This document shows, in pieces, positions 1 through 51,876 of a stretch of 51,876 bases of DNA (positions are counted from its first letter, which is position 1; the number at the start of each line of letters is the position of its first letter). The position numbers were made by a program, and so were the translations under genes. This stretch comes from Neocallimastix lanati (nom. inval.) (taxonomy: Eukaryota > Neocallimastigomycota > Neocallimastigomycetes > Neocallimastigales > Neocallimastigaceae), in NCBI GenBank assembly GCA_016946835.1, contig JACVTC010000169.1:287501-339376 (forward strand), written 5' to 3'. The notes beneath the pieces are model-generated. The model did no database searches. It was not told the DNA's origin and saw only the letters and a list, made by a program, of their open reading frames with translations.

Positions 1-497
1 TTAATAGGAAAGGTATAAAATAAAATAAATAAAATTTTAAGAGAATATAAATTTTAGGTATAATTACTATATTATAGGCTTATAGAGATGAGATAAGCTA
101 ATAATAATTAATAGATTATAATAAAATTATATATTGATTAGAAAGGAATTTTTCAAATTATATTCAAATATAAAATTATATACAAATATTATATAAAATA
201 AAATACTATAATTCGGTGGATATGTATATATATATAAAAATAACAAAAAAAAAAAAAAAAAATTAGTAAATAAAAAAAAAAAATAAAACTAAATAATAAT
301 ATTTAATCAATTATAATAGGAATTAAATTATATTAATAATAGAATTACTTGATTAGTATTTATATATATATATTATATTAAATTTATAATAATTAAATAA
401 TTACAAGACATTATAAAAATTATATATCATTATTAAAAATTACTAACTAAAAATATAACTAATTACAAGAGAATAAAAATTTGAATGAATAATCAAA

Positions 498-1334
498 ATG
501 GAATTATATGAGAATTTAAATAAGAAATTAAATCAATTGTGCAAAAAGTGTAACGACTTCAATAAAACCATTATAAAAGAATTTGAAAATTTATCTAATG
601 ATATTATAACTATTAATTTGTATAAAAATTATATATCAGAAATAAAACCTCCTAAATATTCGAAATCTGTAATCCGAAATAATAATAAAATTTTTAAAAT
701 TTATTATGTTGAGAATTGTAGAGATGTTGGAAGATTAGAAAAATACTTAAAATTCAATAAGATACAAACCAAAAATAAAATCTCCATACAAGAGGAACAA
801 ATTATAATTAATAGAAATAATAGTAATTTTAACCTACTTAAAAGATTCAGAAGTTATGATAATTCGGAAGATAATATTAATAATAATAAAAGAAAGGAAA
901 ATATTATTTGTGTGAAAGAAGTCGAGAATAAACCAAGTGTAGTTGATAAAAGAACATCTTATATACAGGGCGATAATGAAATTAAGGAGCAAGAACCAAG
1001 TCATAGAAATGAGAGTCTACAAAGAGTTTGTGGAGAAGAAGAAAAGAAAGGCGATAATGTTAAGAAAGAAAAATTAATAGTGATGAAGATTAAACCTGTT
1101 AATAAAGAAATAAAAGAAGAAAATACTAATTCAACTTTGATTAAGTCAAGAATAAAAAAAATAAAAATTAATTCTAAGAAACATAATAATATAATTCTTA
1201 ATAAAAATAAAGCAAAGAGTATTAAAATTATTGTTCTAAAGGAAATTTTGAGTAAAACTTGTAATAATAGAAAGGATACTAAAACTTTAGAACGTAATTT
1301 TAAAATTAGAAAGAAGAAAAAGACCAATATTTAA
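498..1334 (+). CDS. Hypothetical basic protein, probably retrotransposon-associated
   Basis: The 278-residue ORF starts at an ATG in an A-rich context. It is highly charged, rich in Lys, Asn and Ile, with a strongly basic C-terminus. I see no protease, reverse transcriptase, integrase or CCHC motif and do not recognise a family. An inverted repeat (1343-1363) and a G-rich polypurine tract (1370-1379) lie just past its stop. This suggests it is the last ORF, or a decayed ORF, of an LTR retrotransposon whose 3' LTR begins near 1380. No matching 5' LTR is apparent in positions 1-497, which are AT-rich and otherwise featureless. Function unknown; it could equally be a host orphan gene. Confidence 0.4.
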   Translation: MELYENLNKKLNQLCKKCNDFNKTIIKEFENLSNDIITINLYKNYISEIKPPKYSKSVIRNNNKIFKIYYVENCRDVGRLEKYLKFNKIQTKNKISIQEEQIIINRNNSNFNLLKRFRSYDNSEDNINNNKRKENIICVKEVENKPSVVDKRTSYIQGDNEIKEQEPSHRNESLQRVCGEEEKKGDNVKKEKLIVMKIKPVNKEIKEENTNSTLIKSRIKKIKINSKKHNNIILNKNKAKSIKIIVLKEILSKTCNNRKDTKTLERNFKIRKKKKTNI

Positions 1335-1342
1335 GTAAATTG

Positions 1343-1380
1343 AGACTTCAAAGGATGAAGTCTAAATTTAGGGGGGAAGT
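1343..1380 (+). other. Hairpin and candidate polypurine tract
   Basis: A 7-bp inverted repeat (AGACTTC / GAAGTCT, 7-nt loop, 1343-1363) is followed by the purine run AGGGGGGAAG (1370-1379). This is the usual arrangement immediately 5' of a Ty3-type 3' LTR. The next bases do not begin with TG, so the LTR boundary is uncertain. Confidence 0.4.
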
Positions 1381-1715
1381 CATGGTACGGGACGACCTGA
1401 TAACTATGAAATAAGCAATAAATTTGAGAATAAAGTTATAAGATTAAATATTTAAATTTTTAAGAAATAAACAATTATAACCTTAAATTAGATAAAAAAG
1501 AATATAAAAAGATGTAAATAAGAAAATAATTATAAAGGGAGAGAGAGATCAGAATGAAAAGAATATGAAAGGAAAAAGATATAAAAATGTAGTTGTAGAA
1601 TAGAGATATACTAAGACATAAAAAATATATAGTTAGTTAGATTATAATAAAAATGTAGTAATTAAAATAATGTATAAAATAATAATATAATAAATAAAGA
1701 ATATTAATAAAAATA

Positions 1716-1757
<42 letters not shown>

Positions 1758-1886
1758 ATAAATAAAATATCTTAATAATAAGAAGAAATAAAAATTATTA
1801 ATTATTGTGTTTATTCAATTTAGAATAATTTATCTTAACTAGAGTAGTGTCAAAAAAGCCCAAGGTACAATAACACTTACCAAATT
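1381..1886. other. AT-rich possible 3' LTR remnant
   Basis: No ORF is visible. The first ~30 bases after the polypurine tract are less AT-rich, followed by A-rich sequence with a run of roughly 35 A's near 1720-1755. It could be the LTR belonging to the preceding ORF, but no second copy is seen in the window. Confidence 0.25.
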
Positions 1887-2862
1887 TGATACGGGGTGTC
1901 ACTAAATACCTTGTATTTCCTATTAAATACTCTTAATAAAAATAAAATAAAATTATTATTAAATATTCTTATTAAAATCTTTTATTAATATCAAATATAA
2001 TAAAAATTATTATTAAATATTCTTATTAAAATCTTTTATAATAAAAATTATTATTAAATATTCTTATAAAATTCTTTTATTAATATTAAATATAATAAAA
2101 ATTATTATTAAATATTCTTATTAAAATCTTTTATTAATATCAAATATAATAAAAATTATTATTAAATATTTTTATAAATTTCTTTTATTAATATTAAATA
2201 TAATAAAAATTATTATTAAATATTCTTATAAATTTCCTTTATTAATATTAAATATAATAAAAATTATTATTAAATATTCTTATAAAAATCTTTTATTAAT
2301 ATTAAATATAATAAAAATTATTATTAAATATTCTTATTAAAATCTTTTATTAATATCAAATATAATAAAAATTATTATTAAATATTCTTATTAAAATCTT
2401 TTATAATAAAAATTATTATTAAATATTCTTATAAAATTCTTTTATTAATATCAAATCTAATAAAAATTATTATTAAATATTCTTATTAAAATCTTTTATT
2501 AATATCAAATATAATAAAAATTATTATTAAATATTCTTATTAAAAATTATATAATATTTAAATCATTATTAATTCTTATTTTTATATTAAGAATAATAAA
2601 AACCTATTTCAATAAATATTTGATATAAAATACAGAATTATAAGTTTCTGTATAATATTTTCTAAACCTTTGAAATAAACTAAAAATAAATCAAAAATCA
2701 AAAATAAATTAAATCTTTATTAAAAATAAAAATGAACTAAAATACAGAATTTCAATAATAAAAAAATGATCTAAAATACAGAAAATATCAATTCTGTATA
2801 ATTCTCTCTCTGAAAAACAATATCAAGAAGAAGCTACCGCCCGGAATGCCCTTCGTGATACA
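1887..2862 (+). mobile_element. LTR-A copy (solo or isolated LTR)
   Basis: It begins TGATACGGGG and matches the reverse complement of 29917-30490 at both ends. Shared blocks are the TGATA-GGG-TCACTAAATACC start, the CCTTTGAAATAAA block, repeated 'ATACAGAA' motifs and the AAGAAGCTACCGCCCGGAA end block. It is ~976 bp against 574 bp for the other copy, the excess being an internal repeat array. No flanking target duplication is visible, so it may be a recombined or degraded solo LTR. The exact 3' end is uncertain by about 20 bases. Confidence 0.6.
1945..2545 (+). repeat. Minisatellite inside LTR-A
   Basis: About 12 tandem copies of a unit built around TTAAATATTCTTAT and TATAATAAAAATTATTA. Unit length alternates between about 54 bp and a short form of about 42 bp lacking the ATTAATATCAAAT segment. 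The second LTR-A (30190-30450) carries only about five diverged copies. Confidence 0.75.
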
Positions 2863-3426
2863 ATCTCTAAATTAATTTTTTATATTTTAACTTAATAAAT
2901 GTTATTTTTTTTTAAAAAAAATAATTTAAAATAATAGTTAAAAATTAAAATAAAATAGTTATAATAGTTTTTTTTAAATGTCAGTTTTAATTTTAATTTA
3001 AATTTTTAAAAATTGTACTTCATTATAATAAATCTTTTTATCTATTTAAATTTATTTTATTAATTTATTTGTACCTCAAAGATTCTTTATATCAAAGTTT
3101 GAAAGTTTGGTTTAGTGAATACAAATTGTATATCATAATAATTAAGGTTTGTTTTATGGATATTTTTATTATATATTTTTTTTTTATTTTTTTTATTTTA
3201 TTTTTTTTTTTTTTATTAAACTAAAAATTTAATTAATTATTATTTAAATACAAAATTTATAAAATTAAATATTAATTTATTAACAATAAATAATAAATAA
3301 ATAAATAAATATATAAATAAATTTTCAATAACCTTTCAAAGAGTATAAAAGAAAAATTTTTACATATTTCTTTTATACTTTTTATTAATTTCATATTTTT
3401 TAATAATTTTTTTTTAATAATTTTTA

Positions 3427-3457
<31 letters not shown>

Positions 3458-3740
3458 TTTACTTTTTTTATGAAAATAATATACATGCAATTAATTAAAA
3501 AAAAAAAAATAAAATATAAAAATAAAAATAAAAATTATTAAAAAAAATTATTAAAAATAATTATTAAAAAAAAATTATTAAAAAAAAAAATAAAATTAAT
3601 AAAAAATATATATATAATAATAAATATATATATATTAATAATAATAATAATAATATTAAAGTTCATTAGCAATGAATCTCAGCCTACCGTCCATGAAAGA
3701 TTATAAAAAAAAAATTTTTTTTTTTCTTAATAAAAATAAA

Positions 3741-3782
<42 letters not shown>

Positions 3783-3812
3783 ATTTAAAATAAAATAAGA
3801 AAGTGGAACCTA
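2863..3812. other. Intergenic AT-rich region
   Basis: No coding sequence is seen. It holds T-rich and A-rich runs, [TTTA]n and [TTA]n microsatellites, and an A-run of about 38 bases at 3743-3780 that acts as a T-run on the minus strand downstream of the tRNA. A short less AT-rich segment at 3660-3702 is unexplained. Confidence 0.6.
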
Positions 3813-3886
3813 CACTCACGGCGGGACTTGAACCCGCAATCTTCAGATTAGAAGTCTGACGCCCTATCCGATTAGGCTACGCGAGC
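3813..3886 (-). tRNA. tRNA-Arg (anticodon TCT)
   Basis: Read on the minus strand it folds as a complete intronless cloverleaf. The 7-bp acceptor has a G1-T72 wobble, followed by a D arm with GCC and a GG in the loop. The anticodon stem is TCAGA/TCTGA with loop CTTCTAA (anticodon TCT), and the T arm is GCGGG/CCCGC. The internal B box GGTTCAAGTCC matches consensus, and the discriminator is G. Minus-strand T-runs downstream (from about 3795 and at 3743-3780) can terminate pol III. CCA is not encoded, as expected for a nuclear gene. Confidence 0.93.
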
Positions 3887-5929
3887 TATTGCTGTAGTTT
3901 GATACAGATTGGAATTCTTACGCATAAAATTATTAGAAAGCTTGAATAATATCTAACCTATTCAACAACAAATTAATAAATTAAAATTTGAAATTAAAAT
4001 CATAATAAAAAAATTTATTTTAATTAAATTCTAAAACTCGAAATTACACTTTAATTCTATTTTAATTTTTAAAATAATGAAATACTAATGTTAATTAATT
4101 TCTCTTTTTAATTAAAAGTAAATAGTTTGCAAACAATTTTCTCTTTTTTTTTATTATTTTGAAATCTTTGTTTATAATAATTCTTGTATTAATTGTTTAT
4201 TTGTTTATTTTATTGTTTATTTTTATAAATATAATTATTCTTAATTATTTTATTATTAAAAATTGTAAATACTTTAAATTATTGTAAAAATATAAATACT
4301 TGTAAATATTTTATAAAATTAATTTCTCGTTGTTATTAGAAATGTAATAAAAAAATAATAACCAAATATTATATTAATAAATAATAATAAAAATTAATAA
4401 ATAATAATAAAAAAATTAATAAATAATAATAAAAATTAATAAATATAATAATAAAAATTAATTCTAAACACAAAAGAAATGTATAATTTTGAAAAAATTA
4501 ATAATTCAGTGTTAAGCTAGAATAATAATAACTTAATTATTAATAATAATAACATAAATTCATTTATATTAAATTTTATATTAATTCAAACTTGATACAT
4601 CTATTATCACTTTTGAAGTAATAACTTCAAATTAAGATAATAGAATCGTTTGTCAAATTAGTGTGTAAGAATCTGATTTATACCTAATATTCTTAAAGAA
4701 GTGAATAAGAGGATAAATACTGAATAAAATAGATTTAAGAAATTTAAAAAAATAAATATGTTTTATTATTAAATACAAAAATGTTTTATTAAAAAAATTT
4801 ATTTTTATTTTAATATTAATCTTTATTTATTTAATAATTAATTTTGTTTAAATTAATAAAATAATTGTTAAAACTAATAAAATAATAAAATGAAATATTT
4901 ATTATTTATACTAAATTATTTTAAATTTTAATAATAAAATTGATTATTAATAACTAATAAAATATTTATAATAATTTATTAAATAATTAATAATCATACT
5001 TTTTGATTATTAAAACTAATAAAATATCTATAATAATTTATTAAATAATTAATAATAAAGAATAATTTATAAGAAATATTTACATGTTTTTATATTTTTC
5101 TTTGATTTTAAACTATTTACATTAAAAATAATAAAATTAATAAAAGAGAAATAAAGAATAATTTATTATTAAATTAAACAATATTTACAATTAAAATGTT
5201 AATAAAGATGAGTTTTAAAATGTTATTTTAATTACAATTTGTTTATAAAAGTTGAGTTATAAAATAAATAAAATAATCATTATTATAAATAAAAGTAACT
5301 TAAAAAATTATTTAACTATTTAATTTTAATTTTGAGATGTTTATAAGTTTGTTTGTTTGTTATTTATAATTTATTGAATTTGTTTATTATTTTGTTTATT
5401 TGTAGTTTTAGAAAAATATTATTTATTAATTTATTTTAGTTTTTAATTAAAATTATTAATGATTAATTAATTTATTATTATTTTATTTTAATTATTTTTA
5501 TTTAATTAAATTTTCTTTAATATGGATTTAATTTTTTTTTTAGAATGGATTAATTTTTGGGTTAAGTTAGACAAGAATTTGTTCTTTATTATTTATTTTA
5601 ATTTAATAATTTTGTTATTTATCAAATTTATAATTATTTTTAAATAAAATAATTATATTTTCTTAGTTAAAGTTATAATTATAACTCTATTTAATTGTAT
5701 AATATTTATTCATTTAAATATTATTAATAATTTATTTAACTCCATATTAAATATTCATTAATTTAATACAACAAAATTTATTTAATTAATTATTATTTAT
5801 ACATTTATTAATAATTATAATTTATTTAATTATACATTTAATTATTAAACTTATTAGTTTTAGTTTATTTATTTAATTAAATTGTAAATAAATGTATTAT
5901 GTATTCTAATATGTATTTTAATAATGTAT
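3887..5929. other. Intergenic AT-rich region
   Basis: About 2 kb with no ORF worth calling. It is composed of A/T homopolymers and dispersed TTATT/AATAA tracts, with no recognisable repeat family apart from short [AATAATAAA]n runs near 4375-4450. Confidence 0.6.
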
Positions 5930-6242
5930 TCTGTATTTTCTTTATTAATATCATTATGTTATTTTCCTTATTTGAAAATTTATAATTTTATGATCGAAAT
6001 ATCTTTTATTATTTTATTCTTTTATTTTCGATCAATTACATTAGATTAACGAATCGGTTAATTAGGGTTTTTCCCAATTACTTCTTAAAAGTAATTGGTT
6101 TTACCTAATTGATACGATGATCGATATGGATAGAATATCGATCAAAAAATCTTATCTAGGTTTTTCTCTCTAATCTTTTCCTAGATAAGAGATCTGTTAA
6201 GATTAGAAAACATTTTTAATTTAACCTTATTTTTCAAAAAAG

Positions 6243-6282
6243 TATAAATAAGGCTCTTGAATTCTCTTTGAGAAATCAAGAG
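6243..6282 (+). promoter_or_regulatory. LTR-B TATA box and start-proximal hairpin
   Basis: TATAAATA at 6243-6250 is followed three bases later by the inverted repeat CTCTTGAATTCTC / GAGAAATCAAGAG (6254-6266 and 6270-6282, 3-nt loop, one A-A mismatch). The same hairpin, at the same spacing from a TATA box, occurs on the minus strand at 43162-43190. It also occurs at 30779-30807 with a weaker TATA. The position suggests the 5' end of the retrotransposon RNA. Confidence 0.6.
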
Positions 6283-6535
6283 TTATTATTATAACAATTA
6301 TAATATAGTAATAACATTAATAAATATTTTATATTTCTATTTTAATAAAATAAGTTTTAATAAAACAAATTTAAAATAAAACAAAATAAAATAATCCTTT
6401 CTCTTGACAATTCTGTGTTATTAGTTTATTATAATTAGTTATAATAAATTCTTTCTTATAAAAGATAAGTATATTTATCCTTTTTGCTTTCTCAATTTAA
6501 TAATAATTATTATTTAATTATTATTAAGTTGTAGT

Positions 6536-6575
6536 TAATAATTTAATTATAATTAATTTTATAATTAAATTATTA
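6536..6575 (+). repeat. 17-bp perfect inverted repeat at the LTR-B end
   Basis: The two 17-bp arms (6536-6552, 6559-6575) are perfect complements around a 6-nt loop and abut the CA that ends LTR-B. The equivalent position in the other two LTR-B copies also has an inverted repeat, of different sequence (30496-30535; 42890-42929). Confidence 0.65.
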
Positions 6576-6594
6576 CATAGATATAAAAATAGCC

Positions 6595-7415
6595 GTTGAG
6601 GCTGACTTGAGAAACGTTTTGAAATCATTAGTAACCACTCGGAATAATATCACAAGGTATCCAAACTATAAAGAGGTGCAATCAGCTATTGAAAAGTATA
6701 TGGATATAAAACCAGCTGATAAATGCTCCATTTTAAAAAATCTGAAAATAAAACAAAATGAAAATATAAAGAATTTTAACTACCGTTATTTAACCTTGTA
6801 TCATCGATTAGATAGAGATTATCAGAAAATTATATCCGTCGATGATTATTTAAATTCAATAAAATCAAGAATATATGTTCATTCTCAAATTCTCTTAGCC
6901 GAATGTGATACCTCGTCGGATGCTTTTGACGTGGCTGTAAGAGCCGAGAAAGCCAAAAAAGGACCATAGGAAATAATGAATTTCTCAACACTTCTATGGT
7001 CTTCCAAAATAATTCTAATTGTCAAAATTCTTTATTAGAACATCCATTATATAGAGGATTGACCGAAGGAAATAGGGATTTAGATTACTCTATACAAAAT
7101 GCGTATTAAGTGGGCAATGCTGATCTTTTTTCTACTGGTCTATATCGTCAAGAAAGATTTAATTCAAGGTATAATAATAACAACAATAATAATAATCAAT
7201 TTAGAAATTTTACTTGCTACCTCTGTGGCGAACCAGGTCACAAAGCAAGAGAATGTAACAAAAGAAATTTAAGAAATAAAAATAAATCTCTTAATTATAG
7301 TCAGGATCAGAATCAATTAATGACCTTCGGAAAATTTAATTCTGGATTTAATAATGAAAATAATTATAATAATAATGGAAATAGAATGTTTAATAACGGA
7401 AATAATGGAAATAAT

Positions 7416-7457
<42 letters not shown>

Positions 7458-8087
7458 TATAATACTCTATATGATAATAATAATTATAACAGTAATTATA
7501 ATAACAATAATAATAATTATAATAATTTCTATAACAGTAATATTAATAGTAGCAATAATAGTAATTATAATAATTTCAATAACAGTAACAATAATAATAA
7601 TAATAATAATAATTTTGGTAACTATAATAATAATTACAATAATAATAATATTAACAATGGTAATTATAATTTTAGGAACAACAACAATAGAGGAAAAAAT
7701 AATTATAATAGCAATAATAATTATAATAATAACAATTATAGCAATAATAATTATATTAATAACAATTATAACAATAATTATAATAACAATAATATGTATA
7801 ATAACAATAATAATTATAATAGAAATAATAATTATAATAATAATAGTAATTATGGAAATAATAATTATAATAATAATAGTAATTATGGAAATAATAATTA
7901 TAATAATAATAGTAATTATGGAAATAATAATTATAATACTAATAATACTAATTATGACAACTATAACAATGATAACTACAATAATGCAAGAAATATTGAG
8001 GAAATAACAAATAAAAGTAATCCTAGGTACTTTGATAATCAAAATCCTCATCAGCAAAATATTAGAAGCGATAGCAATTTAAAATAG
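6595..8087 (+). pseudogene. Ty3-type gag, 5'-truncated and broken
   Basis: Gag of the copia-interrupted element. The capsid-like part (6607-6969) contains the motif IKNFNYRYLTLYHRLD. This aligns with IKDFNVRYRTLYTKLD in the intact gag at 48706-49614. About 70 N-terminal residues are missing, so there is no credible ATG. Two breaks follow: a frameshift in the A-run near 6951-6957 and a TAA stop at 7107. The downstream part (7110-8087) has a CCHC zinc knuckle (CYLCGEPGHKAREC) near 7216-7257, then a very long Asn-rich tract with Tyr and Ser. It ends at TAG (8085-8087) inside the -1 frameshift signal at 8078. It must be non-functional as it stands. Confidence 0.8.
7160..7975 (+). repeat. Asn-coding [AAT/AAC/TAT] tract in gag
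   Basis: About 800 bp of AAT/AAC codons interspersed with TAT, AGT and GGA, giving runs of Asn with NYN, NSNYGNN and similar motifs. Three tandem NSNYGNNNYNN units are evident near 7845-7935. The codon mix rather than one pure triplet shows it is an old, coding-maintained repeat. Confidence 0.8.
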
Positions 8088-8128
8088 ATTATGGGAGAAG
8101 GCCAACTTCCAGTAAACAAACCACCCTT
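8078..8128 (+). promoter_or_regulatory. -1 ribosomal frameshift signal (gag-pol)
   Basis: The gag frame reads AAT TTA AAA TAG, giving the slippery heptamer T-TTA-AAA at 8078-8084. A 7-nt spacer (8085-8091) follows, then stem TGGGAG (8092-8097), an 8-nt loop (8098-8105) and the closing strand CTTCCA (8106-8111, one G-U pair). Loop bases AAGG (8098-8101) can pair with CCTT (8125-8128) as an H-type pseudoknot. Pol is open in the -1 frame from here. The same layout is present in the 48.7-kb element. Confidence 0.8.
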
Positions 8129-8533
8129 TTATGTATAAATAACGACAATTATTGTAATGATAACTTCAATAATCATTATAATAATAATAATAATATTAAT
8201 GAACCTAATAATTATAATGAAAATAATATATATTATAAGAATATTAAAAATAAAAATAATAATTTACTAATTAATAATAATGAAAGGAATGAAAATTATG
8301 GAAATAATGAAGAAATGGATATCAAGAATAAAGACAACAACTATAAAAACAATGAGAATATTTATTTAGTTAATAGAAAAGATAATTTTAATACCAATTC
8401 CAATGATAATGATAATAATAATTATAATAATTATAATATTTATGATAATTATAATAGTAATAGTTATAATAATAATAATAATAATAATAATAGTAATGAT
8501 AATCATAATAATAGTTATAATAATAATTATAAT
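8078..8533 (+). pseudogene. Pol N-terminal segment, cut by the copia insertion
   Basis: In the -1 frame relative to gag the sequence stays open from the slippery site to the copia insertion point. It begins with a short conserved peptide (YGRRPTSSKQTT, compare NGSRSTPNDKT in the 48.7-kb element) followed by Asn-rich sequence. Ignoring the copia element and one target duplication copy, it runs in phase into 14827-18531. It is the linker between Gag and protease and has no catalytic domain. Confidence 0.75.
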
Positions 8534-8853
8534 TGTTGACTGCACTCATAATTTAACTATATATTTAATTTATTTATTTATAGTATTTATTTATATTTAT
8601 GTGTATTTATTTATTTATATTTAATGATTACTTAAATGTATTATGATCTATCGTCTTGTATAAATCTATGTTAATTATCTTTTAATATTTATTTAATTAA
8701 TTTTTAATTTATTTTATGTTATGGAAAACGCATGTTGTAACATGTGACTTTATTACTTATTTAAAGCCGAAAGATAGATCATACACTTATTTCCCTTGTA
8801 TACCATATTCCATAAGGAATATTATTATAGATCTAAATTTAATAAAGCTAACA
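8534..8853 (+). repeat. 5' LTR of the copia element
   Basis: 320 bp, TG...CA, essentially identical to 14502-14821. The copy begins inside what was an Asn-coding repeat of the host element. Confidence 0.95.
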
Positions 8854-8867
8854 GATTAAGAGTCTCA
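8854..8867 (+). other. Copia primer-binding site, half-tRNA type
   Basis: GATTAAGAGTCTCA begins at the base directly after the LTR. Its complement TGAGACTCTTAATC contains the anticodon loop CTCTTAA of tRNA-Lys(CTT) rather than a tRNA 3' CCA end. An identical 14-mer sits at 40219-40232 upstream of the second copia gag. Confidence 0.6.
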
Positions 8868-8928
8868 GTTGACTCATATTATTTATTATTAAAAGTACTT
8901 AATTAATTTGCTTCACCGCTCCAAAATC

Positions 8929-11900
8929 ATGCAAGACTTTAACTTAGCTAAGGACCAACGCCTCCATGGAAAATCCAACTTTAATGAGTGGAAATTCCTT
9001 ATTGACAATGCCGCTAAACGTCAAGGTATTAAGGAATTCATGGAAGTCGACGTCGTTGGAAAACTTAATGATGTAGGTTTTGATTACAACCCCAATGTCA
9101 ACGATGTTATCAACAAGGTAATTACTAAATTAATTACCAAAATGTTACCGCAAGCTCCTGCCGAACCTATTCGAAACAATAATGCTGAGGTTAATCGAAA
9201 CAATAATGTTGATATCAATACTCAGCTAACTAACTTTTTTGGTAATCCTCTTAATCATATCAGATTAGTTGAGGAAGCAGAAAGGATCGATGCTGACATG
9301 ATACTCATGATCAGTAAGAATGTCGATGATTCTGTTTTAAGAGAAATCAGCAGACTTAATAATGGTTTCCGTATAATGGAAAGACTCAAATCAAAATATG
9401 GAAATTCAAATGCTGATATGGAATACTGGCTTAAAAGATTAAGAAGTATTAAAGCCAGAGATAGAAATCAAATCATCGAAAAGCTAGAACTTATGAAAGA
9501 AACTTTCGATGATATGGAAGAACAACATGTGGAGATCACTGATAAGGAAAAATTAAAATATCTCTATAACGTACTACCGGATGATTATAAAAATATCATT
9601 CAAATTAATTTGAATAGTGACCCTAATGTATATATTAATAATCTCAAAAGTTTTATTTATGCAAAATCTTACCTAGAAAATTGGGAAGATAACAAAACCA
9701 TTGAAAAAGATGATCCAATGGATCTAGATTTTATCAGTAGAGGAAGAAGAACTAGTAATTCCTCAAAGAAAAGTGAACACAACAACCATAATAACAAAAG
9801 CTCTAACTCTAAGAAAAGAGGAAAGCAAAATGGTAACCAATATAACAATAATAATAAAGATAATAGTAACAAAGACAATAATAATAAATCATATTGTCAC
9901 ATTTGTGAAGTTAAAGGACACTCTACCAGAAACTGCATATATAATATGAAGACGAAGTCAAATCATAATAAAGGGAGGCAAGAAAAGCTTCAAGTAAAGA
10001 CCACATTAAATGATCATCCAAAGAAGTCTTTACATTTAATAAGTAAAATTTCTGATCCAGACAGTGCCAGTAGTTATGACGATAATTTTGATTTTGAAGA
10101 CGCAAGGGCACTGATAGAAAAACAAGAAGAAATAAACATTGACAATAAGGTTAAATTTTCTGGATTAATTGAATACGTGAATGATAGTTTTATTATTCCA
10201 AAGGAGATAACAATTCCTAATAAAAAAGAGGAATTATATGTAAACAACATCAATTATTATGAAGAAAATGATAAGACTAGTGAATGGTTATATGATACTG
10301 GTGCTGGAGAACATATAACTAATGATTTTAATTTGCTAAATAATTTTATTCACTGCAAAATAAAGTTAAGATGTGCCAATGGGACAATGTGTAGCTTCGA
10401 AGGATATGGTACTTACGAATGTTACATTAATGGAATATATTTACGACTAGACAAGGTATTATATTCAAAATCTGCAACTAAAAATCTTATTAGTGGAATA
10501 GAACTGGCCAAAATAGGATATAGAGTCATTATTGACACTGATGATTATACACGTGGTAGATTTAACTTATGGGGTCCAAATAATGTATATATAGGAACTT
10601 ATTATTCTACAAATGATAATCAATTCTTAGTAAATACTTACAAGATTAATAAAAACTTTGAAGAAAAGGATAAAAATATTATGGCTTTAAACGAAGTTGA
10701 TGAAAAAAGCCTTGAAATTTGGCATAGAAGACTAGGTCATTATTACCTAGAAAACATAAACAAATATCTAAGTTTACACCAAATAAAAACTCCTAAATGC
10801 ATAGAATGTAAAGTAGCTAAAATGTCAAGGAAATCACACGGAGGAAAAATACCGAAAGCTACGAAAATATTGGAAATAATACATTCAGACATTTCAGGTC
10901 CATACAATTCATCTATCAATAATAAAAAATACTTTATTACATTCATGGATGAATTCTCAAGAAAAGTATGGATATATACTTTAAAATCTAAAGCCGAAGC
11001 TCCCGAATTAATTGTGGAATTCTTCAAGTACTTAAATAACCAATTTGAAGAATATAATATTAAAATATTTAAATCAGATGGAGGAAAGGAATTTAAAAAT
11101 AAAACAGTTAATAAATACTGTAAAGAAAATGGAATAGAAAAAACCTATTCTCCTCCAGGTTGCCCTGAAGTTAATGGAAAAGCTGAAAGAATAAACAGAA
11201 CTCTTAGAAATTCAGCTAAAACTCTTCTATATTGGGCAGAATTATCAGAAAACTTTTGGAATTTCGCCATAAAACAGGCATGCTACATATATAACTTAAT
11301 TCCCCATTCAGGAAATAAATTTTTAATACCCAATGAAGTATTTTACAACAAAAAGGTAGAGTTAAAACATTTAAAAACCTTTGGTTGTGTGTGTTATTAC
11401 AGGGATGATACACAACACAAATCAAAATTTTTACCAAATGCTAAGAAGGGCGTATTCTTGGGATTTGATGATAAAAAATATTCATATATTATCATGGATA
11501 TTGAAAATAATAAAATACATTATACTAACGATGTAGAATTCGTTGAAGAAGAGCCTAGTAAACACAAATACGAAACAAGCAATTATAAAGACTCTTACTT
11601 CTCATTTATGAAAGACAACAATAGAAAAGATAGGAATCCAGAAGATAATATTATAAATGAAGAAAACAGTTTAAATGAAAATATTAATAATGAAAGGACT
11701 ACTAATACAGAACATAAAAGTAATTACATTAAAAATAAGCATGTCAATAATATATCGTTAAATGAAGAAAATCAAGAATTTGATAATAAAGATATAAACC
11801 AGAAAAATAACCATAATTTAAATAAAGATGTTGAAATTAATTCTAAAATTTATCCTGAAATTAAAAATAAAAATAATTGTGAATTTAAATTGAAATTCAA

Positions 11901-14481
11901 TTTCAACAATGTTGACAAAAATAATTCTGAAAATAGTTATTTGAATGAGATAAATAGAAATTTAGAAATAATAAATAAAAATTATAATAAAAAGTTTAGA
12001 AATAATACTAAGAATACCAATTTTAATTCTAACATTATTGAAAAATATAAACCAGAAGATCCTGCTTACGCCGCCTCAACTTCCAGCAGGAACAAAGGAA
12101 AAGAAAAAATAACCGAATTTGAAAATTTTGATAAAAATAAAATATTTTTAAATAATGAAAAATCAAGCCAAAATTTACAGAATTTTACAATAAATAATAA
12201 TAATATGAAAAAAAATTTTAATAATAAAAATTTTTCAAAAAATGATGAAAAAATTCAAGAAAATCTATTGGCTGAAGCAAAATCACATTCATATCATATC
12301 AAAAAATTTTCAAATAATTCAATAATTTCAAATAACACTAATGAATCACATATTACATATGACAACAATAATGATTCACATAAATCTATTAATAATTCAA
12401 ATAAATCAATGAATATCAAAAATTTTCCAAAAAATGATCAAAATTTTATTAATAAAAATTTTTTATCGAAATATAATAAATTAATTCAACAAAATTCAAA
12501 ATCCAGCGACTCTATGAAGAAAAACTATAATTTCTCCACTCCTACAATAGATATCAATAATATTCCTTCAGATAATAAAAATACGGTAATGGAAAATCTT
12601 AAAAATATAACTCTTCCATATAATATTAATCAGAATTTACCTTTAATAACCGATTCTTCAACCAACCAAATTTCTCAAAAAACAGACGAAATTTCACTTA
12701 CTAATAATAACGAAATAAATAATAAATTTAACAACAATAATATAATAAATAAAGAAAATTATGCCCACAAATCTCTTATAGATGCATCAAGTGTTATTGA
12801 TTTTAATAAAGATGAAATTATGGATGACATTGTAGCCAATACAGAATATGGCAATATCCATAAAAGACCACTTAGTCCAAAATATAAAGAGACTGCACCT
12901 ACTAATATTAGTTCTCGTAGAAAACTAGACCAAATCAACGACATTATTATTGCTTCTATATTTTGTCACATTCCTAATACGTATGAAGAAGCAATAAACA
13001 GTGAAGACAAAAATAACTGGATTGAGGCTATTAATGATGAACTTAATAACCTTTATTCTAATAATATTATGACTTTTGTTAAAAATGTACCTAAAAACAA
13101 GAACATCATTACCACAAAATGGGTTTTCAACACTAAACGTGATTCAAATAATAATATTTATAAATATAAAGCTCGTTTAGTTGCTCGTGGATTTAAACAA
13201 AAATGGGGAATCGATTATGAATTAACTTATTCTCCTACTCTAAACATTGATGGTCTTAAATTAATATTCGCTATTTCTGCTGCTCTTAAGTGGAATATTT
13301 TCCAGCTAGATATAAAGGCCGCTTACCTTAATGCTCCGCTTGATAAAGATATTTATACTACTATTCCTAAAGGCGATACACGCTTTGGGCGGGGATATTG
13401 GAAGCTCAACAAAGCTTTGTATGGCCTTAAGCAATCTGGTAGACAATGGTATAATACCATTAGAAAATTCCTAATAAAAAATGAGTTCATTCAAATTAAA
13501 TCCGAACAATGTATTTTCAAATGTACAAAAAATAATATAACAAAATGCATTATCGGCTTGTACGTGGACGACATGGTCATCGCTGGAGAAAACGAATACA
13601 TTAAACAAATAATAAATAAAATAAAATCAAAATTTAAAATATCTAAATGTGATCCAATTGAATACATATTAGGAATTGAAGTAAAGAAAGAAAATAATTC
13701 ATATATTATTTCACAGAAAAATTTTATAAATAATATGTTATATAAATTTAATATTGATAATACAAAGAAAAGAAAAACACCATGTACTGGTGATAATAAA
13801 ATATCAGAAAACAATAAACCTTTCGATAAAACAATCTACAAAAGCGCAATAGGTTCCTTAATATACCTTTCGAAATGTACTAGACCTGACATAGCTTTCG
13901 CTGTAAATAAAGCTTCAAGAAAATGTGAAAATCCAACTATATCGGATTGGAACAAAATAATAAATATTCTAAAATATATTAATAGTACCAAAGAATTTAA
14001 GATAGAATATAATGGAAAGGGGGAGCTTGTTGCATATACCGACTCTGACTTTGCCGGCTGTTTGGAAGATAGAAAATCTACCTCAGGAGGAATAATACTT
14101 ATGGGAACAAGTCCGATATGCTGGTTGTCCAAGAAACAAACAAGTGTTGCTACGTCTACTGCTGAAGCAGAGTACATAAGCACTTCCGAAAATATAAAGA
14201 AAATATTATGGATTAGAAATATAATAAAAGAAATTTTAAACAAATGGATAACTGTTAAAATCTATACAGATAATCAAGCAAGTAAGAAAATAATGGAGAA
14301 CGGAGAAATAAATACAAAATTAAAGCATATAAGTGTAAGATATCATTTCAACAGGGACAATATTGCAAAGAAGAAAGTAAAATTAGAATATATTGATACT
14401 GAAAACATGCTAGCGGACATATTAACCAAGGACTCAAATGGACCAAAGATACAAAAATTTACAAACAACATTTTTATCTAA
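8929..14481 (+). CDS. Ty1/copia Gag-Pol polyprotein
   Basis: 1850 residues from the first ATG; the frame is open slightly upstream but lacks another ATG. Order: copia Gag (1-~250); zinc knuckle CHICEVKGHSTRNC (~aa 323); aspartic protease YDTGAGEH (Asp456). Integrase follows with an HHCC finger (HRRLGHYY...CIEC) and D654, D717, E753 with exact D-x35-E spacing. An Asn/Lys/Ser-rich linker of ~400 residues precedes reverse transcriptase (KARLVARGFKQ, FQLDIKAAYLNAPL, LYVDD with Asp1547-1548). RNase H (YTDSDFAG, TAEAEY, IYTDN, ADILTK) is last. Integrase-before-RT order defines Ty1/copia. No frameshift separates gag from pol, so the Gag:Pol ratio must be set otherwise. All key residues are present. 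Confidence 0.95.
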   Translation: MQDFNLAKDQRLHGKSNFNEWKFLIDNAAKRQGIKEFMEVDVVGKLNDVGFDYNPNVNDVINKVITKLITKMLPQAPAEPIRNNNAEVNRNNNVDINTQLTNFFGNPLNHIRLVEEAERIDADMILMISKNVDDSVLREISRLNNGFRIMERLKSKYGNSNADMEYWLKRLRSIKARDRNQIIEKLELMKETFDDMEEQHVEITDKEKLKYLYNVLPDDYKNIIQINLNSDPNVYINNLKSFIYAKSYLENWEDNKTIEKDDPMDLDFISRGRRTSNSSKKSEHNNHNNKSSNSKKRGKQNGNQYNNNNKDNSNKDNNNKSYCHICEVKGHSTRNCIYNMKTKSNHNKGRQEKLQVKTTLNDHPKKSLHLISKISDPDSASSYDDNFDFEDARALIEKQEEINIDNKVKFSGLIEYVNDSFIIPKEITIPNKKEELYVNNINYYEENDKTSEWLYDTGAGEHITNDFNLLNNFIHCKIKLRCANGTMCSFEGYGTYECYINGIYLRLDKVLYSKSATKNLISGIELAKIGYRVIIDTDDYTRGRFNLWGPNNVYIGTYYSTNDNQFLVNTYKINKNFEEKDKNIMALNEVDEKSLEIWHRRLGHYYLENINKYLSLHQIKTPKCIECKVAKMSRKSHGGKIPKATKILEIIHSDISGPYNSSINNKKYFITFMDEFSRKVWIYTLKSKAEAPELIVEFFKYLNNQFEEYNIKIFKSDGGKEFKNKTVNKYCKENGIEKTYSPPGCPEVNGKAERINRTLRNSAKTLLYWAELSENFWNFAIKQACYIYNLIPHSGNKFLIPNEVFYNKKVELKHLKTFGCVCYYRDDTQHKSKFLPNAKKGVFLGFDDKKYSYIIMDIENNKIHYTNDVEFVEEEPSKHKYETSNYKDSYFSFMKDNNRKDRNPEDNIINEENSLNENINNERTTNTEHKSNYIKNKHVNNISLNEENQEFDNKDINQKNNHNLNKDVEINSKIYPEIKNKNNCEFKLKFNFNNVDKNNSENSYLNEINRNLEIINKNYNKKFRNNTKNTNFNSNIIEKYKPEDPAYAASTSSRNKGKEKITEFENFDKNKIFLNNEKSSQNLQNFTINNNNMKKNFNNKNFSKNDEKIQENLLAEAKSHSYHIKKFSNNSIISNNTNESHITYDNNNDSHKSINNSNKSMNIKNFPKNDQNFINKNFLSKYNKLIQQNSKSSDSMKKNYNFSTPTIDINNIPSDNKNTVMENLKNITLPYNINQNLPLITDSSTNQISQKTDEISLTNNNEINNKFNNNNIINKENYAHKSLIDASSVIDFNKDEIMDDIVANTEYGNIHKRPLSPKYKETAPTNISSRRKLDQINDIIIASIFCHIPNTYEEAINSEDKNNWIEAINDELNNLYSNNIMTFVKNVPKNKNIITTKWVFNTKRDSNNNIYKYKARLVARGFKQKWGIDYELTYSPTLNIDGLKLIFAISAALKWNIFQLDIKAAYLNAPLDKDIYTTIPKGDTRFGRGYWKLNKALYGLKQSGRQWYNTIRKFLIKNEFIQIKSEQCIFKCTKNNITKCIIGLYVDDMVIAGENEYIKQIINKIKSKFKISKCDPIEYILGIEVKKENNSYIISQKNFINNMLYKFNIDNTKKRKTPCTGDNKISENNKPFDKTIYKSAIGSLIYLSKCTRPDIAFAVNKASRKCENPTISDWNKIINILKYINSTKEFKIEYNGKGELVAYTDSDFAGCLEDRKSTSGGIILMGTSPICWLSKKQTSVATSTAEAEYISTSENIKKILWIRNIIKEILNKWITVKIYTDNQASKKIMENGEINTKLKHISVRYHFNRDNIAKKKVKLEYIDTENMLADILTKDSNGPKIQKFTNNIFI

Positions 14482-14490
14482 AAATATTAT

Positions 14491-14501
14491 TTGAGGGGGA
14501 G
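14491..14501 (+). other. Copia polypurine tract
   Basis: TTGAGGGGGAG lies immediately 5' of the TGTTGAC start of the 3' LTR, the standard site for plus-strand DNA priming. Confidence 0.85.
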
Positions 14502-14821
14502 TGTTGACTGCACTCATAATTTAACTATATATTTAATTTATTTATTTATAGTATTTATTTATATTTATGTGTATTTATTTATTTATATTTAATGATTACT
14601 TAAATGTATTATGATCTATCGTCTTGTATAAATCTATGTTAATTATCTTTTAATATTTATTTAATTAATTTTTAATTTATTTTATGTTATGGAAAACGCA
14701 TGTTGTAACATGTGACTTTATTACTTATTTAAAGCTGAAAGATAGATCATACACTTATTTCCCTTGTATACCATATTCCATAAGGAATATTATTATAGAT
14801 CTAAATTTAATAAAGCTAACA
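14502..14821 (+). repeat. 3' LTR of the copia element
   Basis: 320 bp, one substitution relative to the 5' LTR (14734), followed by the ATAAT target duplication. Confidence 0.95.
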
Positions 14822-14826
14822 ATAAT

Positions 14827-15864
14827 TTTGGTAATAATGGTAATAATAATAATAATAATAATAGTATTAATAATAATAATAATAGTAATGATAATCATAA
14901 TAATAGTTATAATAATAATTATAATTTTGTTAATAATGGTAATAATTATAATAATGATGATTATAATAATCGAGGTAATATTAATAACAATAATTATAAT
15001 AATAATAGTCATAGTTATATTAATAATAATAATAGTAATATTAATAATAATAGTGATGTTAATAATAATGGTAATATTAATAATAATAATAGTAATTATA
15101 ACAATAAGAATCTTAATAATAATTATAGTAATAGTGATTATAGTAATGATAATTATAATAATAACGATATTAATAATTACAATCATAATAATAATTATAA
15201 AAATTACAATAACTATAATTGTAATTATAATAATAGTATTATGAAATGTAATAGTGATAATGTTAATATGAGAAATGATAATAATGATTATTATATCGAT
15301 GATAATAATAATCATTATAATAATTGTAATAATCATTGTAATAATAATATTAAGGATAATGATAATGAAAAAAATGATTATTATAATAACAATTATAATA
15401 AAAATAATAATAATAATGTTTATTTAAGAGATACCAATGAAGAATTCCAGGATGAAGTTGTTTTTGCTGCTCAGAGAAAAGGCAAACAAAATAAAGAAAA
15501 ATATAAGGGGCCTTATAAAGAAACACAAAGGCTTCATCTTAAAGATAATCCAGTTCCTATTCACACTCCAGCCATGAAACAAATAAATAATAATAATGAT
15601 AATTATAATGATAGTAATAATAATGAGGAACTAATTAATAATAAAATAATTGAAGGTGAAAATCTTTCTTCTACAAAAAAGGTTAATTTTAGAGAAAATC
15701 CAGATATTATTGAAATTAATAATAATGGAAATATTCGAGATGAAGATAATATGAATTTAGAGGATGATCCAAATAATTTAAATTATAATAATAATAATAA
15801 TCATAATATTAATATTGATGATTATAATAATAATATTAACAATAATGACAATTCTAATAATATC

Positions 15865-15904
<40 letters not shown>

Positions 15905-18531
15905 TTAATGATAATATTAATACTAATAATGATAGTAATAATAACACAGAAAAATTGGAACATTTAGATATATCATATATAATCCAGCCAAATATTAAAA
16001 ACGCAAAAATAATTAACAAATTAAATAGAATTAAAGAGATAATATCCAATACTACAAACGAAAATGAAAATGGAGGTAATACTAAGACGTCAAAATTAGA
16101 GAAACATATTAAAAGGATCAATTTGGTTGATAATTATGATATAAATGACCTGGTTAAAGATGTTGCCAATATAGAAGTCAAACCTAAACTGGCACACTTA
16201 TTGGACTTATGTCCTAAATTTCGTACCGGGTTTAACAAAGAACAAAAATTAATTAAAAGTACCAGTAAAGAATTTTTAATAAATGCTTTATCATTATTAA
16301 GCGACTATAAAGTTATCAAAGTAAATGGTACTATTGAAGGATCTTACGCAGAAATATTCTTAGACTCTTGTGCAAGTGTTAATTTAATCACTGCTGCTGC
16401 ATTGGAGAAGTATAAAATAAATAAAACGGCCGTTGGAACTATTTCGGAAAGAATATTCCAGGCTTATTCTAATAATTATATTTCTTCGGATGTATACGAA
16501 TTAGAAATTGAAATAGGCGGCTACACTTTCAAAGACTATTTCAGAAAAATAGAAAAAGATGATATTTTCGACGTGTTAATTGGTATTGACACGCTTAAGA
16601 AAAATAGATTTGTGCTAGATTTAGTTGATGATACTTTATTACATAAAAATGATAATGGTGATTTTATTGAACTTTCTAATTTAATGTATAATGTAAATTT
16701 TTCTAATGTTAATGATTTAAATATTAATAAAAATGATTCTGAAAATTATGTTACGCGTTGTGATGGTATTATCAATTATTGTGCGTGTTCAAATTTTTTG
16801 TGTAATGATATTTCTAATATAAATATTAGTGATTTTGATAATTTAATATTATCTAATGATGAAGTTCTTAATAATAATGATTTATTTTCTATTGATAATA
16901 ATGTGTTATTTCTTAATAATGATTCAAAAATTTATCCCGCTATTCTTTTAATAACTTCTGATGATAATTCATCTTTTGTCGATTTAAAATCTCTGCAAAA
17001 TGATAAGAAAATTTCGCTTGTACACGACATATTATCTGACGTACCTTCTTCTATTATAGATACAATTAAAATTTTATTTTTATCATACATGGATATTTTA
17101 GCTGTTAAAACAGATGATTTAGGTAATTCTAAATTATTTCCTCATAGAATTAATTTAGTTCCTGGTACTCACCCTGTTAAACAGAGAGCATATAGACTCT
17201 CTAAAGTACAAGCAGATGCTCTAAAAAAGGAAATAATTAAACTCATTAACAATAAATTAATTGTCCCTTCAAATTCTCCTTGGTCTTCACCAGTTGTTCT
17301 TGTGTTAAAAAAAAATGGTCAAGTAAGAATGTGCGTTGATTATAGAGTAGTAAATAACTATACGAAGAAAGACACCTATGCCCTTCCTATTATTGATGAC
17401 ATTCTTTATTATGTAGGAAACACCGCAGTTCTTTCAACAATTGATTTATTTTCAGGATACCATCAAATTCCTATGCATCCTGATGATAGAGATATTACGT
17501 GTTTTACTACTATTTATGGTAATTTTAATTTTCAAGTTATGCCTTTTGGGTTGTGTAATGCTCCCGCAACTTTTCAAAGGGAGATGAACCGAATATTCTT
17601 CGACTTGATTGGTGTTTGTGTCTTTGTCTATATCGATGATCTTGTTGTGAATTCTCCCTCAATGGATCAGCATATTAAAGATCTTGAAAAGGTTTTCAAA
17701 ATTCTACATAATAATGGATTAAAAATTAATTTAGAGAAATGTCATTTTTTTAAAGAAGAAGTAGAATTATTAGGACACAAATTATCTACTAAAGGAATTA
17801 GTCCTATTGATTCAAAAGTGAATGTTATTATGAATTGGTTACCTCCTAAAAATATTAAGCAACTACGTTCTTTTTTAGGTGCTATTGGCTATTATAGGAA
17901 ATTCATTTATAATTTTGCTCAAATTGCTAAACCATTATATGAACTTACAAAAAAAAATGTTCCTTTTGTATGGACTGATACTACTAATAAGGCTTTTGTT
18001 GAATTAAAAAATAAAATAATTTCTGCACCTATTTTATCACCTCCTGTTTTTGAAAAACCATTTATTATTCGTACGGACGCCTCTAAATATAGTATTGGTG
18101 GAGTTCTTATTCAGTTAGATGAGAATAATGATGAAAAGCCTATTTATTTTGAAAGTCGTACCTTAGTAAATGCAGAATTAAACTATAGTATTACGGATTT
18201 GGAAGGATTAGCTGCTTACTATTGTGTTATGAAATTTAGACCATTTTTAACAGGTAATAATTTTGAAACTATTTTGTACACTGATCATAAACCCTTAGTT
18301 TATATTTTCAATAGTAAAGAACGTACTTCTAGCCGTCATATTAAATGGATTACGAAATTCAGTATTTTAAAAGTTAAAGTCTTATATGAAGAGGGGAGGA
18401 GAAATGTAATTGCAGATGCACTTTCAAGATTAATTTCTGGTGAAGATATACAAAATAAAAATGTAGAAGAAAATAAAAATATTATTGTAAAAGAAAATAC
18501 TAAAATAGATTACAATAACAAGATACAATAA
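14827..18531 (+). pseudogene. Ty3-type Pol: protease, RT and RNase H, no integrase
   Basis: This continues the 8078-8533 reading frame after the copia insertion. An Asn-rich N-terminal part has the motif LKDNPVPIHTPAMK, matching LKDNPRPFATPALRK in the 44.7-kb element. Protease-like domain: FLDSCASVNLIT (Asp codon 16363), with DSC in place of DSG/DTG. RT: STIDLFSGYHQIPMH, MPFGLCNAPATFQREMN and catalytic VYIDDLVV (17626-17649). RNase H: RTDASKYSIGG, TDLEG, YTDHKPL, VIADALSR. The ORF stops about 35 residues after RNase H, and no integrase follows in the next kilobase, unlike the relative at 44.7 kb. With broken gag and an insertion it is dead as a unit, but this half has no internal stop. Confidence 0.85.
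14867..15420 (+). repeat. Asn-coding tract in pol with tandem duplication
   Basis: A ~60-bp block encoding NNNNSNDNHNNSYNNNYN occurs here (14867-14925) and again just before the copia insertion (8475-8533). With the copia element removed the two lie in tandem in the same frame, so the repeat expanded as protein-coding units before insertion. Confidence 0.7.
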
Positions 18532-19872
18532 ATTTTATTTTATTAAAAAATTTTTATTAAAAATATATTTTATTAATATTTAATATTTATTAATAGTTAT
18601 TTATTCAATAACAATTACATCGAGAAAAAATGTGAAAAGTATCTTCTATTTATACTTTTCCTAAATACATTGATAATATATTATTTTATTTAAATTACAT
18701 ATATTTTAATATAAAACTATCCTTTTTATTAAATAATAAATTTAGAAACTATAACTAAATTTAGAAAAATATAATTATTAATTAAACTAAATACTAAATA
18801 ATTAAAATTAAGTACATTTATTATCTATTTATTATTTTAATATTATAAGTAAAGTCTTTATTTATTTTCGATTTAAAAACAATGTTAAAGGAGTCATGAT
18901 TAAATTTTGAAACTTAATTTTCACAAAATAAATTATTAATTTATTTTGTTTTAAACTTTAATTAATTCATTTAAATTATTTTACAACAATAATTTTCTCA
19001 GAATTAAATTTTATAAAAATTATTACATTAAAAATTTATCTTGTGGCTTAAAGAATATAATTCAAAAATTTAGTTCATATGATTTATTTACTTTGCTTAT
19101 TATTTTATAAATCAAAGAATAATTTACATTTTTGAATTACACAAGAAAAATTTTTAATTTAAAATGTGATTGGGATAATCACATCTTTACAGATTTACCT
19201 TCTTATAACGAATCACAACGCGTCGAAAGAGATAGAAGTAATGCCACCGGAAGAAATCGGAGCCCTCTTGATTATATTATTAATTTAGATGATTAAAATT
19301 TATTGCATAAAAATTATAATTAAAAATAAAAGTAAAAATAATATATAGTTAAAGCCTTATAGTAAAATTTTGTATAAATAATGATGAAAAGAACAAAATT
19401 TTAAAATATCATCTTTATAATTTTTTATTGGAAAATTAATATAAAATTAATATTTCTTATACTTATTCTAATTTTGTATTTAACTATTTTAGTTATAGTT
19501 TATATTAAATACTTAATAAAATTTATATTTTTAATAAAACTATTTATTGTAATTTGATCACCTATAATAAATAAAATATTAAAATAAAAAACTTTAATAA
19601 GTGTGCTTAAATTTATTACATAGATTTTTGTGTTATAAATATAACTAAAAAGATAATCATTATCCTGAATTAAGTTCTAAATAAACCTTAGGAAAGCTTA
19701 CAACGTTTTCAGGGAATTTTAGGAAAAATTTCATCTTATTTTGTAAGAACATCCTGAGTGCTCGTAAAATTTAAGTAAAAATTGATAAAACTTTTACAAA
19801 AATTAAACGGACTGTAAAATAAAAATTATAAAGATTAATATCTTGCAAGAATAACAATGTAACACAAACAAA
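18532..19872. other. Intergenic region with possible LTR remnant
   Basis: No ORF is called. On the minus strand 18640-18661 reads AAAAGTATAAATAG, a TATA-box context shared with LTR-B and LTR-C, inside an 8-bp inverted repeat (AAAAGTAT / ATACTTTT). A perfect 8-bp hairpin ATGTGATT-GGGAT-AATCACAT lies near 19164-19184. A less AT-rich island (19197-19275) contains a short peptide-like stretch after ATG but ends after ~15 codons. It probably includes remains of the 5' LTR or leader of the next element, but I find no second copy. Confidence 0.35.
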
Positions 19873-20013
19873 TTGTATTACTCAAAGGAAGAATTAGAGG
19901 GAATAATAAACGATTTAGATACTAATCACAAGCTATATCATAATAGAAGACATTCCCTACCAATCATAATAACAAAAGATTATAATTCTGACAACAAACT
20001 TATATTTACTGTC

Positions 20014-23000
20014 ATGGTACCAAAAAATAACAAGAAGAATGAATCCGCTTCAAAGGGATCAAAGAAAGAAGCTTCAGGATCCAGAGAAGGAAAGAAAGAA
20101 TCTTCTCCTTCTGCCGCCCATCCTACAGAAGGTACAACCAAGCAGGTTGTGGAGGCTCCGAAGGTAGCCAGTGGCGCCAACCCAGAGGTTGTTGAATCCG
20201 CCGTACCATCTAGCTCAGGCCAGAGTGAAACTACGGAAACCAAAGTGATGGTTAAACTAAATGATAATCTTCCTATTCAAAATAAACCGACTACAAACAT
20301 CCTTTTACCACATGAAGAGGATATTGAAATGAAAGAAGAAACTAATTCCATATCATCTCTTTCTATGGAAGATGTAGAAGAATACTGGAAAAAGATTCCA
20401 GACGAAATACCTTCTTTAGAGTCCGCTATCAAGAATCCATTTGGTGGATCCGGACCTATAAATACATTCAATCCTAATAATCCAGGTATCACATTTTTAT
20501 TAGCAAACGATAAAATGTTCAAGGATTTAAAAAATGAAAACACAATATTAAAGCAACAATTAGTTCTACAACAAAATAACATGCAATCACAAATTAATAT
20601 GTTGATGAAACAAATTGCACAACTTACTACTAATGCTAGTCAAACAATAGAACTTGATAAATAAATTATTCATGACAAAGAAACTACGATAGAACAACTT
20701 AAGAAGAGAAATCGAGAAGATCTAGATATCCAAGATATGGAAATTTATAAAACACAAAATGATGTTGAAGACTTAAAGAAACGATTAAATATATTCAAAG
20801 TTAACGCTAATAATAATGTTAAACAACTTGAAAATAACTTTAATTATAACCAGGAAGTTATTAAAGAGGCTCAAAGGACTTTACAAACTCAAGATGAAGC
20901 TATCAATACTCAACATAAATTAATAGAAGATTTAAATAATAAAGTTATCACTATATATAACACTCTTCAAACTTCCGACAAAGGTAAAAATAATGTTGAT
21001 GAAGTTAGCCTTACAAGACTTAACCAAACTAAAAAGGAATTAGAAACCCTTAAAGCTGAGATGGATTTGAAATTTAAACTCCAAGATAAACTTGTCTCGA
21101 GTTACTCCAAAGTTCAAGAAAACCTAACTAAAATTGCAACACAACTTAATAATTATCAAGATCAAATTGATAACATTAATAACCAGCTAGAATTAGAAAA
21201 TACTTCCCTTTCCGAAGAAAAAATTAATGAACTTACTAATTCTCAGAAAACCTTGTTGAATAAATATAACAATACACTTGAAACCCTCAACAATATTAAA
21301 ATTAACAACCTAGATATCGACAAAAACTTCAAAGAACAAATTAAAACAATTAACGAAAACATCTCTAAATATAATCTCAATCTTCATAACTCAGATTTAC
21401 AAAAACAATATCAAAATCTTGTTTTACAACATCCTAAAACTACTAAGTTCTTCAAGTACGAAGTTACAAAAAATGGAATTATTCTTAAAATTTCTGATCC
21501 CAAATACGCTAATCTTTTCGATAGACTTATTTTAAAACATTATCAATCCTTATGGGAAGCTCAAACTGGTCTTAACCAACCTACCATTGATGATCTCAGC
21601 TACTATATTGACGGTAACTACGATGATCTCGAAATTTCGGAGAACCCCATGGATCAAGATAAAAAATCTTTCATTGGAAATTCCACTATGGAAGATTTCA
21701 AGAAAACTTTCGGAGAACAACTCAGAAAGGAACTCAAAGAGGAAATAGAAGAAGAAAAAGCTACAACTTCTAAGAATACTCATGAAATTAAAGAAGCCCA
21801 TGATAAAGCCATTCTAGAAATGAAACAAGAATATGATAAACTTAGTAATATGTTAAAAAATACCGATAACCTAAATAAAGAAGAAATAAATAAACTTCTT
21901 ATTGAATTTGATAATTTAAAGAAACTTATGGACAATAAGATTAAAGAAGATAAAATCCTTCAAAAACAAGAAATCAAACGACAACTTAAACAAATCAAAC
22001 ATGAAGATTTACGAGACAGAATCCCAAATAGATTTAGAGAGAAAAGTAAACTAGACTATACTTACAATACCATTGATTTTGAAGAAAGCTATGGAACTTA
22101 CAATGATTTTATTAAATCACTCCAAAATGATCATATATCAGATGAAGAATATTTTAGTGCAATCATGGGAAAAACTTATAAACCAAATGAAAAGCTAGGT
22201 ACATATGAAAACAGAGTTAAAAAATTAGAAAATCAAGTCATCCCTAAAGAACCACAAAGCATACCACAATGGTACTTCATCAAGGAACATAATGAAGAAG
22301 AGAGAATCAATAATCATCAACAAGTAGTTGCTTTTTCACCAGACGAATTTGAGGCGATCAAAGATGTTGAAGGGAGTTCACTCTTATTCTACAGAGCCTT
22401 CAAACATGATTGTCCAAAATACAGAGGGAAATCTACGGGTTATGACGATCTCCGAGATTTCAAGTTTTATTTACAAAACTACGCCCCTCCCAGCAATGAA
22501 ATACAAATCATTAATACCTTTGAATACTTCGTCGATAAGAAAGAAGAAACGAAGAGATGGTATAAAAAGGAAAAGAAAAATGTCCTTAACAAACTCAGGG
22601 AAAACCCAAGGTTAAAAGGTGTATTAATGTGGTATGAATTCAATAAAATTATTTCGAGATTTGATTATAAATTCTGTGAATTTACACAAAGTGAACAAGA
22701 AAATTATTGGAATAATATTAAACCTATTCAGTCGCTTAACGCTGATAATTTAAAGGTTCTTGTTCAACAAATTGAAAAAGTTTCAGTCAATCTCAATAAG
22801 GAATATGGAGAAATGGTTATTAAGTTAATATCATGTATTCATGATTCAAAATATATTAAATATTTACAGAAAAATATGTGTAAACTTCCGGTTATTAATA
22901 AATCCGTTGACCTAAAAACTCGCAATAGTTTCAATAAATCTATTTATTTGGATACTTTAAGAATTTTATACACTAAACTTCAAGAAAATGAAGGAAATAT

Positions 23001-23388
23001 TTCAATTAAGAAAAATTTCGATCAATTATTCAATTATAATTCTAAACAAAACCCTAAACATAAAATTAAAAATTTAGCCTTTGACTCCAAAATTTCAACA
23101 CAAAAGCTTAAAAAGTCTTCCAAAAAGCTTAATTTTAAAAACCCCAACAGAAAACATTCTTCTCACAATACTTCACATAATAAGATTATCCTTGGCGATA
23201 ATACCGAAGTTAATAATATTGAAGACTCCTCTTCTAGAAGTTTCACCCTTTCAAACCCTATTAATAATCCTAAATTTGCACGTATCAAATGGAATAGGGG
23301 TATGACTTTCACAAATAATGGCATTAAAGATATATATTCATGCTCGATTCCGGTAGTGATCCCAATATTATTGGATCCAATGTACTAG
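20014..23388 (+). pseudogene. Large coiled-coil Gag of a Ty3-like element, one nonsense codon
   Basis: One reading frame of ~1125 codons from the ATG at 20014, broken only by TAA at 20662-20664. The frame is also open upstream to 19873 without an ATG. The N-terminal ~90 residues are Ser/Lys/Glu/Pro-rich and low complexity. From ~20470 to ~21400 it is heptad-like Asn/Gln/Leu/Lys sequence typical of coiled coil. The 22260-23040 portion (WYFIKEHNEEER, FYLQNYAPP, FDYKFCEF) is globular and may be the capsid domain. There is no CCHC zinc knuckle. It overlaps the protease ORF, which is in the -1 frame. It is much larger than ordinary Ty3 Gag (about 300-400 aa). The single stop could be a mutation or a readthrough site; nothing seen supports readthrough. 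Confidence 0.65.
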
Positions 23389-25251
23389 ATAAATTAGGTG
23401 TCAAACCAGTTGAAACCTCGTCACCAAGTTCTTTTACTGCAAGGGGCCAAGTAATAGAAGTGATGTCTCACGTCTACCTCAAGATCGCAATCAATCTTGG
23501 TAAAAAGACATTCTATATAAAAAATGTCAAGTTTAATGTTACCAATACAAATAGACCAAGAAATGCAAGTAGTAACAGTTTTTACTATGACAAGATTATT
23601 ATAGGAGACAATATACTTCATGAACTGGAATACAATAAACGCTATCCAGAGATCTATCCCAAATTTATGCAAATAGATAAAAATAGAACGAATTAGTTTA
23701 TCAACGTAAAGGTGTATACGACCCAGAATGGGATAAAAAATACCTAGACAAAAATAATGTTATCACAAAAAATAAGTCTAAAAATAATAATAACAAAGAA
23801 AGTCATAATAGTGAATATATGAATATGACTCAAAAGGAAATGCAGCTGGTCGAAGAAAAACTAAACAGACAGAAACAAGTAAATAACCCGTTCGTCTTGT
23901 CCACCGACCACAAGGAAGGTCTAGAGGAATATATTATCAAACATATAGAAGAACTGCCCAAGCAATTAACAAAGTTTAAAGAAGTTTTCAATCCACCACC
24001 TAAAGGGAAAATATTCAATAGAGGAACAAAATTAAACGCTAAGTTACCATACAATAAAAAAGTAGTAAATACACTACCAGTGCAACCACATATAAAGTTA
24101 AATCAAGACCAAGAGATAGCTTTAGAGAAACAATTTCAGGAACTCTTAGAAGAAAATAAAATTGAGAAATGTAACTCCAATCATGCCTGTAATGTGTTTA
24201 AGGTACCAAAGAAAGATGGTACATTTAGGACAGTCTTTAATTTTGTGCTAGTAAACAATTGCTTAATTCCAAACCAGTACCCAATACCACGATTACAAGA
24301 ACTAGTCAATAATGCTGCGAAATATGAATTTCACATACTTTTGGATTTAAGAAACGCATACAACCAAATATATCTCGAAGAAAATTATAGACATTTAACT
24401 AATTTTCGTTTTAAGAATCAAATTTATAGATGGAAAGTGTTACCCTTTGGTTTATCAACAGCACCATCCATATTTCAAGGAATTTTAAACCTGATTTTAA
24501 AAGATAAAATCAACAAAGGAGTGGACGTCTATCTTGAAGACATCCATATTTACGGTGAATCGGAAGAAGAATGTATAAATAATTGCGCTTATGTGTTATC
24601 AAAATTTCAAGAACAACATTTATATTGTAAATTGGAAAAGTGTATATTTTTTCCTAAAAAATTTGAATATCTCGGTTATGAAATCGCCTTTAACAAAATA
24701 AAACCAGTAACAAAATTGAAAAATTAAAGGAATGCAATAATTTAAAAGAATATCAACAATTATGTGGATTTCTAAATTATTTCAAAAATTCAATACCGGA
24801 TTATCATAAACATATTCAGAGTATATCTCAAGGGTTAAAAGAAACTAATAAAAAATGGACTAAGGAAATGCAAAATGACCTAACCTATTTTCAAAATCAA
24901 ATCAATAATCTAACCCTTTTACATCCTTTTAGGAATAATTCAGATATTCTTATTATTAGTGATGCTTCGGAAAAAGGTATAGGCGCATCAATATTTCAAA
25001 TAAGAAATTATCAAAAAATCGATAAATATTTTGAATCGGATTTGGATATTTGTAATATAAATCAAATAAACTTAAATAATGAGTCCAAAAAATGTCCTAA
25101 AGAAATTCAGCCTCCACGTGACAATTTTCAGTCTTTAAGGATGAAAAATACTATAAAAAGGCTTAATTCCTCAAAAATTACGAACGAACAATACTATACA
25201 ATTTTCGATTATATTTACAAGAGGAACGGTACAGAAGAACTTTTAACTTGA
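23328..25251 (+). pseudogene. Protease-RT-RNase H of a Ty3-like element, multiply frameshifted
   Basis: Three segments in successive frames. Protease (23340-23696): MLDSGSDPNIIGSNVLDKLG. Reverse transcriptase (about 23687-24727): VPKKDGTFRTVFNFVLVN, LLDLRNAYNQIYLEE, LPFGLSTAPSIFQGILN, and VYLEDIHIYG at the catalytic box. Connection and RNase H start (about 24716-25251): LCGFLNYFKNSIPDYH and ISDASEKGIGAS. Frameshifts lie in A-runs near 23676-23685 and 24708-24722. The catalytic YxDD is YLED, the first Asp codon being GAA (24536-24538). RNase H ends early without its later acidic motifs, and there is no integrase. It is a dead copy. Relatedness to the minus-strand element at 26-30 kb is suggested by the shared YG(E/D)SxEEC motif after the catalytic box. 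Confidence 0.75.
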
Positions 25252-25642
25252 AAAAATTTTCGTTGGAAAATTAAACTCGTTCTGTTTGGTTTTCGTAAGC
25301 GTGGTTGAAGCCGATAAACCGTGCTTTTATTTATTTTGGTTGTGAATCCTTGGAGAAGCTTACAAGGCTTTTTTCTAGCTTTACTGACCTAAACAGTGAT
25401 TACTAGAGCAGGTGACAAACTCTTGGCTCTAGTATGTGGAGGGAGGTAATGTTAATTAAAGATACTTCTTATAGTATCACCTATTGCCACAATAATAATA
25501 TATGTGTCAAAACTTTTTTTTTTAAAAGAAAACACGATACGTAATAAGTTTAAACCAATAAGGTTAATAATAAATGTTTTATAGTTTATAATGATATATT
25601 TTATTTATTTAATATTTGTATTAATACATATTGTATTATAAT

Positions 25643-25683
<41 letters not shown>

Positions 25684-25891
25684 AGAAAAACTTATTAAGT
25701 ATGTTATTTTTATAGATAAGAAACCGTTATCTATATTATATTAAATATATCTTACAAGTTTTTCAAGAAAAATAACAAAGATTTAAATTTTAAAGAAAAT
25801 TACATGTTTTTATATTAAAATATTTATTAAAGGTATCAGTTCTATTCACTGACTTATAACCTATACTATAAAATAATATATTAAATAAATT
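25252..25891. other. Spacer between convergent elements
   Basis: No gene. A purine-rich GGAGGGAGGTAA near 25438-25449 followed by TGTTAATT is a candidate polypurine tract and 3' LTR start for the plus-strand element. The first ~190 bases are less AT-rich than the rest. A T-run of about 33 lies near 25646-25678. No copy of LTR-A, expected as 3' LTR of the minus-strand element, is present. Confidence 0.4.
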
Positions 25892-26278
25892 TTAATTTTC
25901 AAAATGTAAGCGGCTTAACCAATCAGCTATATCGTTGGTTTTTCCTTTAATATATTTTCCATTGACTTTATATTGTAACAATCTTTCAATGTATCTTTTT
26001 CTACGATTATCTACAATCTTTTGCGAACTTCTGTTTAATATATCTTTTGAGACGTTGTTATCTGTAAGGCATATGATTGGATACTTTGTATTAATTGTAA
26101 AATAAGAAAAATGTTCTAAAGTTCTAATTATTGATAATAATTCTTTATCAAACATTGAATAATGTAATTGGGCTTTATCGAATTTAAAGGAATAAAATCC
26201 AATTAATTTAATTAGTTTATTATTATATAAGTTAGATGTTATATTCTTATTTGAATTATTATTTAATTGGTTCAACAC
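25892..26278 (-). pseudogene. RNase H C-terminal part, frameshifted from the upstream ORF
   Basis: It reads HYSMFDKELLSIIRTLEHF, ICLTDNNVSKDIL and NDIADWLSRLHFEN. These are the remaining acidic motifs of a Ty3 RNase H and the usual 'ADxLSR' end. It lies in the -1 frame relative to the ORF at 26272-29826, and the ORFs overlap by 7 bases at a G6 run (about 26285-26296). One extra G there would fuse them. It stops right after RNase H with no integrase. Confidence 0.75.
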
Positions 26279-29200
26279 ATAACCTTCCCCCCTTTCGGAA
26301 TTTGATAAAGAACTCCTGATCCGGCAAATTCTGAGGCATCGGAGACTAAAATTAGGTATTCATCGAAAGAGTATGCGGCGCGTGGAAACGTTTCTAATTG
26401 TTGTATACAATCATAAAAGTGGCTTTTAACGAAGTCAGCGTTGAAATTGGATAAATTGTCAGATAAAGGTTTAATAATGTTAGCATAATTTAGAATGAAA
26501 TCCGAGAACCAATTCAAAAGGCCTAGAACTTTTTGTAATTCCTTAAGATTTTTGGGACAGGATATTCCACTGAGTTTATTAATGTTTAATGGAGTATAAG
26601 CTCCATTTTTAATTAAGAATCCCAAATATTCGACTTTAGATGGGAAGAATTGGCACTTTTCGATTTTTGAGTAAAGCTTGTACTTTCTGAATTGAGCAAG
26701 AACCCATTTAGCATTGTTAAAGCATTCTTCCTTAGAGTCGCCGTAAATAACAATATCATCCAGGTAGAACAGAACTCCATTAAATAGCTTGTCAAAGAGA
26801 ATATTGTTCATGAAAGCCTGAAAGAAAGGAGGAGCATCACTGAGACCAAAAGGCATAACATTCCATACGTAGATACCCCATTCACAAATGAATGCAGTAG
26901 CTTCTTTGGTAAGAGGATCCATTATACGCACTTTGTTGTAGGCGGAACGTAAATCTAGGCAGATAATGAACTTATGTTTGCAAAGTTCGTTAACTTGTTC
27001 TCTTAGATTAGGAATGGCATTTTGAGCTACATCACAAATTTGATTGACCGGAACATAATTGTAGACGTATCGGAAGGAGCCGTCATGTTTTGGAACCGGA
27101 AACATGTTTACTGCATGGGGTAGAACTGCTGGTTTAATCCATCCTTCATCTAAATAATTTTTAATCATTTCCTTAGTGGCTTGAGAGGCTTCTTTGGAAG
27201 TGATTTTTGGTTTGGTAAGCGGTAACCTTTTTAGATCTTCTTTAGTAATGTTAAGTTTAAAATCCCATTGTTTCCTAGATGGTGGTAATCCTCGAGGAAC
27301 TTTGAATACATCTTGGAATTCTTGTAATTCTTTAGGTAGGAGTTTTTTAATAAGTTGTTCATTGTTACTAATTGTTTTTTTATTAGTGAGAGTTACCTCA
27401 TTACGATGAAGGTCCCTTTGAAGGTTTAACAATTCTGATTCATCGTTCTGGGTAATTTCTGTTAATATATTGTGAAAAGAGACATCATAGTGATTGCTAA
27501 CATTTATAATTTCAGCATTCCTTTCCCTGAGTCTTCTTCGAAACTCTTCATTTTCTTCATGCGCAGTTGTATTGATTGGGATTTCTTGCCATGTAGTAGG
27601 GTTTTGGTCACCATTGAAGCGACGTGGGTGTGATGTTTCTAAGGTGTTTTCTATATTTTCACCCAATTCTTCGAGTGGGTATCCAGTTCTGTTGATATCT
27701 TGTTCATCCTTTTCTTCTGCCAATAATTGATTTTGCATGGCGTTTTCAATTGTTTCATTTACTATAGGGTTGTTTCCAGGTTCATCTTGATTCATACGAT
27801 AGTCAGTGGGGAAAAATTCTTCTATGCGGTCGATAGGAATATGGTATTTTCTTTGTGCCATTTTTCCTATACTGAACATATAATCAGGTGAATCAATTAT
27901 TATAAATGGAAGATTCTTGACTATTAAAAAATGCGAATATTGTGGTACTGCATTAAGAAATTCTTCATTATTGGTTTCACGAATCCTATCGGCAAGTTTG
28001 CAACAAAATGATATGAGTGTTTTCCTAGTAGCTTTTGCTTTTCCTGCTATCGTAGAAAATTCTTGATAGGAAGCTTTACTAGGGAGTTTTAATAAATCCA
28101 CTAATTTCTTACTTATTAGATTCAGTGAGCCACCAGAATCAATAAGCATTAGTAGTCTTATCATGGGCTGCTTTTCTGTATTACTAATTATTACTGGATT
28201 AATATATGCTTCAGCATATTTTGTAATCTTCCAAGGCGCAGATATTTGTAATTTATCAATTGCCTTTTGAAGTTCTAAACCACTAGTGAAATATTTTGGA
28301 TCTGGTGTGAACATTTCATCGATGAAGTAATGAGAAACTTCATTGGCACATTCAATTTCATGAGTGGAATATTGATCATTATTAGATTTTAATAAATCTT
28401 GTAGTTGTTGTTGTATTATATCATTAGTACTTTCTTCTTGTGTTGAGGATTCTTCAGAGTCTGATTCACTTTGTTCATCAATTATATGGAAGTATGATGT
28501 TTGTCGATTCTTTTTATATTTATTTTGTCGCTTGTATGCTTTATAGCCTGGTTTGTTACCAGTATTATGATTTATTTTAGTTTTACTATCTGTATCCTTA
28601 TTATGTTTAGATTCTGATAATTTCTTGGTTGTATTGGTAGATTTTCCTTTTCTTCTAGTACTACCATTTCTAGAAGTTTTATCAAAATTTCTAGGAATTT
28701 CTTGGTTTTGGCTTCTTACCCCTGATAACTGCAAGTATTCTAATCGTTGATCTTGTAAAACTCTTTCCTCAAGAGCCATTTTGTTAACAAAACGCATTAT
28801 AGATTCAAAGTTATCGTCGGAGAAAGTGGCAAAGCATATATTTTTCTTAATTGCTTCTTCTTGCCACTTTTTAGGCATGATCTCGAATACTTTTAATCCT
28901 TTAGCATAGTCTGAAATTTTTAATATTTTAGCTATTTTATTAATTTTTGTTTCGAAAACATCTAAGTGATTTTTATCAAGCTTTAAGTTAGTCCATAACT
29001 TTTGAGCTTCATCTATAAAGTAGGTAGCGAATTTAGTTTGGAAAAGTGCTAGAATTTCATTAAATGGAATAGATATTCTACCATGACCCACCCCCCTCGC
29101 AGGAAGGAACTTATTATAAAAATAGTTACGTTGAGAGGAAGGAAGGCATGACAAAAACGCAGAGCAAAGGTATTCTTCATTAGGAGGATGAGCAAAATGG

Positions 29201-29826
29201 TGAAGATAGTTGTGAAATTGGTAAACAAAGTCATCAGCATCTTCAACCTTACCAGAAAAAATAAGTTTTTTAATGTTAAATATTTTTTGGAAGGTAGCAG
29301 GTTCTTTTGCTTGCTCCGAAGAAGAGTCTGAATAAGAAATTGTATAAGGGATTTGGAATGAAACTCTTTTGTTACTGGCGCTAAGTTTAACTGCAGTAGA
29401 TTTTGCCCATTCTGCAATATTGCTGTCAACTACTTTATATTCTCGATATAAAGCTCTACTAGGGAAATATTTGGCAGAATCCACTTCATTGAATTTAGTA
29501 TTATCTTTAGTGATCCGTTCAAATTCATCACTATCAGGCCAACTAGGTGGATTAATAACTTTGGGTTTAGAAGTGGATGCCATAGGAATTTCGAAGGGTT
29601 GAGGAGGAACTACTATTGGTTCGGGACCTTTTCCCTTATCTTTTTTATTAAGAGAAGTAAATTTTCGATATGGAAGATTAAGTACATCAGCTGTTTTCAT
29701 ACTAGCAATGGAAGAAAGATCATCTGAGGAAGTATATTTCCTTAATATATAATTGAAAAGATTATGAGTATAATTTTCAAATTTCTTCTTAATAGTTATA
29801 TCGGAAATGAACCCGTTTGAGTCCAT
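26272..29826 (-). CDS. Ty3-like Gag-Protease-RT polyprotein
   Basis: 1184 residues from ATG at 29824-29826, 90 nt downstream of the LTR-A end. Gag-like region (~aa 190-350): DFVYQFHNYLHHFAHPPNEEYL and FQTKFATYFIDEAQKLW, then a Lys/Arg-rich segment and a Ser/Glu-rich acidic stretch; no CCHC knuckle. Protease: MLIDSGGSLNLIS (Asp ~aa 562). RT: FPVPKHDGSFRYVYNYVPVN, CLDLRSAYNKVRI, MPFGLSDAPPFFQAFMNN, and catalytic FYLDDIVIYGDS (~aa 1021). The connection (LGLLNWFSDFILNYA) and RNase H start (VSDASEFAGSGVLYQ) follow before the frame closes at a G-run. Gag and pol share one frame, unlike the 44-51 kb element. The 5' LTR is at 29917-30490. No 3' LTR and no integrase are found, so the copy is 3'-truncated or the lineage is unusual. 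Confidence 0.85.
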   Translation of the reverse strand: MDSNGFISDITIKKKFENYTHNLFNYILRKYTSSDDLSSIASMKTADVLNLPYRKFTSLNKKDKGKGPEPIVVPPQPFEIPMASTSKPKVINPPSWPDSDEFERITKDNTKFNEVDSAKYFPSRALYREYKVVDSNIAEWAKSTAVKLSASNKRVSFQIPYTISYSDSSSEQAKEPATFQKIFNIKKLIFSGKVEDADDFVYQFHNYLHHFAHPPNEEYLCSAFLSCLPSSQRNYFYNKFLPARGVGHGRISIPFNEILALFQTKFATYFIDEAQKLWTNLKLDKNHLDVFETKINKIAKILKISDYAKGLKVFEIMPKKWQEEAIKKNICFATFSDDNFESIMRFVNKMALEERVLQDQRLEYLQLSGVRSQNQEIPRNFDKTSRNGSTRRKGKSTNTTKKLSESKHNKDTDSKTKINHNTGNKPGYKAYKRQNKYKKNRQTSYFHIIDEQSESDSEESSTQEESTNDIIQQQLQDLLKSNNDQYSTHEIECANEVSHYFIDEMFTPDPKYFTSGLELQKAIDKLQISAPWKITKYAEAYINPVIISNTEKQPMIRLLMLIDSGGSLNLISKKLVDLLKLPSKASYQEFSTIAGKAKATRKTLISFCCKLADRIRETNNEEFLNAVPQYSHFLIVKNLPFIIIDSPDYMFSIGKMAQRKYHIPIDRIEEFFPTDYRMNQDEPGNNPIVNETIENAMQNQLLAEEKDEQDINRTGYPLEELGENIENTLETSHPRRFNGDQNPTTWQEIPINTTAHEENEEFRRRLRERNAEIINVSNHYDVSFHNILTEITQNDESELLNLQRDLHRNEVTLTNKKTISNNEQLIKKLLPKELQEFQDVFKVPRGLPPSRKQWDFKLNITKEDLKRLPLTKPKITSKEASQATKEMIKNYLDEGWIKPAVLPHAVNMFPVPKHDGSFRYVYNYVPVNQICDVAQNAIPNLREQVNELCKHKFIICLDLRSAYNKVRIMDPLTKEATAFICEWGIYVWNVMPFGLSDAPPFFQAFMNNILFDKLFNGVLFYLDDIVIYGDSKEECFNNAKWVLAQFRKYKLYSKIEKCQFFPSKVEYLGFLIKNGAYTPLNINKLSGISCPKNLKELQKVLGLLNWFSDFILNYANIIKPLSDNLSNFNADFVKSHFYDCIQQLETFPRAAYSFDEYLILVSDASEFAGSGVLYQIPKGGKVMC

Positions 29827-29916
29827 TTTAAAATCGAAAAGTATAGCCGTTTTAGGGTATCTTGTTATAGTGTCTAGATAGAGGTTATAATAAAAGATTT
29901 CCCTATTATTAATGTT

Positions 29917-30490
29917 TGATGGGACAACAGTTCCGGGCGGTAGCTTCTTCTTGATATTGTCTTAAGAGAGAAAATTATACAGAATTGATGTCTTCTGTAT
30001 TTTAGTTCATTTTTGTTAATGATGAATTTCTGTATTTTAATTAATTTTTATTTTAATAAAGATTTAATTTTGTTTTGATTTTTATTTTATTCATAATTTA
30101 TTTCAAAGGTTTAGAGAGTATTATACAGAAATTTATAATTCTGTATTTTTTATCATATATATATTGTAATAAGTTTTTATTGTACTTAAAAAAAGATTTA
30201 ATAATAATTTTTATTATATTTAATATTAGTAAAAGATTTTAATAATAGGATTTAATAATAATTTTTATTATATTTAATATTAATAAAAGAAATTTATAAG
30301 AATATTTGATAATAATTTTTATTATATTTAATATTAATAAAAGAAATTTATAGGAATATTTAATAATAATTTTTATTATATTTAATATTAATAAAAGGTT
30401 TTAATAAGAATATTTAATAAAAATTTTTATTATAATATTATTAAGAGTATTTAATAGGAAATACAAGGTATTTAGTGATATCCCATATCA
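29917..30490 (-). repeat. LTR-A, 5' LTR of the minus-strand element
   Basis: On the minus strand it begins TGATATGGGATATCAC and ends GGGACAACAG-side in ...CCCATCA (TG...CA with a TGAT/ATCA terminal inverted repeat). The gag-pol ATG lies 90 nt downstream. It matches the LTR copy at 1887-2862 and contains about five copies of the same internal minisatellite (30190-30450). I could not identify a tRNA-type primer-binding site in the 90-nt leader. Confidence 0.7.
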
Positions 30491-30830
30491 AAATTTAATA
30501 ATTCTATTAAGAACTAACTCAAAATAGAATTATTAGCTACAACTTAACGACTAATTCGTTAAGCTGAAAAAATAAAAAATAAAATAAAATAAAAGGTTTT
30601 ACCTATAGAGTTTATTATATAATTAATTATAATAATAAAGCGAAACACAAAAGAAGAAATATTTTTTTAAAATTTAATTTATAAAATATGTTTTTTAAAA
30701 ATTCTTTTATTATTTTATTAAGGTTATAAGTGTAAACTTATTATTATTATTATTATAACTATATATTTATAATAATAACTCTTGATTTCTCAAAGAGAAC
30801 TCAAGAGCCTATTTAATATAACAAAAAAAA
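30491..30830 (-). mobile_element. LTR-B fragment, minus orientation
   Basis: It matches LTR-B at 42888-43500 and, inverted, at 6240-6577. It keeps the start-proximal hairpin (30779-30807), the middle hairpin CAACTTAACGA / TCGTTAAGCTG (30540-30566, one mismatch) and the terminal 13-bp inverted repeat (30496-30535). The U3 part beyond ~30830 is gone, replaced by an A-run. It directly abuts LTR-A, so one element inserted at or recombined with the edge of the other. Confidence 0.6.
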
Positions 30831-30978
30831 AAAAAAAAAAAATACATAGAATTAAAAAATATTTATTTTTTATTTATTTATATATTTATTTATTAATATT
30901 TATTTATAAGAAAAAAATTTTTATGGCGTTAAATTACATCATTAAAACGCCACATTAAGAAATGCAGCACATTCCTAT
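30831..30978. other. Flank of the MULE insertion
   Basis: A-rich then TTTA-rich, with a short ATGGCG...CGCCAC inverted segment (about 30923-30954). The last eight bases ATTCCTAT (30971-30978) are the left target duplication of the MULE element. Confidence 0.5.
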
Positions 30979-31030
30979 GGGGGTGTGTAATTTCGAAAAT
31001 TTTTATTATATAAATTTGTATTTTGTTGTA
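30979..31030 (+). repeat. Left terminal inverted repeat of MULE
   Basis: 52 bp, 49 matching the reverse complement of 35872-35923. Preceded by the target duplication ATTCCTAT. Confidence 0.92.
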
Positions 31031-31315
31031 GTGCATTTCAGAAAACATGGCGTATTATAATGTAATAAATAAATAAATGAATAAATAAATTATAAATGAA
31101 TAAATAAATTTTTAAATAATAATAAAAATAATTTAGACAAACGTTTATTATTACTAAAAAATTTTTTTTTAGAAAATTAAATAAAAATATATATATATAT
31201 ATAATTACTACATATATATAATAATTATTATATTTTTTTTTTTTTATTTTAAATATTATTAATTATTATTAATACATTAATACCTTGTTTATATTATCAA
31301 CAGAAAATACAGATT

Positions 31316-32996
31316 GAATAAAATAAAATAAAATGAAATAAAATAAAATAAAATGAATAGTAGAAACATAAATATAAGTACAGATTGAATAAAATAAAAT
31401 ATAATAAATAAATAAAATAAAATAATATAAAATATAATAAAATAAAACAAAAAGTAGAATATTAAATAAGAAAGTACAGATTATATAAAATAAAATAAAA
31501 TAAAAAGTAGAATATTAAATAAGAAAGTACAGAATATATAAAATAAAATAAAATAAAAAGTAGAATATTAAATAAGAAAGTACAGATTATATAAAATAAA
31601 ATAAAATAAAAAGTAGAATATTAAATAAGAAAGTACAGATTATATAAAATAAAATAAAATAAAAAGTAGAATATTAAATAAGAAAGTACAGATTATATAA
31701 AATAAAATAAAATAAAATAAAAAGTAGAATATTAAATAAGAAAGTACAGATTGAATAAAATAAAATAAAATAAAATAAAATAAAAAGTAGAATATTAAAT
31801 AAGAAAGTACAGATTTAATAAAATAAAATAAAATAAAATAAAATTAAATAAAATAAAATAAAATAAAATAAAATAAAATAAAATAAAATATAATAAAATA
31901 AAATGAAAAGTAGAATATTAAATAAGAAAGTACAGATTAAATAAAATAAAATAAAATAAAATAAAATAAAAAGTAGAATATTAAATAAGAAAGTACAGAT
32001 TGAATAAAATAAAATAAAATAAAATAAAATAAAATAAAATAAAATAAAATAAAATAAAATAAAATAAAATAAAATAAAATAAAATAAAATAAAATAAAAT
32101 AAAATAAAATAAAATAAAATAAAATAAAATAAAATAAATAGTAGAATATAAATATAAATACAGATTGAATAAAATAAAATAAAATAAATAGTATAATATA
32201 AATATAAGTACGGAGAATAAAATAAAATAAAATAAAATAAAATAAAATAAAATAAAAAGTAGAATATTAAATAAGAAAGTACAGATTGAATAAAATAAAA
32301 TAAAATAAAATAAAAAGTAGAATATTAAATAAGAAAGTACAGATTGAATAAAATAAAATAAAATAAAATATAATATAATAAAAAGTAGAATATTAAATAA
32401 GAAAATATAGATTTAATAAAATAAAATATAATAAAATAAAATAAAATAAAATAAAATAAAATAAAATAAAATAAAATAAAATAAAATAAAATAAAATAAA
32501 ATAAAATAAAATAAAATAAAATAAAATAAAATAAAATAAAATAAAATAAAATAAATAGTAGAATATAAATATAAGTACAGATTGAATAAAATAAAATGAA
32601 ATAAAATAAAATAAAATAAAATAAAATAAATAGTAGAATATTAAATATAAAGTACAGATTATATAAAATAAAATAAAATAAAATAAAATGAAATAAAATA
32701 AAATAAAATATAATATAATAAAAAGTAGAATATTAAATAAGAAAGTATAGATTTAATAAAATAAAATATAATAAAATAAAATAAAATAAAATAAAATAAA
32801 ATAAAATAAAATAAAATAAAATAAAATAAAATAAAAAGTAGAATATTAAATAAGAAAGTACAGATTGAATAAAATAAAATAAAATAAAATAAAATAAAAT
32901 AAAATAAAATAAAATAAAATAAAATAAAATAAAATAAAATAAAATAAAATAAAATAAAATAAAATAAAATTAAATAAAATAAAATAAAATATAATA
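31316..32996 (+). repeat. Composite satellite: [AAAAT]n plus ~36-bp module
   Basis: Runs of the pentanucleotide AAAAT (from 3 to more than 25 copies) alternate with a module of about 36 bp. The module is recognised by GTAGAATATTAAATAAGAAA and GTACAGATT. I count about 19 modules, some of a variant form (GTAGAATATAAATATAAGTACAG). It lies wholly inside the MULE element, between the left inverted repeat and the transposase. No ORF. Confidence 0.9.
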
Positions 32997-33733
32997 ATTA
33001 TTTTATATATATAGGAATCTTATATATTTTAATTTTTTTTCATTTATTTTTCTAAAAAAAAAAAAATTTAGTTATAATAACGTTTGTCTTTTAATTATTA
33101 TATATTATTATAGTAAATAAAAAAATTTAAATGAAAAGTAAATAATTTTAATTATTTATAATTCATATTTTCATAAACGATATATATATATATTAATTTA
33201 AATGATATAAGAATTAAAAATTAAAACAATAAGAGTTGAATAATTGATCCTATTAAAATAATTAATTATTTGCATAGTAATATTTATAATGTTTGATCAA
33301 TATGAATCAATTATTATTAAAATATAATAATAACAATTATAATTTTAATAAAATAATAAAAATCTTTTATTGAATTTAATATTTTTAATAACATAATTAA
33401 TTTTGAAAAGTATATTGATATTAATAAAATTTATAATAATATAATATTGATATTGATATTAATAAAATTTATAATTATATAATATTGATATTGATATTAA
33501 TAAAATTTTAACTAGTATCAAATAAATCGGTTTTAGTTATAAATTACTTAATAAAAATAACTAAAAGATAATTTCTATTAAGATTATTAAATAAACACGA
33601 CAGGTAAATAAATTTGTATTTTTCTATCATTTTTTTAAATTAAGATTATTTAATTATTATTTAAACGATTATAAATATAAATTTAAAATAAATAAATTTT
33701 TATTTTTCTAACATTTTTTTAAATTAAGATTAT
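32997..33733. other. Non-coding interior of MULE
   Basis: AT-rich with three short near-repeats of ATAATATTGATATTGATATTAATAAAATTTATAA-type sequence (33410-33510). Nothing else recognised. Confidence 0.5.
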
Positions 33734-35168
33734 TTATTTTAAATTAATATTTATATCGTTTAAATCAATTAAACATTCTTTCCATAACTTAATTAATTCA
33801 TTTCTGTTACATCCATTATAAAATAAATTTATTTCCTTACTTTTGTAATTTTCAATTAAAATTTTAATTTCATAAGTTGCACTAAATATTTTTTGCTTTT
33901 TTTTCCAATTTCCTTTAGTTCTCCTTTGATAATCATTATAAGATAAGTTTTCTTCTTCTTTTAATATATATATTAATTTATAAAATAAAGGTTTATTTGG
34001 AAATATATTATTTAAGTAGCTATTATAAGATTCTGATGCATTGTTTGTTAAATGCTCTATATTTTCATAATAATTCCAATTATTAACATTATACTTAAGT
34101 AAATAATTTTTATTAAAATATTCTAAAAATTGCAGAAAATTATTATACTTTTTTTTGACAAATTCTTTTTATTATAATATAAATATCAAATATATAGTTA
34201 GGGTTTATAAACGGTAAGTTCGAAATAGCTTTATAATAAATATATACATCATTATTATTCTTCACTTCATGATAACATAATATATTTTTTTGTTTTTCTA
34301 ATGATCTTTTGTAATGCCAAACACAATATTTAATATTTATATTGGGAAAATCTTGTCTTGCGGCATTAGATATACCTTGTTCAAAATCACAATGAAAATT
34401 AATTGTAGTAATTAATGCATTACTCCTAAATTTATTTGCATTTTTTTTTATTTCTTTAAATAATGTTTCATATGTAGATTGTTTTTTATTTTTTAATATA
34501 GAAATGGAAGTAGTGTAAAACATATTAAATTCCCCAACATAAGTTTTTGTTATAAATAACTGATAACTAAATTTCGGTGCTGCATAAAATGTACCGTCCG
34601 CAAATATATTTTTATGATAATTCGAAAATAAATATGCTTGGAATGGTGATTGAAAGATTATTAGATCAGTATTTTTAAATATCATAAAATTTTCATTTCT
34701 TTTCGTTTTATAATATTCTGATTCAATGGAAATATCATCAAAACTTTTTATGTTTAGAGGAAATTGTTTATTTATATTTCTTATTATTTGGGATCTAATT
34801 GTACTATATTCGGGACATATAAGTCCCATTTCTTGAGAAACGGCATTAAATATATGTTTAGGTTTTATATCCATAGGAATTGAATTTTTCTTAATTTCTT
34901 CCTTAATTTTATGCTTTGCTACTGATATAGACACATCAATTTCTTTTTCGAGATGGTTATGTAAACTTTCATATTTTAAAACCTCCTTTTTATCATTTAA
35001 AATAATTAAAGATTTACATTTATTTAAAGTCTTATATTCAGTGCATCTATAAATTTTTGATTTATCTTTCCTTTGAAATGAAAAATTAAATTTGTGTTTT
35101 TTATTAATAATAATTTGTTCATTTCCTCGATTTGTTTCACTTATTTCAATTTCTATATTGTCTTCCAT
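33734..35168 (-). pseudogene. FLYWCH-MULE transposase, frameshifted
   Basis: The first ORF (34143-35168, 341 aa) has an N-terminal FLYWCH-type zinc finger (YRCTEY..LNKCKSL...HNH, ~aa 38-72). The MULE transposase core follows: FADGTFYAAPKFSYQLF (first catalytic Asp), FHCDFEQGISNAARQDFP (second Asp), then the C-x-x-H signature CVWHYKRSLEK. It closes in an A8 run at about 34148-34156. The next frame continues with TNNASESYNSYLN, the conserved C-terminal MULE motif, to a stop at 33734. A one-base indel in the A-run accounts for the break; a sequencing error is possible. The enzyme would bind the inverted repeats of the surrounding element. Confidence 0.85.
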
Positions 35169-35871
35169 TAATAATTAAAATTTTTCAATAAAATATTTTA
35201 ATAAATATACTTTTAAATGCTTTGAAACTTTTTTTTTTAATATTTAAAATAATAAACCTTTTTTTAATTAATTATATAATTATTTAAATAATTATTAATT
35301 ATTAATTATTTATTATTTCTTTATTTACTATTTTATTTATTTATTTTTATTTTTTATTTTTTATTTATTTTATTTTTTTTATTTTTTAATGCTTAAAAAA
35401 TAAATTTTTATTTATTTTTATTTTATTTTTTAATGTTTAAAAAAGAAGTTTTCTTATTTCTTATTTTTTTTTTATTTTTTAAGCATTAAAATATAAAATT
35501 TTTATTTATTTTTTATTTTATTTTTCAATGTTAAATAGAAATACCTAACCTAATTATTATTTATTGAAATGTTGTATTTCGCCAAAAGTTGAATTTCGTC
35601 CAGTTGAATTTCGCCAAATTCTAGGTGGCTTATTAATTTTTGTCATAAAATATCACCACATTTATTATTCACGCCATATTGGGAATATATGGCTTTTTAA
35701 AAATTGTAGAAAAAAACCACAAAATTATGTTACAATTAGATCTACGCCCCACGTAAGATTACGTGTTTGAAAATTTTTGAGAATTGTAATTTTATTTATT
35801 TAATTAATTAATTATTATTCATTAAATTTTTAATAAATTTAAGTGGCTTAAATTTAAAAATATTTAAGCCA
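35169..35871. other. MULE promoter-side interior
   Basis: No gene. It contains T-rich runs, three imperfect GTTGAATTTCGCCAA-type repeats (35571-35622) and a perfect 16-bp palindrome CACGTAAGATTACGTG (35750-35765). These may be subterminal transposase-binding sites, although that is inference from position only. Confidence 0.45.
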
Positions 35872-35923
35872 TACAACAAAATACAAATTTTTGTAATAAA
35901 AATTTTCGAAATTACACACCTCC
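35872..35923 (-). repeat. Right terminal inverted repeat of MULE
   Basis: Inverted copy of 30979-31030, followed by the target duplication ATTCCTAT at 35924-35931. Confidence 0.92.
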
Positions 35924-35931
35924 ATTCCTAT

Positions 35932-36471
35932 TTTTACATTGATAAATTTTTTTAATTTTTACAAAATTTGATTTTTTTTTTTTTTTTTTTTCTTTTTATA
36001 TATGAATTAACGAATAAAAGTTGTATAACGTCACAAAGAAATTAATTTTTTTTCCAAAAATTTAAAAAAAATACTTACCATGGTCACAAAAAATTTAATA
36101 ATATTGAACAAAATACTATTAAATAGTACAAATAATTGAAATTATTCTATATAATATACTTTTTAATATTTAAACTATAATGAAATAAAACTTTAATAAA
36201 TATATAAATAAATTAACTTCAACTTCAACAATCAAAGGTTTATTTATATATTAACATTTTTTATTTTTATATTATTTTTTTTTTTTTTTTTTTTTTTTTA
36301 GAATGACAATTTAAAAAAAAATAAATTTACATTATATTTAAAAAAATTATTTAAATTTAAGAAAAATAAATATTAAATAATCAAAAAAAAAAAAATATAT
36401 ATATATATATATATATTAATATCGTTAATGTAATTATATAAAAATAAAAAAAAGTAAAATCATAGACAAAA
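35932..36471. other. Upstream region of the esterase gene
   Basis: A/T homopolymers, T-runs near 35970 and 36279-36299, and an [AT]n stretch (36394-36415) about 60 bp before the start codon. No defined promoter element could be assigned. Confidence 0.4.
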
Positions 36472-38086
36472 ATGAAAAAGTTAAATGTTTTGTATTGTTA
36501 TTTTATTCATTGTCTTGGAGGAAAAAAAACTGACTTTCAATTTGTAAAAAAACAAACGGAAGAAACATTTGAAAAAGTATTTATCAATAAAGATAATGAA
36601 AAAGTAAGTAATGTAATTTCATGTTATTGTTCTTCAGTTAATTCTGGATACATCGCAGCAGCAAAAACTCCATTAGAAGTCATGATTGACAATGATTTTA
36701 TGGAATATACTCAACATTTTGAAACTAATTTTATGGAAGAATTAAAATTTTATCATAATAAATATTTGCAAGAGGATAAAGATTTAGAATTAAATGTTTA
36801 TATCACTATTGTTGGTCATTCTATAGGAGGTAATATTGCTCGTGGTATCATTACTAAATTATATTCTACTTTCTCCAAAAATGAAATTTATAAAAATTAT
36901 TTTGAATATATAAAACAAAAAAATTCATTTATTTCTAATATTCAACCTTGTTCCTTTGTATCTATTTGCTCTCCTCATCTCGGTTCACTTACTGCGAATT
37001 CAAAAAAGTCTGACAGTTTCTTTAAAAAAGCTGAAAAATTTGTAGTAAGGAATGCTTGTAGTTCAGTTCTCGGAGGTATAGGGAAAGAGTTAGTTTTCCA
37101 GGATAATCAGCTAAAAAATACTAAATTACCAAAGATCCATGAAAATACTTCAAAAAATCTTTTAATTGATCATTGTAATCCAAAAGCCATGGATGCCTTA
37201 GCTCAATTTCCTAATCGAACCCTCTTTTCTTTTTTAAGACATGATCTACAAGTAAAATATTGCTCAGCTATGGGATGTCTTGAAACTCCTTTACCTTATC
37301 TATTAAAAAAGGAAAAATCACTTTTAATTCCAGATAATCAAAATGATATACGAATTGTTATGATTTCGGGTTTTGAAAAAGGTCCAGAATTAGATTTTTA
37401 TAAAAAAGAGCTCTTCAATGAAGCTCTCTCTAAAGGATTTTATTATAATAACACGAAGATTGTTCCTTCACCAGATATTGACGCACAAATTCAAAGAGCT
37501 TTAAAAATGAAATTCTCTAAATTTAATGAAGAAGATTATGGTAAAAAAAAAAAAAAAAAAAAAATTTAATTTATATATTTATTTATATATTTATTTATTT
37601 ATTTTTATTTATTTATTTTTTATTTATTTATTTATTTCAAATATTAAAAATTAAAAAAAATTTAATTTATATATTTATTTATTTATATATTTATTTATTT
37701 ATTTTTATTTATTTATTTATTTATTTATTTTTTATTTATTTATTTATTTATTTCAAATATTAAAAATTAAAAAAAAAAAATTAGAAAAAATGGAAGATGT
37801 CTTTGTTGATGATAATGATCAACAATTAAGTATGCCTGTTGCTGTCGTAAAACTTTTTAATAAAATTTCCTTTAGAAGAATTACAATGGATCTTGTTCTT
37901 CCTAGTTCTTTGTGGATCGCAACTCATGGAATTACCTTAGATGGGGACGTTAGTTTAACTCAAAAACCTTATATGAGAAATCTTATTGACAAAGCAAAGT
38001 TCTTTTATAGCCACCTATTAATTTCAGATTTTATTAGAACATCGGAACAATATAATACTTATTCTTTATTGAATATGACATGTTAA
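36472..38086 (+). CDS. DUF676-like serine esterase/lipase, two exons
   Basis: Exon 1 is 36472-37540 and exon 2 is 37785-38086, giving 456 residues. The predicted intron 37541-37784 (244 bp) has a GT start and TTAG end. It joins phase 1 to phase 1: G plus AA makes Glu and the total is exactly 457 codons. Exon 1 starts with LYCYFIHCLGG, the oxyanion-loop position of this alpha/beta-hydrolase family (usually HGLGG). It carries the nucleophile elbow IVGHSIGGNIARGI with catalytic Ser. Exon 2 supplies the family's C-terminal part (FRRITMDLVLPS...ATHGI...FSHLLISDF-type sequence), so the two ORFs belong together. Likely a lipid or acyl ester hydrolase; substrate unknown. No signal peptide is evident. 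It is the only host-type protein gene here. Confidence 0.75.
37541..37784 (+). other. Predicted intron with duplicated low-complexity block
   Basis: GTAAAA at the donor, AAATTAG at the acceptor. Between them are a long A-run and two tandem ~100-bp copies of a [TTTA]n block, each ending TTTCAAATATTAAAAATTAAAAA. Without splicing, exon 1 would end in a Lys run and the C-terminal domain would be lost. Confidence 0.65.
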
Positions 38087-38442
38087 TCAACAATAATATA
38101 TAATTTTTAAATAATTAAAAAATAACCTAAAAGTGGATATTTACCTATAATAATAAGTGATGTTTTGATGTTTAAATAAATAGAAATAATAAATAATATA
38201 CAATTAAAAATATTAAATATGTAGGATAATAACTATTATAATTGTTATCCCAAGTATAACAATATAAGAATAAATAAATAAATATAAAAAAAGGAAAAAA
38301 TTCTCTATTTAAATATATAAATAATAAATAAATAAACAAGCAAATAAATAAAATAAAATAAAAATAAAAATAAAAATAAAATAAATATAAAATAAATATA
38401 AAAATAAAAATAAAATAAATATAAAATAAATATAAAAATAAA

Positions 38443-38488
<46 letters not shown>

Positions 38489-39114
38489 GTATTAAAAAAA
38501 TACTTATTTGCATTCCTTTTTTCTATTTTTACCAATCTTGATTTTGATTTCAAAATTTAGTATAAATTTGTAGAGAAAGATATCTATTTTATTCTATCTA
38601 GTGAAATTAAATTATATTTATGTGTAATAATGAATTTAATACTATTATAATGTAAAGATGAATGCATTCTTGAATGTATAAAAATCACTTTCAGTTTTTA
38701 TTACTTTTTTTAATATTAATATAAATATTTTAAATTACTTATTTTATTTTAAAATACTAAAGAATTATATTTTAAAAATTTGTATTATAAAATAAGTTGC
38801 TCTCTTTATGAACTTTATGAAAGTACTTTTTTTAATATATTACAAATTCCTTTTGTATTTTTATTTATTTATTTATTTATTTATTTTTATTTGTAACAAT
38901 TCTTTAGGAATTATCGATTTAATCATGAAAGTAATTAATTTCATCACCTTCATGTAAAGCATCTATATTTTTTTTTTTTCATTAATTAATTATTCGTAAT
39001 AGAAATTTCATCATTATAATTGATTAAATATCCAAAAATAATTTCTCTTTTGTTTCATCATTTTTTTTTTTTTTTTTTTTTTTATTTTCCTGTTTCAAAT
39101 TCATTTTGAATATT
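38087..39114. other. Intergenic AT-rich region
   Basis: No gene. Contains [AAAATAAAT]n microsatellite and an A-run of about 40 (38446-38486); the Phe/Tyr-rich ORFs on its minus strand are products of this low-complexity sequence. Confidence 0.6.
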
Positions 39115-39360
39115 TTTTTTTTCCAAAATTTTTTAATTCTGTTAATATTTTTTCTTCATTAACTAATTTTAAAATATTATTTTCTCTTATATCATCTACA
39201 TTAAAATTAATCATATTGGCTATTTTATAAAAACTATCCTATTCTTGTCCAATAAATTTCGGTTGAATTATGATATAATATCTGAATTCTTAATCATATA
39301 TTAAGGAAAAAAATTTTTTTATCATGAATGCTTTTATACCCGTTATACCAATACTTTTAA
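39115..39360 (-). pseudogene. Decayed coding fragment of unknown family
   Basis: One minus-strand frame reads about 78 codons of protein-like sequence with two internal stops. It includes GITGIKAFMIKKFFSLIYD, then IIIQPKFIGQE, then FYKIANMINFNVDDIRE and LKLVNEEKILTELKNFGKK. The composition is less biased than the surrounding AT tracts, so I take it as an old gene or transposon remnant. Family not recognised. Confidence 0.35.
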
Positions 39361-40218
39361 TCATTATATTCTAAAAGTTAATTTTTTCCATTATTGAATG
39401 TTTCTTATTCTTTAATGTTAGATGTTTTTTTTTTTTTTTAAAAAAAAAAAATTATTTATTTTAAAAAATACTTTATTTTCATCCACTGTTAAACCAAATA
39501 TTGATAATATTTTTTATCCTCTAACATAGAATATTCAACAAAACAATTTAATGAAGAATGATATTATTTTTTTTTTTTTTTTTGCTAATGGATATATTCT
39601 AGTCATGTAAAGAAAGAAACAAAGGTTACATATCCTTAATATTTAATTAAATCTTTTAAATATATTAATTACGTTATAAAAATTAAATATTAAAATGTAA
39701 TTGTGGCGTAAAAAATTTACTTCATAAATTACAAGTCACGATATATTTTATTACAACATAAAATTATGTAAATGTATCGATTATTTTATTTTGAATGCGT
39801 TGCATTTCGCAATTATTATATATATGTATTTAAAAAAAATATTTATCTTCCTAATAGTTAATTTACAGAATTAAAATTATAATTATTACTGTTAAAGTAT
39901 TAAATAATATAAATAAATAAGCTTAACAATTTAGGTTTATAATTAAATAATAGAAAATATAAATCATAAATATTTATGTAAAAACTAAACTTAAAATGTA
40001 AATTAACATTATTTATGTTAATACATAATTAAATGTAGATCATTAGATTTATCATGAGCATGTAAATAATCTCTTTATTCTTGTTTATTCTTTATATAGT
40101 TTATATAAAAATATTTGTTTATTCTTTAGACGAAAATTCGCGACTTTCGTAAATAAAATATTCTATAATAAATAAATAAATGTATGAATAATTAATAACT
40201 AAATAAATTTCTTTAATA
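39361..40218. other. Intergenic region, probably including a copia LTR
   Basis: AT-rich, no ORF. The part directly before 40219 should be the 5' LTR of the following copia fragment because a primer-binding site follows it. Its 5' limit and a second copy cannot be found in the window. Confidence 0.4.
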
Positions 40219-40232
40219 GATTAAGAGTCTCA
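40219..40232 (+). other. Copia primer-binding site, second copy
   Basis: GATTAAGAGTCTCA, identical over 14 bases to 8854-8867, 189 bp upstream of a copia-type gag. The preceding LTR end reads TTTAATA rather than ...ACA. Confidence 0.6.
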
Positions 40233-40420
40233 TTTGTACTCTTAACATTCTCATAAAACAAAAATAAAATAATATAAAATATCTTTAATAAAATAAAATA
40301 ATAATTAAATAAAATATAAATAAAATTGTTTAATATAACACAAAATTGTTTTTAATAAAACACAAAATCATTATAATACTAATTTTAAATTAAAATAAAA
40401 AAAAAAATAATAAAATATTT

Positions 40421-40987
40421 ATGAACGAATCCTTATTTTTCAAAAAGGAAGCCATATTGAATGGCAAAAATTATAACAAATGGTATGATAGTTTAAAAGA
40501 TGTCCTCGAAAAGGATGGCTTAGGGGAATATCTAATAAAGGATGTAGTAAAAGAAAAAGAAAAGGCCACGAATAGTAATGCGGACGATATAGAAAATGCA
40601 AAAAGGAATAATACAAAAGTCCGCTACATCATAAAAAATACCATAGGTACCAAAATTTATGAGGACATAATCGGAATGACTACCCCTCGTGAAATAATCG
40701 AATATTTAGAAGGGGAGTACAAACTCAACGAAAACGATATGACTCAATGGATGAATAAATTAAGAGAGGTAAAAGCGAAGAAAGAGGAAGATATTCCATT
40801 TACCTTAAAAAGACTATTTAAATTATTTAAAGGTATGGAATCTTCCGGAAATAATATTTCTGAAAAGGAAAAAGTTAAATACATATTAAAATCATTGCCT
40901 ACATGTTACAAAAAGAAAATAACATTAAATAGCAATGAAACTGCTGAAAATCTTAGGACCACCATCGTAAACGACATAAATACCTGA
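40421..40987 (+). CDS. Ty1/copia Gag fragment
   Basis: A 188-residue ORF that starts at ATG and resembles the N-terminal Gag of the complete copia element: ILNGKNYNKWYDSLK (compare RLHGKSNFNEWKFLI), MTQWMNKLREVKAKKEEDI, and KVKYILKSLPTCYKKKI. It ends at TGA 40985-40987, where homology to copia stops. The following bases continue in the same frame into Ty3-type sequence. The zinc knuckle and all of pol are missing, so it is a truncated relic joined to an unrelated element. Confidence 0.7.
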   Translation: MNESLFFKKEAILNGKNYNKWYDSLKDVLEKDGLGEYLIKDVVKEKEKATNSNADDIENAKRNNTKVRYIIKNTIGTKIYEDIIGMTTPREIIEYLEGEYKLNENDMTQWMNKLREVKAKKEEDIPFTLKRLFKLFKGMESSGNNISEKEKVKYILKSLPTCYKKKITLNSNETAENLRTTIVNDINT

Positions 40988-40999
40988 ATTTATGTCGAC

Positions 41000-42303
41000 G
41001 ATGTTACCCAAAATGGAAATGTCTCTGATGATCTAGCAGAAGACACCAGAAATAATTATAACAAGAAGCATTGGTTAGAAGTAGATGGTCTTCTGGTTAG
41101 AAAAGAAAACCGTGAACAAATTTACATGCCCACAACGTTCAGGAAAACAATTATACAACTAAACCATGATTCGGAGTACGCAGGACACTTGGGAATTGAT
41201 AAGACTTCGGACCTAGTATCTAGGAATTTCTACTGGCCGAAGATGAGAAAGGATATATCAGGCTACGTGAAAGCTTGTAGAACTTGCGCTACCAAGAAGG
41301 ATGATCGCTATAAAGAATATGGCACTGCGGTAAGAAATCCGGTTGCAGAATTACCCTGGCAAGAGGTACAGTTAGATTTTATAACGAATCTGCCAGTGAA
41401 AAGTAGAGTAAGGACTGATAACGGTTATGTTTGGGAAACGAAGAGAGCAGGTTGTATTTTAGTATGCTGCGATAAATTAACCAAGATGATACACCTGATA
41501 GGATTCAAACATGTGCCCAATACTAACGAGACTGCTGACGCATTCCTAAAGGAAATTTACAGGTTGCATGGATTCCCCAAAGTGGTTACAACTGATAGAG
41601 GAGTTCAATTTACAAGTCAAGTATGGAAGGAGCTACTAGAGTTCTTCGGAACTGAAGTAAATCATGCTACCACTAGTCACCATGAGACAGTAGGCCAAGT
41701 AGAAAGGAACAATGCCTATGTAGAAACTTATTTACGATGCTTTGTGGGAACCTACGATAATGAAAGCTGGATGGACTATTTATTTTTAGCAGAGTTCTGT
41801 TACAATAATGCAATCCACGCTTCTACCCAACAATCTCCCTTCCTTACTTTATATAACTACCAGGTACACAACTCCCCAAAAACAGCTGACTTAGTGCACT
41901 CATTAGGCGAAGCAAAAATGATTGACAGTTTTGCTCACAACTTAGGAAACCTAAAGCACATTTTGGAGATCGCCCAAACAAGATACCTGGATAACATGGA
42001 TAGGACTCATACGGATAACTACCCCCAAATATGTACCCCGTGTTCCATGTGAGTGAATTGGAACCATTTTATAAATTACCCAAAACATTAGTGCCGGTTC
42101 CTGCGGGAAACCAAAAGATAATTCATATCCTTGGATCGAGGAAACACCAAGGATAGTATCAATATCTGGCTGCATACCAGAATGATAAACAAGAGTGGGT
42201 CAACGCCGACGTGATCGACGACAATCCTCACTATGCTGAATTGCTAGAGGATTACCAAGATTTTAGTTATAGCCAGTTCATCGCTAACGTCGTCAACCAT
42301 TAG
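41000..42303 (+). pseudogene. Ty3 chromovirus integrase with C-terminal chromodomain, broken
   Basis: The main ORF is 41126-42052, with the frame open from 41000. HHCC zinc finger: LNHDSEYAGHLG...CRTCATKK. Catalytic core: VQLDFITNLP (Asp), TTDRGVQFTS (Asp), then GQVERNNAYVE (Glu). After DNMDRTHTD the SH3-like C-terminal segment seems deleted. In another frame YPVFHVSELEPFYKLP begins (42031), followed by a chromodomain-like stretch (IIHILGSRKH, YQYLAAY, EWVNADVIDDNP) interrupted by TAG (42151-42153) and ending at TAG 42301-42303. The chromodomain classes it as a chromovirus. The segment is visibly richer in G+C than its surroundings. No RT of this element is nearby. Confidence 0.8.
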
Positions 42304-42887
42304 TAGCTTGCTCCTTGGGAGAGGCCTTGTAACAGATACATGGTAACTTCAAGCCTATCCAATGATAGTTCTGTGGTTACGTAACGTATCTCTTAACAGT
42401 TAGCAATTTCGGCTAATCAAATAAAATCTTTTATTAATTTCGTATATTAAATTTTATTATTTCTATAATTAATTATATAGTTAAATACTAGTTAAATATA
42501 TTTTATTTAGTGATTAGTAAACTAAGTTAAATTAAATTATTTACCAATCATAAAATTATTGACATGTATAAATAATAATTGAACTTGTAACTGTAACGCA
42601 CTAGCGTTACTACTAACGTAAATTGTTAAAAATAAATATTAATATTAATAAATAAAAATATAATTATTAAATAAATAAATTATCCTGTGTAAGCCCAATA
42701 ACTAATAACAGATAAAGTTATAAAGTGCTGCACTATACTCTAGTGTAATAGTAATAAATAATTATAATTAAAATTAATTCTAGTGTTTATTATTATCAAC
42801 TCGAATAGAGAGGTGTTAAGTTATCTTAGCCTTAAAATTAATTATTATTCATTATATTAGTTAATAATAAACTTACCTTTTTCAAAA
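42304..42887 (+). other. Candidate polypurine tract and 3' LTR of the chromovirus fragment
   Basis: GGGAGAGGCCT (about 42317-42327) precedes TGTAACAGATACATGG (42328 on), a plausible polypurine tract and LTR start. A TAACGC-ACTA-GCGTTA hairpin lies near 42594-42609. The LTR's end could not be fixed and no partner copy exists in the window. Confidence 0.4.
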
Positions 42888-43500
42888 TGTAATAATCATA
42901 CTAAGTTCTATCACTAAATATGATTATTAACTTCAACTTAATGACTAATTCATTAAGTTGAGAAATAAAATAAAAATAAAAATTTTACCTAAAAACGAGT
43001 TTATTATAAAATTAATTATAATAACAACACAAAGAGCAAAAGAAGGAATATTTGAATAAATTTGTTTTAAAAAATATGTTTTTGAATAAAATGTTTTATT
43101 AATTTATTAAAGTTTAAAATATAAAATTGCTATTATTATAACTATATTTTTATAATAATAACTCTTGATTTCTTAAAGAGAAATCAAGAGCCCTTTTATA
43201 TTTTTTTATTAAATTAAGGTTAAATAAAAAGTTTTTCTAATCTTAAAAATTATCTTATCTAGAAAAAGATTAGAAGAAAAAACTAGATAAGTTTTGATCG
43301 ATATTCTATTCGTATCGATCATCGTATATATTAAGTAAAACCATAATATATTATTTTATATTTGGATAAAACCTTAATATATCGATTTTCTAAATTTTAA
43401 TTTAGATCATCAAATAAAAGGAAAAATAAATAATAACCGGAATGATCTAAATTATTCTATTTTTCTAAATATTATTTTTAAAATCTAATCTAAACTTATT
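42888..43500 (-). mobile_element. LTR-B copy, minus orientation
   Basis: On the minus strand it ends ...ATTATTACA at 42888, as the plus-strand copy does at 6577. It has TATAAAAG at 43193-43200 followed by a perfect 12-bp hairpin CTCTTGATTTCT / AGAAATCAAGAG (43162-43190). It also has a perfect 11-bp hairpin CAACTTAATGA / TCATTAAGTTG (42934-42960) and the terminal 11-bp inverted repeat (42890-42929). The U3 limit is approximate. No internal sequence of its own element lies beside it. Confidence 0.65.
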
Positions 43501-43836
43501 AACATAAAACTATCTTTAAAAAATACAGAAACTTATTAATTGTTCTTTTAAATGTATAATGTACAAAATAAATAAAACTAATTTTTACATTAACTTGATA
43601 ATTAAATGAATAACTAAATAAAATTAATAATATTAATAAAAGAATATATAATAGTTATTTAAATAAATTTTTTAATATTATTTTAGTGTATGAATAATTA
43701 TATTTTTAATATATTTGATAATAATATTTCAATGTATGAATTAATTATAATTTAAATAAATTTATAATTATTATCAATAATTATAAAGACTAAGTAATTA
43801 TTTATTAATAAATAATTATTATTTCTTACACAGAAA

Positions 43837-44149
43837 TGTTAAGGTTTTAGAGAATTAAATAAAAATAAAATAAGAAACACAAATTTTATTTATTTATTTA
43901 TTATTTTTTTTATTTGATTTTATTTGATTAATTTTACTTTATTTTATTTGATGATTTTTAAAAATTGGTAGCAAAATTTACAACTATTTATACTTTTTTC
44001 AAGGCATAAAAGTTATTCTTGCCACTAAATTACATTTTATTTATTTTTTTTTTTAAAAAAACTATTAAATTTAAATTGAATTTTATAATCAGTTATATAA
44101 AATTTAATTATAACAATATAAATAAAATACATTTATAATATTAATAAAA

Positions 44150-44201
<52 letters not shown>

Positions 44202-44689
44202 CTATCTAAAATATTACTAATAAGAATTTATTTAATTGGCTATATTTTTTATTACAATCTGTTAAAATATTCAAATAAAAAATAAAAATACTATTCTAAT
44301 ATAAAGGTTTTTAATAAAATAAAATATTTTTCAATATAAAATAAAACATTTCGATATAAAATTTTATAATAAAAGTTAAAATATAATATATAAATTTTTA
44401 ATTATCAATATATAAAAATATTATTAATACAAATTTTCATTATTAATATAAAAATAGAAAAAGTAAGATTTATTATTAATATTGCTAATATAAGTTTTAA
44501 ATATATAAAAATATTACTATTAATATACGATTTAATATAAAATTATAAAGTTTAATATAATTTTTGATTTAATTTTTAATCTTTGAATTTAAAAATTTAT
44601 TAAAGTACAAAAATAATAATGTACACATAATGTATTAGAAATAAATCGTAGATTTAATTAAGAATGCATTATTTAGTACATTCTTATCA
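43837..44689 (-). repeat. LTR-C, 3' LTR of the 44-51 kb element
   Basis: 853 bp beginning TGATAAGAATG and ending CCTTAACA on the minus strand. It is a direct repeat of 51068-51876 with few differences, mainly in homopolymer length (T-run 44152-44196 versus 51385-51418). TATAAATAG at 43984-43992 (minus strand) is a probable promoter TATA box, present also at 51215-51223. Confidence 0.9.
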
Positions 44690-44700
44690 AGATGCCCCGA
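44690..44700 (-). other. Polypurine tract of the LTR-C element
   Basis: TCGGGGCATCT on the minus strand lies directly before the 3' LTR start and 7 bases after the pol stop codon. It is short and not purely purine, so the assignment rests on position. Confidence 0.55.
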
Positions 44701-44707
44701 CGAAGAC

Positions 44708-47700
44708 TCAAGCTTCTCTGTAAGCGGAGTTAAACTTTACTAAATTTTTAAAATGAACATTCCTATCGAGTTGTTTCCCAGTTTTCTGATCGATTAAGGT
44801 TGCCGTGTTGAATTGAATTTTTAAAATTTTAAATGGTCCATTGTAATATGGTTCTAGCTTAGTGCGGCTAAAGTTTCTAACAAGAACAAGATCACCAGCC
44901 TTTAATTCTTTTCCTTTTTTCATACTTATTTGTTCTTCTCGTCTTGTTGCCCAATACTTGTTAGCATTCTTCACATTTTCGCATGCTTCTCTAGTCCATT
45001 GATAATGACGAACAAATTTTTCCATTAAAATTTCATCATACGATTTACCTGCATTTTCAATTGTTCTTATGGATATATCATAATGCTGTTGGTCTTCTCT
45101 TCCATATACTAATTCAAAACTAGAATGTCCGGTAGCTGTGTTTTTGGTAGTTCGAAGTGCCCATAAAGCAGAAGGTAAAACTTCATCCCAATCTTGATTT
45201 TTCCTTCCTAATAAACGAAGCAATTTTCCAATTTCTTTATTTCGGTTTTCAGTGAGACCATTGGATTCAGAGTGATAGGTAGCTATGAATTTTACATAAA
45301 CATCATAAAGATCAAGAAAGATTTTAGTCATATCAGAAGTGAATTGGACTCCATTATCCGTAGTAATAACTTGAGGCACACCATGTCTTGCAAAAACGTT
45401 TATTAAAAATTTAATTATATCAGAGGAAGTTATGTTTTCAGCGGGTTCGGCTTCAACCCATTTGGTAAAGTAATCAACAGTTACTATAATATATTGATTA
45501 TTATTTCTTGTTTTTGGTAACGGTCCTATAATATCTAATCCTAAATGCACAAAGGGACCCTCCACTTTAGTTGGATGGTTTTCGGTTGGTTCTGGATATG
45601 GTTGAGGACGATTTAACTGGCATTTTTCACAATTACTAACAATTCTTTTGATATCTTTAATCATATGATTCCAATAAAAGTTTTTCTTAAGTCTTTGATA
45701 TGTTTTGTAATATCCTTCGTGGCCAATATTACGAGCTTCTAAAATTAATTTAAACCTTTCATTTTCGTCCGTTATTAATTTTCTATAATTTCCATTGTCG
45801 ATAAAATAATCTTCACCATCAATAACAGTAAACTTTTCATTAATAAATTCCTTTATAACTTTAGATAATAATTCTTCATTATTTCCATTAGTAATTTTTG
45901 TTAATAATATCTTTCTCTCTTCCTTACTTTTCATTCTTGAAAGAGCATCAGCTAACACATTCTTTTTGCCTGATTCATATTTTATATTAATTCCGAGCAT
46001 ACTAGCGGTTAGACACCATCTTGTTTGCCTTGCATTCAAAGGTTCTTTATTCTTAAATAAACCAACTAATGGTTTATGATCTGTGTAAATAGTTGTAGGT
46101 AATGGATTTCCTTCAATATAAGATTTAAATTTAGTCATATAGTAAAACAAAGCGGTTCCTTCTAAATCGGTAATACCATAATTCTTTTCAGCTTTCTTTA
46201 AACTCCTACTTATAAAGTGTATTGGATGCTCCTTACCGGTTTCTTCTTCTTTTTGTAAAAGAACTCCACCAATTCCATTATACGAAGCATCAGTTCTAAT
46301 GATAAAAGGTTTGTCAAATGACGGAAATTTTAGAATAGGTGCATTGATTAATTTTTCTTTTAGGAGTTCAAAGCTTTCTTGTTGTTCTTTATTCCATTCA
46401 TATTTAGTATTCTTTTTCAATAATTTACATAAAGGTGAGGTAATTTGAGCATATTTAGGAATAAAGTCACGATAATATCCTATTGCTCCTAGAAATGATC
46501 TTAATTCATGAATTGATGAAGGGGCTTCCCACTTCTTAATAGCTGTTATTTTACTTTCCATGGGACTTAATCCTTTAGTAGTAAGTTTGTGACCTAATAC
46601 ATCAACTTCAGTTTGAAGAAAATGGCACTTTTCAATATTAATTTTTAACTTGTTTTCTTTAAATACTTCTAATACTTGTTTAATATGAATTAAATGTTCT
46701 TCGATACTTTTTGAATAGATCAAAACATCATCAATAAATACATAAACAAATTCACCAATAAAAGGGAATAAAATTTTATTCATTTCTCTTTGGAAGGTTG
46801 AGGGAGCTCCAGTAAGTCCAAAAGGCATAACCTTAAATTGATAATTTCCAAACTTAGTAGTGAAAGTGGTTACTTCAACGCTTTCTTCATCCATTAAGAT
46901 TTGGTGAAAACCCGAAAATAAATCAAGAGTTGTAAATATTTTAGCTCCTCCGAGACTATCAAAAATTTCATCTATATGTGGAACTGAATAAGAATCTTTT
47001 TCTGTCATATCATTGACTTTTCGGTAGTCAATGCACAAGCGCCACTTTCCATTGTGTTTTAGAATAAGTACTACTGGAGATGACCATTCTGAACAGGATG
47101 GTTCTATCAATCCTTTCTTAATAAGTTTTGTAAGTTCTTCTTTTAAGATATCTGATTTTAATTTAGTTAACCTATAACTTCTTAATTTTACTGGCTTTGA
47201 ATTTGCTTTTAAACGGATCTTATGTGGTGAAAGTTTAGAAGGAGTTAGTTCTTCTGTTGAAGTGGCAACTATGTCAATCATTTCTTTGAGAATTTTAATA
47301 ATTTGTTCTTTATAATCTTTATTTAAGGTACTTAAAAATTCATCACTCTCAATAAATTCCATTGGAGTTAATTCCTTTATAATTTCCTTTTCATTATTCG
47401 TTTCTTTAACTTTTCTAATAGTGCAAATTATACTTTCTTCATCATAATATTGATTATTTATTTTAGCTATTTCTTCGTATTCACTTTCTGACAAAAGTTT
47501 ACATAAACTGTTTAAGGTCGGATGAATAAATAAACAATGATCGATTTGAGTTTTAAAGTTTATTAACATATCATAAAAAGAGTCTTCTTTCTCAATAATT
47601 CTAAAGTCCGCATTAAATTCATAATTATTAATTTTTACTGGTAATCGAACAATAATTCCTTCCGAGTATTCTTCATCTTGTGTTGCTAGTTGGATTCTTC

Positions 47701-48718
47701 CACGACTTTTTCCAACTGTTTCATATTCACCAGGTAATTTATCAAAATACTGCTTAGTAACGATGCTTAGGTTACTACAAGAATCAATTAAAAGTTTTCC
47801 TAGTACTCCGTCAACACTTGCATCAACCATTGCTAAGTCTTCTTCGGCTACTTCATTACTTTTACTTATGTAACTATGATCATAGTTATTTACTAATAAA
47901 GTTCGTGCTATTATATTGTCTACAGTTCCAATTATTTTTGATTTTTCTAACTTTAAACCTTGAGTTAATTTTGAACGAATTTTCGGACATGCATTCAAGA
48001 GTTGACCTATCGTAATACTGGATTTAAGATTATTTAAATCATCCATAATATTGTAAGGTTCTTTATTATTCATCATTTTGATATTCCTTTTTACTAACTG
48101 AGTATTTCCATTATTAGTTTCTTTAGTTTTTGTTGAAATTAATTTTTCCAAAGTATTAGTTTTATTTTGTTGATTATCTTTATTCATTTCTAGATCTTCT
48201 ATTTCATTATCGATTACAAGTATATCTTCAGATTCAACTTTTTCCTTTCCTTTTGATGAATAATTGTTGTTTTCTTCTTTACTTTCTCTTACTCTTGTCA
48301 TATTTCTTAATTCCTTTTCTTTTTGTTTTTCTTTGTTAATATTTGGTTGAGTTAAAATTGAAGGAAGTATTTGATTTTTATAAACTTTATTTGGTTTATT
48401 ATGTAGCTCATTTTCTTTCTTCTTTCTTAAAGCAGGAGTTGCGAAAGGACGTGGATTATCTTTTAAACTTTTATGTACTTTCTTGGAATTATTTTCTTCT
48501 TTTTCGCTGTTATTATCATTCATTTTTCTTTTTATAGCATTTATAATGATATCATCCTCACTTTCAGTTGTGTCACTAAAATCAGATTCTTCAGATTCTT
48601 CATTAAAGGAATTATTATCAATTGGAGTATTCTTAGTAAAAGTATTATTTTGTAAATTATTTAATGAAGCTATTGTTTTGTCATTGGGAGTGCTTCTGCT
48701 CCCATTTAGAAGTTTAAA
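44708..48718 (-). CDS. Ty3-type Pol: protease, RT, RNase H and integrase
   Basis: The frame is open from the slippery site at 48712-48718; the first internal ATG is at 48523, from which it would be 1271 aa. It is therefore probably made as a Gag-Pol fusion by -1 frameshifting. Domains (numbered from 48523): protease-like LLIDSCSNLSIVT (Asp ~247, DSC not DSG); RT with FTTLDLFSGFHQI, MPFGLTGAPSTFQREMN and catalytic YVFIDDVLIYS (~597). RNase H has RTDASYNGIGG, TDLEGTALF, YTDHKPL and VLADALSR. Integrase has a zinc finger (GHEGYYKT...CEKCQ) and catalytic LGLDII, TTDNGVQF, GLTENRNKE with D-x35-E. The usual first His of the HHCC finger appears as Arg (EARNIGHEG). A short SH3-like C-terminus (LKAGDLVLVRNFSRTKLEPYYNGPFKIL) and no chromodomain follow. 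No stops: the best-preserved Ty3 element here. Confidence 0.92.
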   Translation of the reverse strand, partial: FKLLNGSRSTPNDKTIASLNNLQNNTFTKNTPIDNNSFNEESEESDFSDTTESEDDIIINAIKRKMNDNNSEKEENNSKKVHKSLKDNPRPFATPALRKKKENELHNKPNKVYKNQILPSILTQPNINKEKQKEKELRNMTRVRESKEENNNYSSKGKEKVESEDILVIDNEIEDLEMNKDNQQNKTNTLEKLISTKTKETNNGNTQLVKRNIKMMNNKEPYNIMDDLNNLKSSITIGQLLNACPKIRSKLTQGLKLEKSKIIGTVDNIIARTLLVNNYDHSYISKSNEVAEEDLAMVDASVDGVLGKLLIDSCSNLSIVTKQYFDKLPGEYETVGKSRGRIQLATQDEEYSEGIIVRLPVKINNYEFNADFRIIEKEDSFYDMLINFKTQIDHCLFIHPTLNSLCKLLSESEYEEIAKINNQYYDEESIICTIRKVKETNNEKEIIKELTPMEFIESDEFLSTLNKDYKEQIIKILKEMIDIVATSTEELTPSKLSPHKIRLKANSKPVKLRSYRLTKLKSDILKEELTKLIKKGLIEPSCSEWSSPVVLILKHNGKWRLCIDYRKVNDMTEKDSYSVPHIDEIFDSLGGAKIFTTLDLFSGFHQILMDEESVEVTTFTTKFGNYQFKVMPFGLTGAPSTFQREMNKILFPFIGEFVYVFIDDVLIYSKSIEEHLIHIKQVLEVFKENKLKINIEKCHFLQTEVDVLGHKLTTKGLSPMESKITAIKKWEAPSSIHELRSFLGAIGYYRDFIPKYAQITSPLCKLLKKNTKYEWNKEQQESFELLKEKLINAPILKFPSFDKPFIIRTDASYNGIGGVLLQKEEETGKEHPIHFISRSLKKAEKNYGITDLEGTALFYYMTKFKSYIEGNPLPTTIYTDHKPLVGLFKNKEPLNARQTRWCLTASMLGINIKYESGKKNVLADALSRMKSKEERKILLTKITNGNNEELLSKVIKEFINEKFTVIDGEDYFIDNGNYRKLITDENERFKLILEARNIGHEGYYKTYQRLKKNFYWNHMIKDIKRIVSNCEKCQLNRPQPYPEPTENHPTKVEGPFVHLGLDIIGPLPKTRNNNQYIIVTVDYFTKWVEAEPAENITSSDIIKFLINVFARHGVPQVITTDNGVQFTSDMTKIFLDLYDVYVKFIATYHSESNGLTENRNKEIGKLLRLLGRKNQDWDEVLPSALWALRTTKNTATGHSSFELVYGREDQQHYDISIRTIENAGKSYDEILMEKFVRHYQWTREACENVKNANKYWATRREEQISMKKGKELKAGDLVLVRNFSRTKLEPYYNGPFKILKIQFNTATLIDQKTGKQLDRNVHFKNLVKFNSAYREA
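48666..48718 (-). promoter_or_regulatory. -1 ribosomal frameshift signal (gag-pol)
   Basis: The gag frame reads TCT TTA AAC TTC TAA, giving the canonical heptamer T-TTA-AAC (48718-48712). Then come a 7-nt spacer, stem TGGGAG, an 8-nt loop (CAGAAGCA) and the closing strand CTCCCA. Loop GAAGC can pair with GCTTC 14 nt further on (48670-48666), forming an H-type pseudoknot. Pol is the -1 frame. The same geometry is found at 8078-8128. Confidence 0.85.
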
Positions 48719-49614
48719 GACTTTTTGGAATATATTTCTTTTTTATTTTTTTCCATAATCTTATTTAATTGAGGGCAATAGTATGAGTAATGACCTTCTT
48801 CCTTACAGAAGAAACAAGTTTTAACGGATAAATTTCTCATTTTCTGGGTTGATTCTTCTATAATATCTTGAGGTTTCGGTTTATTATTTGTTTGACTTGT
48901 TTGGAAAGTTTCGTTTCTTCTTTTAGGATAAAGTCTTGAAGTAGTACTTTTTTGATTATTTTGATTATGCTGGGAATTATTAACATTATAGGTATTAATA
49001 TTATTGTTCCTTACAGAAAGTCTATCTACTTTCTCGGCAATTTTGAAAGCTTTATCCATACTTATATCATCTTTAAGGGATAATTTCTTCCAGGCTTCAT
49101 AATTATTTTGAATAGAATCAATATAATCTAGTACACCAATGCGCTTTCTTCTCTTTTTATCAAGTTTAGTGTACAAAGTTCTATATCTTACATTAAAGTC
49201 TTTAATCTTTTCGTTTCTTTTAATTCGCATTGCACGAAGTTCTTTAAGAAGTAAATTTTGGTCTTCTTTAATACCGTAAAAATTTTCAAGACTTGAAATA
49301 ATTTTTTCAAGGGAAGGAAATTTAATATCATCATCAACATTTTCTTCTTCATCATCTTCTTCTTCATCTGATGAATCATCACTTTCATCATCACTATCTT
49401 CTCCCAAATCTTCAATAACGCGTTGTACTTCACCAGAGCTGGTAAGTAAACAAGCATTAAATATTGTTTCTGGATCTGTGATACCTTGTATCTTGATCCA
49501 AAGTTTCAATTCAGTAGCCCAGGACTTAATATCTAAATTATCCTTGCTAAGTTTCACAATATCTCTCAATTCTTTTTTCAATTCTTTAAAGCTCAAAGTT
49601 GTTTCTTTGGACAT
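48706..49614 (-). CDS. Ty3-type Gag with CCHC zinc knuckle
   Basis: 302 residues from ATG at 49612-49614 (MSKETTLSF); the frame is open a little upstream without an ATG. The capsid-like region has WATELKLWIKIQGI, an acidic Asp/Glu/Ser run (~aa 75-100), then KIKDFNVRYRTLYTKLDKKRRKRIGVLDYI, shared with the gag remnant at 6607. The C-terminal part is Asn/Gln-rich with a single zinc knuckle CFFCKEEGHYSYYC. The stop TAA (48706-48708) lies two codons past the slippery heptamer. It should form the virus-like particle shell and bind element RNA. Confidence 0.9.
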   Translation of the reverse strand: MSKETTLSFKELKKELRDIVKLSKDNLDIKSWATELKLWIKIQGITDPETIFNACLLTSSGEVQRVIEDLGEDSDDESDDSSDEEEDDEEENVDDDIKFPSLEKIISSLENFYGIKEDQNLLLKELRAMRIKRNEKIKDFNVRYRTLYTKLDKKRRKRIGVLDYIDSIQNNYEAWKKLSLKDDISMDKAFKIAEKVDRLSVRNNNINTYNVNNSQHNQNNQKSTTSRLYPKRRNETFQTSQTNNKPKPQDIIEESTQKMRNLSVKTCFFCKEEGHYSYYCPQLNKIMEKNKKEIYSKKSLNF

Positions 49615-49768
49615 TTTGTCTAAATATGAGGTGATTAAATACAAATAAATTTGGGAAATCCAACTTTCAAAATATAATTTAATAGGTAATTTAATATCGA
49701 ATCAATTTTTAAAACAATATATTTTAGTAACTTTTGAAAATAATAATTTTATTTGCTTTCTTTAGTAG

Positions 49769-50040
49769 ATATAAGCTCGAAATCCTTATCGACAACTTAG
49801 TAGAAATTATAAAGCACGAGGTTCTTTTCGACTACTTTATTAAGAATAATTTTAAGTTCGAAATCTTTATCGACAACTTAATAGAATAATTTTAAGTTCG
49901 AAATCTTTATCGACAACTTAATAGAATAATTTTAAGTTCGAAATCTTTATCGACAACTTAATAGAATAATTTTAAGTTCGAAATCTTTATCGACAACTTA
50001 ATGGAATAATTTTAAGTTCGAAATCTTTATCGACCACTTG
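49769..50040 (-). repeat. 40-bp tandem repeats in the leader
   Basis: Exact 40-bp period with unit starts at 49861, 49901, 49941, 49981 and 50021, recognised by AAATCTTTATCGACAACTTA. A diverged copy starts at about 49779. The central copies are nearly identical (one A/G difference at 50003). Confidence 0.9.
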
Positions 50041-50620
50041 AATTTTGTAATTTAGTATATTTGTAGTAATAAATTTAGAAGCAAAGTTTTATTTATTATT
50101 TTCACCTTTCAAAAATTTTTCTTTTTAAACGATAAATATTGTATTGTTATAGCTAATAAAATTATTAATTAATTATAATTATTAAATACAAAAAAAATAA
50201 TCTTTATTGTCGTACAATCTGATAGTACACACTGTCTGACGTGCAGCTTACCTAATGGTGTCATGCCACGCGTGTGCCACGATTACTATATTCAATATAA
50301 AATATAGCAGTTCAGAGCCCACTAGCCCAATTACTATGTAGGATAAACTTAATCCGATAATCTATGTACGGAATAAAAAAAATTTTAAAAGTATTCAATA
50401 ATATTTTTATTAACTAATAAAAATTAGCTAAAAACACAATATTTTCAAAGTAAATTAAGATTCTATTACAGGAATTATATAACAAATAAAGTACCAGTAA
50501 TAAAGAAAAAAAAATAAAAAAATTTAAATGGCGAAGTTAGCCAAAGTCTGATACTTTATATAATAAAGTGCCTTATAACTAGCACAAAGAAAAATAAAAA
50601 AAATATAAAAAAAAAACAAT

Positions 50621-50750
50621 CTTACGCCTTCGGTGACGTAAGCTCCTTATTCGCCAGTGCTTGGAAAGTACCCGCACCTTCGTGTGTTGAAACGTTGAAG
50701 ACTGAACTATTATTACCGGGTCGGTAACCAAATACCTTCGTCTACTTTCC
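50621..50750 (-). other. Structured less AT-rich island
   Basis: Inverted repeats: CTTACG / CGTAAG (50621-50642) around CCTTCGG; an outer 8-bp pair GGAAAGTA (50663-50670) / TACTTTCC (50743-50750); and inside it TTACC-GGGTC-GGTAA (50713-50727). The motif CCTTCG recurs three times. It may be an RNA structure of the element's leader or a nested small element. Confidence 0.4.
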
Positions 50751-51044
50751 AATTAATTCCCAAAATAACTATTATCCAATAACCTACTATGAATAATAGA
50801 TATTTTGTTGTTTTCTGGAAATACACTGTATATGAGCTCTATCCGCTCCTTGTTATAATTTACAATCTTTTTTTTTAGAATCTTAATTTTACTTATTTTA
50901 AAAAAAAAAATTTTTTTTTTTTTATATATATATCAAACAAGCGCCATAGGTTAATCAAAGGATTAACGACTTACTTGTTTATCAATATAAAATAAAAAAA
51001 AATTAAAAAAAATCTATGTTATTTACTATTATTTTTATTTAATT

Positions 51045-51061
51045 CCCCGATATCTCCACCA
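51045..51061 (-). other. Candidate primer-binding site, LTR-C element
   Basis: The minus strand reads TGGTGGAGATATCGGGG starting 6 nt after the 5' LTR. TGG complements a tRNA 3' CCA, and the rest would match a tRNA ending TATCTCC-A-CCA. The tRNA species could not be assigned. Confidence 0.55.
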
Positions 51062-51067
51062 TATAAA

Positions 51068-51380
51068 TGTTAAGGTTTTAGAGAATTAAATAAAAATAAA
51101 ATAAGAAACACAAATTTTATTTATTTATTTATTATTTTTTTTATTTGATTTTATTTGATTAATTTTACTTTATTTTATTTGATGATTTTTAAAAATTGGT
51201 AGCAAAATTTACAACTATTTATACTTTTTTCAAGGCATAAAAGTTTTTCTTGCCACTAAATTACATTTTATTTATTTTTTTTTTAAAAAAAACTATTAAA
51301 TTTAAATTGAATTTTATAATCAGTTATATAAAATTTAATTATAACAATATAAATAAAATACATTTATAATATTAATAAAA

Positions 51381-51422
<42 letters not shown>

Positions 51423-51876
51423 CTATCTAAAATATTTACTAATAAGAATTTATTTAATTGGCTATATTTTTTATTACAATCTGTTAAAATATTCAAATAA
51501 AAATAAAAATACTATTCTAATATAAAGGTTTTTAATAAATAAAATATTTTTCAATATAAAATAAAACATTTCGATATAAAATTTTATAATAAAAGTTAAA
51601 ATATAATATATAAATTTTTAATTATCAATATATAAAAATATTATTAATACAAATTTTCATTATTAATATAAAAATAAAAAAAGTAAGATTTATTATTAAT
51701 ATTGCTAATATAAGTTTTAAATATATAAAAATATTACTATTAATATACGATTTAATATAAAATTATAAAGTTTAATATAATTTTTGATTTAATTTTTAAT
51801 CTTTGAATTTAAAAATTTATTAAAGTACAAAAATAATAATGTACACATAATGTATTAGAAATAAATCGTAGATTTA
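51068..51876 (-). repeat. LTR-C, 5' LTR (cut by the window end)
   Basis: Direct repeat of 43837-44689. About 30 bases of its U3 start are expected beyond the window. It shares the TATAAATAG box (51215-51223). The near-identity of the two LTRs suggests a fairly recent insertion. Confidence 0.88.

Follow-up and report, generated by a model that had tools for sequence, protein, structure and literature searches.

According to the available part of PMC5009743, pol lies in the -1 frame in 28 of the 51 animal LTR elements surveyed, many of which have classical heptamers, and fungal elements are mixed. The same source describes a pseudoknot-stimulated frameshift in PEG10, a gene derived from Ty3/gypsy, and +1 shifting without classical slippage in yeast Ty3. 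Gypsy elements of Verticillium likewise carry pol in the -1 frame, as stated in the accessible text of PMC3441728, and the word "frameshift" is absent from a broad survey of LTR elements in fungi (PMC3248453). The accessible portions of PMC5009743 and PMC3441728 describe no covariation series of the stimulator for those LTR retrotransposons. For retrotransposons of anaerobic or rumen fungi, we found no report of frameshifting in the partly available open-access literature, a body of text outside which most subscription journals lie.

Here we describe a gag-pol junction in Neocallimastix lanati. With PEG10, compared by description only and as far as the available text of PMC5009743 goes, it shares Ty3/gypsy descent, a putative -1 frameshift joining gag-like and pol-like frames, and a predicted pseudoknot stimulator; PEG10 differs in being a single mammalian gene. 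The likeness to animal and some fungal LTR retrotransposons is that pol lies in the -1 frame (PMC5009743, PMC3441728, both in part). Yeast Ty3 belongs to the same superfamily and also uses frameshift recoding between gag and pol, but its shift is +1, whereas the one proposed here is -1 (PMC5009743, available part). Since pol in -1 is described for animal and fungal LTR elements and a pseudoknot for PEG10, the kind of signal is already known.

Organization of the focal element

The window, i.e., the whole 51,876-nucleotide stretch of DNA that was analysed, has a GC content of 22%; a minus-strand Ty3/gypsy element occupies its end. The main features of this element are as follows:

43834-51876, minus strand: focal Ty3/gypsy LTR retrotransposon, from its LTRs and pol domains
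51065..51876, minus strand: 5' LTR, reaching the window end, from LTR comparison
48706..49701, minus strand: gag open frame, stop to stop, from the open-frame list
44708..48742, minus strand: pol open frame, 1344 aa, entry near 48718, from the open-frame list
43834..44656, minus strand: 3' LTR, 98.06% identical to 51065-51876

The two LTRs differ by 3 mismatches and 4 gap openings. Between them, Pfam places the pol domains in Ty3 order (RVT_1, RNase H, integrase zinc-binding, rve), so that the element combines LTRs with reverse transcriptase, RNase H and then integrase, the arrangement that defines Ty3/gypsy. A Pfam search of gag gave 0 matches; by eye, a zinc-knuckle-like Cys/His motif lies near the gag C-terminus. 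A candidate primer-binding site that starts with TGGTGGAGATATCGGGG lies immediately inside the 5' LTR, at about 51046-51064 on the minus strand, and a 40-bp unit is repeated in approximately five head-to-tail copies at 49843-50042, 5' of gag.

Among 11316 first-look genome candidates, the 35 that were scored with the focal pol were all 99-100% identical to it and had no internal stop, so the family has moved recently. Of the public proteins matching residues 1-500 of the focal pol (n = 14), one was 99% identical and 13 were 45-55% identical; the N-terminal peptide of one public protein (P0007) resembles the pol-frame junction. Other mobile-element pieces occur in the window at 23687-24727, 26272-29961, 34143-35174 and 40394-42052, comprising two frames with reverse transcriptase, a MULE transposase that has a FLYWCH domain, and a Copia-type gag next to a Ty3-type integrase.

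The focal gag-pol junction

The gag and pol frames of the focal element overlap, pol lies in the -1 frame, and a heptamer sits at the overlap. Read 5' to 3' along the element, the junction consists of the following parts:

48712..48718, minus strand: slippery heptamer T TTA AAC in the phase X XXY YYZ, by direct reading
48705..48711, minus strand: 7-nt spacer containing the gag stop TAA (48706-48708), by direct reading
48699..48704, minus strand: 5' strand of the 6-bp stem 1, TGGGAG, with covariation at position 1
48691..48698, minus strand: 8-nt loop CAGAAGCA, in which 48692-48696 is the stem 2 5' strand GAAGC, by direct reading
48685..48690, minus strand: stem 1 3' strand, CTCCCA, by direct reading
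48671..48684, minus strand: crossing loop of 14 nt, A-rich, by direct reading
48666..48670, minus strand: 3' strand of the 5-bp stem 2, GCTTC, from type B pairing counts

The arrangement is that of a -1 signal: the X XXY YYZ heptamer is in zero-frame phase, and the gene that follows is in -1. Gag stops at TAA, the second codon past the heptamer.

A second Ty3 element lies on the opposite strand of the window, with its junction at 8078. An earlier note on this DNA, made from the sequence alone, had described X-XXY-YYZ heptamers with pol open in -1 in both elements, and coordinates and frames bear this out in each. The 7-nt spacing, the TGGGAG stem, the 8-nt loop and the closing strand (CTCCCA in the focal element, CTTCCA at 8078) were also found exactly where the note had placed them. 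Its remark that the two elements are far apart in sequence agrees with our comparison: their reverse transcriptase regions are 54% identical, pol is 37% identical over 855 positions, and the gags show similarity over 32 residues only.

Spacing of heptamer and stem across the genome

Pattern searches covered the host genome (199 Mb, 762 contigs). At least 150 CBM_10 (dockerin-type) domains were scored in this genome vs none across 14 control genomes, which, with the 22% GC of the window, suggests an anaerobic gut fungus. The pattern TTTAAAC-N7-TGGGAG had 646 matches, compared with a single match when the pattern was reversed. A pattern in which both distances could vary (TTTAAA N3-14 GGGAG N4-13 CTCCC) had 1137 matches vs 0 in the control; among the 100 matches listed, 99 had the reported spacing (32 distinct strings in all), and the remaining one had its stem shifted inside the same span. 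Two more patterns gave 346 vs 1 and 438 vs 0. Counts so far above their controls rule out a chance origin.

A stem-only pattern returned 1108 matches vs 2 in the control. Because a fully paired stem gives the same letters on either strand, the 100 stem-only matches listed include 44 antisense ones; among the 56 sense matches listed, TTTAAA[ACT] stood exactly 7 nt upstream in 55, and in the sole exception (L054) the heptamer was 7 nt farther upstream of the stem. A scan of IMG/VR with the heptamer-stem pattern yielded 2 matches.

Covariation in stem 1

From the first 100 matches listed per search, junctions were hand-picked for variety, giving 67 distinct 80-nt junctions that fall into 21 families at 75% identity, all from one genome and with the families related to each other. 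Two classes were distinguished: type B, with 39 junctions including the focal one, and type A, with 28 including that at 8078. L054, with its displaced heptamer, and L022, a match to heptamer and half-stem without a closing strand, were excluded from the 67. Some positions of stem 1 and of the heptamer are set by the search patterns and were kept out of the conservation counts; stem 2 was in none of the patterns.

Position 1 of stem 1 covaries. It was Watson-Crick paired in 23 of 39 loci vs 8.6 after shuffling (P 5e-5), by G-C in 11, T-A in 5, A-T in 5 and C-G in 2, and was unpaired in the other 16. With one locus per family, 10 of 12 were paired (3.3 expected), and in a slid control the true partner paired in 46 of the 67 junctions vs 8 to 33 when the columns were moved by 1 to 3. 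At position 4, which the search pattern restricts to purine/pyrimidine, the 67 junctions had G-C in 40, G-T in 14, A-T in 11, A-C in 1 and G-A in 1. One 14-copy family has changed position 3 from G-C to A-T; apart from this family, variants at the other stem 1 positions were near chance (54 vs 50 in the control). In both types, covariation supports stem 1 as an RNA structure within 5-9 nt downstream of the heptamer.

Gag stop and pol phase

The gag stop falls within the spacer in 65 of the 67 junctions, as the first codon past the heptamer in 34 and the second in 31, and the pol phase is open across the 80 nt in 62. In the available part of a study on HIV-1, a stop artificially placed right after the slip site allowed eRF1 to compete with -1 slippage (PMC4373837). 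The two cases are alike in having a stop codon straight after the heptamer; the HIV-1 stop is artificial, whereas here it is natural in the first group of junctions and comes one codon later in the second. That the spacer stop is natural and nearly constant suggests that termination competes with slippage, and non-shifting ribosomes may exit before unwinding the structure.

Stem 2 in type B

Loop-downstream pairing of at least 5 Watson-Crick pairs was present in 32 of the 39 type B junctions, vs 9.6 with swapped partners and 2.25 after dinucleotide shuffling; among family representatives the figure was 7 of 10 vs 1.5 expected (P 0.002). At least five unrelated sequences build this stem: GAAGC/GCTTC, GCAAT/ATTGC, TCAAT/ATTGA, TGTACT/AGTACA and GAACGTT/AACGTTC. 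Loop position 3 is its commonest start (20 of 36 junctions with at least 4 pairs). Stem 2 is shortened to 4 pairs in L079 and L084, has only 3 pairs in L100, and requires G-U pairs in L088 and L080.

Pairing between loop and downstream sequence is thus kept across relatives, as expected of an H-type pseudoknot, and a -1 frameshift pseudoknot is a well-supported prediction for the focal class. Comparing other genome copies, as the earlier note had proposed, brought out covariation in stem 1 of both types and in stem 2 of type B. Its -1 signal and its pseudoknot with GAAGC/GCTTC pairing in the focal element have support from covariation, from the swap controls and from the phase.

The second element and type A

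The second Ty3 element is interrupted by a Copia insertion:

7110-8087, plus strand: gag frame with zinc knuckle, from open frames and Pfam
From 8075, resuming at 14746-18531, plus strand: pol frame, from open frames
8078..8111, plus strand: type A junction, i.e., TTTAAAA, spacer TAGATTA with the TAG stop, TGGGAG, AAGGCCAA and CTTCCA, by direct reading
8117..8122, plus strand: CAAACC, kept in 26 of 28 type A junctions
8534..14821, plus strand: Copia element nested in pol, from its LTRs, RVT_2 and the target repeat ATAAT

The Copia LTRs (8534-8853 and 14502-14821) are 320 bp long and 99.7% identical, and the insertion is flanked by the 5-bp target repeat ATAAT. Insert and repeat together make 6293 bases, 2 modulo 3, which agrees, by arithmetic only, with the frame in which pol resumes.

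Across the 28 type A junctions, loop-downstream pairing was at the level of chance (a mean of 2.79 bp vs 2.84 swapped and 2.88 shuffled). At least 5 stem 2 pairs were present in 2 of 28, and the only contact still conceivable across these relatives is an invariant GG/CC. The 4-bp stem AAGG/CCTT proposed at 8078 was rejected, CCTT being present in two type A junctions, 8078 itself and the near-identical L057. At 8078, then, the heptamer and stem 1 of the earlier note stand and its second stem does not, and its idea of one conserved pseudoknot common to both elements is not supported by the type A pairing counts.

What type A does conserve is AAGG in the loop (27 of 28) and CAAACC downstream (26 of 28), together with the pol-frame codons AGG (27 of 28) and ACC (26 of 28), both minority codons in the two pol genes of the window. 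In 14 type A elements with reverse transcriptase sequence, AGG was used in 14 and ACC in 13; in the reverse transcriptase and RNase H region of the same elements, the 70 invariant degenerate columns included 1 with a single codon. This difference rules out protein-level constraint alone and places AAGG...CAAACC under RNA-level constraint. The invariance of AAGG/CAAACC is itself unable to demonstrate pairing. A GG/CC duplex taken on its own has a computed energy of +0.8 kcal/mol.

Tentatively, type A may be a different -1 stimulator that evolved from a full pseudoknot within the same radiation. The AAGG loop of a 6-bp hairpin would then form a compact fold with the A-rich CAAACC downstream through the two GG/CC pairs and A-rich contacts between loop and stem 1, with termination at the adjacent stop setting the Gag:Gag-Pol ratio. 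We regard this as possible but doubtful. Plant luteovirus frameshift pseudoknots have small stems and an A-rich crossing loop; in most type A junctions stem 2 would have no more than two adjacent G-C pairs, and the likeness is a lead only.

Other Ty3 clades in the genome

The RNase H family PF17919 was listed at 150 places, and 13 junction regions were examined. Since none of these 13 loci was of type A or B, conservation of the heptamer was assessed from the stem side only. In four loci (L039, L040, L043, L045), gag ends with A AAA AAC and an immediate stop, and RNase H lies in -1. Three of them (L040, L043, L045) have a 7-bp hairpin with a 4-nt loop 7-8 nt downstream, and L039 folds differently; the hairpin pattern of this clade had 186 genome matches vs 0. 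In three other loci (L044, L046, L047), a gag-like frame is in phase with the RNase H match. At L050 the gag-like frame closes, RNase H lies in another phase, and the region has no TTTAAA[ACT]; this is either a broken copy or a different shift. The five remaining regions missed the junction. The genome thus holds -1 elements that use two different slip sites and two or three kinds of stimulator, side by side with one-frame elements.

Discussion

From the frames and their phase, the fixed geometry and the covariation of both stems, we infer that a Ty3/gypsy retrotransposon very probably carries, at the focal site, a signal for programmed -1 ribosomal frameshifting that is stimulated by a pseudoknot. 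Most ribosomes would translate gag and terminate at the stop one or two codons past the slip site. A minority would pause at the H-type pseudoknot 7 nt downstream (a 6-bp stem 1, a stem 2 mostly of 5 to 7 bp, and an A-rich crossing loop), move back by one base on U UUA AAC, and enter pol. The product would be a small share of Gag-Pol, and the nearby stop may help to set the ratio of Gag to Gag-Pol.

A real -1 shift could also be stimulated by the stem 1 hairpin alone, with stem 2 dispensable. Type A fits such a design, stem 2 being at chance among its 28 junctions (of 67), as does the plain 4-nt-loop hairpin at three of the four sampled AAAAAAC-clade loci, and HIV-1 is able to use a simple stem-loop according to the accessible part of a review (PMC3321566). 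For the focal class we consider this unlikely, as type B retains stem 2 through unrelated sequences on one strand together with their partners on the other.

It is highly improbable that pol is reached by re-initiation, an internal start or splicing, with the RNA structure serving another step, e.g., packaging. A precedent exists in Candida Tca2, where, in the available text, a predicted junction pseudoknot, for which the authors report no evidence, gave no readthrough in S. cerevisiae reporters (PMC2194720). Such routes fail to account for an X XXY YYZ heptamer fixed 7 nt from the structure, or for pol lying in -1. That conservation reflects the pol N-terminal peptide or common ancestry, with RNA pairing incidental, is scarcely credible: type A does retain the pol-frame peptide GRRxT...QT and the junction families are related, but the near-fixed AGG and ACC are minority codons set against 1 of 70 single-codon columns, and stem 2 varies on both strands across families.

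With programmed -1 frameshifting at a pseudoknot as the preferred reading of the focal class, the novelty lies in a large natural series with covariation from a single genome, in a sister class that shows no visible stem 2, and in a spacer stop that is nearly constant. Many diverged natural versions of the junction occur side by side in this genome, with fixed spacing and varied second stems; the paired shape is kept and the letters have changed. The series is suited to asking what a stimulator requires, and whether a stop beside the slip site tunes the product ratio.
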